DNA of 33,498 bases from Thermovibrio guaymasensis (GTDB lineage: Bacteria > Aquificota > Aquificia > Desulfurobacteriales > Desulfurobacteriaceae), in the NCBI RefSeq assembly GCF_003633715.1, contig NZ_RBIE01000001.1, forward strand, positions 547,833 through 581,330, given 5' to 3'. The translations under genes were made by a program, and so were the position numbers. The notes under the pieces are model-generated. The model did not search any database. It saw only the letters and a list, made by a program, of their open reading frames with translations, and was not told the DNA's origin. This document shows positions 1 through 33,498 of this stretch, piece after piece; positions within the stretch are counted from its first letter, which is position 1; each line of letters opens with the position of its first letter.

Positions 1-472
1 TTGAATTGTAGTAGTAAACGGTCGTAAAGCTGTCTCCGTAGGAAGCTTTCCTTACCCTTTCAACTCTTCTATCCTGGGTTCTTGCCCTCTCCTCAAGCTC
101 CAGCGCAATTTCAATTTTCCTCTCAGTCGGTATCTTTTCAAACTCCTCATCTGCGAGGGGGAATCCTACGTCGTTTTCTGAAGGCGTTGAGAAGACGTAA
201 TCATCAGGCTCGCAGCTTTGGGCGTTGTCCCTTGCACACTCTATTGCAATCCTTACTCCATCTTCTGAAGTGTCGTTTGTATAAGCAAAGCCTAGTTTTC
301 CATCAATTACAACTCTTATTGCTACGCCCTTCCTTTGGGAGCTCTTTAACTTCTCAACAGCTCCGTCTTTCACCTCGACGGTTGTTCCTTCCCCTAAGAG
401 GGCGTAGATATCGTACTTCTCAACCCCTAGCTTCTTAAGGATACTTGATGCTTTTTCTATTAGTTCAACCAT
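1..472 (-). CDS. pmbA: PmbA/TldE-family metalloprotease-like protein, partial (C-terminus beyond window)
   Basis: The reading frame opens with ATG at 472 and runs off the left edge, giving about 157 N-terminal residues (MVELIEKASSILKKLG...). The segment has the usual N-terminal pattern of PmbA/TldE: an amphipathic opening helix, a strand reading GTTVEVKDGAVEKLKSS, then KGVAIRVVIDGKLGFAYTND. In the family, TldD and TldE (PmbA) form a heterodimeric periplasm-independent cytosolic metallopeptidase that trims unfolded or modified peptides; TldE is the partner without the metal site. A good ribosome site (AGAGGTG) lies a few bases upstream. It sits 18 bp after thyX and probably shares its transcript. 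TldD itself is the main alternative, but the N-terminal motif order fits PmbA better. The metal-binding region, if any, is outside the window. Confidence 0.82.
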   Translation of the reverse strand, partial: MVELIEKASSILKKLGVEKYDIYALLGEGTTVEVKDGAVEKLKSSQRKGVAIRVVIDGKLGFAYTNDTSEDGVRIAIECARDNAQSCEPDDYVFSTPSENDVGFPLADEEFEKIPTERKIEIALELEERARTQDRRVERVRKASYGDSFTTVYYYNS

Positions 473-490
473 TGTTTCACCTCTTTTTAG

Positions 491-1084
491 TTATTTTAGA
501 TTAGCAAAGAACTTCCTTACCTGCTCAGGTTTTCCGCAGCTCTTTTTTCCCTCTGTACAGTAACCTAGGTAGTAGCAGTTAGGACCTACGTTATTAAACA
601 AGTTTGGGAAATTATTCCTTAGAATCCTGAGAATTTCTATTGCCATTTCCCTTATCTCCCACTGGGCCCTTGAGCAGGTTCTGAGCCTTAAGAAGTGAAC
701 GAGTTCTTCTCCGTTCATCGTGAAGACAATTCTTGTTGTACAGGCGTTTGGGAGTACAAATCTGGCATCCTCTTTCGGTACTCCTTTTTCTACCAGTTTT
801 TCGTAGAACTTCCCTATGAGCTCCATTAGATCTTTAAAGGAGACTTCCTCATTATTAACTTCTACCTTAACTCCTTTAACGCTTTCAGGCTCTACGTATG
901 GGAATTTCCTCATTGCAACGTACCTTTGGGACTGCTGGCTGTAGGAAGCCGGTCTGTGGCGAACGAGCTGGTGGGAACATGCCCTTGAGATTCCATCAAC
1001 GAGAAAAGTAAACCAGGAGTGGCGAAGGGCTTCCTCCCTTCTTTCAAGCTTAGAAACACTTGAAGATAGAAGGAGAACTTCCAA
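491..1084 (-). CDS. thyX: Flavin-dependent thymidylate synthase ThyX, N-terminally short
   Basis: Converts dUMP to dTMP using FAD, NADPH and methylene-tetrahydrofolate. The diagnostic ThyX signature RHRx7S is present (R42-H43-R44 to S52, within RHRPASYSQQSQR), as are the C-terminal family block LRTCSRAQWEIR and a Cys-rich tail (GPNCYYLGYC...SCG). The frame starts at TTG with GGAGG eight bases upstream; an in-frame stop lies just 5' and no ATG is available. At 197 residues it is short. In the Thermotoga maritima enzyme RHR is at about 78-80, so roughly 36 N-terminal residues are missing, including most of the conserved GHxTPxEH segment (here ERREEALRH). The other two frames upstream do not encode the missing part, so this is not a simple frameshift. 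It follows the dCMP deaminase by 43 bp, a fitting pathway partner. Activity is uncertain. Confidence 0.9.
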   Translation of the reverse strand: MEVLLLSSSVSKLERREEALRHSWFTFLVDGISRACSHQLVRHRPASYSQQSQRYVAMRKFPYVEPESVKGVKVEVNNEEVSFKDLMELIGKFYEKLVEKGVPKEDARFVLPNACTTRIVFTMNGEELVHFLRLRTCSRAQWEIREMAIEILRILRNNFPNLFNNVGPNCYYLGYCTEGKKSCGKPEQVRKFFANLK

Positions 1085-1127
1085 GAGGAGAACCTCCGAA
1101 TTTTTACTTGCAGACGGAAATTATAAT

Positions 1128-1580
1128 TTATTTTTCTTCTTGAAACTGAATTAGTGGAAGATTTGCCTCTTTCGCTATTTCCTTTGCAAGCCAATCGGGA
1201 TAGCCTTCTTTGTAGATTACCTTTTCAACTCCCGCATTTATCAACATCTTTACGCACAGCGAACAGGGACAGTGAGTACAGTAGAGAACGCTATCCTTCG
1301 TTGATACTCCGTGTAGGGCAGCCTGGATTATCGCGTTCTGTTCAGCATGGAGGCCTCTACAGAGCTCGTGCCTCTGGCCGCTCGGAACTCCCAACTTCTC
1401 CCTTAAGCAGCCAACCTCTTCAGGGTGTTTAAGGCCTGATGGAGGACCGTTGTATCCGGTAGCTATTATCCTTTTATCCTTAACCAGTACAGCTCCTACT
1501 TTCCTCCTTAAGCAAGTAGAACGGGTAGAGACCATCTGGGCGATAGACATGAAGTACTCGTCCCAGGATGGCCTTGGCAA
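1128..1580 (-). CDS. dCMP deaminase (ComEB-like cytidine/deoxycytidylate deaminase)
   Basis: A 150-residue zinc-dependent deaminase expected to convert dCMP to dUMP. The zinc site is complete: HAEQNAI with H78 and catalytic E80, and PCSLC with C106 and C109. The opening RPSWDEYFM is typical for the dCMP deaminase/ComEB group and supports the TTG start at 1580, which is preceded at seven to eight bases by GGAGG. The next ATG would cut into this conserved block. The gene begins directly after the stop of the 43-residue membrane protein and precedes thyX by 43 bp. Together with ThyX this makes a two-step route to dTMP. Size and motifs match the family closely; riboflavin-type or tRNA deaminases are less likely. 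Confidence 0.92.
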
Positions 1581-1712
1581 CTAGTGTCCTCCGAGGATGT
1601 GGTGATAAGCCGTGCTAATGAGGGTAATGAACATAATTATGTAGAGGATAATTTCAACGGAGGCTATCCACTTTCTAAATCCGAAAATCGTTTTAAGGGC
1701 TTTGCTTGCCAT
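1581..1712 (-). CDS. 43-residue membrane micro-protein, last gene of the cytochrome operon
   Basis: A short frame with ATG at 1712 and TAG at 1581-1583, preceded by a strong ribosome site (GGAGGGAAG). The product opens MASKALKTIFGFRKWIASVE, continues with one hydrophobic helix (about residues 19-36, IEIILYIIMFITLIST-like) and ends in a His-rich tail AYHHILGGH. No known family is recognised. It follows the 49-residue membrane protein with the ribosome site embedded around that gene's stop, and precedes the dCMP deaminase with no gap. The coupling and codon style support a real gene. It may be a small subunit that stabilises the membrane cytochromes, but that is inference from position only. 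Confidence 0.7.
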   Translation of the reverse strand: MASKALKTIFGFRKWIASVEIILYIIMFITLISTAYHHILGGH

Positions 1713-1721
1713 CTTCCCTCC

Positions 1722-1871
1722 CTACAGCCACATAAAGAAGGATTCTGAGTACCAGTGAACAAACTTAACGAACCAAACTCCCAGAATCGGAAGGAGGAGT
1801 ATTGCTAAGGTTGCTGCAAGTACTATCCATGCTTCCTTTTCTATGTCCCTTGAACTAACTTCCCTTGCCAT
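1722..1871 (-). CDS. 49-residue single-helix membrane protein in the cytochrome operon
   Basis: A short frame with ATG at 1871 and TAG at 1722-1724. GGAGG lies eight bases before the ATG, which decides the start. The protein has a charged N-terminus (MAREVSSRDIEKEAW), one transmembrane helix of about 20 residues (VLAATLAILLLPILGVWFV) and an aromatic C-terminus (HWYSESFFMWL). Charge distribution suggests the N-terminus stays in the cytoplasm. It starts 12 bp after the 24-heme cytochrome gene and is followed within 9 bp by a second membrane micro-protein. No family is recognised. Small single-helix subunits are common partners of membrane cytochrome complexes, so an accessory role is plausible but unproven. 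Confidence 0.72.
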   Translation of the reverse strand: MAREVSSRDIEKEAWIVLAATLAILLLPILGVWFVKFVHWYSESFFMWL

Positions 1872-1883
1872 TTCTTAAACCTC

Positions 1884-4556
1884 CTATTTGTAAGAGGGCT
1901 TTTCACTGTGGACCTTTTCCGTGTGGAAGAGTTTGTACCTATATAGGGCATCAAGGCCGTGACAGTCTACACAGATACTTCCCTTTAGGTCTCTATTTCT
2001 CAAGAAGCTGTTGAGTGCGTTGCCCTCAACCGGTTTCCTTGGAGCCTTCTCCTGCCACTTGCTCCAGATGTGCGGTTCGTGGCAGGTTTCACAAGCGATC
2101 TCTCCACCGATACTTACTCTTTTACCATTTTGTGTAAATATAGGCCAGTCTCCTGCCCTTCCAGGCCTATCAAGGTTTTTAACTATCACGTCCTTCTTCG
2201 GGTGGTAGTACTCAGTTACTACTTTCTCTTTAGCTGTACCTTCTTTTGAATGGCAGGTTAGACAGTAGTTTGACATCCTGTTATCCGTTATTTCCTTAAC
2301 CTTAAAGGCCCAGAGTAAGTCATCTTCAGCCCTGTGGGGAACGTGGCACGCAGAACATACGCCGTCCTTTAGAACCTCTTTACCTAACGAGTTCTTAAAG
2401 TTTTTCTTAACGACTCTCATGTCGTGGTCGGTTCCAATTACCTTAGACTGTTGGGTGTGGCATGAAGTACACAGAGGGCTGTCTCCCTCAACAACGTATC
2501 TGATTAACCTTTTCCTGTCTGCTCCGTTGTGGGGTTCGTGGCAAGTTCCACAGTCAAAGACTCCAATTTCTCCCTTCTTAGCCGGATGGCCTGTCATCTG
2601 GTTTATTATGGGGAGTTTGGAGTTTTCAATCATTTTAATGTTCTTCTCGGTAACTTCTTTTCCTATTGGGTGAGAGTGCTCTCCTATTAGAGCCTTCTCT
2701 GCCATCTTCCCTTTTGCGTGGCAGGAGAAGCAGAGTTTCTCTCCTATAGTTTTACCTCTAGACGGTTTTCTGGCCCATAGGACTTTAAACTCTGGGTTGT
2801 GAGGCGTATGGCAAGCGGAGCACTTACCGTTCTTAGTAAGTTTCTCCTTTTCCTCCTTACTTAAATTAACGTTCGGATTGTTGAGTACATCGTGAGGAGT
2901 TCCATCAAGGCTCTGGTCTGTGTGGCAGGTTAAACAGAGCTTAGAATCATTCCTAACAGGAATTCTTAGTAGTTCTTCTTTGTGGGTATGGGGATCGTGG
3001 CATGTAGCACAGGAGATCTTCTTTCCAGGTAGTTTGTTAGTTGGGTTATCTACTCCAACTGGGTGCTCGTTGAACACAGATTGTTTGACCTTGTGTTTTG
3101 CCATTCCTTCAGGATCGTGACATGCTAAACAGAAACCGTCAACCGGAGGTTCCATAGGAGAAATCTCACCATAAACGACCCTTGATAGGTAACCTCCTTT
3201 TGCCTTGTGGACGTTATGGCAAGCGCCACAGTCTCCCTTTTTCCACTTCTTCTTGTCTATTTCTCCGTGGGGACCTTCCTTAACTTCTGCTTCTTCCTTA
3301 TGACACGTGTAACAAAGTTCTAGCTTTTCTTTCCTTAAAAACTTGCCTTTAGGTTTTTTGTCAAATGAGTGGTGAGGGTCGTGACATGTAGTACAGGAGA
3401 GTTTCCCATCAGGTAGGGGAAGGTGAACTTTCTCTTTTACCCCCTTTCCTGTTGAGTGAGTTAGTGTTCCAACGTCCGGAACCTCTTTTCCGTTTACCGT
3501 ACTCTGCGGGTAGTGACAGGATAGGCAGAGGATATCGTCTCTTCCCCCTGCCTCAATTATTGAAGCGTAGTCGTAGGCTTCTTCCGGTATTGTTCTGCTC
3601 CACAGGTTTTTACCTTTGGCCTTGTGGGGAGTGTGACAGCTCTTACAAGAATTGCCGGCTATGTTGTGTTTCGTTTTGTTTACCCACTTCTGGTCGGTGT
3701 GGCATAGGATACAGAGCTCTTTCTCAGGAATGACTACTAGGTGTTTATTCTCCTCTCTATGGACCTTGTGGCAAGTCATACACTCAACGCTCTTTGTAAT
3801 AGCCTTCTTCTCTTTAAATAGGGCAACGTCTGCACCTTTCGGAAACTTCTTATGTATAGGGTGGTTCCTGAAGTTTGGATGTTCCTTTGAGTTAACGTTC
3901 TCCATGTGGCAGACTGAACAAAGGTTTGAGTTATCTATCCTTTCAATTAGGGCCTTCTCTGCCTTACCCTTGTGGGCTGAGTGGCAGGATTCACAGGTAA
4001 CTTCATTCTCTTTTGTTAACTTTCCACCTAAGTTTTTAACTTTCTCTGCAACTTCCAGTTTGATTTTGTTATTCGTATCCTCAAGGATTGGATGGTTAAT
4101 ACCGTGTTCGGAGTTTTCCTTGTGGCAAGCTATACAGAGAGCTGAGTTTACGTTTGGTTTCCTCATGAAGGTATAGTCAAGTTTTTTCTCACTTCCGGTC
4201 TCTGTGTGAGGGGTGTGGCACGTTCCACAGTAAAGTTTTCCCTTTTTAAGTGGAAAACCTTTAGGTATTTTAAAGTCTTCAGGTACTTCTTTATCTACAG
4301 GGTGTGAAAAGTGGTTAAATCCTAAGAAGGTGAGCCTATCATCAGCCATTGAGCCGTCGTGACAGGATAGGCACATGAGTTTATCTGTTGCCGTTAAGGA
4401 TTGCCTGGTAAGGAGTTTTGGAGACTTTAATTTAGCTTCAAGAAGCCAGTTTTCGTGGCAGATAAGACACTCCTTTTTCATACTCTTTTTGAGCTTTGCT
4501 TCTGCCGTGTTTGTAACAGCCAGTATAGTTAGGAGGACTACGAGTGATTTCCTCAT
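1884..4556 (-). CDS. Secreted 24-heme c-type cytochrome built of paired CXXCH modules
   Basis: An 890-residue protein with a Sec signal peptide (MRKSLVVLLTILAVTNTAEA) and 24 CXXCH sites, the first at residue 30. From the third site onward the sites alternate: odd-numbered ones read CXXCHxxH (for example CGTCHTPH, CTTCHDPH, CATCHDPH, CETCHEPH), while even-numbered ones lack that second His (CIACHKEN, CILCHTDQ, CLTCHTDQ). This is the doubled-CXXCH pattern (paired_CXXCH family), repeated about 11 times. No enzymatic domain is visible, so the likely role is long-range electron transfer in the periplasm or at the cell surface. The ATG overlaps the stop of the propeller gene as TAATG. No transmembrane anchor or lipobox is present. 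The acceptor cannot be deduced from sequence. Confidence 0.93.
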   Translation of the reverse strand: MRKSLVVLLTILAVTNTAEAKLKKSMKKECLICHENWLLEAKLKSPKLLTRQSLTATDKLMCLSCHDGSMADDRLTFLGFNHFSHPVDKEVPEDFKIPKGFPLKKGKLYCGTCHTPHTETGSEKKLDYTFMRKPNVNSALCIACHKENSEHGINHPILEDTNNKIKLEVAEKVKNLGGKLTKENEVTCESCHSAHKGKAEKALIERIDNSNLCSVCHMENVNSKEHPNFRNHPIHKKFPKGADVALFKEKKAITKSVECMTCHKVHREENKHLVVIPEKELCILCHTDQKWVNKTKHNIAGNSCKSCHTPHKAKGKNLWSRTIPEEAYDYASIIEAGGRDDILCLSCHYPQSTVNGKEVPDVGTLTHSTGKGVKEKVHLPLPDGKLSCTTCHDPHHSFDKKPKGKFLRKEKLELCYTCHKEEAEVKEGPHGEIDKKKWKKGDCGACHNVHKAKGGYLSRVVYGEISPMEPPVDGFCLACHDPEGMAKHKVKQSVFNEHPVGVDNPTNKLPGKKISCATCHDPHTHKEELLRIPVRNDSKLCLTCHTDQSLDGTPHDVLNNPNVNLSKEEKEKLTKNGKCSACHTPHNPEFKVLWARKPSRGKTIGEKLCFSCHAKGKMAEKALIGEHSHPIGKEVTEKNIKMIENSKLPIINQMTGHPAKKGEIGVFDCGTCHEPHNGADRKRLIRYVVEGDSPLCTSCHTQQSKVIGTDHDMRVVKKNFKNSLGKEVLKDGVCSACHVPHRAEDDLLWAFKVKEITDNRMSNYCLTCHSKEGTAKEKVVTEYYHPKKDVIVKNLDRPGRAGDWPIFTQNGKRVSIGGEIACETCHEPHIWSKWQEKAPRKPVEGNALNSFLRNRDLKGSICVDCHGLDALYRYKLFHTEKVHSEKPSYK

Positions 4557-5359
4557 TACTTGTCTCCTTGGACTCTAAATATGGATATCCTGTTTTTCAG
4601 GGGTTCTAGAACAAACACTTCACCATCATAACAGGCTAGAGCTGTTGGATAGTAGAGTCCCTTTGCAATGACTTTCTCAAAGCCTCCGTAGACGTCAAAG
4701 AGCTGAACTGCTCCGGTTATTCCGTCGGAGACAGCAACCTTTCCATTTCCGCAGTAGGCCACTCCCTTTGGCCTGAAGAGGTCTCCTTCCTCTATTCCAA
4801 AAACCCCGAAACTTCTAATGAACTTTCCATCCTTATCAAATTCCTGGATTCTGGCATTTACGCTGTCAACTACAAAGAGGGTGTTCTTTGCTGAGTCAGT
4901 AAGGAATACTCCAACGAAGTTGCCAGGGGCACTTCCCTTTCCTCCGAATCTACCTAAGAGCTTTCCGTCTGTTGAGTAAACGTCAACGCTTTCAAATTCA
5001 CCGTTTGTTATGAAAAGCTTTCCGTATAGCTTCTCTACATCTATCGGCCTTCCCTCTACTTTAAAACTCTTCTCTAGGTTTCCAAACTCATCAAGGATGT
5101 ATACCCTTCCCTTCTGGCTTACAACGTAGAGGAGTCCATCTGAAGCGTCAATTCCGTAAGGGCTATCAACCTTTATGTTGGTAAGGAAATTTCCGTACAA
5201 GTCGTAAACTTCTATTCTGTTGTTGAGGCCGTCTACTACGTAGAGCTTACCGTTAGAAACGGCAATGTCTGAAGGGAACTTCCAGTTTCCCTTTATCTCC
5301 TGACCTAACGCCGGTACTGAAAATAGTAAGAGGAAAATCGCTATGAGGAAACCTCTCAT
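4556..5359 (-). CDS. Secreted NHL-repeat (six-bladed) beta-propeller protein
   Basis: A protein of about 267 residues with a signal peptide (MRGFLIAIFLLLFSVPALGQE) followed by five to six NHL-type blades, each with a pattern like G-x-L-Y-V-V-D-x-x-N-N-R-I and F-x-x-D-G-K-x-x-x-x-F-G. The last blade ends KNRISIFRV. A longer frame begins at GTG (5368), but AGGAG is ideally spaced (8 bases) from the ATG at 5359, which also gives the cleaner signal peptide. It lies between a triheme cytochrome and the 24-heme cytochrome, with its stop overlapping the next start by one base. NHL propellers bind proteins or ligands and have no redox group of their own; here it may act as a scaffold or cap for extracellular cytochromes. 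That role is inferred from context. Confidence 0.85.
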   Translation of the reverse strand: MRGFLIAIFLLLFSVPALGQEIKGNWKFPSDIAVSNGKLYVVDGLNNRIEVYDLYGNFLTNIKVDSPYGIDASDGLLYVVSQKGRVYILDEFGNLEKSFKVEGRPIDVEKLYGKLFITNGEFESVDVYSTDGKLLGRFGGKGSAPGNFVGVFLTDSAKNTLFVVDSVNARIQEFDKDGKFIRSFGVFGIEEGDLFRPKGVAYCGNGKVAVSDGITGAVQLFDVYGGFEKVIAKGLYYPTALACYDGEVFVLEPLKNRISIFRVQGDK

Positions 5360-5370
5360 TCCCATCACTC

Positions 5371-6081
5371 CTACCAGATAAATTTAGGAAAGTGTAAAGT
5401 TTCGTACTCTTTTAGACCTTTAACAATTTCGTTCTCTTCAAGGTCTTTTACCCTTTCAGGGCTGAATCCAAGTTCTCTGAAGTCAAGCTTTCCGTTTTCC
5501 TTGTGGCAGTCTTCACACTTTAGGGCTTCCTTTGTTAGTGAGTTGTGCATCTTTGCAACTGCTCTTTCATCCTTTAGAAGATCTTCGTTTCCCTTTAGGG
5601 GGAGCTCTACAGGTGTGCCTTCATAAATCGGAACTATTTTTGCCTGGCTGTTCTGTCCCGATAGCATAACTCTATCACCGACCTTTACGTACTTAAGGCC
5701 GTAAAAATCTCCACTGTCAAGGACGACAACTTTCCCATTTTTGATTTCAGCCCACTTGTAGGTTAAACCTTCCTTCACAAAGTGGCACACGTTGCAGCTC
5801 ATGAAAGTTCCGTGAGCGTTATAAAAAGGAGCGTACTTACTGTCCTTTTTGTGAGCTGCAAAGGTATGGCATGCACTACAAACGTCGTTCATCTCGTATT
5901 TGTAAGAGTTAGGAGAGTGGAAAGGTTTGGGATACTCCTTCAGGTTTGGTAGTTCAGGCCTTTCCATCTCCTTTATTTTCTCTCCCCACTTTGCAGAGTC
6001 TGTTGCTGGAGCCTCAAGGAGAGGATTACCTCCAGCAACGGCCGTGACGGGTATTATTAGGGCTATTAGAAGTTTCCTCAT
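5371..6081 (-). CDS. Periplasmic triheme c-type cytochrome
   Basis: A 236-residue protein with a signal peptide (MRKLLIALIIPVTAVAGG) and three CXXCH sites: CSACH and CNVCH in the first half and CEDCH near the C-terminus. Between them lies about 85 residues of haem-free sequence, rich in beta-type patterns (KVVVLDSGDFYGLKYVKVGDRVMLSG), which suggests a small folded insert. The C-terminal stretch KCEDCH...GKLDFRELGF resembles segments seen in cytochromes that accompany membrane b-type cytochromes. The ATG overlaps the stop of the b561 gene as TAATG, so the two are translationally coupled. It is probably an extracytoplasmic subunit or immediate electron acceptor of the b-type cytochrome. No named family is recognised with certainty. 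Confidence 0.85.
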   Translation of the reverse strand: MRKLLIALIIPVTAVAGGNPLLEAPATDSAKWGEKIKEMERPELPNLKEYPKPFHSPNSYKYEMNDVCSACHTFAAHKKDSKYAPFYNAHGTFMSCNVCHFVKEGLTYKWAEIKNGKVVVLDSGDFYGLKYVKVGDRVMLSGQNSQAKIVPIYEGTPVELPLKGNEDLLKDERAVAKMHNSLTKEALKCEDCHKENGKLDFRELGFSPERVKDLEENEIVKGLKEYETLHFPKFIW

Positions 6082-7013
6082 TACGCTTTCCCTCCTTCAA
6101 CTTCCTTCTCAAGAAGGTGGTGAGCATATTCGTGCATCCTCTTTATCATCTCCTCTTCAGGAAGTTTCTCCACCTCCAAGACGAACTGATACCTCTCCTT
6201 TAGGAATGGGTATTTCTCAAGTAGGTGAGGCTCATTCTCTGCAACTGCTTTGATAATTCTCCTGTAGCTCCTCGGCCTTTCCTCAATCCACTCAACTTCT
6301 GAGGCTGTTCCCGTAAGCCAGATCCAGTCCATAGGGAACTTGTTCGGTCCGTAGTGGACTATGTACATGTGTACAAGGGCAATCCAACCAAGGGCTAACA
6401 CCGCTTCGTCCGAGTGCATAAGGTAAGCAATTTGAATCGTTTCAGGTGGTAGACCTAGGTAACCTGTAAATACCTCCGGAAGCCACAGCATCCATCCTGT
6501 AATACCGATTGCCAGCATACCCCAGCCAACTGCCCAGAAGTCAAACTTGTCAACCCAGATGTACTCGTCCCAGTCAGGGGGTACTTTCCTAAAACCGAGG
6601 AGGTATTTTATGTAGTGAACAAAGGTAATGTCTGACGGGCCGGGAACTATTTTGAAGTATCCGAAGAAGTCCTTCTTTGCTAAGTCCCAGTTAGCTAATA
6701 AGATGAGAATCATGTATACAACAGTTAGAAGGAAGTCTGAAAACATTATGAAACCGGAAATCCTGTGAATTGTCATCTCACCACTTATTCCGCCGAGGAG
6801 TTCTATGAGGGGCTTTGCCCACTCAAGCTCGTAGAACTTTATTGGATATCCGGTAATAATCTGCCAGATAAAGGTTGAGAAGATTCCTACGTGGAGCAGC
6901 CTTTGGAAGAGAGTAAACTTCTGTATCATTATCTTCTCACCGTCAACGATGAGAAGCTTATCCTGTTCTGCCCTTATCCTGAATCTTCTTTTGAAAGCCT
7001 CCCAGAGTCCCAT
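6081..7013 (-). CDS. Cytochrome b561/formate-dehydrogenase-gamma-like membrane subunit
   Basis: A 310-residue integral membrane protein with four main hydrophobic helices at about residues 36-58, 80-107, 160-180 and 200-225. Histidines in or near them (H41, H83, H200, H215, H220) are suitable ligands for two b-type haems. The sequence resembles the b561/gamma subunits that exchange electrons between quinol and periplasmic partners. It has no signal peptide and a hydrophilic C-terminal tail of about 80 residues. Its start overlaps the stop of the membrane-anchored multihaem cytochrome gene (TAATG), and its own stop overlaps the triheme cytochrome start. The trio most likely forms an inner-membrane quinol oxidase or reductase. 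Direction of electron flow is unknown. Confidence 0.88.
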   Translation of the reverse strand: MGLWEAFKRRFRIRAEQDKLLIVDGEKIMIQKFTLFQRLLHVGIFSTFIWQIITGYPIKFYELEWAKPLIELLGGISGEMTIHRISGFIMFSDFLLTVVYMILILLANWDLAKKDFFGYFKIVPGPSDITFVHYIKYLLGFRKVPPDWDEYIWVDKFDFWAVGWGMLAIGITGWMLWLPEVFTGYLGLPPETIQIAYLMHSDEAVLALGWIALVHMYIVHYGPNKFPMDWIWLTGTASEVEWIEERPRSYRRIIKAVAENEPHLLEKYPFLKERYQFVLEVEKLPEEEMIKRMHEYAHHLLEKEVEGGKA

Positions 7014-8107
7014 TAGTGTTTCCTCCTCAGGTTTTTAAGAAGGTCAAGACCTACGATTGTAACTGCAAAGAGAAGAGTTCCAGTGGTTAACCAGAACATG
7101 AATTCTTCAACAATCTTTACAATCTTCTGTCCTAGTGAATCTGGAATTGGGTGCATGTGAACCCACTTAGTCGTTGCCATGTTCTTCATATCTTTTGCTG
7201 GAACGAGTGGATGACACTCGGTTGAGCGACCGCAAGTTAACTCAATGTTCTTCTCGTTAATTGAGGAGCGAGGGTCTTCCTTGTGGAATATATCGTGGAA
7301 GTTTCCGTCCTTATTCGTATGACAGTCTAAACAGTCTGCTGCTCTTGTGTCGTTCCTATCCAGGTAAAGCATCTTTGAGTGCATTGTGACTTTGTATGAC
7401 TCAACAGCCGTTAAGACGTGTTCCTTGGCAAACTCATCGTGGATACCTTCTATTTCAAGTGCTTTTTCCATCTTCTTCTCATCTTCGTGACAGGAGGCAC
7501 AGAGTTCAACTATCTCCCAGCCGTCCCTCCTTGTTTTAATGAACTTGTGGGTAAAGCCGTTTTTAATTACCGGAATAGGTTCCCTGCTTGCAACGTGGGA
7601 GAGCCTATCCTTGGTCCAATCTTTATTTTCGTGACATATAGAACACCTGTTGAGGCTCATCTTCATTGATTCAAGCTTTGTTACGTCAATTAACAGGTCG
7701 TTTGTATGGCAGTAACTACAGTAGGGGTAGATATCCGGGGCCTTTTGGTAGTTCTTACCGTGAACGCTCTCTTTCCACGTTTCAAAGACACTTTTGTGTG
7801 AAAAGGGTTTTTTCGTTGAAGGATCAACTACGTGACACTTATTTGCACAGTTTACGGCAGCGTTTTCGGGCTTGTGAGGGTACTGTTCAATTTTGTCGTG
7901 ACACTCGGTACACCCAACGTTCCTGTGAATTGAATGGGCATAGAGGGCATCTGAAATGCTACAGTCCTTTACTTTGTTTTCCTCGGTTACGACCGATAGA
8001 CCTTTAAGTCTGTGGCATACGAGACATCCATCGTCGGGAATTCCGGCTCCTACGGCCGCTCCAGTTATAGCTATAGCCCCGCTCAATCCTAAAATCAAGG
8101 CTTTCAC
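7013..8107 (-). CDS. Membrane-anchored multihaem cytochrome c (6 CXXCH + CX3CH + CX5CH)
   Basis: A 364-residue protein with a signal peptide and a C-terminal transmembrane helix (about residues 325-347) followed by a short basic tail, so the haem domain faces the periplasm. Canonical CXXCH sites begin at C28, C66, C130, C155, C203 and C259. Two spaced variants are also visible: C87-A-N-K-C91-H92 (CX3CH) and C292-GRSTE-C298-H299 (CX5CH), suggesting eight haems. A WKESVHGKNY segment before the fourth site recalls octahaem-type cytochromes. The start is GTG at 8107 with GGGGGTAGAGA upstream. It is coupled to the b561 gene by a TAATG overlap. Likely role: relay between the quinol-active b subunit and soluble cytochromes, analogous to Cbc-type complexes of metal reducers. 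The analogy is inference. Confidence 0.88.
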   Translation of the reverse strand: MKALILGLSGAIAITGAAVGAGIPDDGCLVCHRLKGLSVVTEENKVKDCSISDALYAHSIHRNVGCTECHDKIEQYPHKPENAAVNCANKCHVVDPSTKKPFSHKSVFETWKESVHGKNYQKAPDIYPYCSYCHTNDLLIDVTKLESMKMSLNRCSICHENKDWTKDRLSHVASREPIPVIKNGFTHKFIKTRRDGWEIVELCASCHEDEKKMEKALEIEGIHDEFAKEHVLTAVESYKVTMHSKMLYLDRNDTRAADCLDCHTNKDGNFHDIFHKEDPRSSINEKNIELTCGRSTECHPLVPAKDMKNMATTKWVHMHPIPDSLGQKIVKIVEEFMFWLTTGTLLFAVTIVGLDLLKNLRRKH

Positions 8108-8117
8108 TCTCTACCCC

Positions 8118-8987
8118 CTACTTTAGCGAGTTAATTGAGTGGCAAACTTGACAGAGTTTTCCACCTTTAAGCTGGTAGCTCATTAACTTTACGCCTTCTG
8201 TGTTTATTTTGAACCTGTTTAGTTCAAGTTCTAGTTTCCTTAGTTTATACTTAAGCTCCTCTTCCCCTACCTCTGTCCACTCCTTTGGTAACCCTTGGGC
8301 GGGAACTGCAATTTGAGGGTGGGGATTGTGGCAAGTTATACACTCAATTCTCCCTTTAACTAGGATGATTTTAGGCTTCCTGCTCTTAAGCTCTTTTTCA
8401 TCTATCTTTGGTTTAAGCTGTTCCATTTCCTCAATTTCAACTAACTGGGCCTTTCCCTTTACCAGCTCTTTAACCTTTTCTGGTTTTGCAAGTAGGTGTT
8501 CAGGAGCTCCAACGTGAGGCGTCTTTGTGTGGCAACCTACGCATGCCTTATAAGCTTCAAGTTTAGCCCCAACTCCATGGCAGTAGATACAGGCCTTTCT
8601 CTTTTCCTGCCACTTAGCGTTTGACCCTATCGTTTTGTGAGGGTTAAACTTCCTGTAGCACTCCTCGTTGTGGCACTGGAAGCAAAAGTCAAACCTCTCC
8701 CTCAAAGGCCTATTGGCTCTGAGGAATTTTTCACTTTTCCCATTCATATCGTGGCAGGTTGTGCAGGTTAATTTCCCTCCATTCAGCGGAAAGCTTGGAG
8801 GAACTTTTATACACTCCGTTTCCCTTACTTTACACTCTGTTGGATGAACTATTGGGCACCCTTGTGTGTGGCATTTAGTGCAGAATTTTGGGTCTGTTCC
8901 AGAGTAGCCAACTCCTCCACACTCCTTGGAGTGGGCATTTCCTACCAGTCCTGTTAGTAAAAGTAGAGCAATCAATCCCTTTCTCAT
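8118..8987 (-). CDS. Secreted heptahaem c-type cytochrome
   Basis: A 289-residue protein with signal peptide MRKGLIALLLLTGLVGNAHS and seven CXXCH sites (CTKCH, CTTCH, CFQCH, CIYCH, CVGCH, CITCH, CQVCH). A haem-free, Lys/Glu-rich segment of about 70 residues separates sites five and six, so it may form a two-lobed protein. The frame is open for 18 more codons upstream, but the ATG at 8987 overlaps the previous gene's stop as ATGA and begins the signal peptide, so it is the better start. Extra cysteines near the N-terminus (ECGGVGYSG, TECKVRETEC) are not in CXXCH form and might form disulfides. It lies between the haem lipoprotein and the membrane-anchored cytochrome, fitting a periplasmic shuttle. 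Family not named. Confidence 0.87.
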   Translation of the reverse strand: MRKGLIALLLLTGLVGNAHSKECGGVGYSGTDPKFCTKCHTQGCPIVHPTECKVRETECIKVPPSFPLNGGKLTCTTCHDMNGKSEKFLRANRPLRERFDFCFQCHNEECYRKFNPHKTIGSNAKWQEKRKACIYCHGVGAKLEAYKACVGCHTKTPHVGAPEHLLAKPEKVKELVKGKAQLVEIEEMEQLKPKIDEKELKSRKPKIILVKGRIECITCHNPHPQIAVPAQGLPKEWTEVGEEELKYKLRKLELELNRFKINTEGVKLMSYQLKGGKLCQVCHSINSLK

Positions 8988-9583
8988 TTTGTCCAGTTCC
9001 CCTTTGTATGGCATTCCATACAAAATGTTGGCCTGTGGCATCTACTACACTTTGCAGGGTCTGCAGCTGCCTCTATGCTGTGGGTGTACTCGTAGTTCCT
9101 CGGGTGGACCATATGTTGAACAGTGTCCCTTCTTGCATGGCAGTCTATACAGAACTTCTGCCTGTGACATTCGTCACACTTTTCAGCTTTTGCTTCATAG
9201 GCGAATTTGTGGGTTTTGAGCCAATCTCCGGTTTTGTGATCTGCCGGCTCAATTTCTTTCATGTTAAAGTGGCACAGGTAACATTTTGTTGGTGCATTTG
9301 GAGCGGGAGATTTTCCGGGATTGTTGTGGCAGTAATGACACGTAACCTTTGAGGGCATTATCACTTTTTTTGAGCCTTTTTCGGCCGCTTCTATATCTGC
9401 CCAGCTCATTTCAACGTTCATTTTGTGGCAAGGGATACAGCCGTTCTTATCTATAAAGGACTTGTGGTCCTTATGGTGGAACCTAGCTGTAGCTCCGAGC
9501 TCCTTCTTGTAGTCAACTTTTCCCTCGTTTACGCAGGAGGAAACCGTTAAAGCTATTGCAATAAGGAGTAGTTCCTTCCTCAT
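8984..9583 (-). CDS. Heptahaem cytochrome c lipoprotein
   Basis: A 199-residue protein with a lipoprotein signal ending LTVSSC, where C17 would be the acylated residue. Seven CXXCH sites follow: CIPCH, CHYCH, CYLCH, CDECH, CIDCH, CSRCH and CMECH. The last four come in two close pairs (CDECHRQKFCIDCH and CSRCHRPTFCMECH), an internal duplication visible by eye. Free histidines (HHKDH, ADHKTGDW, THKF, THSIE) can serve as distal ligands. The gene starts by ATGA overlap with the beta-barrel gene and ends by ATGA overlap with the next cytochrome. A lipid-anchored multihaem protein encoded directly after an outer-membrane barrel fits a porin-cytochrome conduit. Whether it sits inside or outside the barrel cannot be told from sequence. 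Confidence 0.9.
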   Translation of the reverse strand: MRKELLLIAIALTVSSCVNEGKVDYKKELGATARFHHKDHKSFIDKNGCIPCHKMNVEMSWADIEAAEKGSKKVIMPSKVTCHYCHNNPGKSPAPNAPTKCYLCHFNMKEIEPADHKTGDWLKTHKFAYEAKAEKCDECHRQKFCIDCHARRDTVQHMVHPRNYEYTHSIEAAADPAKCSRCHRPTFCMECHTKGNWTK

Positions 9584-10842
9584 TTCTTATCCTCTACCCT
9601 TTTTTCCTCTCCGCCCCAGAAGAGGAGGTTGTACCTTAAAATTAGCCTTAAGTCCCTGTCAAAGTCCTCGTTTTTCCTGTAGTCAATACCGAATTCAAAG
9701 TTTGAGAATTCCGTTGCTTGATAGGTTCCCTTTAGGTAGTAGGAGTTTGCCCACTGCTTCCCGTAGGTGACTTTGTCGTAGCGGGCTATGTCAACCCTTC
9801 CTGAAAGGGAGAGCTTCTCGCAGAGGTACTTTGTAAACCCAAGCTCAACTCCCCTTAAGATTCCTATCCAGCTGTTTTGATAGAGGAAAGCTCCGTAGGT
9901 CCTGAGGCCTTCAGAGAACCATGTATCCCTTATAGCTCCAACTTTAATAAGGTGGCCGTTGTCCTTGCCGTTTTTCTGAATGTCGGTTCCTGTGTATGAA
10001 CCAAACAGTGACCAGACTTTGTTAAGTTCGTAGTAGGTGCTCTGGGTAAAGCGGAGCTCCCTACCTTGAGAGGAGAAGTTTGAGAATATCGGGTCTTCAA
10101 TCCTTCCGGCGTAGTAGTAGGAACCGTCGTAGTACTCAACCTCTGTTGTTAACCTTAACTTCCTGTTTGGAAAGTAGTTAAAACCTAGGTTTCCATTCAG
10201 GAACTCCCCGTGGGCTAAGTCAAACTCAAGCCTGCTGAACTGTACCAGCTTCTTTGTTAGGTAGGAGTAGTTTCCAATTGAAATGGCGGTCTTTTTAACT
10301 TTCCCGTCGTCCCTTAAGTGTTCAAACCCAAAGAAGTAGTTTTTATATTCAAACTTAATACCGGTTAGGAAGTCGTCTCCGCTCTTAACTCCCGGCTCAA
10401 ACCACCTCGGTTTGCCGATGTAGAAGACGTATTTAAAGTCTTTGTTCAACCTGTAGGAGTACTTAATTGAATCTGCTATGTAGGTTTCAAAACCTTCGGA
10501 TATGAACTGACGACCTATTGAAAGGAGAGAGTTCCTGTCCTTCTTCAGGGGAACGTCAACGTACACCTGGTAAAGGTCTACGTCCCAGTCATTTCCGTAC
10601 CCTAAGTCTTTCCATAGCTTTCCGTAGAAGTGAAGTTCACTGTTGCCCTTTAAGTCCCTTATGTCAAGCTTTAGGTAGTTATCAAAGGGGATAGAATCCT
10701 TATCGTAAACGTCCTGGCGAAACTCTATCTGAGTTTTTACCTCTCCCTCGTATCCAGGTAGTTTAAGTGCGGCCAGCGAACCGCTGGTTGAGAGGAGTCC
10801 TATTCCCAGTCCCAGAGCTAAGGTTCTCTTTCCTATCCCCAC
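9580..10842 (-). CDS. Outer-membrane beta-barrel (porin-like) protein, first gene of the cytochrome operon
   Basis: A 420-residue protein with a signal peptide (MGIGKRTLALGLGIGLLSTSGSLAA) followed by alternating hydrophobic and polar residues typical of transmembrane beta strands, rich in Tyr and Phe, ending in a strand RLILRYNLLFWGG and a charged tail. Residues such as FRQDVYDKD and SIGRQFISEGFETYIADSIKYSY recall porin-like barrels. The size suggests roughly 16-18 strands, smaller than MtrB-type 26-28-strand barrels. The start is GTG at 10842 with AGAGGG about seven bases upstream; no ATG is nearby. It is the first gene after the promoter and is coupled to the haem lipoprotein by ATGA. It is probably the sheath that lets the lipoprotein or other cytochromes pass electrons across the outer membrane. 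No CXXCH is present. Confidence 0.82.
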   Translation of the reverse strand: MGIGKRTLALGLGIGLLSTSGSLAALKLPGYEGEVKTQIEFRQDVYDKDSIPFDNYLKLDIRDLKGNSELHFYGKLWKDLGYGNDWDVDLYQVYVDVPLKKDRNSLLSIGRQFISEGFETYIADSIKYSYRLNKDFKYVFYIGKPRWFEPGVKSGDDFLTGIKFEYKNYFFGFEHLRDDGKVKKTAISIGNYSYLTKKLVQFSRLEFDLAHGEFLNGNLGFNYFPNRKLRLTTEVEYYDGSYYYAGRIEDPIFSNFSSQGRELRFTQSTYYELNKVWSLFGSYTGTDIQKNGKDNGHLIKVGAIRDTWFSEGLRTYGAFLYQNSWIGILRGVELGFTKYLCEKLSLSGRVDIARYDKVTYGKQWANSYYLKGTYQATEFSNFEFGIDYRKNEDFDRDLRLILRYNLLFWGGEEKRVEDKK

Positions 10843-10875
10843 GTTTAACCCTCTCTGTTAGAGCTGTACCTTCGG

Positions 10876-10905
10876 ATATTACAAAAAAACTTAATTCCAT
10901 GTCAA
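10876..10905 (-). promoter_or_regulatory. Sigma-70-like promoter of the cytochrome operon
   Basis: On the minus strand a perfect TTGACA (-35, 10900-10905) is separated by 18 bases from TAATAT (-10, 10876-10881), about 34 bases before the GTG of the beta-barrel gene. The spacer contains a T-tract. This is the clearest promoter in the window and supports independent transcription of the cytochrome genes from the molybdenum operon upstream. No inverted-repeat operator is obvious. Confidence 0.65.
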
Positions 10906-10906
10906 G

Positions 10907-10944
10907 CTTTTAAAAAAATAAAAATCGCTTTATCAAAGAGATTT
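10907..10944 (-). terminator. Probable rho-independent terminator of the mod-moe operon
   Basis: Reading the minus strand, AAATC-T-CTTT-GAT-AAAG-C-GATTT forms an imperfect hairpin (10922-10944) followed directly by TTATTTTTTT (10907-10921). It lies 25 bases after the moeA stop and just before the cytochrome promoter. The stem is A+T-rich and weak, especially for a thermophile, so termination may be partial and read-through into the cytochrome operon is possible. Confidence 0.5.
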
Positions 10945-10968
10945 ATCCTATATTGAATATCTATTTCC

Positions 10969-12177
10969 TTAGAAAGGGTTGTTGAAGAGGAGGACTTCAA
11001 CTGTTTCACCTTTTTCAACGTTTCCCCTCTCTCTGCCGATTACTGCAAGTCCCTGGCATTTTACCACTGTTAGAAAGTTGCTGGTTTGTTGGTTACTCTC
11101 GGGGTAAACTTTTAGGACTCCTTCCTCAGATGAGAGTTTAACTCTTATGAAATCAACCCTTCCCTTCCTTGATTTTAACTTATCTCCGGCTACTGCCGTA
11201 ACGTACTTGTTCTGAAATTCCTTAATTCCCATAGCTTTCTTAACTGCCGGTACTAAAAACTCAAGGGCGTTGACTAAACAGGCAGCCGGGTAACCTGGAA
11301 GGCCGAAGAAGAGTTTATCCTCCCTCACTCCAAAAGTTAGGGGTCTTCCCGGCCTGATGTCCGTCTGTGTAAAGAGGATTTCTACTCCAAGTTCTCTTAT
11401 AACTTCCCTTACGAGGTCATACTTTCCCTTAGAGATTCCCCCTGTAGTAACGGTAAAGTCGCAGGTTGAGAGGGACTGGGCTATGAGCTCTTTTAGCTCT
11501 TCAACGTTATCCTTTCCCTTTCCAACGTATACGACTTCTGCTCCTAAAGACTCAAGGAGGCCTTTCAAGGTGTAAAAGTTGGTATTCCTTACGGCTCCTT
11601 TTCTAAAAGGTTCTTCAGGTTCAAGTACTTCTGTTCCTGTCGTTACTATTCCTACTTTTACTCTCTGAAATACTTTTATTCTGTAAACTCCAAGGTGGGC
11701 AAGGAGGCCTACTTTCCGGTAGTCTAAGAGCTCTCCTCTCTTAATTACCCTTTCTCCCTTCCTTATTTCGCTTCCTCTAAAGTTTACGAGGTTACCCTCT
11801 TCAACCGGAAAGTCGATTACTAATTCATCTCCCTCAACCTTGACGTCCTCAATTCTGACGGCAGCGTTACTCCCTTCGGGGATGACTCCCCCGGTCATAA
11901 CGAATGCAGCTTCTCCACGTTTAAGGGAAAACTTCTTTTGGCTTCCTGCCGGAATTTCACCTACTACCTTTAACCTTGCAGGGAGTTCTGTTAGTAAAGC
12001 TGTATTAAAGGCAAAACCATCTATTGCAGACTTATCCTGGTCGGGGATATCAACCGGAGATACTACGTCCTGGGCTATTACTCTACCGTAGGCTTCGTCA
12101 AGGACTTTAGTTTCAGTTCCAGTAACTTTTACCCTTCCGTTTATTATCCCTTTTGCTTCCTCTCTCTTTACCTTCAC
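10969..12177 (-). CDS. moeA: Molybdopterin molybdotransferase MoeA
   Basis: A protein of about 402 residues catalysing molybdate insertion into adenylylated molybdopterin, the last step of basal molybdenum-cofactor synthesis. Family features in order: the N-terminal DEAYGRVIAQDVVSPVDIPDQDKSAIDGFA block, the MTGGVIPEGSNAAVRIED segment, and the MoCF-type domain with GIVTTGTEVLEP, VTTGGISKGKYD and GRPLTFG...FFGLPGYPAAC. A longer frame starts at TTG (12189), but GGAGG is five bases before the GTG at 12177, making that the likelier start. It ends the mod-moe operon. A second MoeA-like gene lies immediately upstream, so the two may have divided roles (molybdenum and tungsten, or insertion and sensing); this is inference. 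Confidence 0.93.
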   Translation of the reverse strand: MKVKREEAKGIINGRVKVTGTETKVLDEAYGRVIAQDVVSPVDIPDQDKSAIDGFAFNTALLTELPARLKVVGEIPAGSQKKFSLKRGEAAFVMTGGVIPEGSNAAVRIEDVKVEGDELVIDFPVEEGNLVNFRGSEIRKGERVIKRGELLDYRKVGLLAHLGVYRIKVFQRVKVGIVTTGTEVLEPEEPFRKGAVRNTNFYTLKGLLESLGAEVVYVGKGKDNVEELKELIAQSLSTCDFTVTTGGISKGKYDLVREVIRELGVEILFTQTDIRPGRPLTFGVREDKLFFGLPGYPAACLVNALEFLVPAVKKAMGIKEFQNKYVTAVAGDKLKSRKGRVDFIRVKLSSEEGVLKVYPESNQQTSNFLTVVKCQGLAVIGRERGNVEKGETVEVLLFNNPF

Positions 12178-12189
12178 TTTCTCCTCCAA

Positions 12190-13212
12190 CTATGGCCTTC
12201 CAAATGGACATATTGGGAAAACGCAGACTGGACAGCTGTGACAGAGCCCTCCGTGTCCCTTAGAAGCGACTTCTTCCTTCGTTATGACGTCTCCTACCAG
12301 GAGCCTTGGGAGCCAGATGTCAAAGGATGTTGCTTTGAAGAAGAGGGCTGCTGCCGGGACTGCAACTATAGGTTTTCCTTTTATCCACCCCAATGTAAGC
12401 ATATTTCCAGGCTGGATAGGATTACCCCTTATGAAGTTCTCCGCTCCTGCTTTCTTTATGGCCCTGTAGGTAACGTCATCGGGGTCAACCGACGTTCCGC
12501 CTGTAAGGACCACAATGTCGTACTTCTTGCTGAATTCCTCTATCTTTTCCCTTATTTTCTCCTCATCGTCTGGAAGAATTACTTTCTCTGCGACTTCACA
12601 CTTGAAGAACTCCAGTTTAGGTCTAAGTTTTTCGTAAAACTTATCCTTGATTCTTCCATAGTAAACTTCATTTCCGGTTATTATCATTCCTGCTCTTTTT
12701 TGTGTAAAAGGAATAACCCTAATTATCCCGTCCTTTGCAATTTCTACTGCCTTCTCTATCTGTTCCTTTGGAGCTGTGAGCGAGATAATCCTTACTGCAG
12801 CGACTTTCTGACCGGGTTTGACCCACATGTTTGTGTGGATAGTTGGACACGAAGGCTCACCTACCATGTTGAACTTTAGTAGTTTTTCAGTATCTACCTT
12901 TACGACTCCAAAGACCTTTGAGTAAATGACTATCTTCCCTTCCTTAGGCTCTTCATCCCGATAGAGGTTCTCTCCCATAAGTGCATCGGCAAGGACTTTT
13001 GCAGCTTCGTCTTCGTGTACTTCATCTTCCCCAAGCTCTAAGACGTAAACGTACTCCTTTCCGAGGTTCTTAAGCTTCTCAACGTCTTCTTCCCTTATTA
13101 TGTGTCCCTTCTTAAAGGCCCTTCCTTTAATCCCTTTTTCTGGGTTAACTTCTGTGATGTCGTGGACTAAAACCATTCCAATGGCGTCTTCAACCTTAAC
13201 TTTCCTCTTCAT
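12190..13212 (-). CDS. MoeA/MogA-like molybdopterin-binding protein with Cys-rich C-terminus
   Basis: A 340-residue protein with a central molybdopterin-binding (MoCF-like) fold: [38 protein letters not shown] and [27 protein letters not shown]. The N-terminus ([16 protein letters not shown]...[17 protein letters not shown]) resembles the SAF-like opening of this COG0303-related group. The tail [19 protein letters not shown] has four cysteines spaced CxxCxxC and C, typical of this subgroup and suitable for metal or Fe-S binding. It overlaps modC by 17 bases and precedes moeA by 12. It probably binds molybdopterin or its adenylate alongside MoeA, but its exact reaction is not established. It is not a canonical MoeA because the MoeA domain order is incomplete. 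Confidence 0.85.
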
Positions 13213-14251
13213 TCTTCCTCCCTATTACTGGTAAGTGATGGGCTGAAAGGTAGAAAGTACTTTCCCTTCCTTCCTGAAGTAGGAAATTTGGAGATAGGGA
13301 AGATGGGATGTGGAGCTCTACCTCTTTTCCCTCAAAGGTGGCGTAAACCCTGCTGATTTCCCTTCCCTTTTCAACCTTCTTAACGACCATTTCAACTCTG
13401 TTCGTTTCATCGGCAAGGGAGAGGGCGAGTGAGTTGGGAAGTATTGAGACGGACACTTTCTCCCCAACTTTAAAGTTCCCCTTTCTACACTTTAGAACTC
13501 TTCCTGAGGGGAGCTCTACAGCTGTAAACTTCCCAACTTCCTTTACTGTACCTTCAACGAAGCTCCTGTGGCCGAGTAGTTTTGCAGTTTCCACAGATTC
13601 TGGATTGAAGAAAACTTCGTTCGGTTCTCCTTCCTGAATGACCTTTCCGTTGTTCATAACAACTATCCACTCTGCTAGCTCAAAGAGCTCTTCAGGGTCG
13701 TGGGTTACCAAGATGGTAGGTATTCTGTAAATCTCTAATATCCCCTTTAGTTCCTTCCAGAGCTCCTCCTTTAAGTTCCTATCAAGGGCTGAGAAGGGTT
13801 CATCAAGGAGCAGGATTTCAGGTTGGCTTGCAAGGGCCCTTGCAAGGGCTACCCTCTGCTTCTGTCCACCGGAAATCTGTTTAGGGTACTTGTCCTTTAG
13901 GTTTTCTATCTTGAGGGTTTTTAGGAGTTCCTCAACCCTTCTTCTATCCTTTGCTCCGTAAGTGACGTTTTGGTGTACAGTCATGTGTGGGAAAAGAGCG
14001 TACTCTTGAAATAGGTAGCCAACCTTTCTTTCCTGGGGAGGGAGGTTGACTTCCCTTTCTGAGTCAAAGAGGAGCTTCCCGTTAACTTCAATCCTTCCAC
14101 TGTCAGGCTCTATTAAGCCTGCAACTGCTTGGAGGGTAAGGCTCTTTCCTGAGCCGGAAGGAGCGAAGAGGGCAGTTACCTGAGACTCAGATTTAAAGTT
14201 CACATCTAAGGAAAAGTTCTTAAATTCCTTCCTTACGGATACTTTCAGCAT
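13196..14251 (-). CDS. modC: Molybdate ABC transporter ATP-binding protein ModC
   Basis: A 351-residue ABC ATPase. Walker A is PSGSGKS (residues 31-37), the signature motif is ISGGQKQR, Walker B is [12 protein letters not shown], and the switch His lies in [10 protein letters not shown]-terminal TOBE/Mop-like region of about 100 residues (starting near [21 protein letters not shown]) fits ModC, where it binds oxyanion. It overlaps modD at its start (CCATGCTGA) and the molybdopterin-binding gene at its end. With ModB and ModA it forms a molybdate or tungstate importer. The N-terminal [10 protein letters not shown] is usual for ModC. Specificity between molybdate and tungstate cannot be decided from the ATPase. 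Confidence 0.93.
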
Positions 14252-15090
14252 GGCTCTATCTGTACCTTTATGTCTGCAGGTTTTCCAAAGTAAGCACAGG
14301 TTAAGACTATTATGTCAACCCCTGTAGAGGCGTAGGTTTTAATGTTACTCTCATTTATCCCTCCGGCGGCTGCTACTTTTGCAGAAGGGAAATTCCTTTC
14401 CTTAAACTCAACGACCTTTTTAACCTCTTCCGGTGAGAATTTATCAATCTGAACTACATCGGCGCCGGCCTTCAGCGCTAAAAAGGCTTCTTCAACTGAG
14501 TTAACTTCTACTGTGACCTTTTTCTCAGGAACTCTCTTCTTTAAAGAGGGTAATTTCTTTAAGAGCTCCTCCAATCCTCCCAGGAACTTTGAGTGTTGTT
14601 CAAAGATTAGGACAGTCTCAGATAGACCTAAACGGTGGGGGAGAGCTCCACCGGCCAGGATACCCTTTATACAGATTTTCTTTGAAAGGGGAAGAGTTTT
14701 CCTCGTTGTAACGATTTCTACGTCTGGATTTACGCTTTTAGCAAGGTTAACTAGGTTCCTTGTTCTCGTTGCTATTCCGGAGCCGTACTCAAGAAGGTTC
14801 TGAGTTACCTTCCATACTTTATGTATTGCTTCAGCTTTGCCTTTTGCTTTAAGGAACACTTCCTTGGGAGGCACTTGAGTTCCGCTGGAAGTGAATTTAA
14901 GGACCTTTAAGTTGAACCTGTCAAAAATCCTTTTACACTCCTCCGTTGCACAGACTACTATTTCGTGTCTTGCTGAAAAGCTTATAGTTCCCTCTTTATT
15001 TCCAATATCCAGTAAATAGGTTGTTAGGTCAAAGTAGGGAACGTCCTCTTCAATGAGTTTATCAATTTCACTTTCTGTAAAGGTTACCAT
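14245..15090 (-). CDS. modD: ModD-type, NadC-like phosphoribosyltransferase-fold protein
   Basis: A 281-residue protein of the quinolinate-phosphoribosyltransferase (NadC) superfamily in its ModD branch: opening [17 protein letters not shown], central [17 protein letters not shown] and [36 protein letters not shown], and C-terminal [16 protein letters not shown] and [23 protein letters not shown]. The ModD hallmark GGxxPHRxGLSExxLxF distinguishes it from true NadC. The gene overlaps modB by 7 bases and modC by 7. ModD is found in molybdate-transport operons but its reaction is unproven. If the genome lacks nadC, a role in NAD synthesis would be worth considering. Confidence 0.9.
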
Positions 15091-15758
15091 CTCTTTCCCT
15101 CTTGGGAGAGCCTGTTAATTAGATAGATGATCACAATTGAGATCCCTGCTGAAACGGCAGTTAGGATATTTGCCCTCTCAAAGTCTCCTCCTGAAACAGC
15201 GCTGTATATTTCCAGGGGAATCGTGTTTGTTTTAAATGGGATATTACCTGCAAGCATCAAAGTTGCTCCAAACTCCCCTAAAGCCCTTGCAAAGGAAAGG
15301 ACAAGCCCAGCGATTATGCCACTTTTTGCTAAAGGTAAAACAACTTTAAAGAATGTGTAGAGTTCACTTTTACCCAGTGTATAGGAAACCTTTATTAAGT
15401 TTTCGTCAACAGATTCAATTGCGGCTTTGGAGCTCTTTACAAAGAGGGGGAAGCCGGCAACAAATGAGGCAACGACGGCTCCGTACCACGTGAAGACTAT
15501 TCCCGTATTAAAGAGCTTATATAGAACGGAACCTACGGGGCCGTTTCTCCCAAGAATTAGAAGGAGAAGGTATCCTGTTACTACCGGAGGGAATACTAGT
15601 GGAAGGGTTATAAGTGTGTCAACTAGGTTTTTTAAAGGAAAGTCCTTCTTTGCAAGGGCGTAGGAAAGTGGAAGTCCGAGTATAAAAATCATCATAACTG
15701 ATACGGTAGCAACCTTAAGTGAGAGTTTAATTGAAAAGAGAGCTTGCGGGTCTAGCAT
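15084..15758 (-). CDS. modB: Molybdate ABC transporter permease ModB
   Basis: A 224-residue inner-membrane protein with five to six hydrophobic helices. The ABC permease EAA-loop is present as [16 protein letters not shown] (about residues 160-175), the form specific to ModB/CysTW-type permeases. Other family features are [15 protein letters not shown] and the C-terminal [16 protein letters not shown]. The ATG directly follows the modA stop (TAGATG), so the two genes are translationally coupled, with the ribosome site inside the end of modA (GGGAGC). Length equals the usual family size. Confidence 0.94.
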
Positions 15759-16490
15759 CTATTTGCTCCCGTTAACTTTTAAGAAACCAAACTTTCTAAG
15801 CTCTCTTTCGTCTTGAGATAGGAGAAACTGAACGAATTCTTTGGCGAGTTCATCCTTTTTTGAGGAGCTTACTACTCCTGCGTAGAACTTTATTGAACTG
15901 TGTAGGTTATCGGGAAAGGTTTTTAAAAGCCTCAGTTTGTTTTTAAACTTTAAGTAGTCTGAGTAGAAAATGATTCCTGCATCTACGTTTCCTGTTACTG
16001 TCCAGATAGTAATTTGCCTTACAGTTGGAGCGAAGATGAGTTTTCCCTTTAACTTTTCGTAAAGGGCGAGTTTTTTTAGGGTCTCTAAAGTGTACTTTCC
16101 TACGGGAGCGAGTCTATCCCCGACTGCTATTCTCCCTGCTTCCTCTAGTGATGACAGTTTAGAGTTCTTTGGTGTTACAAGAACTAACGATGTTTTGGCA
16201 AAGGGTTGGGAATTTCCCTTCTCTATGAGTCCCTTTTCAATTAAGTACTCCATCCACTCTTTAGAGGCCGATATGTAAACGTCGGCCGGGGCTCCAGCCT
16301 CAATTTGACTTGCAAGTTTGCCTGAGGATGAAAAGTTGAAGATTAGCCTGTGGCCCGTCTTTTTCTCAAACTCTTTTCCAACTTCAGAAATTAGCTCTTT
16401 AGCTCCCATTGCAGAAGAGATAAAGAGTTCCTCTCCAAAAGCAGGTAAGTTAAGGAGAAGAGTTATAATTAGAAGGAAAATCAGCCTCAT
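15759..16490 (-). CDS. modA: Molybdate-binding periplasmic protein ModA
   Basis: A 243-residue protein with a signal peptide (MRLIFLLIITLLLNLPAFG) and the ModA pattern: LFISSAMGAKELISEVGKEFE at the N-terminus, FNFSSSGKLASQIEAGAPADVYISAS, LVLVTPKNS and RIAVGDRLAPVGKYTLETL. The AGAPADVYISAS segment contains ligand-binding residues in known homologues. Start ATG at 16490 has GGAGGTG six bases before it, and this ribosome site is complementary to CACCTCC in the upstream leader hairpin. It is the first gene of the molybdenum operon and thus directly controlled by the structured leader. Molybdate against tungstate preference is not decided by sequence. Confidence 0.94.
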   Translation of the reverse strand: MRLIFLLIITLLLNLPAFGEELFISSAMGAKELISEVGKEFEKKTGHRLIFNFSSSGKLASQIEAGAPADVYISASKEWMEYLIEKGLIEKGNSQPFAKTSLVLVTPKNSKLSSLEEAGRIAVGDRLAPVGKYTLETLKKLALYEKLKGKLIFAPTVRQITIWTVTGNVDAGIIFYSDYLKFKNKLRLLKTFPDNLHSSIKFYAGVVSSSKKDELAKEFVQFLLSQDERELRKFGFLKVNGSK

Positions 16491-16510
16491 CTCTCACCTC
16501 CTGATAGGGA

Positions 16511-16549
16511 GGGCCCGACGGGCGTTTGGGGAGGTGCGTGGTCGGGCCC
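16511..16549 (-). promoter_or_regulatory. Leader hairpin presenting an anti-Shine-Dalgarno sequence
   Basis: In the modA leader RNA, GGGCCCGAC (16541-16549) pairs perfectly with GTCGGGCCC (16511-16519). The 21-base loop contains CACCTCC (16530-16536), the exact complement of the modA ribosome site GGAGGTG (16495-16501). The same loop's ACGCACC can also pair with GGTGCGT in the upstream aptamer-like domain. No U-tract follows, so translational rather than transcriptional control is suggested. Confidence 0.5.
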
Positions 16550-16561
16550 GCTCAAAAAGTG

Positions 16562-16726
16562 CTCCAATAAATCAAAAGGGGCCAGCCCCGAGCTTGGGAC
16601 TGACCCCTTTCAAAGAGAGGTTCCTTTCCAAGCTCGGGAGGCACGTCCGTTTCCAGACGCACCCTGTCGGCCTGGCCCCATAGGACTTTAGTCCCTTAGG
16701 AAGCCAGGCTCGGAACCTCCGCCTCC
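16562..16726 (-). ncRNA. Probable molybdenum-cofactor-type riboswitch upstream of modA
   Basis: The minus-strand leader is far more G+C-rich than its surroundings and folds strongly. Elements visible: GGAGG (16716-16720) with CCUCC (16637-16641) closing a multibranch domain; GCCTGGC with GCCAGGC, containing the inner hairpin GGACTAAAGTCC; a hairpin GCGTCTG-GAAA-CGGACGT with a GNRA tetraloop; and single-stranded CCGACAGGG between stems. Downstream, CCGAGCTTGG/CCAAGCTCGG (16628-16637 with 16588-16597) is mutually exclusive with a terminator stem. Position ahead of modABDC-moe genes fits the Moco RNA class (Moco or tungsten-cofactor sensing), known to control such operons. Class assignment rests on context and remembered features, not on a covariance-model search; a novel class is possible. 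Confidence 0.65.
16575..16610 (-). terminator. Conditional intrinsic terminator in the modA leader
   Basis: On the minus strand AAAGGGGTCAGTCCC pairs with GGGGCTGGCCCCTTT around the loop AAGCTC, giving 15 continuous pairs (two are G-U), followed by TTTTGATTTATT. Bases 14-23 of this hairpin are also the 3' arm of the alternative stem with 16628-16637, so the terminator and antiterminator cannot coexist. This is a standard riboswitch expression platform. Confidence 0.7.
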
Positions 16727-17395
16727 ATTATACACTAGATTTTCAATTACTAAAAGGCCGTCTCCCACTCCGATTAGGTAGCTTCTGAAGTTTGGATACT
16801 CTTTGACTTGATTTAGGAAGAGCCTAAGGAGGGCTACTGACCTTTCGTACCTTCTTTCATATTTCCTTCCTGCAACGTATCCCCTGAAGAGGACGTTATC
16901 AAATACTACCATCCCTCCAGGCTCTATCAGGGCCTGGACTTTGTAGTTGAAGAAGGGGTACTCTCCCTTTGTGCTATCAATGAAGATAAAGTCGTACTTT
17001 CTGCCTTCCGATAGTTCTTCCCTTATGAAGTCAAAGCCGTCCGACTCAACAACTTTTATGGATGCTTCGGCTCTTTTAAAGAAACTTCTTGCTACTTCAA
17101 GCCTTTTCCTGTTGGAGTCAACGGTTGTTACCTGAGAGGACCTATTTGCGAAGTAGATGTTTAACGTGCTGTATCCTATTCCCGTTCCTATCTCAAGAAC
17201 TTTTTTAGGCTTTAGCGTTGAAACTAACAGCCTTAGAAGTTGAGCGCTTGAAGGAAGGAGAATTGGAACCTTCTCCCTTTTTGCGTACTCTTCAATCTCT
17301 ATTAGTATCTCTTCCTTCTTTCCAAAGGAGCCTATGAACTCTTCAACTTCCTGGGGTAGAATTTCCCCTAAGTTTTTCCACCTTTTAAATTCCAT
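16688..17395 (-). CDS. SAM-dependent O-methyltransferase (catechol-O-methyltransferase-like)
   Basis: A 235-residue class I methyltransferase of the O-methyltransferase family 3 type. The SAM-binding motif I is VLEIGTGIGYSTLN, followed by the acidic strand end TVDSNRKR, motif DFIFIDSTKGEYP with metal-type Asp residues, and FDNVLFRGYVAG. Substrate is unknown; family members methylate catechols, caffeoyl-CoA or small phenolics. The ATG at 17395 has no clear ribosome site and lies close behind a possible TATAAT (17403-17408), so it may be leaderless. The last residues, GGGGSEPGFLRD, are low-complexity and are encoded by the start of the modA leader RNA, so they are probably not part of the fold. 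Confidence 0.85.
   Translation of the reverse strand: MEFKRWKNLGEILPQEVEEFIGSFGKKEEILIEIEEYAKREKVPILLPSSAQLLRLLVSTLKPKKVLEIGTGIGYSTLNIYFANRSSQVTTVDSNRKRLEVARSFFKRAEASIKVVESDGFDFIREELSEGRKYDFIFIDSTKGEYPFFNYKVQALIEPGGMVVFDNVLFRGYVAGRKYERRYERSVALLRLFLNQVKEYPNFRSYLIGVGDGLLVIENLVYNGGGGSEPGFLRD
16727..16732 (-). promoter_or_regulatory. -10 box (TATAAT) for the modA leader RNA
   Basis: A perfect TATAAT on the minus strand lies 7 bases before the first G-rich element of the leader and inside the last codons of the methyltransferase gene. No convincing -35 hexamer is seen 16-18 bases upstream (TTTTAG at 17), so the promoter may be activator-dependent or weak. It would make a transcript starting near 16720, exactly at the structured domain. 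Confidence 0.45.
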
Positions 17396-17418
17396 AAGTT
17401 AAATTATAGGAGGTTTTG
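17396..17418 (+). promoter_or_regulatory. Very short divergent spacer with promoter-like and ribosome-binding sequences
   Basis: Only 23 bases separate the methyltransferase ATG from the next plus-strand ATG. The spacer holds ATTATA (17403-17408), which is TATAAT on the minus strand, and GGAGG (17409-17413), the plus-strand ribosome site. Core promoter elements for both genes must extend into the opposite coding regions. No clear -35 boxes are seen. Confidence 0.35.
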
Positions 17419-17721
17419 ATGAAGTTTGCCCTTCCAGTTAAAAGTGCTGAAGGACCAGATGTTGAGGTCTTAAGCACTTTTGAAGGAGCTCCCTACTTGG
17501 CAATCTTAACCTTAAGTGAAGAGGGAGTAAAAGTAGATTTCTTTGAAAACCCTGCTTCTTCCCGCTCAGAGATCGCTCAGTTCCTTCTCTCCCTTGGTGT
17601 AAAGAAGGTAGTATTCCCTTCTGCAAAGCCGCTGGTAAAGTCGGCCCTGAATCAGCTGGGAATAGAGGTAGTTGATAGGAGTTTCAGAACTCTAAAAGAG
17701 GCAGTTTACGCTCTTTTTTAA
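17419..17721 (+). CDS. NifX/NifB-C-like (dinitrogenase iron-molybdenum cofactor family) small protein
   Basis: A 100-residue protein with the compact alternating beta-alpha pattern of the dinitrogenase Fe-Mo cofactor domain family: MKFALPVKSAEGPDVEVLSTFEGAPYLAILTL..., then FFENPASSRSEIAQFLLSLGVKKVVFPSAKPLVKSALNQLGIEVV. Start ATG at 17419 has GGAGG five bases upstream; a TTG codon directly before it is less likely. Family members bind Fe-S or Fe-Mo cofactors, but many stand-alone copies have no known role, and the region around the usual ligand residues carries no Cys or His here. No nitrogenase genes are nearby. It is divergent from the methyltransferase and converges on polA with no gap between stops. 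Confidence 0.7.
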   Translation: MKFALPVKSAEGPDVEVLSTFEGAPYLAILTLSEEGVKVDFFENPASSRSEIAQFLLSLGVKKVVFPSAKPLVKSALNQLGIEVVDRSFRTLKEAVYALF

Positions 17722-20235
17722 CTACTCCCACCTGTTCCCTGATACAACGCTTACACTTAGGGGAACAGAGAGCTTCACTACCCCTTCCATTACCTCCCTT
17801 ACTAGCCTTTTAGTTTCCTCTTCCTTTTCCTGGGGGGTTTCAACAACTATTTCATCGTGAACCTGGAGGACCATAAAGGAGTCTGTGCTTTGAAGTTCCC
17901 TATCAAGTTTAATCATTGCTAGTTTCATTACGTCTGCTGCAGTTCCCTGTATTACTGCGTTAACTGCAGCCCTTTTCCCGAAACTCCTTACGTGGTAGTT
18001 CCTATCTTTCAGTTCTGGAAGAGGTCTTTTTCTTCCAAAGAGCGTTGTTACAAAGCCTTTCCTGTAAGCTTCATCAAGGGTAGAGTCTATAAACTCCTTA
18101 ACCTTTGGAAAGTTTTTAAAGTACTTCTCTATAAACTCTTCAGCCTCTTTAAGTGGAATTCCAAGCCTCTCTGAAAGTCCGTGAGGGCTCATTCCGTATA
18201 TGATTCCGAAGTTAACCGTTTTTGCAACTCTCCTCATCCTTTCGTCAACCTCTTTAACCTCAAAGAGGTGTTTTGCAGTTTCAGAGTGTATGTCTTCTCC
18301 CTTTCTGAAAGCTTCTATTAACCTTTCATCCCCTGAAAGGTGGGCCAGTATCCTTAGTTCAACCTGGGAGTAGTCTGCCCAGACCAGCTTATAACCTTCT
18401 GGGGAAATTACTGCATGCCTTACCTTCTTTGATATCTCGTCTGAAACTGGAAGGTTTTGTAGGTTAGGTTCTGCTGAGGAGAGCCTTCCAGTTGCAGTTG
18501 CCGTTTGAAGGAACTTTGTATGAACTCTCCCTTGACTGTCAACGTACTTTAGTATTCCCTTTACAAAAGTTCCTTCAATTTTAGTTAACTTTCTGTAGAT
18601 AAGGAGGAGCTGGGCTATTCTGTGACCTTCTAAAGCTAAAGTTGTTAATGTTTCAACGTCCGTTGAGTAGCCTGATTTTGTCCTCTTTAGAGGTTTGAGC
18701 CCCAACTTTTCAAACAGGATTTTAGCAAGCTGCTTTGGTGAGTTAAGGTTAAAGGCTTCTCTGGCTATTTGGTATATCTTCTCCTCTATTCTTTCTGCTT
18801 CCTCCCTAAGTTCCTTTCCAAAAGTTTCAAGGTACTCCCTATCAAAGAGGACACCCCTCTTCTCCATTCTGTATAGGACGTAGGACAGGGGTTCTTCAAT
18901 CTCCCTGTAGAGTTTGTAGAGTCCCTCTTTCTTAAGCTTTTCCTCTGTAATCTGGCCAAGGGAGATTACGTGGTGGGAAATCTCCTTTAAAGGTGGAAGT
19001 TCGGCACTTTTTAGGTGTTCCTTCAGTAAGTTCTCCGGAGAGTAGTCCTTTAAAAGAGGGTTCAGTAAATAGTATCCCAGTGATATGTCAAAGAGGGGGA
19101 GCTCCCTCATCTCCTGACCGCAATTGTGGTAGATATCCTTTAAGTTGAAGGTGTAGAGTTTTACTCTTCCTCGTTCTTTTAGTTTGGGTAGGACTTCTTT
19201 CAGCGGAATTACCGTAAAGTATTTCCCGGCAGAGAGTATAGCCTCATCTCCTCTTACTATTAGTCCTCCGGCCGGCTGAGAGAAGAGGTCTTTAGGTGCG
19301 AGTAACTTTAAGATCTCAGTTAGGTCTTTCTCTTTCCCCTTCTCAATTTCGCTTCCCTTTAGTTCTAAATTTGGGAAAATTTTCTTTAGCTCCTTTGCAG
19401 TACTTCTCATTTCAAGTTCAGTTAAGAGTTCCGATAGGCACTTACCGTCTGGTGGTTTAACCTTTAACTCCTCTGGAGAAATCTCTACTGGAACGTCTTT
19501 CTTAACTTTTGCAAGCTCTCTGCTGAGGAATGCCTGTTCTTTGAACTTTTTTAAAGTTTCCCTTCTCTTTGGAGTGAGCTTTTCAAGGTTTTTGTAGAGT
19601 TCTTCAAGGTTTCCAAATTCCCGAATTAGTTTTACGGCAGTTTTTTCCCCAATTCCTGGAACTCCCGGTATGTTGTCAATCTGATCTCCTGATAGGCCGA
19701 AGACCTCAGGAATTTGCCAAGGTTCAATTCCATACTCCTTTTTGAACTTTTCAAGGTCGTAGAGTTTCTGACTTCCCCTGTGTGAGATTGAGATGACCTT
19801 TACGTTCTCTCCAATTAGCTGTCTCATATCCTTGTCGGACGTGACTATGAAGACCTCAAAGCCTTCCTTTGAGAGCTTATCAGCTAGAGTAGCAATTACG
19901 TCGTCTGCTTCGTAACCTTCAACCTCCAAAACCTTTATCCCTAGACACTTCAGGAACTTCTTTATGTAGGGAAGTTGCACTTTAAATGCATCGGGAGTCG
20001 GTTTCCTGTTTGCCTTGTAACTCTTTAAGATTTCATTTCTAAAGGTCTTCTTGCCAACGTCAAAGGCGACGGCTGCGTACTCAGGTTTAAAGTCCTTAAG
20101 TAGCTTTAGGAAAATCCTTATAAATCCAAAGATTGCGTTCGTTGGGAAACCTTTACTGGTTGAAAGGTTCCTTATTGCGTAAAAGGCCCTATAGGCCATT
20201 CCTGTTCCGTCAAAGAGGAATACCCTTTTATTCAA
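17722..20235 (-). CDS. polA: DNA polymerase I with inactive-looking proofreading domain
   Basis: An 837-residue family-A DNA polymerase, about the size of Taq polymerase. The N-terminal 5' nuclease (about 1-285) is complete: DGTGMAYRAF, YEADDVIATLA, VTSDKDMRQL and GLSGDQIDNIPGVPGIGEKTA. The polymerase domain (about 430-837) has motif A DYSQVELRILAHLSGD, motif B RRVAKTVNFGIIYGMS and motif C VLQVHDEIVVE. The middle 3'-5' exonuclease-like region (about 290-430) lacks the acidic DxE of Exo I and has NLKD instead of the Exo II NxxxD, so proofreading is probably lost, as in Taq. Start is TTG at 20235, with GGAG six bases upstream inside the end of murC. It acts in repair and Okazaki-fragment processing. 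Confidence 0.96.
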   Translation of the reverse strand: MNKRVFLFDGTGMAYRAFYAIRNLSTSKGFPTNAIFGFIRIFLKLLKDFKPEYAAVAFDVGKKTFRNEILKSYKANRKPTPDAFKVQLPYIKKFLKCLGIKVLEVEGYEADDVIATLADKLSKEGFEVFIVTSDKDMRQLIGENVKVISISHRGSQKLYDLEKFKKEYGIEPWQIPEVFGLSGDQIDNIPGVPGIGEKTAVKLIREFGNLEELYKNLEKLTPKRRETLKKFKEQAFLSRELAKVKKDVPVEISPEELKVKPPDGKCLSELLTELEMRSTAKELKKIFPNLELKGSEIEKGKEKDLTEILKLLAPKDLFSQPAGGLIVRGDEAILSAGKYFTVIPLKEVLPKLKERGRVKLYTFNLKDIYHNCGQEMRELPLFDISLGYYLLNPLLKDYSPENLLKEHLKSAELPPLKEISHHVISLGQITEEKLKKEGLYKLYREIEEPLSYVLYRMEKRGVLFDREYLETFGKELREEAERIEEKIYQIAREAFNLNSPKQLAKILFEKLGLKPLKRTKSGYSTDVETLTTLALEGHRIAQLLLIYRKLTKIEGTFVKGILKYVDSQGRVHTKFLQTATATGRLSSAEPNLQNLPVSDEISKKVRHAVISPEGYKLVWADYSQVELRILAHLSGDERLIEAFRKGEDIHSETAKHLFEVKEVDERMRRVAKTVNFGIIYGMSPHGLSERLGIPLKEAEEFIEKYFKNFPKVKEFIDSTLDEAYRKGFVTTLFGRKRPLPELKDRNYHVRSFGKRAAVNAVIQGTAADVMKLAMIKLDRELQSTDSFMVLQVHDEIVVETPQEKEEETKRLVREVMEGVVKLSVPLSVSVVSGNRWE

Positions 20236-21571
20236 TTCCTTCTCCCGTATAGAGTTTAAAGAAGTTTGTTACGTCTCCTGCTCCCAAAGTAAGGAGAACG
20301 TCTCCTGGTAAGAGCTCCCTCCTTAATACCTCTACCGCTTCTTTTAAGCTTCCGCAGTAGAGAGCTCCAACCTCCTTGGCCAGTGTCTCTGCCGTTATTC
20401 CCTCAATTGGCCTCTCTCCTGCAGGGTATATATCGCAAATATAGAGGTTATCTATTCCTTTGAGAACCCTTACGAACTCCTTCCACAGAGCGGCAGTTCT
20501 TGTGTATCTGTGGGGCTGAAAGAGGATAACTATTCTCCTATCTGGAAAGGCTTCTTTAATTGCCCTGTAGGATGCCTCAATCTCGGTAGGATGGTGTCCG
20601 TAGTCGTCAAAGAAGGTAATTCCGTTGTAACTTCCTTTAAGTTCCATTCTCCTCCTTGCGTTCCTAAACTCTTCAAGACCCTGGGCTATCTCGTTAAAAG
20701 GAATTCCTACTTCAAGGGAAACGGCTACTGCTCCAAGGGCGTTGACGACGTTGTGCCTGCCCGGAACGTTTAACTTTACCCTGCCTAGTTTCTTCTCCCT
20801 GTAAAGGACTTCAAATACAGTTCCAAGACCTAAAGGAGTGATATCCTTAGCCTGAAAGTCTGCATCTTTTGAAAGGCCGAAGCTGTTTTTCCTCTTGTAG
20901 ACTTTCTGGTAAATGTCCCGTGTATTTTCGCAGTCTATACATGCAAAGAGTTTTCCGTAGAAAGAGGTCCTGTTTGCAAACTCTAAAAAGGCTTCCTTTA
21001 TGTTTTCTAGACTTCCGTAGTAGTCTAGGTGGTCGGCATCAATGTTCGTTATTACCGATAGTGTTGGGTTGAGCTTTAAAAATGTTCCGTCGCTCTCGTC
21101 AGCCTCTGCAACCAGCCACTTCCCCTCTCCCTGAACGGCGTTGTATCCGCCTAAGAAAGAAAGGCTTCCTCCAACTAAGATTGTCGGCTTTAAACCTGCT
21201 CCGTAAAGTATCCTTGAGATCATAGAGCTTGTCGTCGTTTTCCCGTGAGTTCCTGCAACTGCTATGCTTTCCGTTAACTTCATTATGTCAGCAAGGACGT
21301 CTGAGCGTGGGATTACCGGTATACCTCTTCTTTTAGCCTCTTTTATCTCAGGGTTATTCTCCCTAACTGCCGATGAGTGGATTAAGACGTCTGCTCCTTC
21401 AACATTTTCGGCTCTGTGGCCTATAAAAACTCTTATTCCTTTATCCCTAAGTTTTTTTACCATTATTCTTTCTTTTATATCAGAACCTTGAACATCAAAT
21501 CCTCTATCCTTTAGGATTAGGGCAATTCCTGACATTCCAATTCCGCCAATACCAACTATGTGTACTTTCAA
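20228..21571 (-). CDS. murC: UDP-N-acetylmuramate--L-alanine ligase MurC
   Basis: A protein of about 447 residues that adds L-Ala to UDP-MurNAc in peptidoglycan precursor synthesis. Mur ligase features: N-terminal Rossmann motif VHIVGIGGIGMSGIA, ATP-binding VAGTHGKTTTSSMI, EADESDGTFL, TNIDADHLDYYG, PGRHNVVNALGAVAV and the C-terminal DDYGHHPTEIEA plus LFQPHRYTRT. The HxGIGGxG and DDYGHHP motifs mark MurC rather than other Mur ligases. The frame is open to a TTG at 21583, but GGAGG is five bases before the second TTG at 21571, giving the normal N-terminus MKVHIVGIGG. It overlaps polA by 8 bases, an uncommon operon partner. Confidence 0.96.
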   Translation of the reverse strand: MKVHIVGIGGIGMSGIALILKDRGFDVQGSDIKERIMVKKLRDKGIRVFIGHRAENVEGADVLIHSSAVRENNPEIKEAKRRGIPVIPRSDVLADIMKLTESIAVAGTHGKTTTSSMISRILYGAGLKPTILVGGSLSFLGGYNAVQGEGKWLVAEADESDGTFLKLNPTLSVITNIDADHLDYYGSLENIKEAFLEFANRTSFYGKLFACIDCENTRDIYQKVYKRKNSFGLSKDADFQAKDITPLGLGTVFEVLYREKKLGRVKLNVPGRHNVVNALGAVAVSLEVGIPFNEIAQGLEEFRNARRRMELKGSYNGITFFDDYGHHPTEIEASYRAIKEAFPDRRIVILFQPHRYTRTAALWKEFVRVLKGIDNLYICDIYPAGERPIEGITAETLAKEVGALYCGSLKEAVEVLRRELLPGDVLLTLGAGDVTNFFKLYTGEGIE

Positions 21572-21615
21572 CGTCTCCTCCAAGTAAAATTTCCTATTAA
21601 GTTTCAGGGGGTGGT

Positions 21616-22560
21616 ATGGATTTTACATTAGTTACAGGAGGAGCAGGCTTTATAGGTTCCCACCTAGTCGAAGAGCTCCTATCTCAGGGAAGAATAGTAG
21701 TGGTTCTTGACGATTTATCAACGGGAAAAAGGAAAAACTTGCCAGAGAGTCCAAATCTCATCTTTGTTGAAGGCTCTATAGCTGATAAGGAAATCCTAAA
21801 AAGACTTTTCTCCGAGTACAGGTTCTCAACTGTCTTCCACCTTGCCGCAGTTGCTTCCGTTTACCACTCTATTGAGGAGCCCCTTTACTGCCATCAGGTC
21901 AACTTTGATGGAACACTCTACCTCCTTGAAGAGTCAAAAAGGGTAGGCGTTGAGAAGTTCATCTTTGCCTCATCTGCTGCTGTTTACGGCGATTTACCGG
22001 AGCTCCCAAAGAGGGAAAATATGGCCGTTAAGCCTCAAACTCCTTATGCCGTTGATAAATACGCCTCCGAAAGGTATACGGTAAACTCTTTTAACCTTTA
22101 CGGCCTTGATGCTACAGCTTTAAGGTTCTTTAACGTTTACGGTGAAAGGCAGGATCCAACTTCTCCTTACTCTGGAGTTATTTCAATCTTTATTGAGAGA
22201 ATTAGGAGGTTTCAAAGAGGAGAAAGTGTGATTATTGACATCTACGGTGATGGAAAGCAGACGAGGGATTTCGTTTACGTTAAGGATGTCGTTAGAGCTC
22301 TCTTATTGGCAGAGGAGAAGCAAACTGCCGGCGAAGTTTATAACGTTGGGACAGGTGTGGAAACTTCTCTTCTTCACCTCCTAGAAGTTTTAAGAGAAAT
22401 TGCTGGTGAGATTCCCCCTGTTCGTTTTCTGCCTTCCCGTCCTGGAGATATAAAACGTTCAGTTGCTGATATTTCTAAGATTTCACAGATAGGGTATAGT
22501 CCTTCCTATTCCCTTAAAGAAGGATTGGAAAGGCTTTGGAAATGGGTAACTAGAACTTAG
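21616..22560 (+). CDS. NAD-dependent sugar-nucleotide epimerase (UDP-glucose 4-epimerase-like)
   Basis: A 314-residue extended short-chain dehydrogenase. The NAD-binding motif is TGGAGFIGSHL (residues 7-17), with D32 at the end of beta-2. The catalytic set is S119/S120 in FASSAAVYG and the YxxxK pair Y144-K148 (YAVDKY). RFFNVYGERQDP and the C-terminal RPGDIKRSVADISK are typical of GalE/WbpP-type epimerases. It likely interconverts UDP-Glc and UDP-Gal or their N-acetyl forms. It starts with GGGGGTGG just before the ATG and converges on the glycosyltransferase gene with an 11-base overlap of coding ends. The neighbourhood suggests it may supply sugar for that enzyme; exact substrate is unknown. 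Confidence 0.88.
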   Translation: MDFTLVTGGAGFIGSHLVEELLSQGRIVVVLDDLSTGKRKNLPESPNLIFVEGSIADKEILKRLFSEYRFSTVFHLAAVASVYHSIEEPLYCHQVNFDGTLYLLEESKRVGVEKFIFASSAAVYGDLPELPKRENMAVKPQTPYAVDKYASERYTVNSFNLYGLDATALRFFNVYGERQDPTSPYSGVISIFIERIRRFQRGESVIIDIYGDGKQTRDFVYVKDVVRALLLAEEKQTAGEVYNVGTGVETSLLHLLEVLREIAGEIPPVRFLPSRPGDIKRSVADISKISQIGYSPSYSLKEGLERLWKWVTRT

Positions 22561-23875
22561 TCTTCCTTGCTATCCATGGAGGAACGTATCCGGTTCTTCT
22601 GTGGGCGTCAAAGAAAGCTTCATCAATGTAGGCATACAGTGCGTTAAGCCTTAGTACTAGTGCGTATATTGGGAATAAAAAAGTGTAAGGTATAAGCTTA
22701 ACGTCCCAGTTTTTCCTTTCCGATATTAGGACAACAAAGAAGAGTATTAAAAAGAACGTGTGGAGTGCGTAGATAAGGTAGATAAAGGTTATTATGGCCA
22801 GAACTTCAAGGAGTGAAAACTGAAGGAACAACTTGATGTAGTAAAGGAGTATAAAAACTGGGAGGGCAAAATTTTGAATTAAGACTAAGTAGTAAGTGTA
22901 TAAGGCCTCTCTCCAGCCGACGATTTTTGGATTAAGTGCCCACGTGTGTTTTTTAAAGTACAGGTAAACGAGGTCACCGTCCCACCTTTTCCTCTGTTTT
23001 AAAATTCCTGTCCAGGTTTCAGGGCCGTCTGTTAAGCCTATTGCATCGTAGGCAAACCCCAACTTTATGTCCGGATAAAGGTTTCTGTACTTTTTAAACC
23101 TAAGCGTTAGGTCTAGGTCTTCTGCCGTACCAGCATCCCAACCTCCAAGACCGTTTAAGAAGTCAGTTTTGAATATCCCGAAAGCTCCTGATATGTTGTT
23201 TATGAGACCCAAGGCGTCTAAAAACTGTTTTGCCATGTAGATTGATATCGCGTACTCTATTGCCTGAAATTTCGTTACTATGGTTTTATTCCAGTTCCTT
23301 ATTCTTAAGTTTCCCGAAAGTGCAACTAGCCTTTCATTGCTAAAGTGGGACACAGCGTTTTTTATCATGTCCCTATCGTAAGAGGTATCTCCATCAAGGG
23401 CCAGTGTGATTTCACCTTTTGCGAAGTTTAATCCAAGGTTAAGGGATGAAGCTCTTCCTCCCCTTTCCCACTTTGGAATTACCAAAATTTCCTTATTTCC
23501 ATGGATTCCTTCATATTTCCTCGCTACCTCGTAAGTTTCCCTGTTCTGTTTTGCACCGTCAACGATAACTATTACCTGAATATAACCTCGGTAGTTCTGT
23601 TCAAGCATTGATTCAATAGAGTTCTTTACAGATTTTCCTTCGTTGTAAGCTGTAATAAGAACGCTTACAGGAGGTGTCCAATCTCTTCTTTTCCTTTCAA
23701 AGAGGCCAAAGGTGACTTTTAGGGTTAGTACTATTACCATTCCTGCTGCTAAAGGGAAATCAAAGAGTAAGTAAGGGAGGATTAAAATTATCTTTTCATA
23801 TAAGTTTGTGTTAAGGATGATGTTTGATAGATATGTGAATACTGCGTAGATGTAGTTTCCTAGGAATTCTATCAT
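22550..23875 (-). CDS. Processive family-2 membrane glycosyltransferase (BcsA/NodC-like)
   Basis: A 441-residue inner-membrane GT2 enzyme. The N-terminal helix pair (about residues 25-58) is followed by the GT-A domain with D106 (VIVIVDGAKQ), the DxD motif D161-G-D163, the catalytic ED pair at 252-253 (TAEDLDL) and Q294-R-K-R-W298, the QxxRW signature of processive enzymes such as cellulose and chitin synthases. Four or so C-terminal helices (about 320-410) can form the translocation channel. No PilZ domain is present, so cyclic-di-GMP control would need a separate protein, possibly the upstream gene. It overlaps that gene as ATGA and is last in a five-gene operon. Product: a beta-linked polysaccharide is likely; the sugar is unknown. 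Confidence 0.9.
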   Translation of the reverse strand: MIEFLGNYIYAVFTYLSNIILNTNLYEKIILILPYLLFDFPLAAGMVIVLTLKVTFGLFERKRRDWTPPVSVLITAYNEGKSVKNSIESMLEQNYRGYIQVIVIVDGAKQNRETYEVARKYEGIHGNKEILVIPKWERGGRASSLNLGLNFAKGEITLALDGDTSYDRDMIKNAVSHFSNERLVALSGNLRIRNWNKTIVTKFQAIEYAISIYMAKQFLDALGLINNISGAFGIFKTDFLNGLGGWDAGTAEDLDLTLRFKKYRNLYPDIKLGFAYDAIGLTDGPETWTGILKQRKRWDGDLVYLYFKKHTWALNPKIVGWREALYTYYLVLIQNFALPVFILLYYIKLFLQFSLLEVLAIITFIYLIYALHTFFLILFFVVLISERKNWDVKLIPYTFLFPIYALVLRLNALYAYIDEAFFDAHRRTGYVPPWIARKTKF

Positions 23876-25287
23876 TTTTCCATCTCTTTAAAGAGTTCTT
23901 TAACTACCTCTTCTGCTGATAGATCAGTTATTCCCTTATCTGTACATATATAACTCTCTTTAAACTCAATTTGATCAGTTAGATTGTTCACTTTAAGTAA
24001 TCTCTCTACCTGTTCTGCAATTCTCTTCACTACTACTTTAGCTCCTTCTGGTGGAGTTTCAGGAAGGAGTATCAGAATGTACCTCCTCTCTGAAGAGCTT
24101 ATTATGTCGGAGCTCCTTAAGTTTTCTTTTATAATAGATACGAGGTCTTTAAGAAAGAGTTTAACTTTTGTTGGTGCTTCAGTTATGGCTTCCTCCTTTA
24201 CTGTAAGCTTTAACCCTAAAACACAAAAGGTCCTTTCGGGATATCTCTTGGCCAGTTTAAGGAACTTATCAAGTATGTATATGAAGAGGTTAAAGCCTAT
24301 TACGCCTAGCTGAACGGAGAGCTCTTCAAATATATTAAGCGGGAACTTTCCTTCTGCTGCAACTAACTTTCCAAAAGGAGTTAAAATGTAGGTATTAACA
24401 GTTTCCTCCTTTATGTTTTCTGGTGGAAAGGTTTTTGAACAGTTAGCGCATAGTACACTTATGTCAGGTTCAATGAATACGCTTTTACACTCGTCACAGA
24501 TATACTTTTCAAGAGGTTTATCGTAATCTACTCCTATGTGTTTAAGCTCTTCGTGGCACTTTGGACAGATTAATTTGTCTCCGACCTGAAACTCACTTGC
24601 TGGACCTATGTATCCACAGGAGTAGTGGTGTATGAACTCTTCAAGTCTAATTTTTACTGAGCCGCAGTTAGGGCAAATCTCCCTTAGAATTAGGTTATAG
24701 TAACCGCAAAAAGGGCATAGGGATGTTTTATTTTCTATTTCTGTTGAGAAGATTTTTTGCCTCTTCATCAGCTCTAAATCTTCAAGTTCCCTACCTTTTT
24801 CCTCCTTTCTTAAGATTGTTTTTGCTTCAGGCCAGAAAAAGCCGATAACAGAATTTCTGTTTAGTACTGGTGAAATTTCCTCTATCTTCCTTGTAACTAA
24901 GAACCTTAGTAAGTTCATTCTCCAGTTTTCAGGTAGAGTCGTTGCATAAGGATTAGGTACGAGTTTCTCTATTGTTTCCCATATCTCTCTAGCTTTTTCA
25001 ATAGATTCGTTTGATAGGGAAGCTTCAACTCCATCAACGAGTTTTTTAAATTCTGGAGATGGTTCAAGGTTCGAAAAGAGGGGAGATAAGGAACTTTCAG
25101 GTTCTCTACGCAGGACCTCTATGGCTCTATCAACGAACTTCCTGTTCTTGGCTTCAACGAAGAAGAGGTGAGGTGATCTGAAAAGTCCCATTTTATTAAC
25201 TTCTATTAAAGCTTCTTCAGGTTTAGGGAAGATTAATCCTTCACTTTTCTTTGCTCCTTGAAGTATTATTATCTTCGTTATTTCCAT
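23872..25287 (-). CDS. TackOD1-like zinc-ribbon protein with degenerate GGDEF domain
   Basis: A 471-residue cytoplasmic protein. The N-terminal 180 residues are not recognised. Residues about 186-315 hold CxxC pairs at C191/C194, C205/C208, C241/C244, C264/C267 and C280/C283 with HHYSCGY (220-225) and IGVDYDKPLEKYICDEC, matching the TackOD1 metal-binding output domain. Residues about 350-470 resemble a GGDEF fold (FCVLGLKLTV...LLPETPPEGAKVVVKRIAEQVERL). The active motif is lost (SERRY at 399-403), but RSSD (391-394) sits where the RxxD inhibitory site is found. It may thus bind c-di-GMP without making it, like PelD in the Pel system. It overlaps both neighbours (47 and 4 bases). Function is inferred. 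Confidence 0.75.
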   Translation of the reverse strand: MEITKIIILQGAKKSEGLIFPKPEEALIEVNKMGLFRSPHLFFVEAKNRKFVDRAIEVLRREPESSLSPLFSNLEPSPEFKKLVDGVEASLSNESIEKAREIWETIEKLVPNPYATTLPENWRMNLLRFLVTRKIEEISPVLNRNSVIGFFWPEAKTILRKEEKGRELEDLELMKRQKIFSTEIENKTSLCPFCGYYNLILREICPNCGSVKIRLEEFIHHYSCGYIGPASEFQVGDKLICPKCHEELKHIGVDYDKPLEKYICDECKSVFIEPDISVLCANCSKTFPPENIKEETVNTYILTPFGKLVAAEGKFPLNIFEELSVQLGVIGFNLFIYILDKFLKLAKRYPERTFCVLGLKLTVKEEAITEAPTKVKLFLKDLVSIIKENLRSSDIISSSERRYILILLPETPPEGAKVVVKRIAEQVERLLKVNNLTDQIEFKESYICTDKGITDLSAEEVVKELFKEMEK

Positions 25288-25963
25288 TTTCTACTCCTAA
25301 GTAATTTAGTACTGATAGAGCTCTTTCTTTGGCAAGGATAATATTAGACTTTACCTTTGCTTTTACAATTTTTGTTGAATCAGCATATCCGATTACTTTT
25401 AGGTTACAGACTTTTATTAGTGGTTTAATTTCATCTAAGATGAGTTTAGCCTTGCTATCTAGTTGGTAAGAACCTTTTTGGAAAAAAATAGGAATTTTAA
25501 AAGAAATTGTGTTTTTTTCATCTATTTTAGGTGCTAAAAGAGAATCTTTATTTTCCTTTAATTTTACTGAATACTTCAAAAGATATTCCTTTTGAGGATT
25601 TAAGTTTTTTATTTGGAGTTCTCCGTTCCTAAAAGGTAATTGAGCAATCTGTTTGATAGTATTATTTTCTTTAATCTCAAATAGCTCAGCTGTACTTGAT
25701 AGCTCTTCTCCTTTACGGGTAGGTTGTTTTAAGACAAATTCTTTCCCTGGGAAAGTTATCTCAACGTTAATTTTTAGACCTAACCTTTCAACGGTTAAAG
25801 AGTACTTTCCTGAATCTTTAAAGGAGCACTTAAAGATAACCTCAGCCCTTCTTCCTAAATCTCCCTTTACTTTAAGAACTTTGTACTCAACTTGAGCTCC
25901 TAAAGAGCTTGAGTTTAAGCTTAGGAATATAAACAGTAACGGGAAGATTCTCATAGAGCTCAT
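25241..25963 (-). CDS. Periplasmic protein with OmpA-C-like (peptidoglycan-binding) domain
   Basis: A 240-residue protein with a signal peptide (about 23 residues, MSSMRIFPLLFIFLSLNSSSLGA). Residues about 24-150 are beta-rich and unrecognised. Residues about 155-225 resemble an OmpA C-terminal domain: FFQKGSYQLDSKAKLILDEIKPLI, KVIGYADST and LAKERALSVLNYLGVE. Start ATG at 25963 has GAGG six bases upstream. The gene overlaps the adaptor gene by 77 bases and the zinc-ribbon gene by 47, unusually long for this window. OmpA-C domains hold envelope machines to the cell wall, so it may anchor the proposed polysaccharide export complex. The lysine- and asparagine-rich tail is encoded within the overlap with the next gene. 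Confidence 0.7.
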   Translation of the reverse strand: MSSMRIFPLLFIFLSLNSSSLGAQVEYKVLKVKGDLGRRAEVIFKCSFKDSGKYSLTVERLGLKINVEITFPGKEFVLKQPTRKGEELSSTAELFEIKENNTIKQIAQLPFRNGELQIKNLNPQKEYLLKYSVKLKENKDSLLAPKIDEKNTISFKIPIFFQKGSYQLDSKAKLILDEIKPLIKVCNLKVIGYADSTKIVKAKVKSNIILAKERALSVLNYLGVENGNNEDNNTSRSKEK

Positions 25964-27068
25964 TTCCTTCCTCTTTTAACCTGATTTCTATTTCTCCGTG
26001 AAGATCTCTCTTTTCTAGAGGTCCTACTAAAAACGGAGGCTTTAATTTTAGATTTGGTTTGATTTTGACTATATTTCCTTTCAAAATCTTTCCTGAAGGT
26101 AGTTTTACCAGAGCTTCATCTCCTAGCTTAATCTCTGTTAGAACTTTAGATGGAATGTAAACTATAACTTTATAACTGTTTTCTTTAATTAATTCAACAA
26201 CTTTCTCGCCGGTATTTATCGTTGAGCAGGAAGGGAATACAAAGGACACTTTTGCAGGAAAGGGAGCTTTTATTAGCTGAACGCTTTCCGACTTTAACCT
26301 TTCTAATTGTGCTTTTGTCTGTTCAATTTGGGTGTCAATTGAAGTGATTAATGGTAGAAATGGGTTAGGTGGTGTCCCAGTCTTTGATAAGTATATAGCT
26401 TTTTTTAATTCTTCTTCTTTAGTTGTTAGTTCTATCTGAATTCTTTCTTTTTCTCTGATTAAATTTTTTAAATTATTCCTGAGTAAGTTTATGTCGTAAA
26501 GTGTTGCGTAGCCTTTGCTCAGAAGTTTTTTGACTTTATTAAGTCTACTTTCTAGTTCTCTTTCTTCCTTTTCAATTTGAATCAACCTTTTTTTAAGTAT
26601 TGATATTTCTTTTTTTACACTTTGAGGAGAATTAACTCTTAAAGTTGTAAGAATTTTGTCTTGCTTTGCCTTCCTAGCCCCTTCTTTAATAATTTCCTGT
26701 TTTATTTTTTTAAGCTTTTTTATCTTCTGAATTAAAGCTTCTATTTCCTTTTCCCTTGAAGAATTTTTTATTATTCCAATTACCTTTCCTTTCTCTACTT
26801 TATTTCCCACTTTAACGTAAGACTCAAATTTACCAGAGATGGTAGAGTAAATTACCGATTTATCGGATTCTATTATTCCTGTAAATCTGTACGTGAAAAA
26901 CTCTTTAAAAAGAACTATTAGGATCCCTATAAATATGAAAAAACTGGCAACTCTTAAAAACCACTTCTTGGCCCTTGAAGGAGGTAAGGGAGGTGGATGT
27001 TCAACTTCAAGAGGAGTAGGGGCTCTAAAACGTTCTCTTAAGCTTTTAGAAATTGAGAACCTTTTCAT
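25887..27068 (-). CDS. HlyD-family membrane fusion (adaptor) protein
   Basis: A 393-residue protein with a proline-rich cytoplasmic N-terminus (PPPLPPSRAKKW), a single transmembrane helix at about 37-57, then the HlyD layout: half-lipoyl GIIESDKSVIYSTISGKFESYVKVGNKVEKGKVIGII, a long Lys/Glu coiled coil at about 95-260 and the return half-lipoyl PFPAKVSFVFPSCSTINTGEKVVELI, then a beta-barrel/membrane-proximal domain to the end. Such adaptors link an inner-membrane transporter with TolC. The partner here seems to be a glycosyltransferase, as in Alg44-like and some cyanobacterial polysaccharide systems, since no ABC or RND pump lies nearby. Overlaps TolC-like gene as ATGA. No PilZ domain is seen. 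Confidence 0.87.
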   Translation of the reverse strand: MKRFSISKSLRERFRAPTPLEVEHPPPLPPSRAKKWFLRVASFFIFIGILIVLFKEFFTYRFTGIIESDKSVIYSTISGKFESYVKVGNKVEKGKVIGIIKNSSREKEIEALIQKIKKLKKIKQEIIKEGARKAKQDKILTTLRVNSPQSVKKEISILKKRLIQIEKEERELESRLNKVKKLLSKGYATLYDINLLRNNLKNLIREKERIQIELTTKEEELKKAIYLSKTGTPPNPFLPLITSIDTQIEQTKAQLERLKSESVQLIKAPFPAKVSFVFPSCSTINTGEKVVELIKENSYKVIVYIPSKVLTEIKLGDEALVKLPSGKILKGNIVKIKPNLKLKPPFLVGPLEKRDLHGEIEIRLKEEGNELYENLPVTVYIPKLKLKLFRSSS

Positions 27069-29209
27069 CTGACTACAATTTCCTCTGGAAGGGTTTTAGC
27101 GTCTAAGAAGACCAACTTAAACTTCCTTCTACTTTCCTTCTCTTCTTCCAAGTAAATTCTAAAGTCCGTTAGGTTTTGAACAGCCACACTTTTTATTCCT
27201 TCCATTTTTATCATATTAACAGCTTTTATAAATTCTACCCTTGGCCTTTTAAAGAAGGACTGACTGGGGGGAAGTTCTTTTTCAACTGATAGGGATATTA
27301 AAACAGGTTTAAGCTCTTTTAATGAAAGCTGCGCGTACTCGGAAGCTTTTCTCTTTAAGTAATTGATGTTGGTTGAGTAACACATTACGTTTATACCGTC
27401 TGCAATTTCTAGAACGGTTTCCGTAAGGCTTGTTTCATCGTACTTGATTCTATCGTACTGAGGTGATACGTCAACAAATACTGGTTTTTCGCTTAAGTCT
27501 TTTACTTGGTTAAGGGTTTCCAAGTAGAGGTTTACTAGCTTTTCTTTTGAGGTTTTCCACTGAGGAAGGGCATGAGGTTCAATATCAAGGTGAAGAGCGG
27601 AAAAACCGTTAATTCCTGCGTAATCGTTGAACCTGTTAAATAGATTAACAATTTTTAAGAGCTTTTGTCTATTTTGGGTAAATATCCAGCTGTTTTCTCC
27701 TAAGAGTAGCTGAAGTTCTATACCTTCATTGTGGGCACTCTCTATAAACATCTTAAGTTCTCTCCAACCCTCTAAGTTTCCTAGGAATTTATTTAACTGC
27801 TTTTCATTTAAAGACATGTATATCGTTCCAATGTTTAGTTTTTTTACTTCTTTTATGAATTCAATTTCTCTTTTAAAGTTCCCAAGTACGTTATCTGTTT
27901 TCCACCAGTAAGCGTGAAGTTTTCTAGAGACAGAGACGTGCTCCTTTCCTCTTAGAAACTCTTTCTCAGTTAACCCTTTTAGTGCAAAAAGAGCTTGAAC
28001 AACTTTTCTTTCACTATCAAGGAGGGAAACTTTAATTGAAAAGAGTTCAGAGGTTAGTAGGGCTTCTTTAAGATAGCTGTCAGTCCCCCCGGTAAGTCCT
28101 GCCTCTCTTCTCAGCTGAAGGGTTTTAAGTGCTTCTTCTTTTTCCTTTAGGGACGCCTTTAAGCTTTTAACTCTTTCCTGATAGATAAGGGCGTTTCTGT
28201 AAGGAATTTGAGATGCTGTGATTAGGGCGTAATTTGCTATTTTCGCTCTAAGGAGTTCTCTCTGAGCCCTGAGGATTTTCTCTCTGTGGAGTTTCTCCGT
28301 TAGGTTTTTACTGTTAAGAGGCATTGAGAGGGTAAAGGAGACGCCGATTCCTTTTTGAAAATCTCCAATTTCTTTATCGGTTATCCCTCCGGTGAACGTA
28401 AACCAGCCGGTAAGGAGGCTTTCTCCTTTTTGGGAACTCTCCCTTAGAACTTTAAAGGCTTCCTGTAAAAGTTTTATTTCCTTAAGTTGAAGGGCATCCC
28501 TATAAATTTCTGTAGGGTCGGGGATGTAAGCTTCTTCAGGGTTTCTTATTTCAAGAAAAGGTTTAAAGTGAGGAAAGTTTGGCTTTCCTATTAGTTCTCT
28601 TATTGTTGCGAAGGCTTTCTCCTTTTTCTCTTTAAATATTCTTTTTGTAGTTTCTATTCCTATTAGGTTTGATTCAACTGATAGGAGCTCTGACCAGAGG
28701 GCGAGTTTTTCTTCAAATCTTTTCCTCAGTACGTCTTTAATAATGAGTAACTGATTAATACTTTCCTCTGCCAAGTTTTCCATTTTGCCGTAGTAATAGT
28801 AATCTGTATAAGCTTTCCTTAGTTTAGTTAGCAGTTTCCTCTTTAGGAAAAAAAACTCAGCCTCTTTTTCAAGGATTAGGGCTTTAAGAGCAGCTTTTTT
28901 GATAAAGGTTTTCTTTATTACGGGAACTTTTATAGATGTTGACAAACCATACCTGTATCCTGAAACTTCTTTTGCATATTCTTCCGATGGGAAATAGGTG
29001 GCTGTTACTGACAGTTGGGAACTCTTCCTTTCCTCTCTTATATACTCAAGGCTTCCTTTCAATATCTCAATCTCTTTCTCCTTCTCAAGGAGTACAGGAT
29101 TAGACCTAATTAGAAGTTCCTCAAGATAACTTAAGCTTATTGTTTTCCCGCTTGCTGTTAGCGTTAGGATTGCCGTTATGAGAAACAGGTTTAAAATTAT
29201 GCTCTTCAT
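27065..29209 (-). CDS. TolC-like outer-membrane channel fused to a glycosidase-like TIM-barrel domain
   Basis: A 714-residue protein with a signal peptide (about 21 residues). Residues about 25-425 follow the TolC/OEP pattern: long amphipathic helices in two repeats separated by beta strands (SQLSVTATYFP, YGLSTSIKVPV; and GWFTFTGGITD, GVSFTLSMPLN). Residues about 428-700 form a second domain resembling GH18/GHL-type TIM barrels: LHAYWWKTDN, NIGTIYMSLNEKQL, GIELQLLLG, then FSALHLDIEPHALPQW with D542 and E544 as candidate catalytic acids, VFVDVSPQYD and GINVMCYST. Typical TolC proteins have only 420-480 residues. The C-terminal domain would face the periplasm, where polysaccharide-processing enzymes of other systems act. 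First gene of the operon; ATGA overlap with the adaptor. Confidence 0.82.
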   Translation of the reverse strand: MKSIILNLFLITAILTLTASGKTISLSYLEELLIRSNPVLLEKEKEIEILKGSLEYIREERKSSQLSVTATYFPSEEYAKEVSGYRYGLSTSIKVPVIKKTFIKKAALKALILEKEAEFFFLKRKLLTKLRKAYTDYYYYGKMENLAEESINQLLIIKDVLRKRFEEKLALWSELLSVESNLIGIETTKRIFKEKKEKAFATIRELIGKPNFPHFKPFLEIRNPEEAYIPDPTEIYRDALQLKEIKLLQEAFKVLRESSQKGESLLTGWFTFTGGITDKEIGDFQKGIGVSFTLSMPLNSKNLTEKLHREKILRAQRELLRAKIANYALITASQIPYRNALIYQERVKSLKASLKEKEEALKTLQLRREAGLTGGTDSYLKEALLTSELFSIKVSLLDSERKVVQALFALKGLTEKEFLRGKEHVSVSRKLHAYWWKTDNVLGNFKREIEFIKEVKKLNIGTIYMSLNEKQLNKFLGNLEGWRELKMFIESAHNEGIELQLLLGENSWIFTQNRQKLLKIVNLFNRFNDYAGINGFSALHLDIEPHALPQWKTSKEKLVNLYLETLNQVKDLSEKPVFVDVSPQYDRIKYDETSLTETVLEIADGINVMCYSTNINYLKRKASEYAQLSLKELKPVLISLSVEKELPPSQSFFKRPRVEFIKAVNMIKMEGIKSVAVQNLTDFRIYLEEEKESRRKFKLVFLDAKTLPEEIVVR

Positions 29210-29268
29210 TTCTAAATTCTCAATACTTAATTATGAGGAATTATATTAATTTAATTTGAGAGGTTGAT
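29210..29268 (-). promoter_or_regulatory. A+T-rich divergent promoter region for the polysaccharide operon and the helicase
   Basis: A 59-base, very A+T-rich spacer between divergent starts. A TATAAT on the minus strand lies at 29240-29245, about 31 bases before the TolC-like start; no good -35 partner is visible. The plus-strand gene has GAGAGG six bases before its ATG. No inverted repeat long enough to call an operator is seen. Confidence 0.35.
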
Positions 29269-31440
29269 ATGCCGATTCTCCTTGATGGTATTTACGATGG
29301 AAAGAAGCTTTATAGGGAGCTCCGTCACCTTGGTCTTAGGAAGCACGACGTTAAGGAGGTCTTTGTTGCCAACGGTAAGACTTTGATTTACCTAAAGGAC
29401 GACTCCTTGAGCGGAGTTTACCCTGAGCTCCAGCCCTCTCCTGAAGAGGAAAGGGAGATTAAAACTGTTCACAACTACGTTGAGAAGTTTAAGTACCTGA
29501 TTGACCTTGAAAGGCTCTCTGAGATTGGGTTTCAGGAAGAGGAGATAAGGAGGTTATCGGGTAGGGAAAGGGAACTCCTTGGAAGGGCAATCCTTGACCT
29601 TAAGGGAAGTAGAGCTGGAACTAAGTTCCACCTCCACCTTGTAAGGTTCTGGAGGGAAAAGCCTATAGAGACTGAGATATCAACTGGGGACGTTGTCCTT
29701 GTAAGTAAGGGAAATCCTCTAAAGAGCGACCTCCTTGGAACTGTTGTGAGGATAACGGAAAAGACGATTACCGTCGCCTTTGACAACCGTCCACCAAACT
29801 GGGTTTATAAGAAGGGCGTTCGTGTTGACCTCTACGTTAACGATGTAACCTTTAAGAGGATGGAGGAAAACCTAGAGGAGCTCCGCCATGCCGTTGGAAG
29901 GCAAAGGGAGATTAGGAACGTAATAGTTGGTTTAGAGGAACCAAAAGCTGTTACTGAAGCTGTTGAATTTGAGCCCTTTGACTCAAGGCTGAACGAAACC
30001 CAGAAAAGGGCCGTTTCACTAGCCCTTGGAGCTCCAGACTTCTTCTTAGTTCACGGTCCTCCCGGAACTGGGAAGACGAGTACTGTAACTGAGTTAATCG
30101 TTCAACTTGTAAAGGAGGGAAAGAAGGTTCTTGCGACTGCAGATTCAAACATTGCCGCAGATAATATCCTCCTTAACCTATCAAAGTACCCTGAACTTAA
30201 ACTGGTTAGAATAGGTCACCCTGCAAGGGTTCTTGAGGAGCTTGAGAAGTTTTCAATTTACGCTCTCTTTGAGGAGCACGAAAAGAGTTCAAAAGTGAAA
30301 GAGGGTTGGGAGAGAGTTAAGGAACTTATAGATAAGAGAGATCAGTTTACGAAACCTACTCCTTCCCTCAGGAGAGGAATGAGCGACGAGGAGATAGTTT
30401 ACTTCGGAAGAAAGGGAAAGAGCTTTAGGGGTGTTCCTAAGAAAGTTATGCACTCCATGGCAAACTGGATTTTAACCAACTACGAAATTGATGTAAGGAT
30501 AAAGGCCCTTAAGGAGATGGAATCTATTATCTACAGGGAGATTATTGCTGACGCTGACGTTGTTGTATCAACGAACTCAATGGTTAAGTCGGAGCTCCTT
30601 GAAGGCTTCCACTTTGACGTTGCAGTTATAGACGAGGGAAGCCAGCAGGTTGAACCTTCAACCCTTATTCCGATCATGAGGGCCGATAAGTTCTACATTG
30701 CAGGTGATCACAAGCAACTTCCCCCCACTGTTATGAGCGAGGAGGCAAAGGAGCTTGAGAGGACCCTTTTTGAGAGGTTGATAGAGAAACATAGGGCGCT
30801 CTCAACGATGCTCACTGTTCAGTACAGGATGAATGAGAAAATTATGGAGTTTCCAAGTAAGGAGTTCTACGAAGGTAAGTTGATTGCCGCCCCTGAAGTT
30901 AAGAACCATACCTTGAAAGATTTATGCGTAAGTGAGCCTGAAAAGTTTAAAGAGGTCCTTGATCCTGAGCTACCACTTGCCTTTGTTGATACTTCAAACA
31001 TAAACGCTTACGAGTTCCAGCCTAAAGGTTCAACTTCCTACGAAAACTATGAAGAGGCAAAGCTTTCGGTTGAGATTGCACACCTCCTTTACAGGATGGG
31101 GCTTGATAGGAGGGATATAGGAATCATTACTCCCTACGCTGCCCAGGTTAAGCTCATAAAACAGCTCCTCATAGAGAAGGAATTAAAAGTTGAAGTAAAC
31201 TCAGTTGATGGCTTCCAGGGTAGGGAAAAGGAGGCAATCATTATTAGTTTCGTTCGTTCAAACGATGAAGGAGAGATAGGCTTCCTTAGGGATTTAAGGA
31301 GGTTGAACGTAGCAATAACCAGGCCAAGGAGAAAACTGATAGCCATAGGAAACTCAAAGACCCTCAGCAACCACGAAACCTATAAAAAGTTTATAGATTA
31401 CGTTAAGGAGAAGGGAAAGTTTTACTCCCTTAAAGGCTAA
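29269..31440 (+). CDS. IGHMBP2-like superfamily 1 DNA/RNA helicase
   Basis: A 723-residue Upf1-like SF1 helicase. Motifs in order: LNETQKRAV (Q-like), Walker A GPPGTGKT (263-270), VVVSTNSM (Ic), [12 protein letters not shown] (II, DEGS), AGDHKQLPP (III), [14 protein letters not shown] (IV), [32 protein letters not shown] (V) and [17 protein letters not shown] (VI). The N-terminal 230 residues contain an OB/SH3-like region ([12 protein letters not shown]...GTVVRI...VAFDNRPP) as in archaeal and bacterial IGHMBP2 relatives. It likely works in nucleic-acid repair or RNA processing. It is divergent from the polysaccharide operon and its stop overlaps that of the next gene by four bases. More G+C-rich than the operon to its left, so it seems native. 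Confidence 0.92.
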
Positions 31441-32210
31441 CTCTCCTTGACCGTATAGTTAATAAGCGTTCCAATACCCTCTATATCTACCTCTACTCTA
31501 TCTCCTTCGTTTAGGGGGCCTACTCCAGGAGGGGTCCCCGTTGCTATTACGTCTCCTGGAAGGAGGGTCATTACTTGGGATATGAAGGAAACTAGCTCAA
31601 AGGGTGAGAAGATCATATCCTCGGTGTTCCCTTCCTGTCTTACCTCTCCATTTACCTTAGTTGTAATCTTTAATCCTATCGGGTCAATATCTGTAGCAAT
31701 CCACGGACCGTAAGGGGCGAACGTATCAAAGGATTTTGCCCTTGTGTACTGAACGTCTTTCTGCTGAAGGTCCCTTGCCGTAACGTCGTTAAAACAGGAG
31801 TAACCGAGGATGTACTCCTTTGCTTCCTCAGGGGTAACCTTCCTGCACTTTTTCCCTATTACTACTGCAAGTTCACCTTCGTAGTCAACCCTGTTTGACA
31901 TGCTTGGTAGGACTATTCTCATCTTGTTTGCTATAACTGCCGTTGAGGGTTTGAGGAATAGGAGAGGTTCTTCAGGTAGAGGTTTACCCATCTCTTCGGC
32001 GTGGGCCTTATAGTTAAGACCGACCGCAACGATCTTTGAAGGCCTTGTAGGTGATAAGAACTTTGTTTCCCTTATTGGAATTACCTCGTCTGTCGGGGTT
32101 ATACTCTCCATCAGATCTGAAACCCTTGTTTCCTTAACTGGGACTATTTCCCTTCCTTTAATGATCCCAAAGATAGTCCTTTCTCCATACTTAAACCTTC
32201 CTATTTTCAC
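31437..32210 (-). CDS. Fumarylacetoacetate hydrolase (FAH) family protein
   Basis: A 257-residue member of the FAH/HHDD-isomerase family. The signature is present: [46 protein letters not shown] with the metal-binding Glu residues, [17 protein letters not shown] and [19 protein letters not shown]. Family members hydrolyse or decarboxylate acylpyruvates and tautomerise oxaloacetate; in an autotroph oxaloacetate tautomerase or acylpyruvase activity is more likely than aromatic degradation. A good GGAGG-like site precedes the ATG (AGGGAACCG). It follows the 274-residue hypothetical gene by 9 bases. Substrate unknown. Confidence 0.92.
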
Positions 32211-32219
32211 GGTTCCCTC

Positions 32220-33044
32220 CTAAACTACGGCAACTGCAAACATTTTACCATTGACTGAAACCCTATCTCCTTCAGTAACGTCTACTACTTGGTTCGTTAG
32301 AACCGTAAACTCAAGCTCCTCTGAAAAGAGGTCAATCGCTAGGAGCTCTCTACCTCTAAACTGAACTTTTTTAACCGAAGTTACTATACCAACTATAAAG
32401 TATTGATTTAGAGAAGGAAGTACGCAGGTATCAAGCAGTTCTTCTGGGTGGCCTTTAAGCTCGGATAACAGCCTACGGGTTTCTTCCTCTCCAACTTCCC
32501 TTTCTAGCTTCTCAATGGCCTTTTCGTTCCCCTTTACTGCCAGTTTGAGGAGCTCCCTGTTTTCGTCTGCTATCTGGTCCAGCTTGGTTAAAGGTGCAAG
32601 TTTCTTTATCTCTTTTCCGTAAAGAGTAAGGATTACCTCAAGTTCCCCCTTTAGATCCTCCGGTAGCTGGCAGAGGTTGCACAGTTCAAAGTAGAAGCTG
32701 ATTCCGGATGTAACCTCAACTGCTTCGGTTAGGAGGGTGAACTCTTCAAGGGAGTTTATCTTGAAGTTAAAGTCCTCAAAGGTGTAAAGTGAACCTTCCC
32801 TGTATCCCAAGTAACAGCCGAGTTCTCTCTCTTCCTGGCGGGAAAATAGGGAAAACTTCTCTTTCCTGAGGATGTAAGAGTAGACTGAGAAGTCTGTTAA
32901 GTCTTTACTGTAGCAGATTAATTTTTCGTGGGTGTCAAGGAGGTCTTCAAAGACGAAGTGCTTAATTTCCTGTTCCTTTCCTTCACTTACGGCTTCTTCG
33001 CAGATATCCCTATCAAGGCCTAGGATACTAAAACTGTCCTCCAT
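32220..33044 (-). CDS. Unrecognised 274-residue protein with OB-fold-like C-terminus
   Basis: No family is recognised with confidence. The protein is acidic, has no signal peptide or membrane helix, and is probably cytoplasmic. Residues about 1-120 contain repeated aromatic and Glu-rich stretches (YSKDLTDFSVYSYILRKEKFSLFSRQEERELGCYLGYREG). Residues about 130-210 are helical. The last 60 residues (YFIVGIVTSVKKVQFRGRELLAIDLFSEELEFTVLTNQVVDVTEGDRVSVNGKMF) look like a small beta-barrel. The ending and overall length faintly recall the DUF3881 family, a guess from memory. It lies between ndk and the FAH gene, 9 bases from the latter, which gives no functional clue. A GGGGAGAC site precedes the ATG. 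Confidence 0.7.
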   Translation of the reverse strand: MEDSFSILGLDRDICEEAVSEGKEQEIKHFVFEDLLDTHEKLICYSKDLTDFSVYSYILRKEKFSLFSRQEERELGCYLGYREGSLYTFEDFNFKINSLEEFTLLTEAVEVTSGISFYFELCNLCQLPEDLKGELEVILTLYGKEIKKLAPLTKLDQIADENRELLKLAVKGNEKAIEKLEREVGEEETRRLLSELKGHPEELLDTCVLPSLNQYFIVGIVTSVKKVQFRGRELLAIDLFSEELEFTVLTNQVVDVTEGDRVSVNGKMFAVAVV

Positions 33045-33069
33045 AAAGTCTCCCCTTTTGGTTTAGAGG

Positions 33070-33090
33070 AAGGGGGAGAGTTTCCCCCTT
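33070..33090 (-). other. Intergenic stem-loop after ndk
   Basis: On the minus strand AAGGGGGA-AACTC-TCCCCCTT is a perfect 8-base-pair G+C-rich hairpin beginning at the ndk stop codon. No U-tract follows, so it is not a standard intrinsic terminator; it may protect the ndk mRNA end or attenuate read-through into the 274-residue gene. Confidence 0.5.
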
Positions 33091-33498
33091 TACTGCTGGT
33101 GAATTTCAAGCTGATTGAAGAAGAACGGAATCTCGTAAGCTGCAGACTCAGGAGAGTCTGAAGCGTGAACGGCGTTCCTTCCAACGTCGGTTCCGTACTT
33201 CCTCCTAATTGTCCCTTCGGCGGCCTTTGCAGGGTCTGTTGCGCCGATGATTTCCCTTACCCTTGAGATAGCGTTTTCTCCTTCAAATACCATAGGAACA
33301 CAAGGACCTGATGACATAAAGTCTGTAAGCTCGTCGTAGAAGGGTCTGTCCTTGTGAACTATGTAGAACCTCTTTGCCTGCTCCTTTGAAAGGTGGACCA
33401 TTTTGATTGCAAGGAGTTTGAGGTCATTTTCCTGTAGAATCCTAATGATATCTCCCACTGCATTTTTCTTAACGGCGTCTGGTTTGATGATAACGAGA
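33090..33498 (-). CDS. ndk: Nucleoside diphosphate kinase, partial (first residues beyond window)
   Basis: Catalyses phosphate transfer between nucleoside tri- and diphosphates. The readable frame starts at the window edge with LVIIKPDAVKKNAVGD, the usual Ndk opening, so only a few N-terminal residues are missing; an internal GTG is not the start. The active-site segment NAVHASDSPESA (NxxHxSDSxESA) contains the phosphohistidine. Other family marks: FYDELTDFMSSGPCVPMVFEG and RREIGATDPAKA-like VREIIGATDPAKAAEGTIRRKYG. The visible 135 residues agree with the normal length of about 140. It is followed by a G+C-rich stem-loop and the 274-residue gene. Confidence 0.95.
   Translation of the reverse strand, partial: LVIIKPDAVKKNAVGDIIRILQENDLKLLAIKMVHLSKEQAKRFYIVHKDRPFYDELTDFMSSGPCVPMVFEGENAISRVREIIGATDPAKAAEGTIRRKYGTDVGRNAVHASDSPESAAYEIPFFFNQLEIHQQ

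Follow-up and report, generated by a model that had tools for sequence, protein, structure and literature searches.

The window, a stretch of 33,498 nucleotides from Thermovibrio guaymasensis, contains ten minus-strand open reading frames packed from position 10842 down to 1581, nearly all of which overlap their neighbours or lie at most about 12 bases from them. The original prediction of a ten-gene operon thus stands: all ten frames were confirmed on the minus strand, mostly overlapping. Gene 1 (9580–10842, GTG start, 420 aa) codes for an outer-membrane beta-barrel. Gene 2 (8984–9583, 199 aa) codes for a 7-haem lipoprotein, its lipobox being read from the sequence, which is a candidate plug of the barrel. 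Gene 3 (8118–8987) specifies a secreted 7-haem cytochrome of about 289 aa from the conserved start; the longest frame begins at 9041. Gene 4 (7013–8107), the orthologue of Theam_0871 and Dester_0351, is a membrane octahaem cytochrome with a hydrophobic C-terminal helix, and gene 5 (6081–7013, 310 aa) a cytochrome b561-type quinol subunit (Pfam PF01292, 1.9e-13). Further downstream follow a 3-haem cytochrome (gene 6, 5371–6081, 236 aa; haem motifs and profile searches), a secreted NHL-repeat propeller (gene 7, 4556–5368, 270 aa; PF01436, 9e-12), a 24-haem paired-CXXCH cytochrome (gene 8, 1884–4556, 890 aa; Pfam and haem motifs) and two one-helix micro-proteins of 49 and 43 aa (gene 9, 1722–1871; gene 10, 1581–1712). 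Genes 1, 9 and 10 have no Pfam match, and gene 1 has no NCBIfam match either.

Transcription from one promoter had also been proposed. A promoter-like site, TTGACA-18-TAATAT, does lie ahead of gene 1 on the minus strand (10876–10905) and agrees with the consensus at 10 of 12 positions, but such sites are no commoner here than by chance: the consensus scan of the region gave 7, compared with 10.4 in shuffled sequences. Immediately 3' of gene 10 a deoxycytidylate-deaminase-like gene is located (1128–1580). Because it adjoins directly and is kept in 11 of 15 related loci, the operon transcript may extend past gene 10. Upstream, on the same strand (10969–16490), lie two moeA-like genes together with a set for molybdate ABC transport (modA, modB and a modC-like gene, with a modD-like gene in between), all named from their sequences. 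A moeA-like gene precedes the operon in 11 of the 15 related loci.

Haem-binding motifs

The estimate of about 49 c-type haem sites agrees with our count of 49 candidate motifs in five proteins: seven each in genes 2 and 3, eight in gene 4 (six CXXCH, one CX3CH, one CX5CH), three in gene 6 and 24 in gene 8. When the residues of each protein were shuffled 1000 times, the mean number of CXXCH was 0.004–0.155 and never more than two occurred, therefore a chance origin of the motifs is excluded. The numbers for genes 2, 3, 4 and 6 (7, 7, 6 + 2 and 3) are the same in all 15 related loci; with the window included, all 16 sequences have the seven CXXCH of gene 2 as well as both the CX3CH and the CX5CH of gene 4, which are candidate haem sites. 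Gene 8 has 24 motifs in 12 of 14 loci and 28 in the other two.

Conservation and published orthologues

A search of 61 genomes for the barrel returned 16, all belonging to the same family (16 of its 22 genomes), and the 15 loci besides the window were then compared. Among 11 loci found in a search of named genomes, 10 were titled Desulfurobacteriaceae, Desulfurobacterium or Thermovibrio. As far as the contigs reach, gene order is the same throughout: genes 1–7 are present in all 15 loci, mostly with the same overlaps (the contig of L031 ends inside gene 7), gene 8 in 14, gene 9 in 14 and gene 10 in 12, with L031 accounting for one miss each time. The best-conserved protein is that of gene 5, 87–97% identical to the window except for 70% in L027, followed by gene 9 with 84–94%.

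The full set of ten genes is found in the same order in T. ammonificans HB-1 (Theam_0871 region) and D. thermolithotrophum DSM 11699 (Dester_0351 region), where Shi et al. (2014; PMC4245776) listed porin-cytochrome (pcc) clusters. These authors described the inner-membrane cytochromes Theam_0871 and Dester_0351 as 79% identical, with six typical haem sites plus two atypical ones and a proposed role in quinone cycling, and suggested extracellular S0 reduction for the cluster, as a proposal and not from a measurement. In our data the gene 4 products of L029 and L026 share 79.6% identity across 362 aligned positions, each with six typical and two atypical sites; they contain 22 and 25 histidines, compared with the 24 given there. 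Since identity, motifs and gene order agree with the published description, the window contains an orthologue of the published cluster. The gene 8 protein of D. thermolithotrophum, with 28 haem motifs against 24 here, is no different in kind.

The operon is therefore the Desulfurobacteriaceae porin-cytochrome (Pcc) operon, already described in this genus and family. That it might represent a new extracellular electron-transfer system has to be rejected, as close full-operon homologues with a proposed role are on record (PMC4245776). The accompanying idea, a path from quinone to the outside encoded in one operon, is supported by the anatomy, with a porin-cytochrome conduit and a quinol-oxidising module together in one operon of this thermophilic bacterium of the Aquificota, but not as a novelty. 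The abstract, Results and Discussion of PMC4245776 mention neither the micro-proteins nor a two-module build nor relatives lacking the conduit. In the literature searched, with most subscription journals outside that search, no earlier description of the two-module build was found. This build is the addition made by our comparison, the operon itself having been described before in close relatives.

The probable outer-membrane conduit

Genes 1–3 form what we call module A. A model of the gene 1 protein built from 12 sequences (pLDDT 76.4, pTM 0.66) is a barrel of 22 strands, counted from the listed elements, and includes no plug domain. Its best structural matches are to OprD-type porins (Z 18.6, 281 residues, 5.6 A) and to TonB-receptor barrels (Z 18.5, 341 residues, 4.8 A), the latter being known to have 22 strands. 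MtrB is absent among the structural matches listed, an absence which proves nothing, and the barrel profile matched no PDB sequence at E values up to 10. Genes 1 and 2 share a 4-base overlap and occur together in all 15 loci. The gene 2 lipoprotein would be seated in the barrel lumen. Gene 3 comes after genes 1 and 2, where an OmcB-type gene would be expected. Judged from the sequences, genes 3 and 8 have ordinary signal peptides, and no obvious cell-surface cytochrome is encoded in the operon.

The proposed quinol module and periplasmic carriers

Module B comprises genes 4–10. Nine histidines of gene 5 are invariant across 16 sequences, and its protein weakly matches (E 0.0012) PDB 1kqf_C, which is the b subunit of formate dehydrogenase N from E. 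coli. Given what is known of that family, both observations lead us to expect gene 5 to oxidise menaquinol with the help of b-haems. A b561 search of plasmids gave none. Gene 4 is likely the c-type partner of gene 5. Its structure prediction was unusable (pLDDT 35.5), and its profile found no match among PDB sequences at E values up to 0.1. One genome (G015; L027, 3470–5501) shows unusual divergence over the final quarter of gene 4 and the opening half of gene 5: 40-column windows are 46–58% (gene 4) and 45–60% (gene 5) identical to D. thermolithotrophum and the window, whereas these two are 78–89% identical to each other in the same stretches. This joint divergence may hint at contact or co-evolution of partners; as these stretches lie side by side on the DNA, one recombination event explains it equally well.

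The gene 8 protein, a long chain of paired CXXCH motifs, is likely a periplasmic carrier. It is unlikely to be solely a surface protein because it is kept where the conduit is missing. It shows a weak sequence match (1.6e-6) to PDB 6r2q_A, which we take to be MtrA, the database listing naming the entry otherwise.

Two separable modules

The two modules differ in their distribution. Within the family, relatives of b561 were found by profile in 21 of 22 genomes, compared with 16 for the barrel, and of 136 genomes of the phylum 21 contain gene 4, all of them members of the order Desulfurobacteriales. Three loci of genus g7 (L072, L073 and L074) keep genes 4–8, gene 8 with 24 haems, as well as gene 9 and homologues of gene 10, and lack both barrel and gene 3. 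Gene 2 is replaced there by a two-haem lipoprotein of 123–130 aa whose homology is to the initial part of gene 2. This stub (L072, 12058–12432; L073, 8464–8835; L074, 8427–8819; L079, 1294–1680) has a Pro/Lys/Glu-rich linker and is present in all four g7 genomes; in the fourth, G019, it lies directly before gene 4 and the contig stops inside gene 5. A sister-family genome (G022) has genes 4–7, a 13-haem gene 8 and a weak match to gene 9 (E 0.007), and lacks genes 1–3 and gene 10. We repeated the barrel search in nine genomes with a profile that included the distant barrel of L043. At E values up to 1 it found none in G009, G010, G012, G014, G017, G019, G022 and G023, the only match being in G061, the source of L043.

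The reverse case is L043 itself (titled Nitrospirae bacterium UBA2233), which combines a barrel with a 7-haem protein of 41% identity and a relative of gene 3 in shorter pieces, with genes 4–10 absent. Its genes at 586–4292 (a 6-haem gene, the barrel, the 7-haem plug relative and two small cytochromes) have the appearance of a stand-alone conduit, and the plug is present also in G137, a second genome of the same group. Each set thus occurs without the other, so that genes 1–3 and genes 4–10 act as separate units. Furthermore, as module B persists without a detectable barrel, at least part of its work needs no outside.

In a tree of genes 4–8, rooted on the sister-family genome and computed without L031 and L079 because of their contig ends, g7 is sister to all conduit-bearing genera. 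This topology fits a gain and a loss of genes 1–3 alike. The two-haem stub in all four g7 genomes leads us to lean towards a loss in g7. In G010, a 98% complete genome from the genus of D. thermolithotrophum, none of genes 1, 4 and 5 was detected; natural loss of the whole operon and an assembly gap are both possible.

Relation to known electron conduits

By the published description, pcc clusters combine a barrel gene with a neighbouring gene for a multihaem periplasmic-type c cytochrome, with 18–22 strands and 5–14 haems, and most of them, not all, also include an outer-membrane surface c cytochrome (PMC4245776). Here genes 1 and 2 stay together in all 15 loci; the modelled barrel fold has 22 strands, and gene 2 has seven haem motifs. 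The OmbB-OmaB-OmcB system of Geobacter likewise pairs a barrel gene with an adjacent gene for a multihaem cytochrome. Compared by description, however, OmaB has 8 haems and OmcB 12, whereas the partner here has 7 and an OmcB-like lipoprotein is lacking, and only here is a quinol module part of the same operon (PMC4245776). The principle of barrel plus cytochrome is shared with MtrCAB too, to which the weak match of gene 8 also points. But MtrA is a 10-haem periplasmic protein, genes 2 and 3 have seven motifs each, and for the MtrB/MtoB barrel 28 strands were predicted (PMC4245776), against 22 in the gene 1 model. Membership in the Mtr group is ruled out by the haem number.

Module B resembles in its make-up the menaquinol:ferricytochrome c oxidoreductase Cbc5 (CbcEDCBA) of Geobacter, for which three c-type cytochromes, a single b-type cytochrome and a membrane protein are described (PMC11434368). 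The same combination of b-type cytochrome, multihaem c-type cytochromes and small membrane protein in one operon is seen in genes 4, 5, 8, 9 and 10. Unlike Cbc5 as described there, module B has octahaem and 24-haem cytochromes, an NHL propeller and two micro-proteins.

Proposed electron path and alternatives

From the genes, their motifs, the modelled barrel fold, the conservation, the modularity and the identity with published loci we infer a topology, an order and direction of electron flow and an acceptor. In our reading, to which we give a probability of about 0.65, this two-module porin-cytochrome operon carries electrons outward from menaquinol to an acceptor that is solid or bulky, elemental sulfur or polysulfide being the most likely. 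The b561 protein (gene 5) would oxidise menaquinol and pass the electrons to the octahaem cytochrome (gene 4) anchored beside it, with genes 9 and 10 as small membrane subunits of this menaquinol:cytochrome c module. The trihaem gene 6 and 24-haem gene 8 proteins would carry them across the periplasm to the barrel, which would hold the 7-haem gene 2 protein, the second 7-haem protein (gene 3) being its partner. Electrons coming ultimately from H2 would thus exit the cell. That a sulfur species is the main acceptor within this reading has, in our view, somewhat less than an even chance; it would lead only by elimination and by the published suggestion. D. thermolithotrophum uses S0, thiosulfate, sulfite and polysulfides as respiratory acceptors and does not respire nitrate (PMC3368423). 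Strain HR11 was reported to be without sre, sqr, dsr and sox genes, its thiosulfate mechanism being called unknown; at low H2, one of its nine putative c-type cytochromes went up and two went down, these not being matched to operon genes (PMC12724263). Proposals for sulfur reduction in T. ammonificans name Sqr or Nsr (PMC5441870), which are rivals to the operon in this role.

Module B could instead be a periplasmic reductase of polysulfide, sulfite, thiosulfate or another soluble compound, one of the multihaem proteins being the catalyst and module A an outward accessory in most genera. This is favoured by the three g7 loci in which genes 4–10 persist although barrel and gene 3 are missing, and by genes 4–9 in one sister-family genome, as well as by gene 6, whose weak match (3e-8) falls far below the cut-off of the octahaem tetrathionate-reductase family and covers about 47 residues of the model's 440 positions. 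However, Pfam and NCBIfam recognise no catalytic domain in genes 4–10, and most of the family has kept the conduit beside module B, so that we consider such an enzyme unlikely. A related view would take module B (b561, octahaem cytochrome including its conserved CX3CH and CX5CH, trihaem cytochrome, NHL propeller, 13- to 28-haem cytochrome and micro-proteins) for an independent, order-wide complex, a quinol-linked sulfur-compound reductase of the Desulfurobacteriales beside which the conduit was gained or lost as a unit; this, too, appears rather doubtful to us.

The direction of flow might also be inward, from minerals, metals or other cells through the barrel into the quinone pool. Porin-cytochrome conduits as such do not set the direction, as is known from Mtr and Pio and also stated in PMC4245776. 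We regard an inward path as quite improbable, given that, in published work, both named carriers oxidise H2 and use S0, sulfur compounds or nitrate as acceptors, and that Shi et al. found no pcc cluster in a bacterium known to oxidise Fe(II) (PMC4245776). Service in nitrate or nitrite respiration is the least credible of these alternatives and has a very small probability. It is suggested by the adjoining molybdate-transport and molybdopterin genes, including the moeA-like gene ahead of 11 of 15 loci, and by the reduction of nitrate to ammonium in T. ammonificans. But D. thermolithotrophum carries the operon and uses no nitrate (PMC3368423), and the genome of the window has elsewhere a separate cluster (L111, 12808–19399) of an octahaem cytochrome, a NapC-type protein, a 4-haem cytochrome and a NapA-like molybdoenzyme which, from its predicted gene products, can serve nitrate. 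On these two grounds we reject the nitrate role.

How Desulfurobacteriaceae pass electrons to sulfur compounds has been called unknown or unclear (PMC12724263, PMC5441870). With outward transfer from menaquinol as the preferred reading, the family offers a natural series: the full operon (16 of 22 genomes), operons without the conduit (g7 and one sister-family genome) and apparent absence (G010). The question thereby becomes testable by comparing isolates, with no need for genetics. As a minor observation, locus L113 (1075–3534) contains a 705-aa 7-haem frame and a 107-aa one-haem frame end to end, which may be one gene split by a frameshift or a sequencing error.

Follow-up and report, generated by a model that had tools for sequence, protein, structure and literature searches.

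The window analysed here, a stretch of 33,498 nucleotides from the 1.62 Mb genome of Thermovibrio guaymasensis, contains a compact cassette that very probably encodes a synthase-dependent exopolysaccharide (EPS) machine, exporting its product through a periplasmic adaptor and a TolC channel. The core of this cassette is a set of four genes, which encode a TolC-type channel fused to a glycoside hydrolase-like domain (TolC-GH), an HlyD-family adaptor, a TackOD1-GGDEF protein, and a GT2 synthase. Their order recurs in unrelated phyla, which places the gene set beyond chance. The initial annotation of this DNA had proposed EPS synthesis with HlyD/TolC export, and both the gene neighbourhoods of TackOD1 and the chromosomal site described below support that proposal. 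The locus and its borders comprise the following features:

20228..21583, minus strand, murC, bordering the swap site on the left
21616..22560, plus strand, GalE/PelX-like nucleotide-sugar 4-epimerase (GalE, 217.8 bits)
22550..23875, minus strand, processive-type GT2 synthase (PF13641, 2.3e-21)
23872..25287, minus strand, TackOD1 plus degenerate GGDEF (PF18551, 174.8 bits against a cut-off of 32; GGDEF, 0.0037)
25241..25963, minus strand, secreted OmpA-C-like protein (PF00691, 7.6e-8, 33.0 bits against a cut-off of 27.2)
25887..27068, minus strand, HlyD-family periplasmic adaptor (HlyD_3, 2e-6, 28.9 bits against a cut-off of 22.2)
27065..29209, minus strand, TolC-GH fusion with a signal peptide (Pfam OEP, 1.3e-11)
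29269..31440, plus strand, helicase-family gene, bordering the swap site on the right, with 77-82% identical orthologues in relatives

All six open reading frames between the two borders lie where the initial annotation had placed them, and family searches agree with the protein types it gave; its zinc-ribbon/degenerate-GGDEF protein was of the correct type, and the zinc-ribbon part can now be named as TackOD1 (PF18551). Five genes share the minus strand (22550-29209), with the epimerase convergent to them. Since neighbouring cassette genes overlap each other by 4-77 nt, the five are likely to form one operon; promoter and terminator scans yielded no more than shuffled sequence did. The search of open reading frames and families at the locus found no ABC, RND or Wzx/Wzy genes, as had been annotated.

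The strongest evidence for a polysaccharide comes from the site itself, where EPS systems replace one another. The junction between murC and the helicase gene is empty in relatives G004, G005, and G010, in which the two genes abut. The congener G002 carries at this junction the epimerase followed by a Pel operon (PelC-like, PelD, PelE-like, PelF at 551.7 bits, PelG at 417.8 bits, PelA, an unnamed gene, and PelB), and the window and the congener G001 carry the epimerase and the cassette. Next to the helicase gene of a further congener, G003, on a contig that stops short of murC, lie alginate-like genes; besides a GT2 and a nucleotide-sugar dehydrogenase, they encode an AlgG-like protein (153.7 bits) and one with an HlyD domain. 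A second context of this kind occurs in another genus, in which clp, rsmE, macro, and epimerase genes are followed by variable content: a short secreted PelC-like gene at a contig end in G013, a PelG-bearing stretch in G018, no insert before pdxA in G016, and the cassette in G021, whose genome is 83% complete. Of 56 relatives devoid of the cassette, 26 have PelG, against none of the five that carry it (P ~0.05, hypergeometric calculation by hand, uncorrected for kinship), and no PelG was found in the window genome.

The boundaries of the cassette are narrower than first proposed. The epimerase, which the initial annotation had noted as facing the operon, was rejected as a cassette gene because many relatives without the cassette possess it: orthologues occur in 12 of 17 further genomes of the family listed in addition to G001, and the gene stands beside Pel genes in at least two relatives that lack the cassette (G002 and G008). 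It belongs to the site. PelX-type enzymes produce UDP-GalNAc for Pel (PMC9135694), and because the epimerase is shared with Pel, the analogy suggests a hexosamine polymer for the cassette as well. The OmpA-like protein, previously assigned to the machine as a wall anchor, was likewise discarded as a core part, since its gene is missing from most cassettes and is present in only three (those of the window, G001, and G021); it is a lineage accessory, and its OmpA domain is shortened to positions 1-64 of the 98 in PF00691.

To follow the cassette beyond the family, a species genome collection was scanned with an alignment of TackOD1-GGDEF, which returned 44 loci. The search patterns lay in TackOD1, so the flanking genes were not selected for. 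These loci belong to Aquificota, Desulfurellales, Aminicenantes, Fibrobacter, Bacteroidota (including Crocinitomix isolates), Fodinibius, Rhodohalobacter, Omnitrophota, Cloacimonadota, Pirellulales, and Gammaproteobacteria. The majority order is TolC-GH, HlyD, TackOD1-GGDEF, GT2; in Gammaproteobacteria the arrangements are this one, TackOD1-GT2-TolC-GH-HlyD, or TackOD1-GT2-HlyD, the last also seen in Photobacterium. Of the TackOD1 genes flanked by 4.5 kb or more on each side, 49 in all, 45 adjoin the GT2 gene; HlyD lies no more than four genes away from 46 and TolC/GH from 36, with 34 accompanied by all three. The glycosyltransferase thus keeps company with the adaptor and the channel elsewhere, and the four-gene core recurs across phyla. 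Linkage to the channel is not constant, as some gammaproteobacterial and alphaproteobacterial TackOD1-GT2-HlyD operons have no TolC beside them. The cassette is also mobile: it is found as TackOD1-GT2-TolC-HlyD on the mobilizable 29 kb plasmid pKAM329_3 of Aeromonas caviae, as TackOD1-GT2-HlyD on a plasmid of Plesiomonas shigelloides, and as TackOD1-GT2-HlyD-galE on a plasmid of Rhodobacteraceae M382.

Within the Desulfurobacteriaceae, the cassette bears marks of horizontal origin. TackOD1 exceeds its cut-off in only 5 of 101 relatives, and the G+C content of the cassette is 36.5%, compared with 44.1% in the rest of the window and 43.0% in the epimerase. In a GT2 tree rooted at the midpoint only, the window clade groups with a Gammaproteobacterial B/C group (support 100/100), and the cassettes of G007, a member of the same family, and of a Hydrogenothermaceae genome join Desulfurellales. 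Because the window clade and the G007 cassette fall in different groups of this tree, the family has probably gained the cassette at least twice.

An AlphaFold model of the TolC-GH fusion (pLDDT 84.2) presents a TolC protomer with four strands and long helices, followed by a barrel, with the channel spanning residues ~23-415 and a GH18-like (beta/alpha) barrel residues ~430-690. Foldseek comparison with the PDB returned TolC as the top match of the model (1.2e-13) and the GH18 chitinase 6k7z as that of the barrel (2.6e-5), in agreement with the TolC-glycosidase fusion originally annotated; a PDB sequence search with the same protein gave no match. The Pfam GH18 match is weak (0.063, 13.4 bits, under the cut-off of 29.6), and that of the homologue in G021 reaches 4.6e-4. 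The putative active site consists of H540-x-D542-x-E544-P and M609-x-Y611, and H540, D542, E544, P545, M609, and Y611 are near-invariant among 29 TolC-GH homologues. The full GH18 motif DGxDxDxE is absent: the D-x-E and M-x-Y elements are conserved, and the upstream Asp position is occupied by His. Judged by this conservation, the residues fit a predicted GH18-type active site in which a His stands in for one Asp. The hydrolase also occurs unfused, as a stand-alone gene near the cassette in Desulfurellales (L026) and Methylocystis (L138), and G007 combines a fused copy lacking D-x-E with an intact stand-alone copy elsewhere in its genome. This pattern points to a hydrolase activity that the system would require, fused or separate. 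No description of a TolC-hydrolase fusion was found in the literature, nor of an EPS system built from HlyD, TolC, and a degenerate GGDEF protein.

The GT2 synthase retains its motifs intact (D106, D161/D163, AEDLD at 251, and QRKRW at 294) and has four predicted transmembrane segments. Its best NCBIfam match is PgaC/IcaA, with 142.9 bits against an equivalog cut-off of 422.3; the CelA equivalog scores 22.3 bits against 699.1, and there is no PilZ match. Since neither the GT2 nor the hydrolase reaches its family cut-off (PgaC and GH18, respectively), any sugar and linkage assigned to the polymer are putative. The adaptor contains a single N-terminal transmembrane helix, placed at 36-54 by hydropathy.

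The regulator is a soluble protein, devoid of transmembrane segments, in which TackOD1 zinc ribbons with CxxC motifs precede a degenerate GGDEF domain; in its AlphaFold model (AF2 pLDDT 89.9), the C-terminal part resembles GGDEF structures. Eleven cysteines are conserved at 96-100% in its homologues, GG(D/E)EF is retained in none of 68, and the RxxD motif of the c-di-GMP I-site in 51 of 68, being R391-D394 in the window protein. In PelD, the RxxD of the dead GGDEF domain binds c-di-GMP (PMC7112168). With 13 GGDEF matches in its genome, the window host probably has c-di-GMP available, so the nucleotide control suggested earlier is plausible here. It does not hold generally: the cassette hosts Crocinitomix catalasitica (G103), Rhodohalobacter (G104), and a Sediminibacterium MAG (G109) yielded no GGDEF matches at E<=1e-10, and c-di-GMP control as a universal rule was rejected for lack of a detectable diguanylate cyclase in these three. 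There the regulator must act by some c-di-GMP-independent function. Retention of RxxD alone is no proof of c-di-GMP binding, because the Crocinitomix regulator keeps the motif although its host has no detectable GGDEF proteins. The function of TackOD1 was termed obscure in 2018 (PMC5847659). In Roseibium, a receiver-like domain lies upstream of TackOD1 in a protein annotated as a response regulator, which recalls archaeal REC-TackOD1 proteins (PMC5847659).

Taken together, these components suggest the following mode of action. The GT2 would polymerise a beta-linked sugar from a UDP-sugar at the inner membrane, most likely an N-acetylhexosamine, and move the growing polymer across that membrane, with the neighbouring epimerase able to supply UDP-HexNAc. 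HlyD would span the periplasm to a TolC trimer and thereby couple the synthase to the channel, at which the GH18-like barrel may trim or edit the polymer. From the cytoplasm, the TackOD1-GGDEF protein would switch or scaffold the synthase, in this host probably through c-di-GMP bound at RxxD.

Other readings of the same parts deserve consideration. The GH18-like domain might cut peptidoglycan to let the channel pass, aided by the OmpA-like protein, instead of editing the polymer. GH18 relatives act on GlcNAc-containing glycans. TolC assemblies traverse the wall, and the OmpA-C-like domain is of the peptidoglycan-binding type. Nevertheless, most cassettes lack the OmpA-like gene, and known synthase systems possess polymer-cleaving hydrolases, the BcsZ-BcsC fusion being a precedent (PMC7112194); on balance, wall cutting seems unlikely. 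It is very improbable that the GT2 makes a glycolipid or periplasmic glycan next to an independent, co-transcribed efflux or peptide exporter formed by HlyD and TolC. Many exporters do use these two proteins, and their coupling to the synthase is itself a proposal, but the cassette contains no ABC, RND or MFS gene, GT2, HlyD, and TolC co-occur across phyla, and the site is shared with Pel and alginate-like loci. A peptide or drug exporter was rejected on the same grounds of a missing pump gene and consistent GT2 linkage. Finally, the best GT2 match, PgaC_IcaA, could mark an operon for PNAG (Pga) or cellulose (Bcs) that has merely diverged; we give this hardly any credence, given a score so far short of the PgaC cut-off, an even lower one for CelA, and the absence of PgaA, PgaB, BcsB, BcsC, and PilZ from the operon.

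Returning to the proposed EPS machine, its closest characterised counterpart is mxdABCD of Shewanella, an operon required for three-dimensional biofilm that encodes a degenerate-GGDEF c-di-GMP effector, a GT2, and an efflux-pump homologue (PMC3691769, PMC7666153, PMC3409153). MxdA, described as degenerate, is the c-di-GMP effector (PMC7666153, PMC3409153), MxdB the GT2, and MxdC the pump homologue, so that one operon holds the part types of the cassette. The two differ in that the window order is TolC-GH, HlyD, OmpA-like, TackOD1-GGDEF, GT2, with TolC-GH encoded within the operon, and in that MxdD, described only as a conserved hypothetical protein (PMC3691769), has no described counterpart in the cassette. 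From published descriptions, by which alone the two were compared, a common origin is likely. The likeness could instead be convergence, with fully distinct systems drawing on similar kinds of parts: PelD and other systems likewise use a degenerate GGDEF, and no text naming TackOD1 in MxdA was found. This is quite unlikely, since gammaproteobacterial members, Plesiomonas and Photobacterium included, match the described order mxdA-mxdB-mxdC with their TackOD1-GT2-HlyD operons (PMC3691769, PMC3409153). The novelty first claimed for the system has to be qualified, since mxdABCD, already known as a biofilm operon, is built from parts of like kinds and probably shares its origin.

Other systems compare as follows. 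Pel shares a degenerate GGDEF domain with RxxD, a glycoside hydrolase, an epimerase neighbour, and, in a congener, the same chromosomal site; the cassette, however, lacks the PelF GT4, PelG, PelE, and the PelB TPR-barrel, and uses a GT2 synthase and an HlyD/TolC exit. The cyanobacterial XcsA-XcsB(HlyD)-TolC scheme for cellulose, itself a model, also combines a GT2 synthase, an HlyD bridge, and a TolC channel (PMC12430437), but with a BcsA-type synthase bearing PilZ, TolC outside the operon, and neither TackOD1 nor a TolC-GH fusion. PNAG systems (Pga/Ica) resemble the cassette in a PgaC-like GT2 and a hexosamine-acting hydrolase; they differ in the PgaA TPR-porin and PgaB, which the cassette operon lacks, and in a synthase family whose cut-off its GT2 does not reach. 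In Zymomonas, BcsZ-BcsC likewise fuses a hydrolase to an outer-membrane polysaccharide pore (PMC7112194), there a cellulase and a TPR-barrel, here a GH18-like domain and TolC. Type I secretion and RND efflux differ by their ABC or RND pumps, found neither in the operon nor at its immediate borders.

According to the available text of a 2020 survey, which covers five synthase-dependent EPS systems and there makes no mention of HlyD, TolC or Mxd, such systems are defined by an inner-membrane synthase, a c-di-GMP-binding subunit, a periplasmic modification enzyme, and a TPR-coupled outer-membrane pore (PMC7112194). By its motifs and transmembrane segments, the GT2 is predicted to be the synthase, the TackOD1-GGDEF protein is a plausible candidate for the regulatory subunit, and the modelled barrel on TolC would be the modification enzyme; the operon has no TPR or porin, with a TolC-type pore and HlyD instead. 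It is about as likely as not that this constitutes a further EPS secretion class in many phyla, in which HlyD and the TolC-hydrolase replace the TPR-barrel exit and TackOD1, so far an orphan output domain, is a dedicated synthase regulator, kept even where c-di-GMP synthesis is undetectable.

If this interpretation is correct, the cassette adds a compact form of synthase-dependent EPS secretion with a different exit route, gives TackOD1 a testable job, and supplies an exit route for Shewanella Mxd, for which none was found described in the literature. It would also place within an operon the HlyD-TolC route that, for cyanobacterial cellulose, exists only as a model. In the Desulfurobacteriaceae, the exchange of entire biofilm machines beside a common epimerase makes the swap site a clean natural experiment.

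In G007, a genome of the window's family, the putative active-site D-x-E is lost from the TolC-fused hydrolase and retained in a separate stand-alone copy elsewhere. In one gammaproteobacterium, the gene for a secreted 303-aa protein, which by eye resembles a GH16-type hydrolase and is a candidate for one, follows Tack (TackOD1-GGDEF)-GT2-HlyD.

L020:10366-12393, G007, TolC-fused hydrolase without D-x-E
L022:7069-7881, G007, stand-alone hydrolase with D-x-E
L111:10971-11882, gammaproteobacterium, secreted 303-aa protein

Beside the helicase orthologous to the window's, the congener G003 carries alginate-like genes encoding a nucleotide-sugar dehydrogenase, a GT2, a HlyD-domain protein and an AlgG-like protein.

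L206:9155-15924, G003, alginate-like genes

Elsewhere in the window, a multihaem cytochrome cluster that looks like an outer-surface electron conduit encodes an 890-aa protein with 24 CXXCH motifs and others bearing 3, 6, 7 and 7 of them. It also includes genes for a cytochrome b561 and for a secreted protein of 420 aa that has no Pfam match. A riboswitch heads a block including ABC ATPase, MoeA and MoCF-domain genes.

window 1884-10842 (-), multihaem cytochrome cluster
window 16605-16727 (-), molybdenum/tungsten riboswitch (RF01055, 79.1 bits)

Cassettes also occur on plasmids, including the 29-kb, mobilizable pKAM329_3. On a Roseibium plasmid, TackOD1 is fused to a receiver domain and followed by GT2 and HlyD; this fusion, together with Hpt genes close by, suggests that the synthase there takes two-component input.

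L133:7674-13505, Aeromonas caviae pKAM329_3, Tack-GT2-TolC(GH)-HlyD
L137:5047-9294, Roseibium plasmid, receiver-TackOD1 fusion, GT2, HlyD
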